Origin: Artemia franciscana
Lineage: Eukaryota; Arthropoda; Branchiopoda; Anostraca; Artemiidae
Reading direction: 5' to 3'
DNA: 64,000 nucleotides
Assembly: GCF_032884065.1 (NCBI RefSeq)
Contig: NC_088873.1
Coordinates: forward strand, 41,377,403-41,441,402
This document shows positions 1 through 64,000 of this stretch, piece by piece (the stretch's first letter is position 1; each line of letters starts with the position of its first letter). A program made the position numbers and the translations under genes. Below the pieces are notes generated by a model, which was given only the letters and a program-made list of their open reading frames with translations, did not search any database and was not told where the DNA came from.

Positions 1-213
1 CTAATCGAACATTCCTTTTGTTCTGGTCGCTTTCTCTTTGAGTGTCCTCATTTATATTCCCTATGTGCCGGTGTCCCGGTCGTCATTTGTGTCCCGATGT
101 CCCAGTCTGTAATTTCGTCAGTTGAAAACATGACGTCAGTCGACACACAAACATAACGTCACCCGACAGACAGACCCACACACACAGAGACAACTTATTT
201 TTATATATATAGA
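1..213 (-). mobile_element. Helitron copy H1, 5'-terminal part (runs off the window)
   Basis: Read on the minus strand, this piece begins at 213 with the Helitron 5' terminus (TC then TATATATATAAAAATAAGTTG). A subterminal block with TGACGTCA sites follows, then the 27-bp minisatellite and, at 1-45, the codons leading into the helicase C-terminus. The rest of the element lies outside the window. The terminus matches eight or more others in the first 18 kb, which is the main support. It has no coding capacity. Confidence 0.7.
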
Positions 214-1456
214 TTGTTCTGAGTTTTCATCCGTCACGATGTCTAAGATTGAAAAGGATAAAGTTCAACTGGATGCAAAGTCAATTTAGTCCCTTCTTTC
301 GATACTTCTGTGTTGCTGTTAGATTGTCAGGTTTACCGACTCTTGAACATGCAACATATAATTGTCCATGGGAAAAACAATCCATATTCAGATCTATACC
401 TCATGATTCTAATGATTGCAATTGACCTTTGTTGATGGTGATTGCTAATCGAACATTGCTTGTGTCCCCGTCGTCATTTATATATCCCCCCTGTGCCCCC
501 GGCGTCACCGTTGTAGTTGTGTCCCTGCGTCCCGGTCGTCATTTATATTCCCTGTGTCCCGGTCGTCATCCCGGTGTCTCGGTCGTCATTTGTGCCCCGA
601 TGTCCAGGTCTGTATATACATTCGTTTTTGAATTGGTATATGATGAAATAAATTTTTAATTTTTTCCCTTTTTTCTTTTTAGTTTTTTTATTGGTTTTTA
701 CCTTTTTTTAGGTTTTTTAGTTGTTTTCTTTTTTCTTTTTAGTTTTTTTTGAAGTTTTTATCTTTTTAGTTTTTTTATTTTTATTTATATTTTTTTAATT
801 TTCTTTTTCTACTTTATTTTTCAGTTATTTTCCTTGTTTTTGAATTGGTATATGATAAAATAATTCAGACGTCATATTATATGATGAAAATTTTTTTTAG
901 TTTTTTTCCTTTTTTTCTTTTTCGTTTTTTTATTGGTTTTTACCCTTTTTTTTAGCTTTTTTAGTTTTTTTTCGTTTTTTCTTTTTAGTTTTTTTTGTAG
1001 TTTTTATCTTTTTTAGTTTTTTTTATTTTTATTTATATTTTTTTAGTTTTCTTTTTCTCTTTTATTTTTCAGTTTTTTCCTTTTTTTTAGCTTTTTGTTT
1101 TTTAGTTTTTAGTTTTTTTTTATTTTTTACCTTTTTTTTACTTTTTTTAGTTTTTTTAGTTTTTTAGCTTTTTTAGTTTTTTATTAGTTTTTAGTTTTTT
1201 TTTGTAGTTTTTGCCTTTTTTTTAGTTTTTTCAGTTTTTTTAGTTTTTAGTTTTTTACCTTTTTTTAGTTTTTTTTAGTTTTTTAGCTTTTTTGTTTTTT
1301 TTTCTTTTTTGTTTTTTTTTGTAGTTTTTACCTTTTTTAGTTTTTTTTTCTTCTTTTGTATTAGTGTGAAATAATTCAGACGTCATATGCGGACAAACAC
1401 GACGTCACTCGACAGACAGACATAACCCACAAACAACTTATTTTTATATATATAGA
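214..1456 (-). mobile_element. Helitron copy H2, degraded
   Basis: The 5' terminus lies at 1456 on the minus strand. Inside are a T-rich block (640-1375), the minisatellite (about 470-610) and a helicase C-terminal remnant at about 325-460 that includes the codons around GKPDNL. No clean 3' hairpin is seen at the left side, so the left boundary is only where H1 ends. About 110 bases at 214-325 match no other part of the family. Confidence 0.6.
640..1375 (-). repeat. T-rich Helitron-internal minisatellite
   Basis: This is a run of short units of the form TAGTTTTTT, with recurring words such as TAGCTTTTTTAG and GTAGTTTTTGCC. On the element's own strand it is A-rich with ACTAAAAAA units. Identical-looking blocks recur at 1890-2160, 6670-7045, 8990-9725, 11090-11830, 12000-12330, 14215-14560 and 14780-15080. 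In every one the A-rich strand is the Helitron sense strand. The frames across it (Phe-rich or Lys-rich) are not genes. Confidence 0.75.
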
Positions 1457-2165
1457 TATATAGCGCTTCGCGCCACCCCAACACCTAGTTGGTGGGGGCG
1501 CTTCGCCCCCCCCCCCCCCCCCCCAAGCCCCCCCGCGTGCGTAAGTCGTTACGCGCCATATTAGTTACGCGCCATTGTAGTTGTGTCCCTATGTCCCACC
1601 TGTGAATATAGATAGATATATATATATATATTTATATATATGTTTTTAACTACGTAAAACTTGCGAATATACAACATTCTTTGCTGTCCCATTGTCTGTG
1701 CATATAAATAGATTGTCAGGTTTACCGACTCTTGAACATGCAACATATAATGGTCAATGGGAAAACAATCCGTATTCAGATCTATACCTCATGATTCTAA
1801 TGATTGCCCTTGAGCTTTGTTGATGGTGATTGCTAATCGACAATTCCCTGAGTCGCCATCATCATTTATATATGGTGACTAGACTAGTTTATAAAACTAG
1901 TTTTTTTAGTTTTTTAGATGAAAATTTTTTTAGTTTTATTCCTTTTTTTCTTTTCAGTTTTTTATTGGTTTTTACCTTTTTTTTAGCTTTTTTAGTTTTT
2001 TTTCGTTTTTTCTTTTTACTTTTTTTTTTTGTTTTTTTCTTTTTTTTTTTTTTTTTTTTTTTTATTCTTAATTTTTTTTATTAGTTTTTAGTTTTTTTTT
2101 TGTAGTTTTTGCCTTTTTTAGTTTTTTCAGTTTTTTTTTTAGTTTTTAGATTTTTACCTTTTTTT

Positions 2166-2245
2166 AGCCTAACCAGGATTTGAACCTGGGACCTTCATTC
2201 TCCGTTCTGACACCCTCTCTCACCGAGTGACTACTCCAGCATGTT
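2166..2245 (-). repeat. tRNA-derived segment (SINE head or tRNA pseudogene)
   Basis: The minus strand reads CCAGGTTCAAATCCTGG, a perfect 5-bp T-arm with a standard TTCAAAT loop (Pol III B-box). About 45 bases upstream is an A-box-like stretch (TAGTCACTCGGTGAG). The acceptor stem does not pair, so this is not a functional tRNA by eye. It lies between the T-rich block and the palindrome of H3, so it may have been captured by the Helitron. A covariance-model scan would settle its identity. Confidence 0.45.
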
Positions 2246-2383
2246 CATTTTGGTGTTTTAAATGGTATATTATTAACCAAATTAATGTGTTTTACAATAT
2301 ACTAAGCATCGTCATAACAAAAATGACGACAACTAATTTCATGACGTCAGTCAACACAGAAATTAAGTTCTGAAATTAAGTAA

Positions 2384-2714
2384 TGAAATTAGTTGCTGTC
2401 ATTTTTGCTTTGACGGTGACGTCATTCAAGTTATATAAGACATATGTTCACGTAGAAATCTATTAATGTTTAAGTTTACAACGACTGATGAAGATGCTCA
2501 AAGAGTCTATGCCAAAAAACTTGCTGCTGATAGAGAAAGTCAGAAAAGAAAGCGTGCCGAGGAACTATCAGCAGCAAGTTTTTTGGTATAGACTCTTTGA
2601 GCATCTTCATCAGTCATTGTAAACTTAAACATTAATAGATTTCTACGTGAACATATGTCTTATATAACTTGAATGACGTCACCGTCAAAGCAAAAATAAC
2701 GACAACTAATTTCA
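2384..2714. repeat. Near-perfect 150-bp inverted repeat within Helitron H3
   Basis: The arms at 2384-2533 and 2565-2714 are reverse complements with only a few differences, separated by a 31-base spacer. Each arm carries the Helitron 5' leader and the start of its N-terminal coding region (TDEDAQRVYAKKLAADR in the left arm, then SQKRKRAEEL in the spacer). The transcript would form a very long hairpin. Confidence 0.85.
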
Positions 2715-2828
2715 TGACGTCAGCCGACACAGAAACATGACCTCACCTGACATCTAATTTCATGACGTCAGCCGACACAGAAACATGACGTCACCTGATC
2801 CACAGATCCACAGACAGACAACTTATTT

Positions 2829-4337
2829 TTATATAGAGTATGCAAGGTATAGATTTAATTTTTTGACGATTTGTTCAAAAGGGGTAATACCAAAATCGGA
2901 GTACAAGTCCTGGGTGGGATATAGTCGGGGCAGCCGAAAAACTGCTTTGATGGCACGGTTTTGGGCAGATTTCAATTTATTGGTAACTGAAGGAAAAGTG
3001 TTGCCCCAAACAGATCCACAGTATGAGATATATGGGTAAATAAAAGAGTAATAAAGGGTGACAAGGATATCGGGAGGAAGAAAATAATTCGCACGATTAA
3101 TCATACTTACCTGTCGCAAAATTATGGCTCTGATGTAGGATACGTATGTTGCAAATGATAGGGAGGAGTCTATGTGGACACCAAGAAACTTGGCAACTTC
3201 GACCTGTGGGAGGAGATTGGTAGAATATTTTAGGCCAAGTGCTTGCTGAGCTTCATTTTTTTTGTAAGGGGTTCGAAGTAATACAACCTGACTTTTCTTG
3301 ATGTTAATGGTCATGCAGTTAAATAGACACCACTCCTGTACTCTATTCAGAAGGGTTTGAGTAGAGGCGACGACGGTTGGTAAATTAGGACCGGTGATGA
3401 AAAAGTTGCTATCGTCAGCAAAAAGTACTGGGTGCACTGATGGACCCAGGTCCGTAGCCAAATCATTAATATAAAGGAGAAAAAGTATTGGACCAAGAAC
3501 AGAGCCTTGTGGGACGCCCCTTCGGACAGGTAGGGGATTTGAAGTCGACCCGCCCAGACTCACACTCTGTACTCTACCAGAGAGATAAGAGCCAAACCAT
3601 GAGAAAGGAACTCCACGAATCCCTAAGTTGTTGAGTTTACTTAATAGAACACTGTGATCAACCATATCAAAGGCCTTAGGAAAGTCAAGAAATAAACCCA
3701 ATACAGTATTTTTAAGGTCAAGTTGGGAACGTATAAACTGTGTGGCGTCTATTAGTGCATGAGCAGTTGAAAATTTGGAACGGAAGCCATATTGATGAGG
3801 AGAAATCAACGAATCTGAGGAATGAATCCCAAATAAAAAGGGAGAAAGACGTCGGAATATAATTCTCTCGAGCACTTTACATATAACTGGGAGAAGTGAG
3901 ATTGGACGATAATTACTTATATCAGACGGATCGCCTTTTTTATGAATCGGGACAACAATTGCTGATTTAAATATTTCTGGAAAGACTCCATTGGTCATAG
4001 AAAGGTTTGCTATGTCCACAATGGGTTCACAAACATAGGAAGATACGGTCCTAAGAAGCTTATTACTTATGCCAAAGAAGTCAGGTGTACTACTATTAGA
4101 GAGACATTTGATAACTTGATGCACCTCTTTACGATCAGTTGGAGAGAAAAACATGGATCCAGGATTCTTGCTAGGTTGTACTGACTGGGAGAAGGAACAG
4201 GAGTTAGCATTTGGAATATTAGTGAAATAATTATTAAAAGCATCCGGTTCTGAACTTGGGTCAATTAATCTGCCACTGATGTCCTTAAGGTTAAGAGGTA
4301 CAGATCTTGAATGTCTTTTTTTTTTTAAAAATTTCAT
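2829..4337 (-). pseudogene. Truncated LINE (jockey/CR1-like) reverse transcriptase
   Basis: This 502-codon open frame matches the reverse transcriptase part of a non-LTR retrotransposon. Visible motifs include VVPIHKKGDPSDISNYRPIS (about residue 128), QYGFR, LDFPKAFD (217-224, usual form LDxSKAFD), RRGVPQGSVLGPILFLLYIND and the catalytic FADD (306-309). The endonuclease and gag-like ORF are missing, so the copy is 5'-truncated. The first codons (MKFLKKK) come from an A-rich tract with AATAAATG that belongs to the GalNAc-transferase 3' region. The last codons (YSI-stop) come from the inserted Helitron H3. The internal frame is unbroken, so the insertion is probably fairly recent. It lies in the same orientation as, and immediately downstream of, the GalNAc-transferase. 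Confidence 0.85.
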
Positions 4338-4342
4338 TTATT
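4316..4342 (-). promoter_or_regulatory. AATAAA polyadenylation signal followed by an A11 tract
   Basis: On the minus strand, AATAAA (4342-4337) lies about 95 bases past the GalNAc-transferase stop. A run of 11 A (4326-4316) follows about ten bases later. The spacing suits a cleavage site with the start of a poly(A) tail, as in a processed retrocopy. It is also simply a good 3' end for the gene. LINE sequence begins right after the A tract. Confidence 0.6.
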
Positions 4343-4434
4343 GTTGACCAAATTTTTTGCAAGTTCCCTTTGCAATGAGAGATTTTTGAATATTCCTATT
4401 TGCACCTATTTGCAAATGAATTACAGTTAAAGCA

Positions 4435-6147
4435 TCACTGTTCATTATTCAGAGGGAACCTCCACTTCAACCTAGGGTTACTCAGATCACATTCCTCCAT
4501 CGTAATTTTTTTACTAGCTTCATCTATCCCAATGCACTGTCTGCTAAACACATGCACTAGAAATTGCATTTCTGGATCATATTCCCAAAATTGATTCCCC
4601 TTTAACCCATGGCATGGGTAAAGGAGCACATCGTTTCCGTCATAGTCTAAACAGTTTTCATCACGTCTTATCTCTCCTGTTCTGCTCAGCATCCAAAACT
4701 GGTTCCCCTCTTGATTATGACAGGGCCAAATGCCAACAGGCTTATGTAAGTCTTCATTTTGCGCTGCTGAGTCAATACAATAATTGGTACGTAAATTACG
4801 AATTTCGCCGGAACAAACAGCTTCCTCGGGAATAAATAATTCAGGGTAAATGTTTTCTAAATACCATTTAAAGGACTGACATTTCAGAGACTTCCTGAGA
4901 GCTTTTCTAGACGATACATCCCCATAATCGCCCTTGTCATAATTAATTCTCTTGTAATAGTTTTTAGCATAGTCATCTAACCAAACTTCCGCCAATCGAA
5001 CATTATTTCTTTTTACAGAGTCTTTGTCACCTGGCCACTTTATTGGCGAATTTTTACGAAAAATGTGTCCAACACGTGAACAAGGTATTGTTTCGAGAGT
5101 TCCACCGCACATCCAAATTTTGAAAGACAGTTCTAAATTTTCAGCTCCCCAGTAATCAAATTCACTATCATAGATTCCAAGCTCTTCAAAAAACGACTTA
5201 TCTATTGCAAATAACCCACCAGCCATAGCTGGACTATAAACTGGATCAGTATGATGACTCCTCCTTTGCAGTTCTCTATTAGGAATGGAGTGCCAGTGAA
5301 AAATCAAACCCCAATTAAAGCCCCCAACTTGAACTGTTGACAATTGATACTCAAACGTTTTATCATTGATTGGATCAATGACCGGAGTGACGACAGATGT
5401 GCGATTTTGAGCTATTCTGTCTAAAAGAGGCTCTAACCAGCCCTCTGTGCATTCACAATGAGAGTCAAGATAAGTGACAACCGGTGCTGTAGAATATTTT
5501 AAGCCCAGAAGTCTAGCGCGGATGAGTCCTTCTCTTTTAGATGCTCTCACTATCTTAACTTTAGGGTAACGTTGACTCATATAACCACTAAGAGGATCCT
5601 TTAAGTGTTCCATGTCAGAGAAGTCATCCACTAGGATTATCTCTTTAAGTAGATGCTCTGGCGATCGGTTGAGAACACTATGAACCGTTCTAAGCAGAAC
5701 AGACCATGCCTCATTGTGAAAAATTATAATCACTGAGGTTTGCGGCAAGTTTCGTACATATCGATCCTTTTCCTTACATTTGTTGTCTCGAATATCAGGA
5801 AGACTTCTCTGTATTGAAATCATATCTGATACATATTCATTAAACTCGTGGTTTTTCCAACCTTTGTCTATTGAGATTTTCTGGTCACGCTCCACATCTT
5901 CTGGAAGAATTACAGGCCTACCAAGCTCACCAGGCTCTTGGAGATATTCCGGCGACCGTATGACCTTTATTCCTTCTTTATAACCGCTATCAATCTTATT
6001 TGTAATAGCTTTCCTATCTTCTGATATTATTTGATGAGATTCAAGCTGCTGAATTGAATTAAATGATAGCAAAAACAGAAAAATAACTAACACATTAACT
6101 GTTGAACATTTCAAAAATCTTACTGGTCTAAAAAAATAGCGAAACAT
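4435..6147 (-). CDS. Polypeptide N-acetylgalactosaminyltransferase (GalNAc-T), intronless
   Basis: This 570-residue type II Golgi enzyme should start mucin-type O-glycosylation by moving GalNAc from UDP-GalNAc to Ser/Thr. The order is a short cytosolic tail, a signal-anchor helix (about 17-33) and a stem. The GT27/GT2 A-type catalytic domain runs from about 137 (TSVIIIFHNEAWSVLLRTVH). The metal-binding DxH is LDSHCEC (D228, H230). The Gal/GalNAc-T motif follows (SPAMAGGLFAI, then YWGAENLELSFKIWMCGG at about 332-349), then VGHIFR (H361). A C-terminal ricin-type lectin domain (about 445-566) has two NQFW (QxW-like) motifs. Length is typical and the frame is intact. The nearly invariant WGGEN reads WGAEN here. 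There is no intron, and an AATAAA plus short A tract follows, so it may be a retrogene, although some insect family members are naturally single-exon. I cannot assign the subfamily. Confidence 0.95.
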   Translation of the reverse strand: MFRYFFRPVRFLKCSTVNVLVIFLFLLSFNSIQQLESHQIISEDRKAITNKIDSGYKEGIKVIRSPEYLQEPGELGRPVILPEDVERDQKISIDKGWKNHEFNEYVSDMISIQRSLPDIRDNKCKEKDRYVRNLPQTSVIIIFHNEAWSVLLRTVHSVLNRSPEHLLKEIILVDDFSDMEHLKDPLSGYMSQRYPKVKIVRASKREGLIRARLLGLKYSTAPVVTYLDSHCECTEGWLEPLLDRIAQNRTSVVTPVIDPINDKTFEYQLSTVQVGGFNWGLIFHWHSIPNRELQRRSHHTDPVYSPAMAGGLFAIDKSFFEELGIYDSEFDYWGAENLELSFKIWMCGGTLETIPCSRVGHIFRKNSPIKWPGDKDSVKRNNVRLAEVWLDDYAKNYYKRINYDKGDYGDVSSRKALRKSLKCQSFKWYLENIYPELFIPEEAVCSGEIRNLRTNYCIDSAAQNEDLHKPVGIWPCHNQEGNQFWMLSRTGEIRRDENCLDYDGNDVLLYPCHGLKGNQFWEYDPEMQFLVHVFSRQCIGIDEASKKITMEECDLSNPRLKWRFPLNNEQ

Positions 6148-6162
6148 TATGAGTCTTAAAAC

Positions 6163-6225
6163 TTATTCGGGTTTTGTATTACACTCACATGCAAAATCAA
6201 TCAGTCTTTCGAGCTCTTCTGCCAT
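6163..6225 (-). other. Short upstream ORF or possible 5' exon before the GalNAc-T
   Basis: A 20-codon frame (MAEELERLIDFACECNTKPE) ends 15 bases before the GalNAc-transferase start codon. If transcribed it would be an upstream ORF that could lower translation of the main frame. It contains GCATGTGAGTG, which could be a 5' splice donor, so it could also be the first exon of another transcript. Nothing else supports either reading. Confidence 0.3.
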
Positions 6226-6239
6226 TTAAAAATAGCACG

Positions 6240-6590
6240 ATCAAAATTTCCTCAAATTAATCAAGAATTTATAATTTGGATACGAATAAAATTATTTTGC
6301 ATTTCTACTAGCCTTGAAGCAAGAATTATGAGCAAAAAATAAAGACCAAACATTCGTGCCCCTGTCTTTTTTGTTATTCTTTAATCAAATGACGCCAAAT
6401 ATTGCTCCGAGATGCAGCGTGGTTCCCATGCGCTGTGCATCCAAACAGATAAATTATATCTTTTACTAGCTAATAGGATGGCGCTTCGCGCCACCCCAAC
6501 ACCGAGGTGGTAGGGTGGCCCCCCAAGCACCCCCGCGCGAAAGTCGTTACGCGCCATTGCAGTTGTGTCCCTGTGCCCCACCTGTGAATA
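6240..6590. repeat. Duplicated flank plus Helitron 3' tip, copy 1
   Basis: This ~350-bp segment (for example ATGACGCCAAATATTGCTCC at about 6389) recurs in the same orientation at about 9889-10245 with roughly 90% identity by eye. It consists of ~225 bp of non-Helitron DNA plus the 3' tip of a minus-strand Helitron. The two copies bracket the inverted Helitron pair H5/H6. Confidence 0.8.
6466..6590 (-). mobile_element. Helitron copy H4, 3'-terminal fragment
   Basis: The 3' end (CTAG at 6466-6469 on the plus strand, then the GC hairpin, then the conserved GTCGTTACGCGCCATT segment) is cut off at the 5' start of plus-strand Helitron H5. The spacer between hairpin and CTAG has diverged (CTAATAGGAT instead of CTGTTGGGGT), so it is an older copy. 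Confidence 0.7.
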
Positions 6591-7855
6591 TCTATATATA
6601 TATAAAAATAAGTTGTCTGTGGATGGATGGATGGATGTGTCAGGTGACGTCACCTGAAAAAACTGGATTAGGTGACGTCAAAACTGAAAAAACTAAAAAA
6701 AGGCAAAAACTACAAAAAAAACTAAAAACTAATAAAAAAAATAAAAAAGCTAAAAAACTAAAAAAACTATAAAGGTAAAAACCAATAAAAAACTAAAAAA
6801 AAAAGTGAAAAAACTAAAAAAAGGCAAAAACTACAAAAAAAACTAAAAACTAATAAAAAAAGTAAAAAAGCTAAAAAACTAAAAAAACTAAAAAAACTAA
6901 AAAAAGGTAAAAAACTAAAAAAAATAAAAAATAAAAAAAATAAAAAATAAAAAAAAACTAAAAAAAAGGAAAAAACTGAAAAATAAGCTAAAATAAAGGT
7001 AAAAACCAATAAAAAACTAAAAAAAAAAGGAAAAAAACTAATAAATGACGACACTCAAAGAGAAAGCGACCAGGACATGTACACCGGGATACAAATGACG
7101 ACCGGGACACAGGGAATATAAATAACGACCGGGACACAGGGACACAACTACAACGGGGACACCGGGGGAAACAGGGGGATATAAATGACGACCGGGACAA
7201 AAAAACTAAAAAGAAATAAAAACTAAAAACTAATAAAAAAAACTAAAAAATCTAAAAATCTAAATAAGCTAAAAAAGAAAAAAAAAGGAAAAAAATAAAG
7301 GAGAAAAACAAAACTAAAAAACGAATGTATATACAGACCGGGACACCGGGATACAAATGATGACCGGGACCCGGGACACAGGGAATATAAATGACGACCG
7401 GGACACAGGGACACAACTACAACGGGGACACCGGGGGAAACAGGGGGATGTAAATGACGACCGGGACACCGGGACAGGGAATGGTCGATTAGCAATCACC
7501 ATCAACAAAGCTCAAGGGCAATCATTAGAATCATGAGGTATAGATCTGAATACAGATTGTTTTCCCATGGACCATTATATGTTGCATGTTCAAGAGTCGG
7601 TAAACCTGACAATCTATTTATATGCAAAGACAATGGGACAGCAAAGAATGTTGTATATTCGCAAGTTTTACGTAGTTAAAACCATATATATATATATATA
7701 TCTATATTCACAGGTGGGACATAGGGACACAACTACAATGGCGCGTAACTATTATGGCGCGTAACGACTTACGCGCGCGGGGGGGCTTGGGGGGGGCGCG
7801 AAGCGCCCCCACCAACTAGGTGTTGGGGTGGCGCGAAGCGCCACCCCAACAGCTA

Positions 7856-7856
<1 letters not shown>
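6591..7856 (+). mobile_element. Helitron copy H5, complete ends
   Basis: The 5' end is TCTATATATATATAAAAATA at 6591. The 3' end is the GC hairpin with CTAG at 7853-7856 followed by T. In order it holds the 5' leader with a CAGGTGACGTCACCTG palindrome, the A-rich minisatellite, two blocks of 27-bp DDRDTGNIN-type repeat, a helicase C-terminal remnant and the 3' hairpin. There is no Rep or helicase core, so it is non-autonomous. It is the mirror image of H6. Confidence 0.82.
7478..7680 (+). pseudogene. Helitron PIF1-like helicase C-terminal remnant
   Basis: Translation gives RLAITINKAQGQSLE, a stop, then GIDLNTDCFPMDHYML and, after a frame slip, RVGKPDNLFICKDNGTAKNV. These are the last helicase motifs of Helitron Rep/Hel proteins (TINKAQGQ motif and xVACSRVG motif). 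The same decayed stretch is seen at about 1650-1848, 10452-10655, 12472-12665 (minus) and 15782-15985, 16680-16850, 18147-18222 (plus). None is intact. Confidence 0.8.

Positions 7857-7940
<84 letters not shown>
7857..7940. repeat. (TA)n microsatellite
   Basis: About 80 bases of TA directly follow the CTAG end of H5. A TA tract is a natural A^T Helitron target and recurs at most Helitron junctions in this window. Confidence 0.95.
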
Positions 7941-7941
<1 letters not shown>

Positions 7942-8190
7942 ATGACGACTTGTACTTATTGACGACATGAATGCCTGTCCATGGATTATTCTTTATGGTT
8001 GATTGTGTGTGGCTATGCTGTTTGACCTATGTGATTGTATGGATGAGTAGGGTTAAGGCCTCATTCAAGTGCTGGTCTATATTAATCACTAATTTAGGAA
8101 AACAGTCTTCCTTTTCTCCTTCTGTCTCTCTTTTTTTTTTTTTTTTTTTTTTTGTGTTTGTGCTGTTGCATTGGTGATTTCTCTTTTCAT

Positions 8191-8193
<3 letters not shown>
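7941..8193. other. Unique spacer between inverted Helitrons, with a T(23) tract
   Basis: This ~250-bp segment is unlike the flanking elements and is the only non-Helitron, non-TA DNA between H5 and H6. It contains a poly-T run at about 8130-8152. I see no coding frame or RNA gene. Confidence 0.6.

Positions 8194-8260
<67 letters not shown>
8194..8260. repeat. (TA)n microsatellite
   Basis: About 66 bases of TA precede the CTAG end of minus-strand H6. Confidence 0.95.
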
Positions 8261-8261
<1 letters not shown>

Positions 8262-9828
8262 TAGCTGTTGGGGCGGCGCTTCGCGCCACCCCAACACCTA
8301 GTTGGTGGGGGCGCTTCGCGCCCCCCCCAAGCCCCCCCGCGCGCGTAAGTCGTTACGCGCCATAATAGTTACGCGCCATTGTAGTTGTGTCCCTATGTCC
8401 CACCTGTGAATATAGATATATATATATATATATGGTTTTAACTACGTAAAACTTGCGAATATACAACATTCTTTGCTGTCCCATTGTCTTTGCATATAAA
8501 TAGATTGTCAGGTTATCCCCCTGTTTCCCCCGGTGTCCCCGTTGTAGTTGTGTCCCTGTGTCCCGGTCGTCATTTATATTCCCTGTGTCCCGGGTCCCGG
8601 TCATCATTTGTATCCCGGTGTCCCGGTCTGTATATACATTCGTTTTTTAGTTTTGTTTTTCTCCTTTATTTTTTTCCCTTTTTTTTCTTTTTTAGCTTAT
8701 TTAGATTTTTAGATTTTTTAGTTTTTTTTATTAGTTTTTAGTTTTTATTTCTTTTTAGTTTTTTTGTCCCGGTCGTCATTTATATCCCCCTGTTTCCCCC
8801 GGTGTCCCCGTTGTAGTTGTGTCCCTGTGTCCCGGTCGTTATTTATATTCCCTGTGTCCCGGTCGTCATTTGTATCCCGGTGTACCGGTCTGTATATACA
8901 TTCGTTTTTTAGTTTTGTTTTTCTCCTTTATTTTTTTCCTTTTTTTTTCTTTTTTAGTTTATTTAGATTTTTAGATTTTTTAGTTTTTTTATTAGTTTTT
9001 TAGTTTTTTTTTCTTTTTAGTTTTTTTGTAGTTTTTACCTTCTTTTTAGTTTTGTTAATTTTTTTTTTTACTTGTGTCCTGGTCGTCATTTATACTCCCT
9101 GTGTCCCGGTGCTTTGTTGATTGCTAATCGAACATTCCTTTTGTCCTGGTCGCTTTCTCTTTGAGTGTCGTCATTTATTTTTTTCTTTTTTAGTTCTTTT
9201 AGTTTTTACCTTTTTTAGTTTTTTTTTAGTTTTTAGTTTTTTTAGTTTTTTACCTTTTTTTAGTTTTTTTAGTTTTTTAGCTTTTTTATTTTTTTTATTA
9301 GTTTTTAGTTTTTTTGTAGTTTTTGCCTTTTTTTTTAGTTTTTTGTCCTGGTCGCTTTCTCTTTGAGTGTCGTCATTTATTAGTTTTTTCCTTTTTTTTT
9401 TAGTTTTTTATTGGTTTTTACCTTTATTTTAGCTTATTTTTCAGTTTTTTCCTTTTTTTTAGTTTTTTTTTATTTTTTATTTTTTTTAGTTTTTTACCTT
9501 TTTTTAGTTTTTTTAGTTTTTTTAGTTTTTTAGCTTTTTTACTTTTTTTATTAGTTTTTAGTTTTTTTTTGTAGTTTTTGCCTTTTTTTAGTTTTTTCAG
9601 TTTTTTTTTTAGTTTTTTATTGGTTTTTACCTTTATAGTTTTTTTAGTTTTTTAGCTTTTTTATTTTTTTTATTAGTTTTTAGTTTTTTTTGTAGTTTTT
9701 GCCTTTTTTTAGTTTTTTCAGTTTTGACGTCACCTAATCCAGTTTTTTCAGGTGACGTCACCTGACACATCCATCCACACATCCATCCACACATCCATCC
9801 ACAGACAACTTATTTTTATATATATAGA
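8261..9828 (-). mobile_element. Helitron copy H6, complete ends, inverted relative to H5
   Basis: The 3' end (CTAG at 8261-8264, then hairpin) and the 5' TC end (9827-9828) are both present. The internal layout matches H5, but the helicase remnant is cut after the NLTIYL codons (8516) and fused directly to minisatellite. A second minisatellite block and extra T-rich sequence make it longer than H5. Confidence 0.82.
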
Positions 9829-9888
9829 TATATATATATATATATATCAAAAATTTATAATTTAAATTTTATAAAAATTTATAAATAT

Positions 9889-10245
9889 ATCAAAGTAATC
9901 AAAAATTTATAATTTGCATCCGAATAAAAATTTTTTTGCACTTCTACTAGACATGGAGCAATAATTATGAGCAAAAAATAAAGACCAAACATTCATGCCC
10001 CTGTCTTTTTTGTTATTCTTTAATCAAATGACGCCAAATATTGCTCCGAGATGCAGCGTGGTTCCCATGCGCTGTGCATCCAAATAGATGAATTATATCT
10101 TTTACTAGCTGTTGGGCTGGCGCTTCGCGCCACCCCAACACCTAGTTGGTGGGGGTGCTTCGCGCCCCCACCATGCCCCCCCACGCGCGAAAGTCGTTAC
10201 GCGCCATTGTAGTTGTGTCCCTGTGTCCCACCTGTGAATATAGAC
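9889..10245. repeat. Duplicated flank plus Helitron 3' tip, copy 2
   Basis: This is the counterpart of 6240-6590. It contains the same ATGACGCCAAATATTGCTCC stretch and the same join to a minus-strand Helitron 3' end (CTAG at 10105-10108). Sharing both flank and junction means the pair arose by segmental duplication after the Helitron inserted. Confidence 0.8.
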
Positions 10246-10278
<33 letters not shown>

Positions 10279-10279
<1 letters not shown>

Positions 10280-12409
10280 TAGCTGTTGGGGTGGCGCTTC
10301 GCGCCACCCCAACACCTAGTTGGTGGGGGCGCTTCGCGCCCCCCCCCCAAGCCCCCCCGCGCGCGTAAGTCGTTACGCGCCATAATAGTTACGCGCCATT
10401 GTAGTTGTGTCCCTATGTCCCACCTGTGAATATAGATAGATATATATATATATGGTTTTAACTACGTAAAACTTGCGAATATACAACATTCTTTGCTGTC
10501 CCATTGTCTTTGCATATAAATAGATTGTCAGGTTTACCGACTCTTGAACATGCAACATATAATGGTCCATGGGAAAACAATCTGTATTCAGATCTATACC
10601 TCATGATTCTAATGATTGCCCTTGAGCTTTGTTGATGGTGATTGCTAATCGACCATTCCCTGTCCCGGTGTCCCGGTCGTCATTTACATCCCCCTGTTTC
10701 CTCCGGTGTCCCCGTTGTAGTTGTGTCCCTGTGTCCCGGTCGTCATTTATATTCCCTGTGTCCCGGTCGTCATTTGTATCCCGGTGTCCCGGTCTGTATA
10801 TACATTCGTTTTTTAGTTTTGTTTTTCTCCTTTATTTTTTTCCTTTTTTTTTCCCGGTCGTCTTTTTTATCCCCCTGTTTCCCCCGGTGTCCCCGTTGTA
10901 GTTGTGTCCCTGTGTCCCGGTCGTCATTTATATTCCCTGTGTCCCGGTCGTCATTTGTATCCCGGTGTACCGGTCTGTATATACATTCGTTTTTTAGTTT
11001 TGTTTTTCTCCTTTATTTTTTTCCTTTTTTTTTCTTTTTTAGTTTATTTAGATTTTTAGATTTTTTAGTTTTTTTATTAGTTTTTAGTTTTTTTTTCTTT
11101 TTAGTTTTTTTGTAGTTTTTACCTTCTTTTTAGTTTTGTTAAATTTTTTTTTACTTATGTCCTGGTCGTCATTTATACTCCCTATGTCCCGGTGCTTTGT
11201 TGATTGCTAATCGAACATTCCTTTTGTCCTGGTCGCTTTCTCTTTGAGTGTCGTCATTTATTTTTTTTTTTTTTAGTTCTTTTAGTTTTTACCTTTTTTA
11301 GTTTTTTTTAGTTTTTTAGATGAAAATTTTTTTTAGTTTTTTCCTTTTTTTCTTTTTAGTTTTTATTGGTTTTTACCTTTATGTTAGCTTATTTTTCAGT
11401 TTTTTCCTTTTTTTTTAGTTTTTTTTTATTTTTTATTTTTTTTAGTTTTTTACCTTTTTTTAGTTTTTTTAGTTTTTTTAGTTTTTTTAGTTTTTTAGCT
11501 TTTTTACTTTTTTTATTAGTTTTTAGTTTTTTTGTAGTTTTTGCCTTTTTTTAGTTTTTTCAGTTTTTTTTTTAGTTTTTTATTGGTTTTTACCTTTATT
11601 TTAGCTTATTTTTCAGTTTTTTCCTTTTTTTTAGTTTTTTTTAGTTTTTAGTTTTTTTAGTTTTTTACCTTTTTTTAGTTTTTTTAGTTTTTTTAGTTTT
11701 TTAGCTTTTTTATTTTTTTTATTAGTTTTTAGTTTTTTTTGTAGTTTTTGCCTTTTTTTTAGTTTTTTTGTTTTTTAGCTTTTTTATTAGTTTTTAGTTT
11801 TTTTTGTAGTTTTTGCCTTTTTTTAGTTTGACAACTTATTTTTATATATATAGATAGTTTTTTTTTTTACTTATGTCCTGGTCGTCATTTATACTCCCTG
11901 TGTCCCGGTGCTTTGTTGATTGCTAATCGAACATTCCTTTTGTCCTGGTCGCTTTCTCTTTGAGTGTCGTCATTTATTAGTTTTTTCCTTTTTTTCTTTT
12001 TAGTTTTTTATTGGTTTTTACCTTTATTTTAGCTTATTTTTCAGTTTTTTTCCTTTTTTTTAGTTTTTTTTTATTTTTTATTTTTTTTAGTTTTTTACCG
12101 TTTTTTAGTTTTTTTAGTTTTTTTAGTTTTTTAGCTTTTTTACTTTTTTTTATTAGTTTTTAGTTTTTTTTTGTAGTTTTTGCCTTTTTTTAGTTTTTTC
12201 AGTTTTTTTTTTAGTTTTTTATTGGTTTTTACCTTTATAGTTTTTTTAGTTTTTTAGCTTTTTTATTTTTTTTATTAGTTTTTAGTTTTTTTGTAGTTTT
12301 TGCCTTTTTTTAGTTTTTTCAGTTTTGACGTCACCTGATCCAGTTTTTTCAGGTGACGTCACCTGACCCATCCACACATCCACAGACAGACAACTTATTT
12401 TTATATAGA
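10279..12409 (-). mobile_element. Helitron copy H8 (H8a plus 5' part of H8b), nested in H7
   Basis: CTAG lies at 10279-10282 with hairpin, and a first 5' TC terminus at 11853-11854 (H8a). A further 5' part of another copy ends at 12408-12409 (H8b). H8a has two minisatellite blocks and a helicase remnant at 10452-10655. The composite is the reverse complement of H9+H10 (14125-16155), including the join AAACTATCTATATATA, so the two blocks form a ~2.1-kb inverted duplication. Confidence 0.75.
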
Positions 12410-12417
12410 TAGAAGAT

Positions 12418-12454
<37 letters not shown>

Positions 12455-12845
12455 TATATATATATATATTTAACTACGTAAAACTTGCGAATATACAAAA
12501 TTCTTCGCTGTCCCATTGTCTGTGCATATAAATAGATTGTCAGGTTTACCGACTCTTGAACATGCAACATATAATTGTCCATGGGAAAAACAATCCGTAT
12601 TCAGATCTATACCTTATTATTCCAATGATTGGCCTTGAGCTTTGTTGATGGTGATGCTAATCGAACATCCCGTGTCCCTGTCGTCATTTATATATCTCCT
12701 GTGCCCCCCCAGCGCCCCGTTGTAGTTGTGTCCCTGTGTCCCAGTCCCCGGTCGTCATTTATATTCCCAGTGTCCCGGTGTCATTTGTGTCCCGGTCTGT
12801 AGTGTCATCTTATAATGACGTCATATACAAAGCCTTATGTACTTA

Positions 12846-13113
12846 TATCTTGCGAATATACAACATTCTTCGCTGTCCCATTGTCTGTGCATATAAATAG
12901 ATTGTCAGGTTTACCGACTCTTTGAACATGCAGCATATAATTATCCATGGGAAAACAATCCGTATTCAGATCTATACCGCATTTTTCTAATGATTGTCCT
13001 TGAGCTTTGTAGATGGTAATTGCTAATCGAACATTTCCTGTGTCCCTGTCGTCATTTATGTACCCCCCTGTGCCCTTCCAGTGTCCCCGTTGTAGTTGTG
13101 TCCCGGTCGTCAT
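12846..13113 (-). pseudogene. Helitron helicase C-terminus fused to minisatellite
   Basis: This is the best-preserved helicase tract. On the minus strand one frame reads through minisatellite (RDTGNV) into RLAITIYKAQGQSLEKCG, then GIDLNTDCFPMDNYMLHVQ and RVGKPDNLFICTDNGTAKN. The CSRVG region has a small indel. The join shows that the minisatellite lies in frame directly upstream of the helicase motif. Confidence 0.75.
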
Positions 13114-13269
13114 CTATATTTCCTGTGTCACGGTCGTCATTGTGTCCAGGTGTCTCGGTGTGTAATTTCTCTTTGAGTGTCCCGGTCGTCTTTTGTGTCC
13201 CGGTCGGTAATTTCTCTTTGAGCGTCCCGGTTGTCATTTATATTCCTTGTGTCCCGGTCTGTAACGTCA

Positions 13270-14030
13270 TAAAGTCTTAATGGCTCTGGTGGTGCAGCCA
13301 GTTGAGGAAGTTTAAATTTTCCTGAGGCGCAACACATTCCCATAGTTTCACCATTAAATTTCAAGGCCTAGCATTAGGGACAAATTTTAGACATAGTCCC
13401 GATTTGAACACATCTACTCAAGCTATAATCATCGAAAGGGCTGTACCTGAATGCCAGGCGATAATTTTGACGTTGCTCTTGTGATTCCTCGGCAAGCTTT
13501 CTTTTGGCATTATCTCTTTGAGCCGCAAGCCTGTTTTCACGTTGTTCTTGTGATTCCTCGGCATGATTTTTTTCTATAATTTCTCTTTGAGCCTCAAGCC
13601 TGTTTTCACGTTGTTCTTTTGATTTTTCAGCACGCTTCCTTTTGGCATTATCTTTTTGAGCCTGTTTTCACGTTGTTCTTGTGATTCCTCGGTACCATTT
13701 TTTTTTGGTAATTTCTCTTTGAGACACAAGCCTGTTTTCACGCTGTTCTTGTGATTCCTCAGCAAGCTTTCTTTTCTTACTTTCTCTATTAGCCACAAGC
13801 CTTTTGGCATTAAGTATTTGAGCAGCTTCCTCGGCTGTTTCTTCTGCCATTGTAGGATTTATAATAAAATTTCTCTTTGAATTAACTCTTTGAGCAGCAT
13901 CCTCGGCTGTTTCTTCTGCCATTGTAGGATTTATACTAAAATTTCTCTTTGAATTAACTCTTTGAGCAGCATCCTCGGCTGTTTCTTCTGCCATTTTAGG
14001 ATTTATACTGAAATTTCTCTTTAAATCACC
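13270..14030 (-). pseudogene. Helitron N-terminal region remnant (QRE repeats and GMCC motif)
   Basis: Minus-strand translation gives a tandem N-terminal repeat (MAEETAEDAAQRVNSKRNF twice, then EESQEQRENRL units at about 13500-13810). This is followed by ALKFNGETMGMCCASGKFKL and PQLAAPPEPL at about 13285-13365. The latter is the conserved Cys-containing segment that precedes the Rep domain in arthropod Helitron proteins. The frame then runs straight into the minisatellite (DRDTRNINDN), showing that Rep and the helicase core were deleted. Several stops and frameshifts are present. Confidence 0.7.
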
Positions 14031-14124
14031 CCTAATATACTTATAATGACGTCATATACAAAGCCTTATATACTTATAATGACGTCATATGCGTACAAAC
14101 AAACAAACATACAACTTATCTATA

Positions 14125-14683
14125 TCTATATATATAAAAATAAGTTGTCTGTGGATGGATGGATGGATGTGTCAGGTGACGTCACCTGAAAAAACTGGAT
14201 TAGGTGACGTCAAAACTGAAAAAACTAAAAAAAGGCAAAAACTACAAAAAAAAACTAAAAACTAATAAAAAAAATAAAAAAGCTAAAAAACTAAAAAAAC
14301 TATAAAGGTAAAAACCAATAAAAAACTAAAAAAAAAACTGAAAAAACTAAAAAAAGGCAAAAACTACAAAAAAAAACTAAAAACTAATAAAAAAAGTAAA
14401 AAAGCTAAAAAACTAAAAAAACTAAAAAAACTAAAAAAAGGTAAAAAACTAAAAAAAATAAAAAATAAAAAAAAACTAAAAAAAAGGAAAAAACTGAAAA
14501 ATAAGCTAAAATAAAGGTAAAAACCAATAAAAAACTAAAAAAAAAAGGAAAAAACTAATAAATGACGACACTCAAAGAGAAAGCGACCAGGACAAAAGGA
14601 ATGTTCGATTAGCAATCAACAAAGCACCGGGACACAGGGAGTATAAATGACGACCAGGACATAAGTAAAAAAAAAAAAAACTA
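14125..14683 (+). mobile_element. Helitron copy H9, 5' part only
   Basis: It begins TCTATATATATAAAAATAAG. It carries the CRE-like palindrome, the A-rich minisatellite and the start of the coding remnant, and is then broken by the 5' end of H10 at 14684. It mirrors H8b. Confidence 0.75.
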
Positions 14684-16155
14684 TCTATATATATAAAAAT
14701 AAGTTGTCTGTGGATCTGTGGATCGTGGATCAGGTGACGTCACCTGAAAAAACTGGATCAGGTGACATCAAAACTGAAAAAACTAAAAAAAGGCAAAAAC
14801 TACAAAAAAAACTAAAAACTAATAAAAAAAATAAAAAAGCTAAAAAACTAAATAAACTAAAAAAAGGCAAAAACTACAAAAAAAACTAAAAACTAATAAA
14901 AAAGCTAAAAAACTAAAAAAACTAAAAAAAAGGCAAAAACTACAAAAAAACTAAAAACTAATAAAAAAAATAAAAAAGCTAAAAAACTAAAAAAACTAAA
15001 AAAACTAAAAAAAGGTAAAAAACTAAAAAAACTAAAAACTAAAAAAAAACTAAAAAAGGTAAAAACTAAAAGAACTAAAAAAGAAAAAAATAAATGACGA
15101 CACTCAAAGAGAAAGCGACCAGGACAAAAGGAATGTTCGATTAGCAATCAACAAAGCACCGGGACACAGGGAGTATAAATGACGACCAGGACACAAGTAA
15201 AAAAAAAAATTAACAAAACTAAAAAGAAGGTAAAAACTACAAAAAAACTAAAAAGAAAAAAAAACTAAAAACTAATAAAAAAACTAAAAAATCTAAAAAT
15301 CTAAATAAACTAAAAAAGAAAAAAAAAGGAAAAAAATAAAGGAGAAAAACAAAACTAAAAAACGAATGTATATACAGACCGGTACACCGGGATACAAATG
15401 ACGACCGGGACACAGGGAATATAAATGACGACCGGGACACAGGGACACAACTACAACGGGGACACCGGGGGAAACAGGGGGATATAAATGACGACCGGGA
15501 CAAAAAAACTAAAAAGAAAAAAAAACTAAAAACTAATAAAAAAACTAAAAAATCTAAAAATCTAAATAAGCTAAAAAAGAAAAAAAAAGCAAAAAAATAA
15601 AGGAGAAAAACAAAACTAAAAAACGAATGTATATACAGACCGGGACACCGGGATACAAATGACGACCGGGACCCGGGACACAGGGAATATAAATGACGAC
15701 CGGGACACAGGGACACAACTACAACGGGGACACCGGGGGAAACAGGGGGATGTAAATGACGACCGGGACACCGGGACAGGGAATGGTCGATTAGCAATCA
15801 CCATCAACAAAGCTCAAGGGCAATCATTAGAATCATGAGGTATAGATCTGAATACAGATTGTTTTCCCATGGACCATTATATGTTGCATGTTCAAGAGTC
15901 GGTAAACCTGACAATCTATTTATATGCAAAGACAATGGGACAGCAAAGAATGTTGTATAGTCGCAAGTTTTACGTAGTTAAAACCATATATATATATCTA
16001 TCTATATTCACAGGTGGGACATAGGGACACAACTACAATGGCGCGTAACTATTATGGCGCGTAACGACTTACGCGCGCGGGGGGCTTGGGGGGGGCGCGA
16101 AGCGCCCCCACCAACTAGGTGTTGGGGTGGCGCGAAGCGCCACCCCAACAGCTAG
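14684..16155 (+). mobile_element. Helitron copy H10, complete ends
   Basis: The 5' TC lies at 14684-14685 and CTAG at 16152-16155 after the GC hairpin. The internal order is leader, A-rich block, fragment near 15130, two minisatellite blocks (about 15375-15500 and 15645-15780), helicase remnant (15782-15985) and 3' hairpin. It is the mirror image of H8a. Confidence 0.82.
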
Positions 16156-16157
16156 TA

Positions 16158-17018
16158 TCTATATATATAAAAATAAGTTGTCTGTCTGTCTGTGGATCAG
16201 GTGACGTCATGTTTCTGTGTTGACTGACGTCATGAAATTAGTTGTCGTCATTTTTGCTTTGACGGTGACGTCATTAACGGTATTTAAGACATTTGTTCAC
16301 GACACAAATGACGACCGAGACAGAGGGAATATAAGTGACGACCGGGAACCTCAAAGAGAAATTACAGACTGGGACACCCGGACACAAATCACGACCGGGA
16401 CACAGGGAATATAAATGACGACCGGGACACAGGGACACAACTACAACGGGGACGCCGGGGGCACAGGCGGGATATATAAATGACGACCGGGACACAGGGA
16501 TTGTTCGAATAGAAATTACAGACCGGGACACCGAGACACAAATGACGACCGGGACACCGGGACACAGTGAATATAAATGACGACCGGGACACTCAAAGAG
16601 AAATTACAAACTGGGACACCGGGACACAAATGACGACCGGGACACAGGGAATATAAATGACGACCGGGACACAGGGACACATCATTAGAATAATGAGGTA
16701 TAGATCTGAATACGGATTGTTTTTTCCCATGGACAATTATATGTTGCATGTTCAAGAGTCAGTAAACCTGACAATCTATTTATATGCACAGACAATGGGA
16801 CAGCGAAGAATGTTGTATATTCGCATGTTTTACGTAGTTAAAAACATATATTTATATCTATCTCTATTCACAGGTGGGACACAGGGACACAACTACAATG
16901 GCGCGTAACTAATATGGCGCGTAACGACTTTCGCGCGCGGGGGGGGGCTTGGGGGGGGGCGCGAAGCGCCCCACCAACTAGGTGTTGGGGTGGCGCGAAG
17001 CGCCACCCCAACAGCTAG
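16158..17018 (+). mobile_element. Helitron copy H11, complete ends, tandem to H10
   Basis: It starts with TC at 16158, two bases after the CTAG of H10, and ends with hairpin plus CTAG at 17015-17018. It lacks the A-rich block. After the leader (TGACGTCA sites, start of transcribed region) it goes straight into minisatellite (16300-16680), then a helicase remnant and the 3' tip. At ~860 bp it is the shortest complete copy. Confidence 0.82.
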
Positions 17019-17036
17019 TATATATATATATATATA

Positions 17037-18222
17037 CTAGCTGTTGGTGTTGGTGTGGAGGAATTACAACAACAGCGTGAAAGCAGGCTTGCGTCTCAAA
17101 GAGAAATCATCAAAAGAAAGTGTGCCGAGGAATCACAAGAGCAACCTGAAACAACCTGGACAGCGAGAGTCAAAACGTATCAAAACTGAAAATGATAGCG
17201 ATGATGATTGGGTTTCGGATTTTGATACTGATGATAAAAAAAACGCCGTTGAAAAGGATTATCGTTTCCCAGTTGCAACATCTTTTCCACATAAATAATA
17301 ATTTAGTGCTTCTGTTCAAAACATCGATCGAATTGATGCCTACTGATACGCAACTATCAACGAAGTGGCAATCGTTATGGTCAGTCATTTTTATATGACG
17401 TCAAAGGCTTTGTATATGACGTCATTATAAGTATATAAGAAGGCGTTTCAAAGAGAATTTTTATTAAACTCATCGTTGCTACGATGCCCTACAATATACT
17501 ATCATTTTTCGGGATGGAGCCAACGGCTATCATTTTAATATTAAATTGATAAATCCAGCCACTAACAAAGAAATGGATAAGAAATGAAGCGCAATGAAAT
17601 ATTATGCCTATAGATTAATGATTCGTCATTTATTACATTTATATATAATCCATCTTGGGATTAGATAAAACAGCTTTTACATCCTGGACAATCACCAGTT
17701 CATAGACATGACATTGCGGCCCGTGTCTTCCGGCAAAATTTGCTCTCCTTCATCTCCTACAGAGTTATGGGAGAAATACAAATCGCAAATGGCCAAGAAT
17801 ATACTCCACCAAATACAGCTAGAGAGGTCAGATATGACCTTGGACTTTACAACAGAAATTTATAACTGTGCTTATGAGTGAAGATTTGTGCTTATCGAGA
17901 CACCGGGACACAAATGACAAGCGGGACACAGATAATACAAATGACGACCGGGACACTCAAAGAGAAACTACAGACCGAGACACCAGGACACAAATGACGA
18001 CCGGGACACAGGGAATATAAATGACGACCGGGACACAAATGACGACCGGGACACAGGGAATATAAATGACGATCGGGACACAGGGACATAACTACAACGG
18101 GGGCGCTGGATGGGCACATGGACGACATATAAATGACGACGGGGACACACTTTCGATTAGCAATTACCATGAACAAAGCCCAGGGGCAATCATTAGAAAA
18201 ATGCGGTATAAACCTGAATACG
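17037..18222 (+). mobile_element. Helitron copy H12, rearranged, ends in the N gap
   Basis: After TA repeats and a CTAGCTGTTGGTGTTGG junction it holds N-terminal QRE-repeat codons (about 17060-17160), a Rep-region fragment (17570-17870), minisatellite (17890-18145) and the start of the helicase C-terminus (18147-18222) before the gap. The order matches a Helitron protein with two large internal deletions. Confidence 0.65.
17050..17870 (+). pseudogene. Helitron N-terminal and Rep-region remnants
   Basis: The first part reads EELQQQRESRLASQREIIKR. Further on, broken frames give INPATNKEMDKK and YAYRLMIR, then NPSWD, IKQLLHPGQSPVHRHDIAAR and VFRQNL. These match the start of the Helitron_like_N (Rep) domain in order. 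The HUH catalytic motif itself is not present. Stops and frameshifts are frequent. Confidence 0.65.
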
Positions 18223-18322
18223 NNNNNNNNNNNNNNNNNNNNNNNNNNNNNNNNNNNNNNNNNNNNNNNNNNNNNNNNNNNNNNNNNNNNNNNNNNNNNN
18301 NNNNNNNNNNNNNNNNNNNNNN
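18223..18322. other. Assembly gap, 100 N
   Basis: Exactly 100 N, the usual placeholder for a gap of unknown size. The left edge cuts a Helitron helicase remnant, so repeats probably broke the assembly here. Confidence 1.
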
Positions 18323-18840
18323 ACTCAATATTTGAGTGAACATTTTTCTTCCCAAAGATGAAAGCAGTGTATTATATTAATATTTTTTTTTTATAATCGT
18401 TTGTAAATAAGTCTTTTGTTTTTAATACTTTTTTAGGGAAATTTCATTTCGAAATATATTACTTTTTATATAATTCTTTTCTCAAGGTCAAAATTCAATT
18501 TAAAGTTTGTTATGTAACAGGATTTTAACCCATTTTTTCCTTTTTCTTCTTCTTCTATATGTTCTTGATGGGAGATAAAATAAGATACTTGTTTTTAAAA
18601 ATCAACAGTCACAAGCCCAAAGGGGTGAATTTTTAATTTGAAGTCAAAAGACACAAAAAAGGTCAATAATTTGAGGATAGAAAATTGCAGTCGGTTAAAT
18701 TTGCCATTGGAAAAATGATTATTGACTTTTAGCATTATAGACAGCGCAATACCGTTGCCAAGTAGAGAGTAAAGTGGGCACAATGGATTTTTTTTTTTTT
18801 GACCAAGAAACTTCGTACACAATAAGTTGTCGCAGAAATT
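18323..18840. other. Unannotated AT-rich DNA
   Basis: I recognise no gene or repeat family here. The stretch is AT-rich with short T runs. Confidence 0.5.
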
Positions 18841-19135
18841 TTGGAAGGAGCTCATTCGATTGGAAAATGGAAGTTCAAGTGTCCTTTATAGGAGTCAAAA
18901 GCGATTAGAAGGCAACAAGACCCCCCACGCTCATCATTTCCCCAGACACATCCAATTAAAATTTTGAGATAACCATTTTGTTCAGCATAGTTGAAAGATC
19001 CAGTAATTATGTCTTTGCGGATGTCATCCCCTACAGTCCTCAGGTCAAGGGGTATAAGTATGCTAGTTGCTCATTATTGACTGGTAAGGTTTTTGTGGGA
19101 GGGGTGGTCGCATAAACTTCGGAGAGTTATGCGAT
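18841..19135 (-). repeat. Dispersed repeat A, old partial copy
   Basis: Diverged words of repeat A in reverse orientation are visible (AAAATTTTGAGATAACCATT, ATTATGTCTTTGCGGATG). The termini are not preserved. Confidence 0.5.
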
Positions 19136-20980
19136 TCTGTAACCTTACTTCAAATATTATTTGCATCTAAAATATCTCAAGAACAGCTAATAGTATTAAA
19201 TTGAAACTTTCAGGGAATATTGACGTGAATAATTATATAATTCGAAAGACACTAGGTGCATCCAGTTTGTCAAAATAGCGTATATGCGACATGTCAGGAA
19301 TGACAGGAATAAGGTTACTAAGTTGAACCTTTCAGGGAATGTCAATGAGGATGTTGAACTAAATCCAAAGACACGGAAAACTTCCAGGTTGCCAAAATGA
19401 CGTAACTTAAACCAATAATATAACTTTGGCAATAAAACACGAGAATGGAATTTAATAAAAAAGAAATCCTGAAAAAGAAGTTTTTCAAAGAAAGTAAAGG
19501 CCATGTTGAGACCTTAGACGACCGGAAATAAAGTTACATAGTAGATCCAACTTAAATTGACCAGAAATTACTATTAATGAATAAATGAAACCCAAAGCGA
19601 ACTTAAACTAAATGAATAGTACATATCAAACAGGAATACAACTCCACTAAACCTTCAAAAAGCAGATTTACGCGTTAAGGAAAAACAAATATATTTTAAA
19701 CTTTTTATTTTTTAAATTATTACATGGAAGAAGCAAAAATGCTATTAGATCATAATCATCTTTATTATTATAGTGATTTTATTTTAGTTTTTTTTTATGT
19801 TTTCACTAATTAAACCAAACGATTGAAAATACATATGGTTTATAATAACTTGCAAAAAAATTCATAGCCTTTCGAAGCTTTAATGAGGAAGAGAGGGGTA
19901 CCCCTACTCCTGTTTATAGCAGATTCTTTTCGTTTAAAGTTTGACATGACTATTCATTGTGATTTTTACTCATTTTAGTATCTGTTTGTTCGTCTATTTC
20001 AGTATCTATTATCTTTATGTTTAACGTGTAATAGTTATTTTAATTTCTGTTTGTTTTGGGTTTCATTTATTCATTAATAGTGGTCGTCTTAAGTCTAAAT
20101 TTATTACAGAGCTTATGTAGAACCAAACTAAGTTGAAGCTTTCTCAGCTAATATCCGAAGATCTGTATTTTACCACTGAAGGGTAAGGTGCTGTGAAGGT
20201 GCTTAATAGGATGTAGTACCATTAAATCACTTGGTGAGCCTCAGTGTTGGCTGACTGTAACAATGACAAGGTGTCCATTAGCAAGTTCTTCCAGGGGACT
20301 AGCTATCATTAAGAGCTATCGAGAATTTGCGGTTTGACCGTGAAATTTGACTGAAAAGACGTTGAAATTCCAAGTCCCTTTAGTCTGTGAGCTTGTAAAT
20401 CAATGCGAGTGGCACCACAGAGAACTCTTAATGCGGTCAAATTGCTCAGATAGTAATATTTTTGAGCTGGTTTTTAGTGTTTTCCTACACATTATTCTAG
20501 AACACTTTTAGGGAGTGCCCATTCCTGCACTTTGAAAAGAAATGTCTGCTCTATTTGATTGAGAAAAGAAAATTCAGAGCTTCCGATGTAAGTTTCACTA
20601 AAACTAATTGTCTCTATATCCAGCACAAAACCTGAGAAGTTAAATAGTTTTTCTAAGATTACTGGGAACGTTGACAACGGCTTTTGGTTCTTTGTCATTT
20701 ATTCGGATCAAAGCTCTACAAGTTCTGGCAAGACTGCTCAATAAAGTTTAAATAGTTTAGCGAAACAAACTAAAAATTGTATGTCAGACGAGATGGGGTG
20801 ATGTTTTAAGGCACCACATCCTAATCAACTATTTCAGTACTGTTGCTGTCAAAGCCGTATCCATGGCTGGCAAGTGGTTAGGGGGTTTGAATCACCTTCT
20901 CCAGAAGATGTACGTCCGACTCATAAAAATCCAACAAAAATGCATATAAACAAATTTTTCACTCACCTACTTACTCAAGT
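19136..20980. other. Unannotated intergenic DNA
   Basis: No convincing coding region. Two related ~120-bp stretches at about 19195-19400 share TTTCAGGGAAT followed by an ATTCGAAAGACAC-like word, which may be a decayed tandem duplication. Nothing else is recognised. Confidence 0.45.
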
Positions 20981-20984
20981 CTTC

Positions 20985-22250
20985 CAATGCCAGCTGGCCC
21001 ATGAGGTGACAACGGTGCCTCTCCATGGCAGTACCTCTTGTGCTTTTCATCAAAGTTCTTCAAGGGACGATCTCAACGGCATAGCATCCTTCTCGAGGTG
21101 ATTGCCTTCTGTCGCCCGTGTCTTCTGATGCCGGGAGGAACCCACACTATACATCATGGGGTAGGTGGTTCTCACCCATACGCACCATGCAACTCTAATA
21201 ACGCCACCGGTTAGCTTTAATTCTGTCGATCAGTAGCTGCTGCTTTGTCTTTTCACGTATAAAGGCGTTGGTGGTCTTACCAATCCACTGGATACCAAGG
21301 ATGTGCAGAAGAAAGATGTTCTCAAAACCCTGGAATCGTTTTTCCAACTGATTAGTCAACGCCCAAGATTTGTATCTGTTCATTAGTACGGAGAGGACGT
21401 TACTATTGAAAAGCCAGACGCATCAGCTTTAGTAGGTATCCTGGATCCCTCCACACATGTGTTACTTTATTGAAGGCATTACTGATTCTCATATAGTGTG
21501 ACAAGCATACGGAAAATCTTGTCGGGGAATCTATAATAACGTGGTATTATTCATAGTGAGTGTCTTTGGATTCAGTCAAACACCATCAAAAATCAATAAA
21601 GGTAATAATAATCTCAGTCTTCCATTTATTTGCTTCTTCTATGAGTACCCTCAAATTGAATATCTAATCAGTGCACAATCTCCCTGGTCGAAACCCATGC
21701 TGCTCATCCCTTAGCATTGCATTGGCTTCTGACTGAATGCGGTTCAGTAGTACTCGACACAAGATTTTACTCCCTACAGACTGAAGAGTGATGCCTCGCA
21801 AGTTATTGCAAGTTGGTTGTTCTGAATTTCTTAAAGAGCTTGACAGTAACCCCTGTCTTCGAATCGATGGGAATATTTTCAGTTTACCATATCAGAGTAA
21901 CAGTCTGATGAAGGGGTTCGGCCATGAGTTCGGCTTCATACTTAAAGAGTTCAGGCTGTAAACCGCCGACCCCTGCAGCTACACCTTATGCTTAAGCTTA
22001 TGCAATACTGTCTTGACTTCAAGTAAGCTTCTGGGTTCTTCGCTTATGTCAAGTTGAAAAAAGGTAACTCAGCCGGAGGGGATACAGGGTTCGTAGGTGG
22101 TGGAAAGTTCAGTACCTCATTGAAGTATTTTTTCCATATCTTTTTTGTCTTCCTTTTTTGTAAGAAGCTTGCCAGCCTTGCTTTCAACTGCAGGAGCCGG
22201 CCTTCTGAAATCTATGGTTATATCCATTTTGATACGATAGAATTTCCGAT
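20985..22250 (-). pseudogene. Degenerate LINE reverse transcriptase
   Basis: On the minus strand several frames together give a non-LTR RT in order. Near 22080-22200 is a pre-RT segment (KYFNEVLNFPPPTNPVSPPA). At about 21700-21830 are NNLRGITLQSVGSKILCRVL, LRDEQHGFRPGRLCTD and IFNLRVLIEEANKWKTEIII. At 21195-21383 is the C-terminal part (ALTNQLEKRFQGFENIFLLH, ILGIQWIGKTTNAFIREKTK). Numerous stops and frameshifts mark an old, dead copy. The catalytic YADD block is not readable. Confidence 0.75.
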
Positions 22251-22484
22251 AGAATATTTCATAGCCCTACTTATCATCCCTTTGAGCATAGCTGAGATAA
22301 CTATTATTGGAAATCCTTTGGAAATCCCTGTGGAAATGTCAGATTAAACTTTAGCCATGACAGAGACATTATGTCATAACTGCTTCACGACTTTACATCT
22401 AGTCTAAAGAAATTTCAATACTTCCTGTTTATTGAAAAATTACAAATTTTCTTTCAGTTCTCTTCTGCACAAAAGCATGCATTA

Positions 22485-22633
<149 letters not shown>

Positions 22634-22815
22634 CCAGGAAAAATCTCCAACGCTTCCCATGTGATCTCCAGGTCAGACTATTGAAAATTTTTTGTTTGTT
22701 TGTATGATTTATTCAAAATTGTCAATTTTAGACCATGTTGTAAAAATACAACATTAGCCTCTCAGATTTATAAAAAAAAGGGGCACTTTCACTTGTTGTG
22801 AAAGGCTTTAAAACA

Positions 22816-22817
<2 letters not shown>

Positions 22818-22882
<65 letters not shown>
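22818..22882. repeat. (TA)n microsatellite at the edge of repeat A
   Basis: About 65 bases of TA abut the right-end portion of a minus-strand repeat A copy. Confidence 0.95.
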
Positions 22883-22883
<1 letters not shown>

Positions 22884-24345
22884 ATCTTAACGAAAATGAC
22901 ACCATCATATTCAGCGTATCAGAGAACCCTAATGTCAAGCTCCTATCTACAAAAATGTGGAATTTTGTATTTTTTGCCGGAAGGCAGATCACGGATGCAT
23001 GTTTATTTGTTTGTTTGTTTGTTTTTTCCCCAGGGGTGATCGTATCGACCCAGTGGTCCTAGAATCTTGCGAGAGGGCTCATTCTAACGGAAATGAAAAG
23101 TTCTAGCGCCATTTTTAAATAACCCAAAAAATTGGAGGGCATCTAGGCCCCCTCCTACGTTAATATTTTCCCAGAGTCACCAGATCAAAATTCTGAGATA
23201 GCCATTTTATTCAGCGTAGTCAAAAAACCTTATAACTATGTCTTTGGGGACGACTTTCTCACCCACAGTACCCGTGGGAGGGGCTACAATTTACAAACTT
23301 TGACCAGTGCTTACATATAGTAATGGTTATTTGGAAGTGTACAGACAGTTTTCAGGGTGATTTTTAGGTTGTGGGGGGGGGGGGGGGGGTTTGAGGAGAG
23401 GGGGATATGTTGGAGGAAATTTTCTTTGAAGAATTTGTCATGGGGGAATACAATTTTCATGAAGGGAGCGCAGGATTTTCTAGCATTATTAAAAAAAACA
23501 ATGAAAAAATAAATATGAAAAGATTTTTTCAACTAAAAGTAAGGAGAAGCATTAAAACTTAATATGAACAGAAATTATTACGCATATGATGGACTCACCT
23601 CCTCCTAATACCTCGTTCTTTAAGTAATTTTAGTAATTTCAACTATTTATTCTACGGCTTTTGCGATTCAGGGGCCATTCTTAAGAAATTGGGACACAAT
23701 TTAAGCTTTAGTGTAAAGAGCGAGGTACTGACGAGGAGCTGAACCCCTTCATATACGTAATAGAAACATGAGATTACAGAAGTTCGTTACGTAATCTAAT
23801 TTGTAAGTTACGTATGTCTTTTACTAATAAAAACATTCGTATAAAAATTAAAAGTTCTAGTTGCCTTTTTAAGTGACCAAAAAATCGGAGGGCAACTAGG
23901 CCTCCTCCCCCGCTCTTTTTTTCTCAAAACCGTTCGATCAAAACTATGAGAAAGCCATTTAGCAAAAAAAAAAATGTAAATTTCGTTTTAATTATTCATC
24001 TGCGGAGAGCCAAAATCAAAACATGCATTGATTCAAAAACGTCCAGAAATTAAATAAAAAAAACAAGTTTGTTTTAACGGAAAGTAAGGAGTGACATTAA
24101 AAATTAAAACGAACAGAAATTACTTCGTAGATGGAAGGGGATGCTCCCTCATCAACGCCTCGCTCTTTACGCTAAAGTTTTTTACTGTTTTAAAAAGTAG
24201 AGTTAAGAGAAAGAGTCAAACCTTAGCGGAAAGAGCGGGGCGTTGATGAGGAAGCATTCCCTTTCATATACGAAGTAATTTCTGTTCTTTTTAAGTTTTA
24301 ATGTCGCTCCTTACTTTCCGTTAAAAAAACTTTTTTTTTATATTT
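22884..24345 (-). repeat. Dispersed repeat A, minus-strand copy (A2)
   Basis: It runs in the reverse order of the 35-41 kb copies. First comes the GAACCCTAATGTCAAGCTCC region, then the GGTCCTAGAATCTTGCGAG region, the C/G-rich centre, and the module with paired GAGCGGGGCGTTGATGAGG and CATCAACGCCTCGCTCTTTA arms at about 24140-24250. It ends near GCTCCTTACTTTCCGTTAA. The terminal hairpin end is missing, replaced by TA repeats. Confidence 0.8.
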
Positions 24346-26690
24346 AGTCTTACACAGCATAATTCTTGATTGCGTTCCGTTTAACTGAAAAGTATCGAAA
24401 AAAACATGAAACATTTGTTTATATTAATTTTGTCGGACAATATTAATTTTTTTACGTTTTTAAGAGTTAGAAAAACATTTTGGGAGGAGGGAGGTTCAAA
24501 CCCCCTAACCCCTTGGATACGGCCTTGTGTATTTACTGCTCTTGAATACATTCGGAAATAAAAGTTTGTTTTAAAGTTGTTTTTTTTTTTGTAACAACGA
24601 GAATCGGTGAATGCGGGCTCGTTCTTCAGTAAGTATTTTGAAAAATAAAACTACCCAGTTATTTTCCAATTATATACCCAATTATTGCTCGTTTATTGAG
24701 ATAAAATATATAGTGATATTTTGAATAATATCAGATATATGGTAATAATTTTGAATTCACGAAGTTAAAAATTGAAATTTTTTAAAATGAATTTTGTTTT
24801 CACTATAGTGCTAATTATACTCTTGTTTTTAGAATTTGTGGGGGGAGTCAGTCCTGCTTGTTTTAATTTTCTGTTCGTTTTTAGTTCAAAATTTCAAAAT
24901 TTTGAAATAGCCATTATGTTCAGCATCAAAACTGAAGCTTACGAGCAAAAAGTTTACAGAAGATAAGTTCTTCCAGTTATATCTGTTGTTCCTGTTTTTC
25001 AAGTATATGTCCCAGTTGTTCCAGTCAGTTAGCATTTCTAGAATAATAGCAATTAATAACAAAAAACATTAGGCTGGATTGCCCCATCTATATAAAATCC
25101 CTTTGAATTAAGCTGCCCTAACAAAGGAAAGAATTTTACCAAAGGAGATACTAGTCTAGCCTGCTATCAAGGCCTACTAAGAAGCACCAAATTATGGAAG
25201 AGCTAGACAGGATGTACAGAAAGTCATTCTTGGGATATACTTACATTAGAAGATTATGAAAAAAAAAGGTCAAGTCTTAAAAATATCAGATTTTTGACAA
25301 ACTCTCAACAGATACTAGGGGTGTGTTCCAGCTGACGGTTTTTCAGTAACTGCAGTTACTGCGCGGTAACTGCCCATTTCTAACTGCAGTAGAGCCAGTG
25401 GGAACGGCACAGTAAGCTGACTAGCAGTAGCGTCATTTTCGAATTAATGCACGTGTTTAAATTTAAGGGACAGTTTAATGCTGATTAGTATAATTTTTTT
25501 ATTCCTTCTGTTTCAGAGCATTTAGAGAGGTTCTAAGCTTAAACAGTAAAAATTAGAGTATCTTGTTCAATGCAATAAAAGGGGTTAAAAGTGCTATTCA
25601 AGAAATGTGCCAGGAAATTATGCTAGATATGAAGCTATGGAAACATTCCAAGATATAACCCAAGTGCTTTGTTTCTAACGTGATAACGTAATGGGACATA
25701 ATTTGGAAAACATCTCTTAGTGCTGTCAAATTTATATCTAGATTTTTCTAGTGGCTGGTTCTGATAATCTAATTTGCGTAATAAATGTATCTGAGTGTGT
25801 TTTCATTTATTTTGATGCATTTATTAGAAACCCTATGATTTAATGATTTCAAAACTTTTTAGTATATGCTAAGTTACGATTTTCTAAGTCGATTTTGTAC
25901 GAAAGTTTTATTTTAGTTTGATCTTTATGACTTGGAATACCTCTTACAAATAAAACAATAATAATTATATAATCCAGTAAAATATGATAATACTTGTATC
26001 CCCTAAGCTTAAATTACGAGGAAAGTAATTGTATAAACTATTCATGATTATTTTTTCTTTAAGTTTGAAATATTCAAATTCTTAAATTCAACATAATAAA
26101 ATACATTATCTAACTGAAGCTAAGTACTTTTTAATTTATAATTATTGTTTATAGTTTAGTTTATAATGATTGCAGAAGGAAATTCATGATTATCCCATGC
26201 TTTCATTTTTAATGCTAACAAATTTCAATTTTTCTGAGTAGCACGGAAAAATAATCTAGGTTTGCCTTATAGTATCTTTTCGAGATGAAAGTAATGTGAA
26301 GTCTTGTTAACATTTTTACTTTATAGGCATGTCCACCAAAGATTTTAGGTGCTTTAAAATTATTTTAATGTTAAAATAAAAAAAATTTATTTAATTATTT
26401 AATTATTATTTAATTATTATGAAATTATTTCACTATTTAATTATTTAACTATTAAAATTATTATAAAATTATTCAAAATTATTTAAACGTTATTTTTTGT
26501 GTCAAGCTGATTTTCTTCCTATATGCTTTTCATGAAATAAAGTAGTTGTCATGGCAACACAGAAAGGAGCTTTTTAATGAGCTTAAAACATATATGTACT
26601 TGATAGCTTAAGAAGGTTTAGCTTTCCTTTGAAGTTGTCTTGGGAATCTAACAGATTGTTAGTATTTGAATTTTTACGGACAAAAAGTGT
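24346..26690. other. Unannotated AT-rich intergenic DNA
   Basis: No gene is supported. A GC-richer patch at about 25310-25440 (GGGGTGTGTTCCAGCTGACG and several CTGCAGT words) could be a small MITE or a regulatory island; no terminal repeats are clear. AATTATTTAATT repeats lie at about 26380-26490. Confidence 0.45.
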
Positions 26691-26699
26691 TGTCAGCTT

Positions 26700-28671
26700 T
26701 AACTACTGCTACTACTAATACTAACAAATCACAGCAGCACCAAGCCCCTCAGGCCAACAACCTTTGTCAATCTGTCATCTTTCTCTCACAGATCGTGCCC
26801 TAGCCACCTCAACCTTTCTTTTATTATAGCCCTAGAAAGCGTGATTGAACCACATTTCTCGTATAGCCTGCTGTTTGAAATACAGTCAGTCAGCCAGGTA
26901 CCCAGAACAATTCGTAGACATTTTTTTGGAAAATATCTAGTAAATTTCCAACCGATTTTCCGAGCGCCCACGCTTCAGATTCATATTTAACTACTGTCAT
27001 ATGGCCTTAGCCTTGGCCATTCTACTTTTAGTATCTTCACTACTCCCACCGTCTGTACTAATAATGCTACCAAGGTAAGTGAAGCTGCCCACTTGATCAA
27101 TTATTTCGTTACCCAACGTCACCATTTCATTTTCGATTATCCCTAGCCTTAGTGAATTTTTCTTCTTTACATTATTTTCAAACCTATTGTAGCTCCCTGA
27201 AATCGCAAAACCTCTAAAAGCTTATTCATTTTGCTTACACTTTCATCTAGGATGCTTAAATCATTAGCATAATGTAAGTCCAGGAGAGTTTTTCCTCTCA
27301 GTTTGATTCCGTGGTGTCCCATTGCCTGTCCTATGCTCCTTAATGCAAAGTCCAGCGAAATAATCCATATAAAGGGGGATAGAACAGTATCATATTACTA
27401 AGTAATTTGCTACGTACAGAGACCAGACTAATGCCGACACTCACTCTTATCACCTTTCTTATACAGCGGTTCCATTAAGAATTTCCTAAAATAGTTAGGT
27501 ACTTCCTCTTTTTAAAAAATCGTATCCATAATCTTCAGAAACTTATTTCTAACCTCAGAGCCACCATATCTAAGAAGTTCACTTACCACGCTATCTGCAC
27601 CTGGAGCCTTATTATTTTTTAATCCTTTTGACACTGTCGCTATTTTTTCCACAAACTTTTTCATTTTCCTCTTCATCTTTTCCTGCAACTGTATCTCAGT
27701 TTAGTACATTCTCAAAATGTTCCATCGATCTCTCTTTAACTCTTTCCTTATCACTAATTTTGGCCCCGTTCCTATCTTTAACTGGGACAAGTCTGGACTG
27801 ACTATTCCCTCTTAATTTATTAATATGCTAGTACAGCATTTTGCTCTTATCCCGTCTAGCTGCATCTTCCAGATCCTCGGCAATGTTATCCGTAGGCTCC
27901 ATTTCACACCTCCTTAGTTCATATTTCAATGCTTTCTCCACTTTCTTTATATTCTTTTTGTTTTTATATGATCTATCACTTAGATACTTCTTGTACAAAC
28001 CCCTTCTCCTCTCTGTTAAACATTAAGCTTTTTCACTAATATTCCTAGCTGCGGTCTTAACGTTATTCCCTAAGACACCGTCAGCAACTTCACAAACTTT
28101 TTTCTAAAGTTATTCCAACCATCTTTCACGTTGTCAAATTTTAAACTCTCAAGTTTTGTATTCAACTGTTCCTAGAAAGTTTCCCTTAAATTCTCAACCT
28201 GGCGTCATTCCGAAATTTCAGCTTTAAATTAACCCTAGACACTACTAAATGGTGGTGTTTATTGTTAACATAAATAACAGCACTCTTATATACCCTAGCA
28301 TCTTGTATTGATCCTGCAAGTCTTCTGTTTACTCTAACATAATCAATAAGGTTGGCTGTCTTACCATCACGTGAATAACATGTCAACTTATAGGCCATTT
28401 TATGACCAAACATCGTATTGGTTATAGCTAGTTTGTTATATCTACGAAATTCCAGAAGTCTGTAGCCATTACTGTTTTCTTTTCCTACGCCAAATTTACG
28501 TAGGCGAGGATACCATCTATCCCTATTTCTACCGACCTGGGCGCTAAAATCTCCTAGTAAAAACACCATATTTCTACTTGGGACCCTGTCTATTTGCTCC
28601 TGTAACTGTAAGTCAAATTCATCTGTATCTAATACTACTAGTATATCTGTCAGTCCGTTCAACAGGGACAT
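26700..28671 (-). pseudogene. Degenerate LINE (endonuclease plus RT), 5'-truncated
   Basis: The 5' part (28186-28671) is still open for 161 codons and matches the C-terminal half of an apurinic-type endonuclease (RNMVFLLGDFSAQVGRNRDR, RLLEFRRYNKLAITNTMFGH, KTANLIDYVRVNRRLAGSIQ). Downstream on the minus strand broken frames give APGADSVVSELLRYGGSEV, LMEPLYKKGDKSEC, LDLHYANDLSILDESVSKM (RT catalytic block, YADD changed to YAND), QVGSFTYLGSIISTDGGSSE and CISNSRLYEKCGSITLSRAI. Content suggests the RTE/craniofacial-protein-like group. It lies just upstream of the first visible exon of the exonuclease gene. Confidence 0.78.
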
Positions 28672-28921
28672 ATACGACTGTAACTGACACCAGACTGATG
28701 CCTACTATAACTTGGCAACACTGACGAATATGTGGTATTGCCTCAAAAACTTCCACTTTTGAAACAACCGAAAGAAGCAACTGTAAAAAATTATGATTTT
28801 CAGGTACATATAGACCTAAGATGGGTCCAGAAAGGGGGTAAAAATGTTTTGAATTTTATGTTTTTGGTATTTTAAGAACCTGAAAAGTTAGTAGGGATAA
28901 ATGTGTCTGTTTCTTTTTTAG

Positions 28922-29048
28922 CTTGCAAGTTGACGATATAAAAATGAGCCGTGCCATGGCAAATAAAATTCAAAAGCAAATTTTCAAATATTTTATAGTT
29001 TTGGATTTCGAAGCAACGTGTATGAAAGACAGAAAGATCGAGCCTCAG
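28922..29048 (+). CDS. ERI3: ERI3-like exonuclease, exon with Exo I motif
   Basis: The acceptor follows a pyrimidine tract (TTTCTTTTTTAG ending 28921) and the donor is CAG^GTAATA (29048/29049). The frame reads LQVDDIK, then MSRAMANKIQKQIFKY, FIVLDFEATCMKDRKIEPQ. LDFEAT supplies two of the acidic metal-binding residues. The ATG at 28944 is a plausible start, giving a 205-residue protein, but the frame is open upstream to the acceptor (split codon), so the protein may start in an exon further left. An alternative acceptor AG lies at 28928-28929. Confidence 0.85.
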
Positions 29049-29514
29049 GTAATAAATTTTGAAGTCATAGACTTTTAAACTTTGCTGCTTTTATTGAATT
29101 TTTTTTGTGTTATAAATGATTTTTCTCTTTGATCATGCTTATATCCCCAAGGTTGAAGTACCAAGGACAGTGAAAGTATTTTTTATCATTATTTTATTAA
29201 TTTTATCATAATTTTATTAATATTTTATAATAATTTTATTAATATTTTACAACATGCAAATATTGACCGTGAGTTGTATGTATGCGATGATTTTCCACTA
29301 TTTTGATAAAATGTTAGCTCATTTTTAAGAAAAGAGTCACTTACGGAGAATTCAGGGCATATATACAACTTAGAGTGTATATTTGCATATTATGGAAGAT
29401 TTAGAGTTCACTTCTATCGCAAAGGAATGTTATATTTGGATTCAGAGAGAAATTCTGTTTCTAAAGATATCCCTATTTCTTAGCTACGGTATCTCGTTAT
29501 TGGTGGACGATGTT

Positions 29515-29770
29515 TACCCCCCCCCCCCCGAATGACGTTTATCCCCCTCCAGAAATTACTCTCCCCGGGAAAATACCCTCCCGGAAAATGCCCTCTCCAT
29601 AAAACACACACTGCCAAAAGTATCCCCCCCTCGCGGAAAATACCCCTGGAAGATATCCCGCCTTGGAAAGTACCCCCCCCCCCCAACAGAAATGCTCCCC
29701 GGAAAATACCCCCGGAAAAAAATGTGAAAAACACTCCAACGGAAAATACCCCCAGAAGATACCCACCGTG
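29515..29770. repeat. C-rich degenerate minisatellite
   Basis: About a dozen imperfect units of the form CCCCGGAAAATACCCC occur with C(8-11) runs. A G-rich sequence of the same style lies at about 39150-39240. The Gly/Phe- and Pro-rich frames across it are not genes. Confidence 0.7.
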
Positions 29771-29825
29771 AAAAATATGGATTTCGAAATTTGAGAATTC
29801 TATTTAAGTTCTGTTTTTTTTTTCC

Positions 29826-30290
29826 ACTGGGAGAAAGAATTTTGGTACTTGTGTATTATACGTCACTCACCCAAGTTTACACTGTGTAAAACTCGAGAAC
29901 AAATCAGTTTCTTCGTTACTTTCTTTCACTTAGCGCGAGACAAAGACAAGATAAAGACAAGAGAAAGAATAGATGGGAAAGTTAGGAAACAATTCTTACT
30001 TTATAATATAAAGAATCAGGAAACAATTCTTACTTCGTCTTACTTGAAGTCAGGAAACAATTCTTACTTCATAATATGAAGAATAACTGTACCTAATACA
30101 TTTTGCATGCACACCCACTATACTTCACCCCCCTCCCCAATGTGCAAACATATAGCCTAAATTTGTAGCTAAAGTAACGAAGAGACTAACGAAGAAATCG
30201 GTTTGTTCTCGAGTTTTATGCATCGACAAACTTGAGTAAGTGGCATATAATGCACAAGTACCGGAAATTTTCATTGAGAGAGAGCTGGGT
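29826..30290. repeat. Foldback repeat B, copy 1
   Basis: The left arm (about 29843-29930, GGTACTTGTGTATTATACGT to CAGTTTCTTCGTTACT) is inverted at about 30172-30262 (AACGAAGAAATCGGTTTGTT to GCACAAGTACC). The loop contains ACCCCCCTCCCCAATGTGC. A second copy lies at 32305-32715. Confidence 0.75.
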
Positions 30291-30480
30291 TTCCCGGTAT
30301 TATTTAAAAACGATCAGAAATTAAACATAAGAAAAACAAATTATTTCAACTGAAAGTTAGCAGCAACATAAAAACTTAAAACGAACCGAAATCATTACGT
30401 ATGTCATTACTCTTTACGCTAGAATTTTGACCTTTTGTCCTAATTCTTTAAGAACGATTCCTGAAACACAATGGCCGTTT
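30291..30480. repeat. Repeat A-related fragment next to foldback B
   Basis: It contains AACTGAAAGTTAGCAGCAAC and CTTTAAGAACGATTCCTGAA-like words typical of repeat A. Part of it is mirrored at 32175-32290, extending the inverted structure around the LINE fragment. Confidence 0.55.
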
Positions 30481-31435
30481 AATTAGAACAATAAGCTTAG
30501 TTTCAAAATTCTATAAAACAAAACTTTAACCTACAGAGCCAAATCTTGAGGAGGAGGCAATCCCTTTCTTATACATAATAATCATGTTGCGAGAGCAACA
30601 CTTTGGTTTTGTCGTGTTTTTTTTTCCTAGCACCCCGATTTCAGCTTATCCCTAGAAAGTGATAAGGATCTAACCTCTGTGGTTTTTTCGGAAAGTGTGG
30701 ACCTTAGGTCGGATTGATGAATATGACTTTGGATTTTGGAAAGCTTCGTAGAACTCTTGCCTGGGGCCAAAAATCTATTGTTTCTACCCATTTCTGTTCG
30801 TGATTTCAGCTGAGTTTATCATTCGGTTTTTTGCACTTGGGATTGCGATAGACAAATGGTATCAGATTGTGCCTCTTAAACTCTAAAAGTTCCCTCATTG
30901 CTAACGAAATTAGAGTTTATCCTTTGCTCCTTTCTAAGTGATGATGTTAGAAACTTGGCCTATGGCAAAAAAGTCAACTTTTGAACTAAGACAGATAGAT
31001 TTTTTTTTGACGGCAGTCAATAGCTATTGATGAGCTGATCAAAGTACATGTCATCCATTTTTTGTTAGAAAAATTTCTTCATGAGATATACCAGTTTGAA
31101 AGTTTAAAGGGGCTGACAACTTCAGTAGTAAGATACAATCTGAAACCAAAAATAGGCCGATACCAATTGTGAGACATATAGGGGAGTTTTAAGTAACACT
31201 CGGCTATTAGCTCATAATCATGCTCGGCAATGAGGGGTTCGCAACTTTTGCTAGTTGGTGTACCTATTATTTGTTCCCGGTGTATTTGATGGTAAGACCA
31301 ATTTGGTTCCAGTGGTAAGACATGTAAGGACTTGTAAGTAATATTCGACTGTTAGGCTACAATAATCTTCAGCAATGATGGGTTTGCAACTTTTATTAGT
31401 TGCAATGAGGGATTTGCAACTTTTGCGAGTTGGTA
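30481..31435. other. Intronic DNA with short local duplications
   Basis: No gene is seen. At about 31200-31435 phrases such as TTTGCAACTTTT and AATATTCGACTGTTAGGCT-like words recur two or three times. This may be the edge of the neighbouring LINE or a decayed minisatellite. Confidence 0.4.
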
Positions 31436-32056
31436 TAATAATAATAATAATTTATTTATAACCCACAAAGTACATTAAACTGTGGAGTAAACACACAAAA
31501 AAAGAAAAAAACAAGACGAAAAACATAACAACATAAATAATATAGATAACATAGCAGCATAACAACATACAACATAAGTAAATTACCTCCATTCAAAAAA
31601 TGGCCAAAGAGGGTCAAAAACACCAATCATTTGCCGAGTTTTAAGACATATATCTTTAGATAAATGTTTCAGTCGCGAGGGCGCATCAACGATGTCAAAT
31701 TTAGCGACGACTGTATGATTCCGATACCACTGAGGCAGACGCAGCAAATACTTGCAATACCTAAAATATCCTGAGCGTATTTTCTTTGTATCCTTCTTGC
31801 GAAGGAGGAAAGCAAAACCAGAAAGATGAAAAACAGCAGGGGCACAAAAACTAGAATAAAGACGGCATAGTCCATTTCGGTTATACCGACCACGATTTGG
31901 TGAAATTTTCGCGTATCCAACCCGCATACTTTTCAGCACGCTGGACGTAATAGCGGAGCAAGTAGACGAAAGTGACGTGGAAAAAGAGAGACCCAACCAT
32001 TTAATACTTGCTGAACATGGTATAGTATTTATTTTAAGATCCTTGCAGATTAACAA
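31436..32056 (-). mobile_element. 5'-truncated LINE, RT C-terminal part with (ATT)n tail
   Basis: A 157-codon minus-strand frame (31583-32056) carries IKWLGLSFSTSL, YNRNGLCRLYSSFCAPAVFH and FRYCKYLLRLPQWYRNHTVV. It aligns in style with the end of the intact LINE ORF2 at 41345 (YLGMPIGH, YNRQIRARLYNALVIPHFLA, YKYAKFLLNTPPWVKN). It ends in a 3' UTR with a short ATT repeat tail at 31436-31455, the usual LINE 3' end of such families. It is a related but different subfamily from the 41-45 kb element. Confidence 0.72.
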
Positions 32057-32174
32057 CTTCAGCGTTTAATCGAAGTGAGGAAACAAAAACAAAGTGTTCC
32101 TCTCGCAACATTTTACTCGGCGAAGCCGAACAAAGGTTGCCGCAGCACCTCACGTTGCCCATACAACGTAGATC

Positions 32175-32715
32175 TATTTTCAGTTTGTTCTAAGTTTTGA
32201 TGTTGCTCCGTACTTTCAGTTGAAAAAATTTGTTTTTTTTTTCAATTCAATTTCTGATCTTTTTAAATAATACCGGGAAATCCGAATCTCTCTCTATGAA
32301 AAATTCAGGTACTTGTGGATTATACGCCGCTCACTCAGGTTTACAATGTCTAAAACTCAAGAACAAATCGGTTTCTTCGTTAGTTTCTTCGTTATTTTAG
32401 AAACAAATTGGGTTGTATATTCGCACATTAGAGGTGGGGGGAGGGGTAAAGTAAAGGAAAATATTTTAGGCATAATTATTCTGCATATTATGATGTAAGA
32501 ATTGTTTTCTGACTTCACACTGTCCAAATTCTCCCCTCCCCCCTCTTATGTGCAATATATAGCGTAAATTATATATTCCCCGTCCATTTTGTCACTTGTC
32601 TTTTTGTCTTGTCTCACGCTAAGCTGCAAGACACTAACGAAGAAACCGGTTTGTTTTCGAGTTTTACACAGCGTAAATTTATGTGAGTGGCGCCTAGCGC
32701 ACAAGTACCAATATT
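32175..32715. repeat. Foldback repeat B, copy 2, with repeat A fragment
   Basis: The left arm at about 32308-32395 (AGGTACTTGTGGATTATACG) is inverted at about 32626-32712. The loop holds CGCACATTAGAGGTGGGGGG and its inverse CCCTCCCCCCTCTTATGTGC. The segment 32175-32290 mirrors 30291-30410. Confidence 0.7.
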
Positions 32716-33884
32716 CCTTCCCCCTGAGGAAAAAAAAACTCAAATACAATTCTTAAATTTCAAAAGCCTTATTTTCCATGGGGTTGATGTATCCTTAAAG
32801 GTACAGATTTGCTCAGTATTCACAAATTCTTCAAAGACAGGTCGTAGCTCCTCTTCTGTGACACCTTTATTGCAGACAATAAAAAGTCTGGAATAGAGAG
32901 GGTTGCCAAAATTGTCTTACTTGAGTTGTCCAATCCCTTTTGACTCGTAAAAAGAGTACTAGAGCTCTTAATTTGCTCTTAATCAAAGCTCTTAATCAAA
33001 TGAGCCTTATTTCTATTAAAAGTGCCTTGGCCAGAAAAAAACTTTAGATAATACGTTTTATCTATATCGCTCTTGACTTGACAGCACAACAGCGCTGCCT
33101 ATAATAGCCAAGAAACACCAATAGGCTATTGCTCTGCTAAGTGGCTAGCAACTATAAATAATATGTGGCCTGAGTATTTAGTGAGCATTAAAACCGAATA
33201 TTCAGCTATACGCTTTATCTAGTAATTATTCCTACTAAGCCTGGAGATCATGTGCCGAGGCAGGACTAACTCCGAAAATCATCTTAAATCTATTTTGGAT
33301 TAGGGAAAAATAACTCTCAATGAATATTTAAGGTAAATATCTATAATAAATATCTAAGGTAGACCAACAAGCATAATACCTGACCAATAGCAAAATAAAA
33401 ACTGAATTTGAACTATAAAACCAAGACCAAGACAGGCCTCATCTTTAGTCAGATCAGGCGGGAGATCAATGAAGTAAAGTCGATTTTGGTTCAAAGAGTC
33501 AAAAAATATATCCGAAATCATGATTCCGTGAGACAACAGAGGAACTTGGAAAACAAAGCGGGTCATATAGAAAGAGTGAAATTTAACTAAACATCAAATT
33601 AACTATAACAAAATAAAAGATGGGATGATCAGACATTCAATAATTATTCTGAAGCAGAGTTGGAAGGCGAAAGAATTTAAAATAAATCAAAAGAATCCTT
33701 TTTTCTGACTCACATATGAGAGTCTGAGACACCCGGCAGGTTGAAGTGCCACATTTATTTACGGTGATTCTTATCAGTTTTAGGCTTATCAACATTATTC
33801 ATTTTATTTTTCATTTTCAATAATTTCTTTTGTCACAACCTTGGTAGGTTAAATAATCTAACTCTGGCTTGTTTTAACTTTTTG
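32716..33884. other. Unannotated intron DNA
   Basis: I recognise no exon, RNA gene or repeat family here. It is AT-rich throughout. Confidence 0.45.
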
Positions 33885-34200
33885 CTCGTTACTTTTAGTG
33901 CAATTACGTTACCATTTCTAATCTAATACAAACAATCTGCTATATCTAGAAGGGCCAAAAAGCAGAATAAAGATTTTTTCTTGTCACAAGACTACATTTT
34001 AGGTCGACAATATGAAATTTGGCATACTGCATTAACTTTCTTTCCACAGTTTATTTGTATATATTCCTTAATTGATATATTTTTTCAAAATTTTCCTTCA
34101 TTAAAAAAATAATTTTATTCTCAAAACTATTAAAAGAAAATAATTTTATTCTCAAAACGTTAATAAAAATACAGTTTAAAAAAAAATCCACAACTTCCAC
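33885..34200 (+). repeat. Dispersed repeat C, copy 1
   Basis: About 300 bp (CTGCTATATCTAGAAGGGCC, AAATTTGGCATACTGCATTA, TATATTCCTTAATTGATAT) recur in the same orientation at about 46030-46285 with roughly 90% identity by eye. No coding frame. Confidence 0.8.
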
Positions 34201-34760
34201 GTAAAATCACCTATTTGTAATCACAAAAATCCACGTAAAATTACTTATTTGAGAGAGAACCTATATAATAAACTTTAAATCAGACGCCAACAAAATGCCA
34301 GCTGATTACAGGGAATTTTTGGTGCAATATCATGGGCATAATATAAATTAAAAGCAAAAAAGGCTACTGAGAGCGTAACGACACCCAAAAAACTTTTTAT
34401 AAACTTTAGTAAGTTCTATTTATTAAATTTTGGATTGTAAATTTGGATTAAGTTGAAATCAAATTAGAGTTTTGCAAGAATTGAAATAAGAAGGTTCCAA
34501 ATTTTGGATACCAATTAGTTTTAATTAACTTATTTTATTATTTATTATTTTAAAAAATTTACAATTCATTTTTATTAATAATGGGCATGATATTGATATA
34601 TGAAAAATCAGTTTGTTAATAATTTATCTATTCAAATTAATCAATAATTTTAAATATTCTTTTTTGTCATTTTATAATATATGTTATTTCTATGTACTTT
34701 ATCTATTATTTTTATAGTTTTATTTCTATTACTGAAGTATTTTTAATATTTTATCCATAA
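34201..34760. other. Unannotated AT-rich intron DNA
   Basis: Very AT-rich sequence with no supported feature. Confidence 0.45.
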
Positions 34761-35030
34761 CTAGCTGGGACCCGCCGGCTTCACCGCCGGGCCCCAGCAT
34801 GGCAATCGGCAGGTTTTTATATATGGATTCTCATTGTCCCTTATGTTCTAACCGCAGATACTGCTGGGTCCCGGCGGCTTCGCCACCGGGCCCAAGCATG
34901 GCACGCGGGAGGATTCTATATATGGATTCTCATTGTCCCTTGTGTTCTAACCACAGACAGTTTTGGGTCCCGGCGGCTTTGCCACCGGTCCCTGCGGGCC
35001 CCAGCATGACACGCGGCAGGCTTCTATATT
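34761..35030 (-). mobile_element. GC-rich ~100-bp tandem repeat with a Helitron-like 3' end
   Basis: Three units start at about 34765, 34864 and 34964. Each has a GC hairpin (CCCGGCGGCTTCGCCACCGGG type), CCAGCATGGCACGCGG, then ATATATGGATTCTCATTGTC. The left edge reads AACTAGCTGGGACCCGCCGG. On the minus strand that is a hairpin followed by CAGCTAG^T, the pattern of a Helitron 3' end, but from a different family than the one at 1-18 kb. No matching 5' TC end is clear. Confidence 0.55.
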
Positions 35031-35039
35031 TAAATTAAA

Positions 35040-36708
35040 CAGAAAAGCAAGTTTTTTGAAATGAAAGTAAGGAGCGACATTAACACTTAAAACGAAAAGA
35101 TACTACTCCGTATTTGAAAGGGGCTTTTCCTCCTCAAAGCCCCGCTCTTTGCGCTAAAGTTTGACTCTTTCACATTTTAAGACAGTAAATAACTTTAGCG
35201 TAAAGAGCGGGGCGTTGAGGAGGAAAAGCCCCTTTCAAATACGGAGTAATTTCTGTTCGTTTTAAGTTTTAATGTCACTCCTTACTTTCATTTAAAAAAA
35301 CTTGTTTTTTTTTGTTTAATTTCTGGACGTTGAATTAATGCATGGTTTGAAATCGGCTCTCCGCACATAAATAATTAAAACGAAAATTGCATATTAATTT
35401 TCTGGGACTAAATGGCTTTTTCATAGTTTTAATCGGAAGATTTTGAGAAAAAAGGAGAGAGGGAGGAGGCCTAGTTGCTCTCCAATTTTTTGATTACTTA
35501 AAAAGGCAACTATAACTTATAATTTTTTACGAACGTGTTCATATGTAAAAAATATACGTAACTTACGAATTAATTTACGTACTGAACTTCTATATTCGTA
35601 TGTTTTTATTGCGTATATGAGGGGGCTCACCCCTCGTCGATACCTCACTCTTTACATTAAAGCTTAAATTTGTCCCAATTCCTTAAGAATGACCCCTGAA
35701 TCATAAAGGCCGTAGAATAAATAGTTAAAATTACTAAAAATACTTAAGCGTAAAGAGCGAGGTATTACGAGGAGGTAAACCCATCATACGCGTAATAATT
35801 TCTGTTTGTTTTAAGTTTTAATGCTGCTTCTCACTTTCAGTAGAAAAAACTTTTCATATTTATCTTTTCATTTTTTTTAAATAATGCTAGAAAATCCTGC
35901 CCCCCCTCCATTGAAAGTCTCTTCCCTCATGAGAAGTTCCTCCATGGAAAGATTCTGCCCGGTAACCCTCCCCCTCAAATATCCCCCCAAACCAAAAAAT
36001 CCCCCTCAAAACGTCTGTACACTTCTCAGTAACCATTACTATATTTAAACACAAGTCAAAGTTTGTAACTTGCAGCCCCTCCCACGGGGACTGCGGGGGA
36101 GTAAGTCGTCCTCAAAGACATAGTTATTGGGTTTTTCGACTATGGTGAATAAAATGGCTATCTCAGAATTTTTATCCGGTGACTTTAGGGAAAAAATTAG
36201 CGTGGGAGGGGGCCTAGGTGCCCTCCAATTTTTTGGTCCCTTAAAAAGGGCACTAGAACTCAATTTCCATTAGAATGAGCCCTTTCGCGACATTCTAGGA
36301 CCATTGATTCGATAGGATCACCCCTGGGAAAAAAAAAAAAAAAATAAACAAGCATCCCTGATTTGTCTTCTGGCAAAAAATGCGAAATTCCACATTTTTG
36401 TAGATAGGGGCTTGAAACTACTACAATAGGGTTCTCTGATACGCTGAATCTGTTGATGTGATTTTCGTTAAGATCGTATGACTTTTAGGGGTGTTTCCCC
36501 CTATTTTCTAAAATGAGGCAAATTTTCTCAGGCGCGTAACTTTTGATGGGTAAGACTAATCTTGATGAAATTTATATGTTTAAAATCAGCATTAAAATGC
36601 CATTTTTTTATGTAACTATTGGTATCAAAATTCCGTTTTTTAGAGTTTCGGTTACTATTGAGCCTGGTCGCTCCTTACTACAGTTCGTTACCACGAACTG
36701 TTTAACAG
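35040..36708 (+). mobile_element. Repeat A, near-complete copy A3
   Basis: The left end has GAAAGTAAGGAGCGACATTA. The right end has GGTCGCTCCTTACTACAG followed by the hairpin ACAGTTCGT-TACC-ACGAACTGT. Inside lie a ~210-bp palindromic module (arms about 35072-35160 and 35195-35283), a second palindromic module with GATACCTCACTCTTTACA against AAGAGCGAGGTATTACGAGG (about 35640-35770), and a C-rich segment. No protein-coding capacity is seen, so it is non-autonomous. Confidence 0.75.
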
Positions 36709-37330
36709 TATCCACAATTCGAATCGGCCATTTTGGATATCCTTTGAATTTTGCAAACGCTAGTCCTCTAATTTCGAATCCTCCAAGCATATCGGATGTT
36801 TAGAAAAATGTTACCTTTTTATTGCCTTTCTTACTTATAGACGTGCCAGCCTTCGTCTGTTTCTCATTAAAATTATCCAGAAAAAGTATCCAAAAAAGAT
36901 TTAATTTTTTCGTCACTGAGTAATTAGATCTAGTACTTTTATAAAACGTATCAGTTAACTCTATTGCGTAACACTTAAATCACTATTCAAAATATAATCC
37001 TTTTTCAACACTGGTCTTAACTGGACGAAGTCTGAATGAATACTGAAATGAATACTGTTTAAATCCAAAATTTTAAAAAAACGTCGAATATGCCGAAATA
37101 AAAGAATTATGTACTTTAAGAGAAATGTTCTTTTTTTAATACAATTTAAACAAAATGTTGCCTAGCAAAAAAATATTGGGTATTATGGCAAAACAAAAGA
37201 ACCATCTACTTTAAGGGGCCTTTTTTTCTTTTTTTTATGCAATTTGAAGAGCATGTAGTGTAACTAAGATGATATTGGGCTTTAAACTGAAATTAAAGAT
37301 CTATCTTTTTTAAGGGGCATGTTTTTTAAT
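36709..37330. repeat. Degenerate ~95-bp tandem repeat interrupted by repeat A
   Basis: From about 37080 onward three rough units share CTACTTTAAGGGGC-, TATGCAATTTGAAGAGCATG- and GATATTGGGC-like words. The series stops at 37330 where copy A4 begins and resumes after it (39052-39110, TTTAAAGAACATGTAGTCTA). The part at 36709-37080 shows no recognised feature. Confidence 0.6.
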
Positions 37331-39051
37331 ATAATTAAACAAAAAAAACAAGTTTTTTTTAAATGAAAGTAAGGAGCGACATTAAAACTTAAAATGAACA
37401 AAAATTACTCCGTATATGAAAGGGGCTTTTCCTCCTCAATGCCCCGCTCTTTACGCAAAAGTTTGACTCTTTCTCTTAACTCTACATTTTAAAACAGTAA
37501 AAAACTTTAGCGTAAAGAGCGGGGCGTTGAGGAGGAAAAGCCCCTTTCATATAAGGAGTAATTTTTGTTCGTTTTAAGTTTTGATGTCGCTCCTTACTTT
37601 CATTTAAAAAAACTTGTTTTTTTTGTTTAATTTCTGGACGTTTTTTAATTAATGCCTTTTTGTTTTATCTTGGCTCTCCACGCATAAATAATTAAAACGA
37701 AACTTGCATATTAATTTTTTTGGGGGGGGGCTAAATGGCTTTTTCATAGTTTTAATCGGAAGATTTTGAAAAAAAAGAGCGAGAGAGGAGGCCTAGTTGC
37801 CCTCCAATGTTTTGATTACTTAAAAAGGCAACTATAACTTTTAATTTTTTACGAACGTTTTCATAAGTAAAAAATATACGTAACTTACGAACTAACTTAC
37901 GTAGCGAACTTCTATATTCGTATGTTTTATTGCGTATATTAGGGGGCTCACCCCTCGTCGATACCTCGCTCTTTACACTAAAGCTGAAATTTTGTCCCAA
38001 TTCCTTAAGAATGACCCCTGAATCACAAAGGCCGTAGAATAAATAGTTGAAATTATTAAAAATGCTTTAGCGTAAAGAGCGAGGTATTACGAGGAGGTAA
38101 CCCCCTCATATGCGTAATAATTTCTGCTCCTTTTAAGTTTTAATGCTGCTCCTCACTTTCAGTAGAAAAAACTTTTCATATTTATTTTTTCATTGTTTTT
38201 TTTTAAATAATGCTAGAAAATCCAAATCCTGCGCCCCCTCCATTCAAAGTCTCTTCCCCAAAAAACGTTCCTCCATTGAAAGATCCTCCCACGTAACCCC
38301 CCCTTAAACTCTCCCCCCAAACCAAAATGGTCCCCCTGAAAACGTCTGCACACTTCCCAATAACAATTACTATAAGTAAACACAGGTCAAAGTTTGTAAC
38401 TTACAGCCCCTCCCGCGGCGACTGCGGTGGAGTAAGTCGTCCCCAAAGACATAGTTATTAGGTTATTCGACTATGGTGAAAAAATGGCTATTACAGAATT
38501 TCGATCCGGTGACTTTGGGGAAAAATGAGCGTGGGAGGGGGCCTAGGTACCCTCTAATTTTTGGGCACTTAAAAAGGGAACTAGAACTTTTAATTTCCGT
38601 TAGAATGAGCCCTTTTGCGACATTCTAGGACCACTGAGTCGATACGATCACCGCTGGGGAAAAAACAACAAAAAACAAAAAAACAAATAAACACGCATCC
38701 GTGATCTGCCTTGTGGCAAAAAATGCAAAATTCCACATTTTTGTAGATAGGAGCTCGAAACTTCTACAGTAGGGTTCTCTGATACGCTGAATCTGATGGT
38801 GTGTTTTTCGTTAAGATTCCATGACTTTTAGGGGGTGTTTCCCCCTATTTTCTAAAATGAGGCAAATCTTCTATGGCTCGTAACTTTTGACAGGTAAGAC
38901 TAATGTTGATGAAACTTATATATTTAAAATCAGCATTAAAATGCGATTCTTTTGATGTAACTATTGGCATAAAAATTCCATTTTTTAGAGTTTTGGTTAC
39001 TATTGAGCCGGGTCGCTCCTTACTACAGTTCGTTACCACGAACTGTTTGAT
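37331..39051 (+). mobile_element. Repeat A, complete copy A4
   Basis: It begins AACAAAAAAAACAAGTTTTT, then GAAAGTAAGGAGCGAC, and ends with CGCTCCTTACTACAGTTCG and the ACGAACTGTTTGA terminus. Insertion into a tandem repeat defines both ends to within a few bases, giving a length of about 1.72 kb. The module order matches A3 and A5. Confidence 0.82.
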
Positions 39052-39374
39052 TTAAAGAACATGTAGTCTAACTAAAACATGGGGCATTATACCCAAATAT
39101 AAAACGTATTTATTTCTTACTTTCTCTATCACTGATCAATTTTGCATTTGGAGGAATTTCCCACGGGAGGGGGTTATTGGGTGGAATTTTCCGCGGGAGT
39201 TATTTTCTGGGGAGGGGTATTTTCCACTGGGGTGTGTTTTGCAGAGTAAACACCAGCTCCCAATGTAAATATGAAGCCCTCAAATGATGCAGCTTAGTTA
39301 TATGATAAAATTTAAAGCAAATTAGAATATTAATATTTTATTTTGTGTGGACTACGTGCATCTTTCTCTGATTG
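39052..39374. other. Short spacer between repeat A copies
   Basis: It starts with the tail of the interrupted tandem repeat. It then has a G-rich stretch (CCACGGGAGGGGGTTATTGG, GGGGAGGGGTATTTTCCACT) resembling the reverse complement of the C-rich minisatellite at 29515. No gene. Confidence 0.5.
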
Positions 39375-41125
39375 AATAAAAAAAACTAGTTTTTTTTTAA
39401 CTGAAAGTAAGGAGCGATATTAAAACTTGAAACGAACAGAAATTACTCCGTATGTGAAATGGGTGTTCCCCTCCGCAATCTCTCGCTCTTTACGCTAAAG
39501 TTTTTAATTGTTTTAAAAAGTATAATTGTGGCAAAGAGTCAAACCTTAGCGTAAAGAGCGAGGGATTGCTGATGGGACAACCCATTTCACATACGGAGTA
39601 ATTTCTGTTCGTTTCAAGTTTTAATATCGCTCCTTACTTTCAGTCAAAAAAACTAGTTTTTTTTATTTAATTTCTGAACGTTTTTGAATTAATGCATGTT
39701 TGATTTTGGCTCTCCGCACATAAATTATTAAAAATGAAATTTGCATATTAATTCTTTTTTTGGCTAAATGGCTTTCTCTTAGTTTTGATCAGACGATTTT
39801 GAGAAATAAGGGGTGGGGAAGGAGGCGTAGTTGCACTCCAATTTTTGGTTACTTAAAAAGGCAACTAGAATTTTTAATTTTTAACGAACGATTTTATTAG
39901 TAAAAAAATATACGTAACTTAAGAATTAATTTACGTAACAAACTTTTATATTCTTATATTTTTATTATGTATATGAGGGGTTTTTTCCCCTCGTTAATAC
40001 CTCGTTCTTTACTCTAAATCTTAAGTTTTGTCCCAATTCTTTAAGAATGACCCCTGAATCAGAAAGGCCGTAGAATAAATAGTTGAAATTACTTAAAAAA
40101 TTTTTAGCATAAAGAGTGAAGTATTTATCTCCTCCTAAATACCTCGCTCTTTATGCTAAAGTATTTTTAGAACCCCTCATATGCGTAATAATCTCTGTTC
40201 TTTTTAAGTTTTGATGCTTCTCGTTACTTTCAATTGAAAAAACTTTTTCATGTTTATATTTTCATTGTTTGTTTTTTTATAGTAATGCTAGAAAGTCCTG
40301 CGCCCTTTTGATTGAATTTTTCTTCCCCCATGAAATATTCCTCCAAGAAAAGATCCTCCCATATAACCCCCTCCCCTGAATCCCACACCCAAACCAAAAA
40401 AATCCCCCTGATAACGTCGGTACACTTCCCAGTAACCATTACTGTATGTAAACATTGGCCAAAGTTTGTAACTTGCAGCCCCTCTCCCAGGGACTGCGGG
40501 GGGTACGTCATCCCCAAAGACATAGTTATTATGGTTTTAGACTATGCGGAACAAAATGGCTATCTCAAAATTTTGATCCGTTGACTTTAGTAAAAAAATG
40601 AGCGTGGGAGGGGGCCTAGATGCCCTCCAATTTTTTTGGTCACTTAAAAAGGGCACTAGAACTTTTCATTTCCGTTAGAATGAGCCCTCTTGCGACATTC
40701 TAGGACCACTTGGTCGATACGATGACCCCTGGGAAAAAAAAACAAAACAAAAAAACAAATAAACACGCACCCGTGATTTGTCTTCTGGCAAAAAATACGA
40801 AATTCCACATTTTTGTAGATTGGACCTTGAAATTTTTTCTTTAGGGTTCTCTGATACGCTGAATCCGATGGTGCGATTTTCGTTAAGATCCTATGACTTT
40901 TAGGGGGTGTTACTCCCTATTTTCTAAAATAAGGCAAATTTTCTCAGGCTCGTAACTTCTGATGACAAAGACTAAATTTGATGAAACTTATATATTTAAA
41001 ATCAGCATAAAAATCTGATTCTTTTGATATATCTTTTATCATTGAAATTCCGTTTTTTAGAGTTTCGTTTACTATTGAGCCGGGTCGCTCCTTACTACAG
41101 TTCGTTACCACTAACTGTTTGATGA
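39375..41125 (+). mobile_element. Repeat A, near-complete copy A5
   Basis: The left end is ACTAGTTTTTTTTTAACTGA then AAGTAAGGAGCGA. The right end is GGTCGCTCCTTACTACAG with hairpin (one arm base changed, CACTAACTG). The first palindromic module uses GCGAGGGATTGCTGATGGG instead of the GGGGCG version of A3 and A4, so it belongs to a distinct subfamily. Confidence 0.78.
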
Positions 41126-41344
41126 TGACGTAAATTGGTTTGGTTTTCTAGATAGATAGATAGATAGATAATTTTATTCACCCACTCGATACAAAACCAC
41201 AAATGGCACGAATGGAGTATAAAGAAGAAGAAAAAAAAAAAAAAAAAAAACAAAAACAAAAAACAAAAAAACACTTAACTGCAAAAACAAAAACAAACGT
41301 TACGATACACCGCCAATAAATAAAAACATTATTACAAAAACTCA

Positions 41345-44023
41345 CTAAGGACGAATTGCAATTGCCAGACTACTAGGCCCAAGCGACCCCAAAAATTCAG
41401 AACGACGTTTCGTCACAGCAGCAATCGGATCTGTGATACCGAACCTTGCAGACATCTTGGAATTTTTAACCCACGGTGGGGTATTTAAAAGAAATTTTGC
41501 ATATTTGTAAAAAAGTGATCGAAGGTTTCTTTTATCGCTAACACTAAATATATGCCAAAACGGTGATAAAGCCAGAAAGTGTGGGATCACCAGTGCATTA
41601 TATAGCCTAGCTCGAATTTGTCGATTATATTTCGCTTTAGTTGAAGATAGCGCCCCGTAAGCCTTACGTGCCTCCTCTGCGAAATTACTTATTTGGCGAG
41701 CACGTGTAGATGCCATGTTATGACCTATAGGCATTCCTAAGTACATTATGGAGTCAGACAGTGGAACCTCTTGAGCACCAAATTTGACAGCAAGATCTAT
41801 ACAATCTGCATTTCTCCTATTGAAAGCAACAATCTCGCTTTTACTTGCATTAAAAGATAGGCCTATCTCTCTATAAGCATCATCTAGAATCTGAAAATTT
41901 TCTTCAATACGAGACAAACATCTACTTAAATTAAAAATATCATCTGCGTAATTAAGTAATGTTACATCCAAACCTCGGAAAATGCAGCTCATTTGCACTA
42001 ACTTTTGGGCCTCGAGAACACTATTATTATACAACCGGGGTGACGAAATTGCACCCTGCCTAATGCCCTTTCTAACCGGAATAGCATTTGGTAATACAAT
42101 CGGCCCGTTAGGAGACGGGACTTTAACTTGGACTCGAAGCTTCTTATACATATCCCGAAAAGGCAAAATAACCGATCGGTCCACACCACGTTTATGAGCA
42201 GACACTAATAACTGGGGATGTATCCCAGAATCAAAAGCACGTCTAACATCGTGACTCGCTAGAATAAGGGATTCATTCAGTTCATCAGCTTCTATTAATA
42301 TATTAGCAAGAATATAATGGACGTGCTCGCGACCAACACCTTTTTTAAATCCGAACTGATTATCGGGGGTAGAACATTGAAAAGCAATATGATCTATAAC
42401 TAGCAATTCCATAAGCTTACATAAAACCGGCGAAACAGTTATAGGGCGGTAAGATACGCATTCAGACGGATTTTTCCCTTTTTTCAAAATAGGTGTAATT
42501 ACTCCAGTACCAAAAACGTCGGGAACGAGACCAGAATTAAAGATAATTTGGAATAGAAGCTCTAAATGACTCAGGAGACCAGCAGTACCATGTACAAGAT
42601 GCAACCCACACAACTTGTCGACACCTTTCGATTGTTTCTTTTTTAATTTTGAAATTGCACGAATCAGATTAGGAACAGTTACTATGTAGCCAACACCAGA
42701 ACTAGGCAATTCCATGAACTTATCAAGTTCGACTTCATATTTATCTTCAAGATCTTGTTCGGGTGGAGAGAACTCAGAAGTAAAGTGGGACACCCAATCT
42801 TGCTCAGAGATCACAGGTTCGACACTATTCTGATCACCATTACGTTTAAGAAATCTCCACACAGCATTTGGATCATTACTTATCAATTGACTATGTTGAT
42901 CGATCACTTCACATTTATGCTTAGACAAAATCTTAGCAAATCTGCGTTTGCTGAACAGCCGAACTTCATTTACAACACCTGATTTCGGACGACCACACTC
43001 GTTCCAGAGCCTAAGCCAAAATTTTGCACGACCACATGCTTCACTTAGAGCAGGGTTTTCGGACCACTTTGGAATTTCCGTTCCCACTCGGACTTTACGA
43101 ATGGGGACCGCAGCGGCCTCGGCAGATAACAGTGCGTGAGATATTTCACTACAGTAGATGTTTAGTAGCAGCTGTTTCTCTTCATCTTGAATACATACAC
43201 TCTGCTGTAGTAATTGGAACGGCACTTTAATCTTTGTGAGAATCTCATCCAATACGTAATGATAAGTAGCCAGGTCAATTTTACTCCAATTAGTTTTGAT
43301 TTTCCACTTCTTTTCATTAGTTGGGGGGTTAGGAGAGGCAGGAATTACTCGAAAAGTGTTTATAATTGGAAAGTGATCAGACGCGCTTACGCTCAGATCT
43401 ACGTGCGAATTGCCGCAAGCTGGAGATTGGATGGAACTTAACATGAAGTCGAGAGATGAAGTCGAGCCTGAGTTATGGATATAAGTAAAACACAGATCAT
43501 TGTTAGCAAGACGAAGACCGTCACAGGAAGATAGGAGGATCTGTGCTCGAGCGTTAGACTCATCAGTCAAGTCACAGTTCACGTCACCAGCGACTATACA
43601 TTCAAGGCCCTGGCTAGAACAGCTGCCCACCGAACTCGATAGCTTACTGCAGGCTTCACTAAATTTTTTTTCTGATTTACTGTCTCTGTAGTCTGTTGGC
43701 ATGTACACAGAGTGGATAACAGTTTTGTGCACCTTAACAGCAACAAAAAAGTCTGAAGATTTATACAGAATGGGATTTAACCTGCTGCTAACAAGAATGG
43801 CGATTCCACCGGACGGCCTTCCCCTGCCCGATGACTTTGCAGGAGTAGCAAATACTTTGACGCCATCGTTTAGCTCAAGCAGACTAACGGCTTGATTCGA
43901 GAGGAAGTGTTCCTGCACACAGAGTACATCGTTATAACATAACAATCCTTCTAACAGTGGCATTTTATCAACCACTCCACCATTTAAGTTCCATGAAACA
44001 TCCCGTATAGAATCACCGATCAT
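41345..44023 (-). CDS. LINE ORF2: endonuclease-reverse transcriptase
   Basis: This 892-residue protein should nick the target and reverse-transcribe the element RNA. The N-terminal apurinic-type endonuclease (about 8-226) shows SWNLNG, CVQEH (E38), AGDVNCD (about 145-151), SSLDFML (about 189-195) and ASDHFPI (H217). The RT domain (about 505-740) shows GVITPILKKGKNPSECVSYR, NQFGFKKG, HDVRRAFDS, RKGIRQGAISSPRLYN and the catalytic YADD (692-695). The C-terminus has YLGMPIGH and a thumb-like region; no RNase H is evident. All expected catalytic residues are present. The start ATG overlaps the ORF1 stop in ATGA, suggesting termination-reinitiation. The clade is uncertain; the architecture fits the jockey/CR1/I superfamily broadly. 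Confidence 0.92.
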   Translation of the reverse strand: MIGDSIRDVSWNLNGGVVDKMPLLEGLLCYNDVLCVQEHFLSNQAVSLLELNDGVKVFATPAKSSGRGRPSGGIAILVSSRLNPILYKSSDFFVAVKVHKTVIHSVYMPTDYRDSKSEKKFSEACSKLSSSVGSCSSQGLECIVAGDVNCDLTDESNARAQILLSSCDGLRLANNDLCFTYIHNSGSTSSLDFMLSSIQSPACGNSHVDLSVSASDHFPIINTFRVIPASPNPPTNEKKWKIKTNWSKIDLATYHYVLDEILTKIKVPFQLLQQSVCIQDEEKQLLLNIYCSEISHALLSAEAAAVPIRKVRVGTEIPKWSENPALSEACGRAKFWLRLWNECGRPKSGVVNEVRLFSKRRFAKILSKHKCEVIDQHSQLISNDPNAVWRFLKRNGDQNSVEPVISEQDWVSHFTSEFSPPEQDLEDKYEVELDKFMELPSSGVGYIVTVPNLIRAISKLKKKQSKGVDKLCGLHLVHGTAGLLSHLELLFQIIFNSGLVPDVFGTGVITPILKKGKNPSECVSYRPITVSPVLCKLMELLVIDHIAFQCSTPDNQFGFKKGVGREHVHYILANILIEADELNESLILASHDVRRAFDSGIHPQLLVSAHKRGVDRSVILPFRDMYKKLRVQVKVPSPNGPIVLPNAIPVRKGIRQGAISSPRLYNNSVLEAQKLVQMSCIFRGLDVTLLNYADDIFNLSRCLSRIEENFQILDDAYREIGLSFNASKSEIVAFNRRNADCIDLAVKFGAQEVPLSDSIMYLGMPIGHNMASTRARQISNFAEEARKAYGALSSTKAKYNRQIRARLYNALVIPHFLALSPFWHIFSVSDKRNLRSLFYKYAKFLLNTPPWVKNSKMSARFGITDPIAAVTKRRSEFLGSLGPSSLAIAIRP

Positions 44024-45114
44024 TGTTTAGAAATTAGCTTCTGAGCTACTGGACATTGGAAGCTGTAGCACGGGTGTCGAGAAGAACCACACAGAGCGCA
44101 TTTGGGGGCATTTTGGCATGGATTGTCCCGAGAGCTGGAATGATCTCCACCGCACTTTGAACATTTCGGGGGATCTACACAAGATTTTGCTGCATGTCCG
44201 TAGGACTGACAGTTGTAGCACTGCATCGGTAAGAATTTAAATTCTGTAATGGGTAGTCGCTCGTAACCAAAAATGGGCGGAGAGTTCATTGCGTTAAAGA
44301 GATGAGCTTTGCTTTCAAACTGTAATTTGAATGACCGAGTACTACCAATTTGTACGGCCTTAACACAGTTCGGTACAACTGAGCGCAGTTCGTCATCTGA
44401 AGTTTCAGTGGGAACGTGGCGGATTATTCCGAAGAAAGCGGGAGTTTTTACTTTAACACTTATAGTTGAGTCACTTTTACCCACTGCCTCAGCCAGGGAC
44501 TCGGCAGCATTCTTGTTGTTCAAGACTACTCTCCATTCAGATTTCCTAGGTTTCAGCTCCACAATGTTCGAACTAGTATCACCACATACTCTGTCCAAAT
44601 AGGATTTCCGAGCGCTAGGGTTCGAAAGATCTTTCGGGGGATTCTTCAAAACAACCGCATATGACAGTTTCGACATGATCGTGTTGGTTTCTGCCGCAGG
44701 CATAGCAGAGACAGAAGGAGAGGGATTAGAATCCACGTAACTATCGAACTTAGCACACAATTCGTTTACTTTCCGGGTTAGGGTAGCCGTCACTTCTCCC
44801 GGGATTATCGGAACTTCATCAGGTTCGAAAATCACAAACCGCGGCAACGAGATATTTTTATCTTCACAAACCCGAAATACTTTTAATATGTCCAGGATAT
44901 CATCGGTGTTCTTCGATCGCGCAGTAACACGTGTGGTAATTCCTGCTAGGGGCCACAATAACTCCTTCGCCATTGCAATTGCTTCCTCTGAGAAAAACTC
45001 GACTGCTTTTTTCGCTATATCCTCCGAGCGATTACCAGCTTTTATCGCACGGAAAGCATAATTCAGTAACGCATTCCAAACCAATTTCTCATTACTCCCC
45101 ATCGCAACAGCCAC
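44020..45114 (-). CDS. LINE ORF1: gag-like protein with CCHC zinc knuckles
   Basis: This 364-residue protein probably binds the element RNA. Near the C-terminus are a canonical knuckle CYNCQSYGHAAKSC (C-x2-C-x4-H-x4-C) and two further Cys/His clusters (CSKCGGDHSSSRDNPC and CALCGSSRHPCYSFQC). Upstream (about 150-290) is a region like the RRM-type fold of such ORF1 proteins (VVLNNKNAAESLAEAVGK, FGIIRHVPTETSDDELRSVV). The frame is intact from ATG to the ATGA overlap with ORF2. Confidence 0.88.
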   Translation of the reverse strand: MAVAMGSNEKLVWNALLNYAFRAIKAGNRSEDIAKKAVEFFSEEAIAMAKELLWPLAGITTRVTARSKNTDDILDILKVFRVCEDKNISLPRFVIFEPDEVPIIPGEVTATLTRKVNELCAKFDSYVDSNPSPSVSAMPAAETNTIMSKLSYAVVLKNPPKDLSNPSARKSYLDRVCGDTSSNIVELKPRKSEWRVVLNNKNAAESLAEAVGKSDSTISVKVKTPAFFGIIRHVPTETSDDELRSVVPNCVKAVQIGSTRSFKLQFESKAHLFNAMNSPPIFGYERLPITEFKFLPMQCYNCQSYGHAAKSCVDPPKCSKCGGDHSSSRDNPCQNAPKCALCGSSRHPCYSFQCPVAQKLISKQ

Positions 45115-45250
45115 GTCACAATCCGTAATGCAAAATCAAAGTCCGAGGGGAGGAGCCAGTTCAATAAACTACGACGTAATACAAAGCTATTTAAGCTAAT
45201 AAGCGAGGGAAGCGTAGTTTCTTGCTACCTGATCCCCGCAGTTTAAGGGA

Positions 45251-46029
45251 GTCACACTCCCGGCAGGTACAACGGCCCTTGCGACAAGAAACTCCCCTCT
45301 TCTGCTCGCCTATTAGTAAAATTTAATAATATGAACGCACTCTAGAATCCGCTATTAAGAATTATTATAGATGACGCTGTTTTGCTTCCAAGCAAAGAGC
45401 ATAAATTAGTAACAATATTATAAGGCAACTCCAGTTAAATAAATCTATTCTTCAACACAAATTATATGAGAAGAATTGAAAACTATGCTTCCTTACTGTT
45501 CCTGGGATCACAGATTCCAAATCGAGCACAACCTTGGTTAAAGAATCAAACTATTTCCATATAAATTTAACATATTCAAACTTAGTAATTTATTTGCTTC
45601 CACTGTTTAGAAAGTTTAGTTTTAAGGTTTTCGAATTGCTTTAATACATTGTCAAAATATTTAGAAATATTTGTGCAATCGCCAGTTTTTTACATTTTAA
45701 GCAATCTAATAATAATTTCTTTTTGACGTTAATTGACACTTTGACAAATTTTCTTTGAGCAGCAAGCATTCTAAACTTCAACAATTTCTACCAAACTTCA
45801 AACTTTGGTTTTCTGTTTTAAGGTTTTCGAATTACTTTAATCCATTGTCAAAATATATTGAAATATTTGTGCAAATCACCAGCTTTTTACTTTTTAAGCA
45901 ATTTAATAAAATTTAAAAAGAGCCTCAATTTTTGGAACTCGCGTAACGGTAATGTAACAGACGAACACTACATTTTTTTATATATAGATTATTCATAATT
46001 ATTCATATTTTATTCATAATTCCTCTGTT
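45251..46029. other. Unannotated intron DNA with a local duplication
   Basis: Two ~90-bp stretches at about 45600-45700 and 45800-45905 share TTAAGGTTTTCGAATT and CATTGTCAAAATAT, an old direct duplication. No gene. Confidence 0.5.
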
Positions 46030-46285
46030 GTCTCGGAATTTCTAATCTAATACAAACAAGCTGCTATATCTAGAAGGGCCAAGCAGCAGAATAAAGATTT
46101 CTTCTTGTCACAAGACCACATGTTAGGTTGACAACATGAAATTTGGCATACTGCATTAACTTTCGTTCCACATTGTTTATTTGTATATATTCCTTAATTG
46201 ATATAATATTTCAAAATTTTCCTTCACTAAAAACAATTTTATTCTCAAAACGTTTAAAAAAAACAGTTTTAAAAATATCCCCAAC
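46030..46285 (+). repeat. Dispersed repeat C, copy 2
   Basis: Counterpart of 33885-34200 with the same word order and slightly shorter. The unmatched flank contains no gene. Confidence 0.8.
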
Positions 46286-46689
46286 TTTAATACACTGGGG
46301 AACGCAGTGTTGAATAATTAGTTCTGCAGTATAAAAAATGACTAATTATGAAAATATGATAATCAAGAGTAGAATTCGTTTGGTAGTTCCCGACCACATT
46401 TCCTATGGATAACCTGCCATTCCTTTTCTCCAGAGCCCAAATCCAATCCAGAATGTGCGATGCCTGTTTATTTGGCCCCAAAACTTATCAAGCAGCTCCA
46501 ATTCCTTCTTCACTGACCCAAATTCCATGGAGCGAGTCCAATCCCTTTATCGCTAGAGATTCGTGGCACTAATGTCGCTATACTAGGGCCTTAAAGGGAG
46601 GTTTTCTATGTAACCCCAATTTTGTGCGGAAAACTCATATATGACCTACTACGATATTTCTTCGACTTGTAAATAAGTTTTAATTGTCA

Positions 46690-46991
46690 AGGCTGTTTCT
46701 TTTTTTCAAACAAGTTCGAAGCGAAGTTTCAGTCACTTTGTTTGGGTGCCCTCAGCACTTAGAACAGTGTATCTTTGTCAGGAGCTTGAATCGGTTCAGA
46801 AGCGAACGGTATCGATCATCTTGGGCCGCCGTGACATCCCCTACGAAAAGGCTCTGGAACTGCTAGGACTCCATAACCGGTACGAAACTCTGATAATGAG
46901 TTTTGGAAAGTTCTTGCTTTCTAAATATCAGCACCGTGACATCTACCTGATCAACCTCTACTATCAAGAACGAGAAAGCAAGACAAGTTAG
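46690..46991 (+). pseudogene. LINE RT C-terminal fragment
   Basis: The open stretch reads ALRTVYLCQELESVQKRTVS, IILGRRDIPYEKALELLGLH, NRYETLIMSFGKFLLSKYQH, the C-terminal region that follows RT in many arthropod LINEs (ESVQKRxxxIILG...YEEAL...L). Only this tail survives, on the plus strand, and the downstream 3' UTR leads to a CTA microsatellite. Confidence 0.68.
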
Positions 46992-47166
46992 TTCCAGTTA
47001 AAGCCAGAACAAACCGATATGGTTGTTCTTTCGTCCAGATTTTCGTCGATATGTACAATAAGAGTTAATGTTTGTAGTTTGATTTATATTTACAAGTGTA
47101 GTTTGATTTTGAATGTGTTGTAAAGAAATGCAAATCAGCGATAGCTGTTTTTGCTATTACACCTGT

Positions 47167-47172
47167 CTGCTG

Positions 47173-47237
<65 letters not shown>

Positions 47238-47282
47238 GCTACTACTACTACTACTACTACTAATACTACTACTACTACTACT
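47167..47282. repeat. (CTA)n microsatellite
   Basis: About 38 triplets with a few substitutions. It may be the expanded 3' tail of the LINE fragment upstream. The poly-Leu frame is an artefact. Confidence 0.95.
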
Positions 47283-48179
47283 TTGTTTGGTTTCCGTTAT
47301 ATTTTACTGATGACGCATACCGCCTAAAAATATCTAATTAAATTTAGATTTACCACGAGAATCTATGCGTATAACCACAAAAGCCAACTGGAAGGAGACG
47401 ATCTTCACTTCATGTTGATAAGAAGGGGAAAGTTAAAATCTTCTTTAGGGAAAGTTAAAATCTAAAAACTTCTTTAGGCTGTCGAAATAATGTTTCAAGA
47501 TTGTGCTGTCAAAACAAGACTGAAAAACATAATAGTTAAACTTCTTTCTGCTGTCAAATATTTGTTTTCGAGTCTTGCTATGGCAAAGAGGCGAAGAAAT
47601 TGATATCATTACTTTTTTTGGCTGTCATAAAATTTGGGTTTGCTTTTTTTTTTGCAAAGCGGGGTGATTTTTACAACATTGTTGTTTTTGGGGAATTTGT
47701 ATTATAGAATGTAAATTCATGAGAAGTGCAAAGATATTATTATTTTACAAATTGGAGGTAAAATTCTTGTTTTGCTACTTTTTGCTATCTTGGAAAGGTG
47801 TTGTGTTAGGAGAATGAAACTTTCAGTAATGGATCCAGGGCCAAAAAATACTCCGGGAGGGTATTGCCATGCTTCCATCAAGCCCTCTTCTGGTTTCTAA
47901 GTCTTAGAAATGTGCCTACTTGTCAAATCTATACCTATTGTAATTTTGACAAAACAACATTTTACCTTAATTTTCAGCTATTAGTTTCCTTTTCTCTTGT
48001 TTTAGTTCTGAAAATGCAATTCCTAATATTTGAATAAAATTTAAGCCATATCAATGTTTTTTTTTTCTAAATTTAGGAAAAGTATCTGCAAATCTTTGAA
48101 ACCTCATAATTGGGATTGAGCAAAGTTATGAAGCTGAAAATAATTCTGTTGTACTTCGTTTAAGCAGAGAATCTGTTTT
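47283..48179. other. Unannotated intron DNA
   Basis: A short direct repeat of GGGAAAGTTAAAATCT lies at about 47427-47463. I see nothing else. Confidence 0.45.
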
Positions 48180-48735
48180 GCAAGGTTTCACTTTCATTTG
48201 ATCCCGTGACATTGGGGAAAACTGTGCGTAGGAGGGGACCTAGGTGCCCTCCAATTTTTTGGTCACTTAAAAAACACTATAACTTTGATTTCCGCTAGAA
48301 AGAACCCTCTCTCGACATTCTAGGACCACTGGGTCGATGCGATCACCTCTGGAAAAAAACAGCAAACAAACAAATAAACACGCATCTGTCATCTCTCTTC
48401 TGGCAAACAATACAAAATTCTACATTTTTGTAGATAGGAGCTTGAAACTTCTACAGTAGGGTTCTCTGACACGCTGAATCTGATGATGTGATTTTTTTTA
48501 GGGTTCATTGACTTTTAGGGGGTGTTTCCCCCTATTTTCTAAAATAAGGCAAATTTTTTCAGGCTCATAACTTTTGATGGGTAAAACTAAACTTGATGAA
48601 ATTTATATATTTAAAATCAGCATTAAAATGCGATTGTTTTGATGTAACTCTTTGTATCAAAATTCCATTTTTTAGAGTTTCGGTTACTATTGAGCCGGAT
48701 CGCTCCTTACTACAGTTCGTTACCACGAACTTTTG
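48180..48735 (+). repeat. Repeat A, 3' third only (A6)
   Basis: It starts within the GATCCCGTGACATTGGGG segment and continues to the CGCTCCTTACTACAGTTCG terminus with ACGAAC. The left two thirds are absent. Confidence 0.8.
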
Positions 48736-48949
48736 ATACAATGCTGACTTCTGACTCTTTTAGCTTTGCAAAATGTTTGTTTTAGCCAGCTCCAAAAAAA
48801 GAATCGATATAAATGTGTTTAGAATTATGACTGAAATTAGTCTAATTTCACAGAACGCCAGTGCTACTTGTGGGACATTTATCTCTACATCAGCATGATG
48901 TACGAAATTTCTGCTGAGGACAGAATAAAGTGAATTTAAACAAAATGTG

Positions 48950-51565
48950 TAAATTGTTCTCACAATTTATAAATTTTGTGTGCACGTATAAGCGGTACCA
49001 ACCCATTTTCTTTTTCTGTTGTAATCGGTTTTGTCTTGCTGGACTAGGAGACCGAGCTTTGCTTGTTAAGGGAATTATAGACATAAAAACGATATTCAGT
49101 GTAACCCCCTCCTGAAATGTATTCCCCCATATCCTGATTTACACAAGAAGAACTTTTGTGTAGTTTTATATAATTTTTTTTTTTAAACCAAGATACAAAG
49201 GGAAAGGTAATTTCAAAACCCTATGAGTTTGAAAACTCTTCAGACTCTGAAGTCTAAAACTCTGAAAGTTTGAAAACTTTCAAACTAATTAAAATTAAAA
49301 TGGAATAGTTGTGGGCACTAAGTCATGGCTAATAGTAGGAAAAGTCAGGACGGATAGTCCGATTGAGTGAGAGGCAAATCTGGCATACGCCCATATTAGG
49401 ATTGTATAAAAATGATGTTTGTTCATTTGTTAATATATGTGTCTATCTTTTATCCGTCGATGCGTCATTCCTAAGGCAGTAGAACTAAGGAGAATAGTCA
49501 TAGAGCTAAGATAGTCATAGAATCTATAGTTTTCCAACTGTTTGGTTCAATGGCACGTGTAAACGACAGGTAAAGTAACGACAGTAAAGTAACGTAATGA
49601 CGGTAAAGTAACGACGGGTAAACGGCTGGAGTATAGTTTTCCCTTATTGGACCAATACTTACGTTATACTTACCAATACAATACGTTACGTTGGACCAAT
49701 ACGTTATTTTTTAGAAAGGCATACCTGCATATGTAACTTATTCTTACAATTTAGAAATTTTGTGTGCACGTATAAGCGGTACCAACCCATTTTCTTTTTC
49801 TGTTGTAATTGGTTTTGTCTTGCTGGACTAGGAGACCGAGCTTTGCTTGTTAAAGGAATTATAAACATAAAAAGGATATTCAGTGTAACCCCCTCCTGAA
49901 ATGTATTCCCCCATATCCTGATTTGCACAAGAAGAACTTTTGTGTAGTTTTATATAATTTTTTTTTTTTTTTTAAACCAAGATACAAAGGGAAAGGTAAT
50001 TTCAAAACACTATGAGTTTGAAAACTCTTCAGACTCTGAAGTCTAAAACTCTGAAAGTTTGAAAACTTTCAAACTAATTAAAATTAAAATGGAATAGTTG
50101 TGGGCATTAAGTCATGGCTAATAGTAGGAAAAGTCAGGACGGATAGTCCGATTGAGTGAGAGGCAAATCTGGCATACGCCCATATTAGGATTGTATAAAA
50201 ATGATGTTTGTTCATTTGTTAATATATGTGTCTATCTTTTATCCGTCGATGCGTCATTCCTAAGGCAGTAGAACTAAGGAGAATAGTCATAGAGCTAAGA
50301 TAGTCATAGAATCTATAGTTTTCCAACTGTTTGGTTCAATGGCACGTGTAAACGACAGCTAAAGTAACGACAGTAAAGTAACGTAATGACGGTAAAGTAA
50401 CGACGGGTAAACGGCGGGAGTATAGTTTTCCCTTATTGGACCAATACTTACGTTATACTTACCAATACAATACGTTACGTTGGACCAATACGTTATTTTT
50501 TAGAAAGGCATACCTGCATATGTAACTTATTCTTACAATTTAGAAATTTTGTGTGCAAGTATAAGCGGTACCAACCCATTTTCTTTTTCTGTTGTAATCG
50601 GTTTTGTCTTGCTGGACTAGGAGACCGAGCTTTGCTTGTTAAAGGAATTATAAACATAAAAACGATATTCAGTGTAACCCCCTCCTGAAATGTATTCCCC
50701 CATATCCTGATTTACACAAGAAGAACTTTTGTGTAGTTTTATATAATTTTTTTTTTAAACCAAGATACAAAGGGAAAGGTAATTTCAAAACCCTATGAGT
50801 TTGAAAACTCTTCAGACTCTGAAGTCTAAAACTCTGAAAGTTTGAAAACTTTCAAACTAATTAAAATTAAAATGGAATAGTTGTGGGCATTAAGTCATGG
50901 CTAATAGTAGGAAAAGTCAGGACGAATAGTCCGATTGAGTGAGAGGCAAATCTGGCATACGCCCATATTAGGATTGTATAAAAATGATGTTTGTTCATTT
51001 GTTAATATATGTGTCTATCTTTTATCCGTCGATGCGTCATTCCTAAGGCAGTAGAACTAAGGAGAATAGTCATAGAGCTAAGATAGTCATAGAATCTATA
51101 GTTTTCCAACTGTTTGGTTCAATGGCACGTGTAAACGACAGGTAAAGTAACGACAGTAAAGTAACGTAATGACGGTAAAGTAACGACGGGTAAACGGCGG
51201 GAGTATAGTTTTCCCTTATTGGACCAATACTTACGTTATACTTACCAATACAATACGTTACGTTGGACCAATACGTTATTTTTTAGAAAGGCATACCTGC
51301 ATATGTAACTTATTCTTACAATTTAGAAATTTTGTGTGCACGTATAAGCGGTACCAACCCATTTTCTTTTTCTATTGTTATCAATTTTATCATGCTGGAA
51401 TAGGAGACCGAGCTTTGCTTGTTAAAGGAATTATAAACATAAAAAACGGTATTCAGTGTAACCCCATTCTGAAATGTATACCCCCCTATACCCTGATTTA
51501 AACAAGAAAAACTCTTGTGCAGTTTTTATAAAATTCTTTTTTTTAACAAAGATACAAAGAAAAAG
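48950..51565. repeat. 784-bp tandem repeat, about 3.4 copies
   Basis: The word TTTTGTGTGCA recurs with starts offset at 48978, 49762, 50551 and 51334, giving spacings of 784, 789 and 783. Copies are almost identical; most differences are T-run lengths and single bases. The fourth copy diverges after about 51,380 and ends near 51,560. Each unit contains a short hairpin region (AACTCTTCAGACTCTGAAGT and GTTTGAAAACTTTCAAAC) and small GTAAAGTAACGAC sub-repeats. No coding frame. Confidence 0.95.
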
Positions 51566-52039
51566 GTAGTTTTCAAACTATAGGAGTCAGTTTTGCCTTC
51601 CAATTGGCATCTATTAACTAGTTTTAGTTAATTTAAGGTTTCTGCCGCAAGGATGCCAAGATTTGTTCAGAATTTGTGGATATTCTTTGTCAAACAATGC
51701 CCAACACATAAATTAATAATTCTAACTTTACTTTCGAATATTTTCAAATTCGAGATACTATCGCTATTTAAATGTAGGGAATATTTCACAATATAATATT
51801 ACAGAATCTGCGGTAATCCTTTGATTTATCCTGTATCTTTACTTACACTGCGCTTTTGCGCTGCCCATGGTTTTTGTTTTGGATTTACGTGGCCCACTGA
51901 TTCCAATGCTATATATTCATATAAATTGGCACACACAAATAAATCAATTTAATAAAAAATCATAAACAATATTTCAATAAATCATGTATATTAAAAGTTT
52001 GGTACAACAAATTAAATCTTACAGAATCAAATTCCATTT
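51566..52039. other. Unannotated intron DNA
   Basis: Nothing recognised. Confidence 0.45.
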
Positions 52040-52262
52040 GATGGAAAGCTAGGAGCGACCTGGCTCAATAGTAACCGAAACTCTTTTTTTTATTATCTTA
52101 AAAAATAGAGTTGTGAGAAACAGTCAAACTTTAGCGTAAAGAACGAGGTGTTGAGAAGGGGACAACCCCTTTCATATACGTAATAATTCCTGTTCGTTTT
52201 AAGTTTTAATGTCGCTCCTTATTTGACGTAAAAAAAAACTTTTTTTTATTTAATATAATGAA
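52040..52262. repeat. Rearranged repeat A miniature (A7)
   Basis: An inverted right end (GGAGCGACCTGGCTCAATAG) is joined directly to half of the palindromic module (AGCGTAAAGAACGAGGTGTT to TTAATGTCGCTCCTTATT). The result is a ~220-bp mini-element with inverted GGAGCGAC/GTCGCTCC ends. Confidence 0.7.
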
Positions 52263-52871
52263 AGAGAAGGCTTAAATTATTAGAACATGTCTACAGGATG
52301 CCTCCTTAGGACAGTTTAAATCAAATCCCTAGGCTGGATTATGATCAGGGGCAGAGGGGTTTAACCAATTAGAAATTGATTTTAGTCCATTACCTAACTG
52401 AACATCGTGCATTCAGGTGAAACTTGTCAGTTTTCACAATTGTCCTGTTTAATATTTTCCCAAGAAATTGCCATAAACAATATATATTTTTTGACGTTTA
52501 TTAACAAGCAATGAAAACACCTTAATTATACATAATCTCCCTTTCTTTTGGTTGTGTTGCTATGCTCTTGTAACAATACATTGTCGCCAAATTGGAGCTT
52601 GTATGACAGATTTTGAATCAATTTGACAGCAGGAAGTGGATGACAAAGGTCAATGACATATTTCCATAACAATAAAAATCGTACATCTGCAATAATTATT
52701 AAATTTAAAAGGTACTCTTGACGAAACAGAAAAAACCGTTCGCAATGCATAAAGTTCGTTTGTGTAAGTCCTGTAAGTAAAAACGTCGTGTTTCCTACCT
52801 GAAATAACATTGCTAATTTGCTTCAAAATATTCTAGTAGAAGTTCAATTGATATATGTTCTTCCATTATAG
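52263..52871. other. Intron end before the second exon
   Basis: A 94-codon minus-strand frame at 52526-52810 resembles nothing I know and has no supporting context, so I do not call it a gene. The sequence ends in the acceptor TTCCATTATAG of the next exon. Confidence 0.45.
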
Positions 52872-53006
52872 GAAATAATTGAGTTTCCAATGTTGAAGAT
52901 TGATACAAAGTCTCTCCAAATCACATCTGAGTTTCATCGCTATGTTAAGCCAGTTCATCATTACATTCTCACACCGTTCTGTTCCGAGTTAACTGGCATC
53001 ACACAG
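52872..53006 (+). CDS. ERI3: ERI3-like exonuclease, second visible exon
   Basis: 45 codons, phase 0 at both ends. The acceptor is CATTATAG^GAA and the donor ACACAG^GTAAGG. It reads EIIEFPMLKIDTKSLQ, ITSEFHRYVKPVHHYILTPF, CSELTGITQ. EIIEFP and the FHRYVKP and TPFCSELTGIT blocks are hallmarks of the ERI exonuclease family, and LTPFC...LTGI fits the ERI3 branch. It continues the first exon (IEPQ) without a frame change across a ~23.8-kb intron. Confidence 0.93.
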
Positions 53007-53490
53007 GTAAGGTTAGTTATTTGGTGACATTAAGCTCGAGAGAAAGATTGAAGATGTAGAAGCATTTAAAAATTAAGTTTTGGACCTCTCGCGGTCGTTA
53101 CTTGGACGTTTTATTTTGTGTATTTTATAAGTTTGACTCGTCCTTCCACTCACAAAAAAAGAATAAATGGTACTATTCTTAATAGTCACTATAAAATTTC
53201 GACACAAGAAACTGGTCAAGTAACTTTTTTATACTGTCGATCGTTTGGATGGCAAAGATCAGATGGCATAGCAACCGGTTAGTTTGCTTTGACTAATGAT
53301 AGAATATAGTGTCTCACCATGGACGTTCAAGTTAAGAATTGGGATTTGCCAGGGACCGAAGAACAGGCAATTATATTTCTCCAGGATAAGGAGTTGTTGC
53401 CAAAAAAAAATAAAAAATAAAAATGTGTCAATGGACACACCATGTCTTTGTACTCCTATGAGAAGCTACATTATTGGAAGCGTAATACTA

Positions 53491-53621
53491 GGCTAAATAT
53501 TTGCACATTAGGGGGGATGGGGGGTAAAGCATAGCATATATTAGATGCAATAATGGTTAGTTTACGCATCTAATATTTGCCATGCTCTACCCCCCCCCCC
53601 CTAATGTGCAAATATATAGCC
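53491..53621. repeat. Foldback repeat B, loop portion (copy 3)
   Basis: An imperfect palindrome runs from GGCTAAATATTTGCACATTA to TAATGTGCAAATATATAGCC, with paired G- and C-runs. It is the same core as the loops of the copies at 29826 and 32305. Confidence 0.75.
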
Positions 53622-54186
53622 AAAATTTGTTTCTAAACTATTATATATTCATCATATTGTGTTTCATTTCATTAGCATTAATCGAACTTCACTTCCCGAG
53701 TGTCAATTACATAACCGATAAATAGAGAATAAATTACTAGAATTTGTTCAGGAAGATAAAATCTAAAAGGCATATCTTATTTCTATCTTTTATTTTATAT
53801 TTCTAGATCAGGATTTACCAAGTGTGGTACGGGTACCCCCAGGGATACGAGGTAGGTTTAGCAGGGGTACGCTTTGCACCGGATTTTGGCGGAGATGTGC
53901 ATTTCACCGTACTTAAATACCGTTTTTAGACATTAAGTTGAAAAAGAGGAACAGGATATTGAACGTGGAACGCCACCTTGGATGAAAATTAACAGCCAGG
54001 GAACCAAAATAAGACAATCTGTTATCCCAGCACAACATTTTATGCTTTTCATTTTGCTCCAAATAAGTTTCGGTTATTGCTCTTTATTTATATTCGTTAT
54101 GATTAATTTTGTTTCCCTTTTATTTTTTTTTGTATGCACACAAAAAGTAAAAAGTAAATACGCTTTGACTGCTATTAAAACACGTC

Positions 54187-54275
54187 CGTTTTATATCGAG
54201 GCGCAGCGAACTCCGTTTTATATCGAGCTGCTACTAACCTCATTTTATATCGAGGTGTTACGAACATTATACAAA
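54187..54275. repeat. Three-copy ~30-bp minisatellite
   Basis: Three units of the form CGTTTTATATCGAGGCG...CGAAC. They give the PFYIEAQRT, PFYIELLLT, SFYIEVLRT repeat within an unconvincing 106-codon frame. The surrounding DNA (53622-55136) shows no other supported feature. Confidence 0.65.
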
Positions 54276-55136
54276 AAGGGATACACGAATGTCAAAAGTT
54301 AGGGAACACTATTCTAGACGGCATTAAAAATATTTTGAAAATTGTTTGACTTTTGAGTTGATATTTGTATCGAAATATTTAAAAAGTGTTTTAGATCATA
54401 TACGGGTTCATTACGAAATACAATAAGCGACCAGACCAGTTCTTTCTTTGTTCCTTCTCTGAAAACTTTGCGGTTCTCTCCAACAAGATTCTCAAAAAGT
54501 CAGTAGTATGCTTTTAATTATTTTTACACAACTCTGAAGAAGTTAGGCCAGAACTCTGAAGAAGTTGTTATACACAACGGTGTATAACAAACGAGGTTTT
54601 CTTCGGGTCTATACACCCCCTGAAACTCGGTATTTGTTCAGTTTTGTACGTATTTTCTTATATATTTCCCTAAAATGATATTAACCAATTTGAACCTATC
54701 CCTTTAAACCTATTTTAACGTTTCCATTATTTCCATTATAAATTGGGTAGTGTTGCAAAAAAAAAAAAAAACTACACGTAGTTTTCTTTATTGGGTTCTT
54801 TCGAGACCCATTGAATTAGTTTTTTTCTTTCATCTCGGAAAAGTTTTCGGTACAATGCAAAGAAATTTTTTAAAAGTGAGCATTTTTCTACAAGAAAAAC
54901 TAAGAAAAATAGTTCGCTCCCTGATAGTGTCCCAATTTTTTCTAGACTAGCTTTGGAACACTTAGCGGGATTTTCCCCTACTCTCTGGCCTACACTTTTG
55001 AAAACACGGAGAGATCGGAGAAAATGGATGATTATTTGCCAGTGTCTTGACCTGAGGCAATTTTATGCTGGCACGATTTAGTTCGAAGCAGTCCTCCCCT
55101 GCTTGGCATGCCCCTGTATATTCAACTTTTTTTTAG

Positions 55137-55334
55137 GACATAGTGGATAGAGAAGACACATTTCCAAAAGTATTTAAGTCAGCAAAAGAATGGATTGAGA
55201 AAGAAACAAGAGAAAATAGTTATGCAATAGTTACATTTGGTGACTGGGACCTTAATTTAATGCTTCCAGAGCAATGTCATCTTATTGGCGAAGGAGTACC
55301 AGCTTATTTTAAAAGATGGATAAACATAAAAAAG
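55137..55334 (+). CDS. ERI3: ERI3-like exonuclease, third visible exon
   Basis: 66 codons, phase 0. The acceptor is TTTTTTTTAG^GAC and the donor AAAAAG^GTAATT. It reads DIVDREDTFPKVFKSAKEW, IEKETRENSYAIVTFGDWDL, NLMLPEQCHLIGEGVPAYF, KRWINIKK. GDWDL supplies the third acidic residue of DEDDh, and MLPEQC plus the YFKRWINIKK end match ERI3-type proteins at this splice site. Confidence 0.94.
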
Positions 55335-56032
55335 GTAATTTTTCATCTATATTTACTTTAAAGCACATTTAATTTATATTTCTTCTTTTTATAACATTTT
55401 CTGCAGTATCCAAGACCGTATATAGGGAGGGGTTTACTGTCTGCCCCCTGCCCACCCTAAAAAAATGGCCTACTCGTGAAAAAGTACCAAAATGCATATA
55501 AAATTTTCTGGACGGGTTTCTAAAGTTTTATTTTGTAACCCTTCCCAACCGAAAAAAATACCCCCCTCTTCGGAAAATTCCTGGATATGGCCTTGGCAGC
55601 AGGAGGAAATTAAGCGTCGGAATGCCAAGTTTTCTTTTATATGTGATATTATAGAGTGTAAAATGGATATGTATTTTAATCGTAAAATGAATCGTTGGCT
55701 AGGTGAAAAATAAAAACAAAAAACAGTTGCTGTAAAATAAACTTCTTTCTTACATTTGGCTTCCTTTGACTACCTTTTTTATCTATGTAAAGTACAATTT
55801 TATTTATTACAATTTGATTTTAGTTCGAACCTATTTCAGGCTTCAGAATACTCAAGATGTTCAAGCAGAACTCACTCTTGATATGTAAGGCATGTCAATT
55901 TCCCATGCTGTATACTCTTTTTGGACTTTAGCTCATTTTGCTCTCTTTTTTCAAGCACATAATTTTAAGTCTCCCTTCCTGATAAAAACTAAATAATAGA
56001 AAAAATCCTGGAAGTTTAAACTGGACCCTCCA
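55335..56032. other. Intron start, unannotated
   Basis: A C-rich patch at about 55430-55600 (TATATAGGGAGGGGTTTACT, CTGGATATGGCCTTGG) has the look of a dispersed repeat, but I find no second clear copy here. Nothing else. Confidence 0.45.
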
Positions 56033-56585
56033 GCCATGAGAGTAGTATGGGGCTATGCACTTTAATCGCAGCCCATTCCCGGTGTAGTATTGGAGTTGCT
56101 AATACCTCGGATCCCTTTAGGCACTATTATCACATCCTATCCTGGTGTACTACTGGAGTTGCTAACCCCTCTTACCCCCTTAGGAACTCCCAATACACAC
56201 ATAGCCCTTAACTCCCAATACACACATACCCCCCAAATCCCAATACAACTCCCAATACACACATACCCCCCAAATCCCAATACACACATATCCCACCATT
56301 CCTACGACACACATACCGTTATCTCAGCTTCCAGTGATAAAGCTATTTCCAGGAACCATCACTTGCCAGCTTTTATTTGTCAGTGACATGGGTCTACGGA
56401 TACTATGGCTATGTACTCGGTATGTTGTATAAGGCCTCCAGTGATGGATACATTTGAATGCTAAATATTTATCCAAGCCATAGACGGTATTATTGTCAAC
56501 TAAAATTATATATAACGACATGTATCATTTTCCAACAACACATTTTTAGGTTCTAATCCGTTTTCCATTGATTTTATGGAATTTA

Positions 56586-56670
56586 TGTCTGATGTAGGAA
56601 TCGAACATGTGACCCAAGATGTCCTATGGTAAAAGAGCGACACGTTAGTTGAGTAAGACAACAAGTCGTT
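56586..56670 (-). repeat. tRNA-like segment in the left arm of element D
   Basis: The minus strand has GTTCGATTCCTAC (B-box) preceded by GTCGCTCTTTTACCATAGG, where a tRNA anticodon arm would lie. It looks like a tRNA-derived SINE head. The stems are imperfect. Confidence 0.45.
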
Positions 56671-57139
56671 GATGAAATTATGTTCCTTGACATACATTCT
56701 GAGCAATCAGTGTATTGTTTCTGGGACGCTGGCCAAGTTATGTTAAGTGTCACTATATCATAACAAGTAACTGCGTAATCAATTTCTCAAATGGGGTTGG
56801 ATATATGATAAATGATATCAGTGATTTGTTTCCTGGTGCCTTTTTGGGAATTATTCCGAAAAGAGGCATACCACTGTAATTTGAGATGCTTGCTGGAGAG
56901 GCATATTCTTATGATGATCAATGAAACTCGTTTCGATCTCCAAAATATGCAATGACTACAAACGGTCGGGTATCCTGTTTTGTAATGTCATGGTCCTGAG
57001 CACATCGTTTTTCAATTACCGGGGTTTGTGCATGATTTTGGGTCCTAACATTCCCATCCAGGGCCCTACGTCCCCCACCAGGGCCGATTTTTTTGAACTT
57101 AGAAATTTTTGAAGACTATTTTTTAAACAATTCCTCGCC

Positions 57140-57650
57140 TTTTAAACTAAGAGGTGAAACCAGGACCAGAGAAGTTTTTTTTATATTTTTCATAGTTCAG
57201 AGTCGTTTTCTTAACGACAATCTAAAACCATGGAAAAGAACGACTGTTGAATGCCTAGCTGTTTACGCTAAGAGGTTAAACCAAGACTAAAGGATTTAAA
57301 AAAATTTCATTGGCCAGATTTTGAACCATATTGCCTCGCTGTTAAAACTAAGAGGTGAAAACCAAGACTGGAGGAGTTTTTTTAGATTTTGCATAAGTCA
57401 CAGTTTATTTTTTCTTAATGACATTCTAATAGCATCAAAAAGAACGACTATTGAATGATTCTATGTTTACATTAAGAGGTAAAACCAATACCGGAGGAGT
57501 TTTTGAGATTTTCACTGGTTAGGTTAAGTTTTTTTTCTTAATGACATTCTAATACCCTGGGAAAGAATGACTATTGAATGGGTAGCTGTTTACGCTAAGA
57601 AGTGAAAGCAAGACCAGAGGAGTTTTTTACATTTTTAATAGGCCAGCAGA
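57140..57650. repeat. ~123-bp subrepeats in the left arm of element D
   Basis: TAAGAGGTGAAACCAAGACT-like starts occur at about 57148, 57268, 57347, 57470 and 57594. Each is followed by GGAGTTTTTTAGATTTT and CTTAATGACATTCTAATA words; one unit is shortened. A single inverted unit is seen at 59826-59900. Confidence 0.75.
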
Positions 57651-57811
57651 TACAGTTACAACTCGTGTATGAACCAAAATGGAATAAGCTCCACGTCGAA
57701 ATAGAAAATAAATACACAAAGACACAAGCAAGCACCCACTCAGACATATAGGCATAGGGAGAGAGAAAAAAGCAAACATTCGCTATGACACTCAGGCACA
57801 TAGAGAAAGAA

Positions 57812-57925
<114 letters not shown>

Positions 57926-58254
57926 AACACACACAGAAACATACAAAGTCAGCCACACAGGCATACAAACAGACAGAGACAGGCAAATTGACCGTCAAAC
58001 ACACAGGTACAGAGACAAAGAATGACAAAAACACACAGATAAACACAAAAGTCCGAGCAGACGGACGCTCAGACACACAGGCGCAGAGAAAAAGAAAAAA
58101 ACGCAAACATAAGAAGTCTGACGTAGAGGCACAAATTTTTTTGAGTTGAAGTCCAAATGAACCTAACTAAAAATTAGTTAACAAAATGTAACCTAAGTAA
58201 AAATAGGTTGTGGTGCCATCTAAGAATTTTTTGGTACTTAGGGTTTTTGGACTT

Positions 58255-59815
58255 GGTCTGCTCACATGTCTGTGTGTCTGACTTTGTGTGTGTTTTTGTC
58301 ACTATTTCCCTCTGCATTTGTGTGTTTGAGCGTCTGCTTGCCTGTCTCTGCGTTTGTTTGCATGTCTGTGCGTCTAACTTTGTGTGTTTTTGCCTCTCTC
58401 TCTCTCTGTGCGTTTGTGTATCTGACTCCGTGTGTTTGTATGTCGTTTTCCCCCCTTTTCCACGCATGTATGTCTGAGCGGGTGTCTTGTTGTCTATATG
58501 TCTGTCTTTGTGTTCCTTACTCTGTGTTTTTATATGTGTTTTTGCCTCTCGGTCTATACCTGTGTGTCTGAGCGGCTGTTTGCTTCCCTATGTCTCTCTT
58601 CCACTTTCTTTGCCCATATGTCCGAGCGGGTATTAGCTTGTCTCTGTGTCTTTCTTTGAGTGTTTGTGTGTCTAACCCTGTGTTTGTATATGTTTTTGTC
58701 TCTATCTCTCTTTCTTTGCCTATGTGTATAAGCGGGTAGTAGCTTGTCTCCGTGTGTCTGAATCTGTGTTTTTGTCTCTCTCGCTCTCCCTGTGCGTCTG
58801 AGTTGCTGTTTGCTTCTCTCTCTCTCTCTCCGTGCCTTTGTGTCTGAGAGGGTGCTGACTCAGTATGTTTTTATGTATTTTTGTTTCTCTCTCTCTCTGT
58901 GCCTGTGTGTCTGAATGGGTGTTTTATTCTCTCTGTGTCTGTCTTTGTGTGTTTGTATGTGTTTTTCTCTCTCTCTCGCTGTGCTTGTGTGTCTGAGTAA
59001 CATTTTACATGTCTCTCGCCCTCTGTGCCTGTATGTCTGAACAGGTTTTTGCTTGTCTAAGTGTCTGTCTTTGCATGTTTGTGTGTCTGACTCTTTGTGT
59101 TTGTATGTGTTTTTTTCTCTCTCTATGTGCCTGTGCGTCTGAGCGGCTGTTTGCTTGTCTCTCTCTCTCTGTGCCTCTGTATCTGACCGAATGTTTGCTT
59201 GTCTCTGTGTCTATCTTTTTGTTTGTTTGTCTAGCTTTGTGTATTTGTATGTATTTTCGTCCCTCTCTCTTTCTGTCTCTCTCTCTATGTGTGTGTCTGA
59301 GCGGCTGTTTCCTTGTCTCTCTCTCTGTGCCTGTATGTCTGAGCGGGTGTTTGCTTGTTTCTGTGTTCTTCTATGTGCGTTTTTGAGTGTCTGACTCTGT
59401 GTGTTTGTATCTATTTTTGTGTGTCTCTCTCTCTCCGTCTGTGTGTCTGAGCGGCTGTTTGCCTTTCTCTCTCTCGATCTCTGTGCTCGTGTGTTCGAGC
59501 GGGTGGTTGCTTATCTCTGTGTCTGTCTTTGTGTGTCTGAATCTATGCGTTTTTATGTGTGTCTCTCTCTCTCTCTCGGTGCTTGTGTGTCTGAGTGTCT
59601 GTTTGTTTGTCTTCCCCTCTGTGCTTGTGTGTTTTGGCGGGTGTTTGCTTCTCTCTGTGTCTGTCTTCGTATATCTGACTATGTGTGTTTGTACATGTTT
59701 TTGTCTCTCTCTCTCTCTCTCTAACTGTGTTTCTGAGCGGCTGTCTCTCTTTTTCTCCGTGCCTATGCGTCCGATCGGGTGTTTACTTATACCTGAACAG
59801 TTTTATCTTTATCTG
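58255..59815. repeat. CT/GT-rich satellite with alternating ~50/~100-bp units
   Basis: The marker GTCTGAGCGG (with variants) recurs through the block. In the right half the spacing alternates near 50 and 100 bases (59137, 59184, 59287, 59337, 59445, 59497, 59590, 59637, 59734). That is a ~150-bp higher-order unit. Each unit also has TGTTTGCTTGTCTC and TGTTTTTGTCTCTCTC words. Confidence 0.8.
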
Positions 59816-60225
59816 TGGGCCTCTGAAAAATCTCAAAAAAATTCCTCTGGTCTTGCTTTCAACTCTTAGTGTTAACAGCAAGGCATTCAATTGTCGTTGT
59901 ACATTACAAAAATGATACCTGGCCGGTTGTAGTCATTACAAATTTGTGAGATCGAAACAAGTTGTGTTTATAATCATATTAATACATCTGTCCAGAAAGC
60001 ATCTCAAATCACTGTAATATGCATATTCTCTAAATGATGCCATAAAAGGCACCAGGAAACAAATCGCTGATAGCAGTTACTATATATCCAACTCCAACTG
60101 AGAAATCGCTTGCGCAATTAACTTGTTACGAAATAGTGAGGCTTAATATCACTTGGCTGGCGTTCCAGAAACAATACATTGATTACCAAAAATGTATATC
60201 TAGGAACATAGTATCATCAATAACT

Positions 60226-60312
60226 TGTGTTCTCATTCAACTAACGTGTCGGTCTTTTACCATAGGAAATCTTGGGTCTTACCTTCGATTCCTACACCAG
60301 ACATAAATTCCA
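60226..60312 (+). repeat. tRNA-like segment in the right arm of element D
   Basis: Inverted counterpart of 56586-56670: ACTAACGTGTCGGTCTTTTA, then CTTCGATTCCTACACCAGAC. The B-box is slightly degraded. Confidence 0.4.
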
Positions 60313-60739
60313 TAAAATCAATTGGAAAACGACTTAAGAGCCAAAAAACATATCGTTGGGAATAAATACATATCTTTATCTATAATTTTAGTTAAAAATA
60401 ACACCGTCTATGGTTTTAGATAAATATTTGACCTTCAAATGTATCCATCACAGGGGGCCTTACGCAAGATACTAAGTACATGGTCATAGTATCCATATCG
60501 CCATTTCACCGAGAAATGATAGCTGGCAAGTGATGTTTCCTGAAAATATTCTTATCGCTGGTAGCTGAGATAACGGGATTTGTGTCGTATGAGTGGTGGG
60601 ATATGTGTGTATTGGGAATTAAGGGCTACGTGTGTATTGGGAGTTAAGGACTATACGTGTGTTGGAAGTGCCTAAGCGATACGAGGGGTTAGCAACTCCA
60701 ATAGTACACTGGGATAGGGCTGCGCTTAATTTCTGCTTC

Positions 60740-61355
60740 TAATTCTGTCTCGCTCTCTCTCTCTCTGTGCTTGCGCGTCTGACCGGCCCTTTTCTTGTCT
60801 CTCTCTCTCGCTGTGCCTGTGTCTTCGAGTGGGTGTTTAATTGTCTCTGTGTCTGTCTTTGTGCGTCTATATGTCTGACCTTCTATGTTTTTTTTTGTTT
60901 TTGTGTCTCTCGATCTCAGTGCCTGTGTGTCTGAGCAGGTGTTTGCTTGTCTCTTTGTCTGTCTTTGAGTGTCTAAATCTGTATGTTTCTATGTGTTTTT
61001 GTCTCTCTCTCTGTGCCTGTGTGTCTGGGTGAGTATTTGCTTCTCTCGGTGTCTGTCTTTGTGTGTATGATTCTGTGTGCTTGTATGTGTTTTTGTCTTT
61101 CTCTCTCTATGCCCGTGTGTGTGAACGTCTGTGTGCCTGTCTCTCTCTTTCTCTGTGCCAGTGTGGCTGAGCGTGTGTTTGCCTGTCTCTCTCTTTCTCT
61201 GTGCCTGTGTGTCTGAGCGGAAGTTTGCTTGTTTCTGTGTCTGTCTTTGTGTGGTTGTGAGCCTGACTCTGTGTGTTGGTATTTTTTCTCTCTCCCTATC
61301 TGTGCCTATGTGTCCGACTGTGTGATTTCTTGTCTCTGTGTCTTCATTGTATGTT
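60740..61355. repeat. Second CT/GT-rich satellite block of element D
   Basis: Same unit type as 58255-59815 (GTGTGTCTGAGCAGGTGTTT, GCCTGTCTCTCTCTTTCTCT). It lies between the inner and outer copies of the right arm, so the right side of the element was partly duplicated. Confidence 0.8.
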
Positions 61356-61951
61356 TGTGTCAGGTAGAGAGACGCAAGATACCGAGTAAATTGCCATAGT
61401 ATCCATAGACCCATTTCATCGAGAAATAACAGCTGGCAAGTGATGTCTCCTGGAAATATTCTTATCGCTGAAAGCTTAGGTAACGGTATGTGTGTCATTG
61501 GAAATTAAGGTTTATGTGTGTATTGGGCGTGCCTGAGGGGATACGAGGGGTAAGGAACTCCAATAGTACACCGGGATAGGGTTGTGACAGTAGTTTCTAA
61601 GGGGATACAACGGCTTAGAAACTCCAATACTACACCAGGATAGAGCCGCACTTAAAGTGCTTAACCCCATATTACTCATGAGACAAAACGGGGTATACTA
61701 ACCAAACCAGGAATAAGTTTGTCGTCTTTTCATGAAACCCACGGATTGTATGCTATCTCCATAATAAGGTTCACTTGCTTGCATTTAGGTTTCAGGCATA
61801 GAAAGAACAATTACTCCCCTGTTCAAAAACCAGCTGACCCTGATTTTAAAAGAACTCTGGAGAAACCGTTATCATCACCCGTTCTGCAGCATCACGTTGA
61901 CCTTGGTGTCACAGACACTTATCAATTATATAAAGTCAGAATTTTTTTTAG

Positions 61952-62131
61952 GTATTTGCTGAACGAACTGGGATTTTCCCAAGAAATTTGAAAGAGTTGT
62001 TGTCGCGCTTGTCCCTTAGACACATTGGGCACCACCATTCTGGCTACGATGACTGTGTGAATATCGCAAATATTACACGTGAATTGTGTAGAAGAGGTTT
62101 TGTGCTAAATTACACAACGACGAAAATATAA
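61952..62131 (+). CDS. ERI3: ERI3-like exonuclease, last exon
   Basis: 59 codons plus TAA, phase 0 at the acceptor (ATTTTTTTTAG^GTA). It reads VFAERTGIFPRNLKELLSRL, SLRHIGHHHSGYDDCVNIAN, ITRELCRRGFVLNYTTTKI. HHSGYDDC holds the general-base His and the last Asp of DEDDh. The short basic tail ends as in ERI3/Snipper relatives. A frame starting upstream at 61719 in another phase is a shadow and was not used. Confidence 0.93.
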   Translation, partial: VFAERTGIFPRNLKELLSRLSLRHIGHHHSGYDDCVNIANITRELCRRGFVLNYTTTKI

Positions 62132-62854
62132 TTCTGTTCTATTGCCATTGTTTTTCGAGTTTTAATCAAAATATCTTTAATAGAGAGTAAACTGTCAAGA
62201 AGAATACGGGAATTTCTATTTGGTTCGGAAAAAAAATTGATGAACTGATAGCCCCTTTCGGCAGTCATTTCTGTATTTCTAAAAACGAAGTAAAATTATG
62301 AAATTTGGTGCTTTTAAAGATAGAAGCTTAAACCTTCTGTCAGGGTTCACGGCAGGAGTATCGTTTGGGTGGGGGGCAAGGGGGCAGTTCCCCCCAATAG
62401 TTTGGAGGAAAAATTATTATATAGCCCATGCCTCTTGACTATCCGGATATGGCCCCCTTTGGTCCCCCCCACCGATAAAAATGCTGGAATTTTGCCCCTG
62501 GTTCTCAGTGGGGCATATTGAATTTCATGGTGTAATTTCCATCAAGATCTCATCGCTTCTGATGATATTCTGTCACTAATGTTCCTGCTCTACTAGCTTT
62601 CTGATTTATAAGTTCAAAATTAATGACTTTGACTTATTTAAAATCAACTTATAAAAAGACCTTTTCTATACAGATATTGTTGAACAAAAAGTTTGTTTTC
62701 AGACTGGCAATTTTTCTTCTATACAACCAAAGGTTCCCTTGGGTGTTTGGTGCAGGCAAAACTGGTTTTTAGGTCATCAATCCCTATTGATTCTTAGATG
62801 TCTATTGGCTACTTGCCTGTTCACCTATTGCATTGCTTTTTCTATATTTTCTAT
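62132..62854. other. 3' flank of the exonuclease gene
   Basis: Probably 3' UTR then intergenic DNA. There is no AATAAA within several hundred bases of the stop. A G-rich patch at about 62350-62400 (GGTGGGGGGCAAGGGGGCAG) and a C-rich patch at 62460 resemble dispersed-repeat debris. Confidence 0.45.
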
Positions 62855-63857
62855 GATTACCCCGTATCTATTCAGGCAATGAATCTATGGTACTAACTAA
62901 TCAACAATGGGTGATAACACAGAAGCAGGAATAGGAAATCTTTTATGTCCTCATTTACAATAGAGTCTGCTTCGCCATTGACTGACATTGACTCTTGTTA
63001 GATATTAAATAAAAAAAGTTTTTTTAAACTGAAAGAAAGGAGTCTTGACATTTGATATTTGATTGACATTTTATTTGACATTTGACATTTGATCTTGATA
63101 TTTCTAATTTAAATTTAACGGGGCTTGTGTTTGAGCAGTCTTGCTTAAAGAAATGTGACCGAAAGTAAAACTTCAGCGATGAAGTATGATTACCCCGTAT
63201 CTATTCAGGCAATGAATCTATGGTACTAACTAATCAACAATGGGTGATACCACAGAAGCAGGAATAGGAAATCTTTTATGTCCTCATTTACAATAGAGTC
63301 TGCTTCGCCATTGACTGACATTGACTCTTGTTAGATATTAAATAAAAAAAAGTTTTTTTAAACTGAAAGAAAGGAGTCTTGACATTTGATATTTGATTGA
63401 CATTTTATTTGACATTTGACATTTGATCTTGATATTTCTAATTTAAATTTAACGGGGCTTGTGTTTGAGCAGTCTTGCTTAAAGAAATGTGACCGAAAGT
63501 AAAACTTCAGCGATGAAGTATGATTACCCCGTATCTATTCAGGCAATGAATCTATGGTACTAACTAATCAACAATGGGTGATAACACAGAAGCAGGAATA
63601 GGAAATCTTTTATGTCCTCATTTACAATAGAGTCTGCTTCGCCATTGACTGACATTGACTCTTGTTAGATATTAAATAAAAAAAGTTTTTTTAAACTGAA
63701 AGAAAGGAGTCTTGACATTTGATATTTGATTGACATTTTATTTGACATTTGAGTTGACATTTGACATTTGATCTTGATATTTCTCATTTAAATTTAACGG
63801 GGCTTGTGTTTGAGCAGTCTTGCTTAAAGAAATGTGACCGAAAGTAAAACTTCAGCG
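62855..63857. repeat. 333-bp tandem repeat, three copies
   Basis: Copies start GATTACCCCGTATCTATTCA at 62855, 63188 and 63522. They are nearly identical; the third has an extra GAGTTGACATTT. Each unit contains TTTTTTTAAACTGAAAGAAAGGAG-like and GACCGAAAGTAAAACTTCAG words that also occur in repeat A ends, so the array formed after a repeat A-type insertion. Confidence 0.95.
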
Positions 63858-64000
63858 TAAAGATAAAGGGTTGAGAAAGGGGCAGCCCCCCCTCATAAAC
63901 GGAAATATTTCTGTTCGTTTTAAATTTCAATGTTGCCCTTTCTTTCCAATTGAAAAAAAACTTCCTTTTTAAAATTTAGTTTCTAACTGTCCTTCAATCC
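63858..64000. repeat. Repeat A half-module (A8)
   Basis: It runs from GTAAAGATAAAGGGTTGAGA to TTTCTGTTCGTTTTAAATTT and CTTTCTTTCCAATTGAAAA, the right half of the repeat A palindromic module. It reaches the window edge region. Confidence 0.65.

Follow-up and report, generated by a model that had tools for sequence, protein, structure and literature searches.

Repeat A, a family of related sequences scattered through a 64,000-nucleotide stretch of the Artemia franciscana genome (RefSeq assembly GCF_032884065.1, contig NC_088873.1, forward strand, positions 41,377,403 to 41,441,402; hereafter the window), raises the question of what kind of transposable element it is and how it is copied. The reading we favour, with little better than even confidence, is that of a non-autonomous rolling-circle-type transposon in the Helentron/Helitron2 style, whose 5' palindrome has its two arms matched during copying and its loop sometimes inverted.

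By using nhmmer, we identified five long copies in the window: A1 (22,884–24,347, minus strand), whose 3' end is lost at an (AT)n run; A3 (35,035–36,705, plus strand), whose loop is partly deleted; A4 (37,335–39,050, plus strand), a whole element of 1716 bp running from 5' TTAAAC to TTTGA 3'; A5 (39,372–41,122, plus strand); and A6 (48,197–48,736, plus strand), which is 5'-truncated. Fragments of repeat A lie at six more places (around 18.8, 30.3, 32.2, 52.1, 62.5, and 63.8 kb), so that the figure of at least eight copies given in the first-pass annotation is reached only when fragments are counted. In full-length alignment A4 matches A3 at 88% and A5 at 81%, and no long coding frame was found within the copies. 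All five share a 13-bp subterminal inverted repeat, which in A4 reads AGTAAGGAGCGAC at the left (37,368–37,380, plus strand) and GTCGCTCCTTACT at the right (39,012–39,024, plus strand), with a second copy within the inner arm of the 5' palindrome (37,586–37,598, plus strand); the left repeat of A5, AGTAAGGAGCGAT, has one mismatch. The 3' hairpin, with a 9-bp stem and a 4-nt loop, is kept in A3–A6 and lies in A4 4 nt from the 3' end (ACAGTTCGT-TACC-ACGAACTGT; 39,025–39,046, plus strand). With up to one mismatch GTCGCTCCTTACT has 13 matches in the window versus 0.04 expected, and with up to three mismatches the 3' hairpin has 4 versus 0 expected, which bears out the shared subterminal inverted repeat and 3' hairpin that had been proposed. 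A short relative of 227 bp, relative B (52,027–52,253, minus strand), consists of a left arm and loop fused directly to a right end; its 3' hairpin (TTCCAT-CAA-ATGGAA) is unlike that of repeat A, and the TTTGA end is common to both.

In the genome as a whole (1,270,528,402 bases in 6,468 contigs), a 35-mer right end has at least 48,084 matches with up to three mismatches, a lower bound on right ends rather than a number of full copies, and the reversed control has none. The suggestion that the family may be undescribed is only partly right: Helitrons are already counted as 8.81% of the A. franciscana genome, and the accessible text of that genome paper describes no families of them (PMC11492255). 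A search of Rfam with repeat A gave no match, none of the viral contigs matched, and none of its sequence words was found in the open-licence literature.

Most of 33 left ends open with TTAAAT and are preceded by an A (30/33), a set in which a few members are fragments instead of genuine element ends (e.g., L011m2872, L013p3228, L015p3443, and L025p3958). Most of 40 right ends close with CTGTTTGA, and a T follows in 29. The preferred site of repeat A is A|T, not TT, with a 1-bp ambiguity left by the letters common to both ends. The position of A4, inside a tandem repeat whose array it interrupts, provides an empty site: the joined A4 flanks match two units of the window as well as L026:4759-4878, with an ungapped junction and gaps elsewhere. 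A4 was inserted between A and T, and no 2-bp or longer duplication is seen (this is one insertion, for which a 1-bp duplication is possible). The first-pass annotation had seen no sizeable duplication at A4 and had proposed a test for insertion into TT; the lack of duplication was confirmed at this site, but the target is A|T and the left end has to be moved outward by 33 bp. The copies share these 33 further bases outward of the left 13-bp repeat, and the 5' subterminal repeat of A4 is therefore 33 nt inside the end of the element (37,335 vs. 37,368). A head-to-tail arrangement was seen twice elsewhere (L010 and L019), one copy following another at distances of 2 and 4 nt.

The presence of long inverted arms at one end might suggest a MITE-like derivative of a DDE transposon, an origin to which we give hardly any credence: both arms belong to the left end, the two ends of the element are unlike, target duplication is absent at A4, and DDE MITEs are marked by a target-site duplication and by terminal inverted repeats that match each other, neither of which we found. 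Canonical Helitrons share with repeat A the insertion at A|T without duplication (with the 1-bp ambiguity in repeat A), but they begin with 5' TC and end with CTRR 3', whereas repeat A runs from TTAAAT to TTGA. The same holds for the canonical Helitron L089, which has the A|T target by which canonical Helitrons are defined, but in which the hairpin is followed by CTAG|T. Because its ends differ, its 3' end bears a hairpin, its target is not duplicated, and some copies are head-to-tail neighbours, repeat A would be best read as the passenger of a rolling-circle enzyme, which would insert it between A and T without target duplication, from the 5' TTAAAT end to the 3' hairpin and TTGA.

Repeat A works like a HINE/Helitron2 passenger, but we do not class it among the HINEs. 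As far as the accessible descriptions go, HINE/DINE-1 elements have a subterminal inverted repeat of 12–15 bp (13 bp in repeat A); again like repeat A, they carry a short palindrome near the 3' end, occur in high copy number, do not duplicate the target, and lack coding capacity (PMC4067079). In the same kind of partial account, HINEs insert at TT or T-rich sites and mite HINEs have their 5' repeat 2–4 nt from the 5' end, whereas the site of repeat A is A|T and its repeat is 33 nt inside. The label "Helentron-like" thus stands for architecture, lack of duplication, and very high copy number, and fails for the target site and the position of the 5' repeat. From what the available text on oyster HINEs indicates, they carry a subTIR with a 7–12 bp inverted repeat, as opposed to the ~125-bp arms and 43-nt loop of repeat A (PMC7492417); by analogy, the palindrome of repeat A may be an enlarged form of this paired 5' repeat. 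The Helitron2 elements of Fusarium (FoHeli), in the portion of their description at hand, have an asymmetric terminal inverted repeat and hairpins at both termini, as does repeat A, and target sites that vary by group, FoHeli1/2 inserting between TNAT and T (PMC5148889); repeat A differs from what is reported there in the size of its 5' hairpin, its arm concordance, and its loop inversion. Finally, the Proto-Helentron of Phytophthora infestans is portrayed, in the accessible pages, as starting with TT and inserting between A and T without duplication, like repeat A, but it is ~14 kb long, coding, and ends in 3' CTAG (PMC4067079).

The left end of repeat A is a hairpin, a palindrome of ~296 nt with a stem of ~125 pairs and a loop of 43 nt. 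In A4 it extends from the first base of the element (37,335–37,630, plus strand; stem ~125 bp), with a type I loop in the orientation that we call flip (37,462–37,504, plus strand); the loop of A5, of type II, is inverted relative to that of A4, or flop (39,501–39,543, plus strand). The palindrome begins at base 1 in three folded copies and can be aligned in 21. Folded as DNA, that of A4 reaches −136.4 kcal/mol, versus a mean of −21.0 and a lowest value of −30.7 in 50 mononucleotide shuffles. The first-pass annotation, which saw a hairpin at the right end only, had missed this far larger one at the left, and the 5' hairpin of repeat A is also far larger than those in the compared literature, as far as its accessible text describes them. 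Scanning also yielded two palindromes without an adjoining element body (L011:2512-2810 and L042:877-1172); by eye, the 3' part of repeat A follows the one in L042.

In 47 copies, the two arms of a copy are 0.947 identical versus 0.871 between copies, and none of 10,000 permutations reaches the observed mean. Smaller samples agree (20 copies, 0.948 vs. 0.889; 28 copies, some of which are fragments rather than true element ends, 0.924 vs. 0.866). The compared copies came from 0.4–8.3 Mb of C1 and from the window, the fetched loci being picked by an exact 35-mer right end, and the arm tests left out the A/T run and columns less than 80% filled (96 of 190 columns used in the 47-copy test). Two inner modules served as controls and showed no concordance: the degenerate palindrome P2 (37,927–38,190 in A4, plus strand; n = 16), for which the observed mean was reached in 3,134 of 10,000 permutations, and the direct repeat D1 (37,733–37,847, plus strand; partner D2 at 38,482–38,596; n = 17), for which it was reached in 7,628. 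In 35 of 44 copies, the own partner of an arm is also more similar to it than the five closest copies on the body tree are on average (Wilcoxon p = 7.9e-6); against the single nearest body relative it is higher in 25 copies, lower in 13, and tied in 6, and it is strictly the best among all arms in 10 of 47 copies (20 of 47 counting ties). One aberrant copy (L013m935, 34/95 mismatches) was kept in the 47-copy permutation and branch-length tests and excluded from the nearest-relative and shared-mismatch counts. The arms of repeat A thus appear to become matched during the copying of source elements.

The changes are moreover coordinated across the stem, since in an independent count on 21 copies both sides changed in 36 of 125 pairs, compared with 13.4 (sd 2.1) after shuffling and 6–12 when the pairing was slid. 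Selection on source copies for complementary arms would also yield such covariation, through compensating mutations instead of arm-to-arm copying, and HINEs, according to the available text on oyster elements, are known to carry a subterminal repeat close to the 5' end that is paired (PMC7492417). We nevertheless consider selection rather unlikely, as the two-step route should pass uncompensated mismatches on to relatives, which seldom have them in common (14/186 mismatches are shared with a near relative), and as it leaves the loop inversion described below unexplained. For arm-to-arm copying, on the other hand, these 14 shared mismatches imply that correction is incomplete.

When the arms were matched can be judged from the ages of the copies, taken as terminal branch lengths in a tree of the element body, built from the 45 of 47 copies with a body longer than 900 bases. 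Arm mismatches rise with branch length (Spearman 0.69, n = 45), and of the five copies on the shortest branches three have none. They are mostly private, 184 of 220 carrying one base that is absent from the five nearest relatives. In 20 sister pairs, picked by eye and with some copies used in several pairs, differences fall on one arm in 103 cases, on both arms in 29, and are of another kind in 8; over all pairs, the mean differences are 8.37 one-arm, 6.85 both-arm, and 0.96 other. The relationship is not strictly proportional. Regression of mismatch on branch length over the 45 copies gives a slope of 0.64 and an intercept of 0.023 (standard error 0.011) instead of a slope of 2 and an intercept of 0, although for branches below 0.02 (14 copies only) the mean arm difference, 0.0279, is twice the mean branch, 0.0135. 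L026 has no mismatch although its branch measures 0.030, and A1 and L005, whose branches are the longest of all, have only 9/96 and 7/94 mismatches; these last two branches may be inflated by foreign sequence within the presumed body. The pattern fits arms that were matched at insertion and decayed later, the both-arm changes coming from the source lineage, and acting as an imperfect clock.

These observations bear on two further explanations. Inverted repeats of such length (~125-bp arms) can recombine, and host recombination or gene conversion between the arms of resident chromosomal copies, independent of transposition, would account for concordance and loop inversion together. It is improbable in our view, because resident copies decay: mismatches grow with age and the chosen sisters differ mostly on one arm. 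The absence of any effect on the inner repeats points the same way but is a weak control, as their lower identity may itself block recombination. The other explanation is technical, namely that short-read polishing evened out the arms of young copies, and the published A. franciscana assembly was indeed polished by Pilon from short reads, as stated in the accessible part of its description (PMC11492255). That both-arm changes follow groups of related copies (judged by eye), that arm mismatches are commoner in older copies, and that a polisher would not be expected to invert a 43-nt loop make such an artefact most improbable.

The loop of A4 matches that of A5 well only once it is reverse-complemented, and both orientations recur in the family. 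Relative to the body, the type I loops of the 47 copies comprise 25 flip, 1 flop, and 1 unclear, and those of type II 16 flop, 3 flip, and 1 with both (L024). This replaces an earlier count (24 flip, 16 flop, and 3 unclear out of 43), which included bodiless palindromes whose orientation is undecidable. By parsimony, the body tree requires at least four changes of orientation (43 labelled rows of 45). Loop type likewise requires four changes, so whole ends may have been swapped between lineages. Because orientation is mostly inherited within related groups, flipping appears to be occasional. In L024 (410-745), we observed a palindrome in which the two orientations of the loop meet head to head, as though copying had continued round the turn; this head-to-head loop has no exact match in the genome, L024 itself being one base different, while the edges of normal type II loops have 4,406 exact matches.

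Terminal hairpins of parvoviruses consist of a palindrome whose arms are corrected against each other and whose loop exists as flip and flop. Repeat A resembles them in its terminal palindrome, its flip/flop loop, and the presumed correction of its arms, but it is chromosomal and non-coding, has a palindrome at one end only, and has a loop orientation that is mostly inherited within related copies. A bolder version of our reading, which we hold as tentative and less probable than not, is that repeat A has a hairpin telomere at its 5' end, one arm of which is rewritten from the other in every round of copying while the loop is sometimes flipped, as in parvovirus terminal resolution. If this were true, the hairpin telomere would connect Helitron-type replication directly with the rolling-hairpin kind, and every copy would hold a clock like that of LTRs. 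Two observations count against our main reading: an obligate rolling-hairpin cycle would invert the loop more often than is seen, and relative B has no inner arm, so that the full palindrome may not be required for movement.

For the rolling-circle passenger with arms matched during copying, which remains our preferred reading, the steps would be as follows. Copying of the source element would displace or expose one strand, on which the 5' palindrome could fold upon itself. Arm mismatches would then be erased as one arm was copied or repaired from the other, by repair or self-primed copying, and the new copy would arrive with matched arms that subsequently decay independently. A rare resolution of the folded end would leave the loop inverted. 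The single-strand intermediate, the enzyme, and the correction during transposition are all postulated from the genomic copies. Our searches of the open-licence literature brought up no Helitron-like element for which concordant arms or an inverted loop are described. The DNA intermediate has been approached experimentally in few elements, among them, to go by the accessible parts of the two reports, the reconstructed bat Helitron (PMC5876387) and Fusarium FoHeli (PMC5148889). Some 48,000 right ends, with recorded arm matching and loop flips, would thus represent natural evidence on this intermediate, and arm mismatches would allow one insertion to be dated from a single copy.

A search for an autonomous Rep/Hel partner sharing the ends of repeat A had been proposed. 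Among 150 of 7,435 candidates that were scored for the Helitron N-terminal domain, no Rep/helicase element with these ends was found. The canonical Helitron examined closely (L084, L089) has a Rep motif with GLPH, a Rep/PIF1 protein of 1,579 aa, and a CTAG 3' end, and was ruled out on its ends. An OTU-bearing Helentron was likewise set aside, with only two OTU matches. A candidate Helentron-type family has 149 matches to a 25-residue motif query, the first 19 at 60–68% identity, and frames of up to 2,701 aa, whose ends were reckoned from frame length. The stretches behind these frames are 98% identical over 400 bases in two copies. Behind one frame (C6) there is a fragment of the repeat A body only, with no repeat A end. 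In another copy (C76), a reverse repeat A right end lies ~10 nt past the end of similarity and a second repeat A hairpin follows; we read this right end as a neighbouring insertion, not as the family's own end. The 5' side of the family was seen in part, with 100 N. On this partial evidence, neither the canonical Helitron nor the candidate Helentron-type family is the partner. Behind the frames of three members of the latter (L092, L093, and L094), a palindrome, GTTGAAA-CTAT-TTTCAAC, was seen by eye.

Copies of repeat A at first seemed to form domains of uniform orientation, with 90 plus and 10 minus among the right ends listed over 8 Mb of C1. Among 100 listed of the 876 exact matches of a reverse-complement 59-mer, the strands are mixed (C1, 19 plus and 27 minus; C2, 33 and 21), and strand runs among these listed matches indicate weak clustering in C1 (z = −2.56, 46 sites) and none in C2 (z = −0.19, 54 sites). 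Because these strands are mixed and C1:1687074 was missing from the first listing, we attribute the orientation skew to a listing artefact and reject the domains.

The remainder of the window contains other repeats and frames. The first 18 kb (320–17,867) match many stretches of L089, a 10-kb locus in which a canonical Helitron lies, and have tandem arrays inside, and a 570-aa frame within them (4,435–6,147, minus strand) has glycosyltransferase and ricin-type lectin domains. Two adjoining long frames follow A5 (41,345–45,114, minus strand), of which the 892-aa one has the endonuclease and reverse transcriptase domains of a non-LTR retrotransposon and the smaller one matched no Pfam family. 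Beyond A6, a tandem repeat of ~786 bp extends over ~3.4 units (48,945–51,587), with ~96% likeness between the longest copies.
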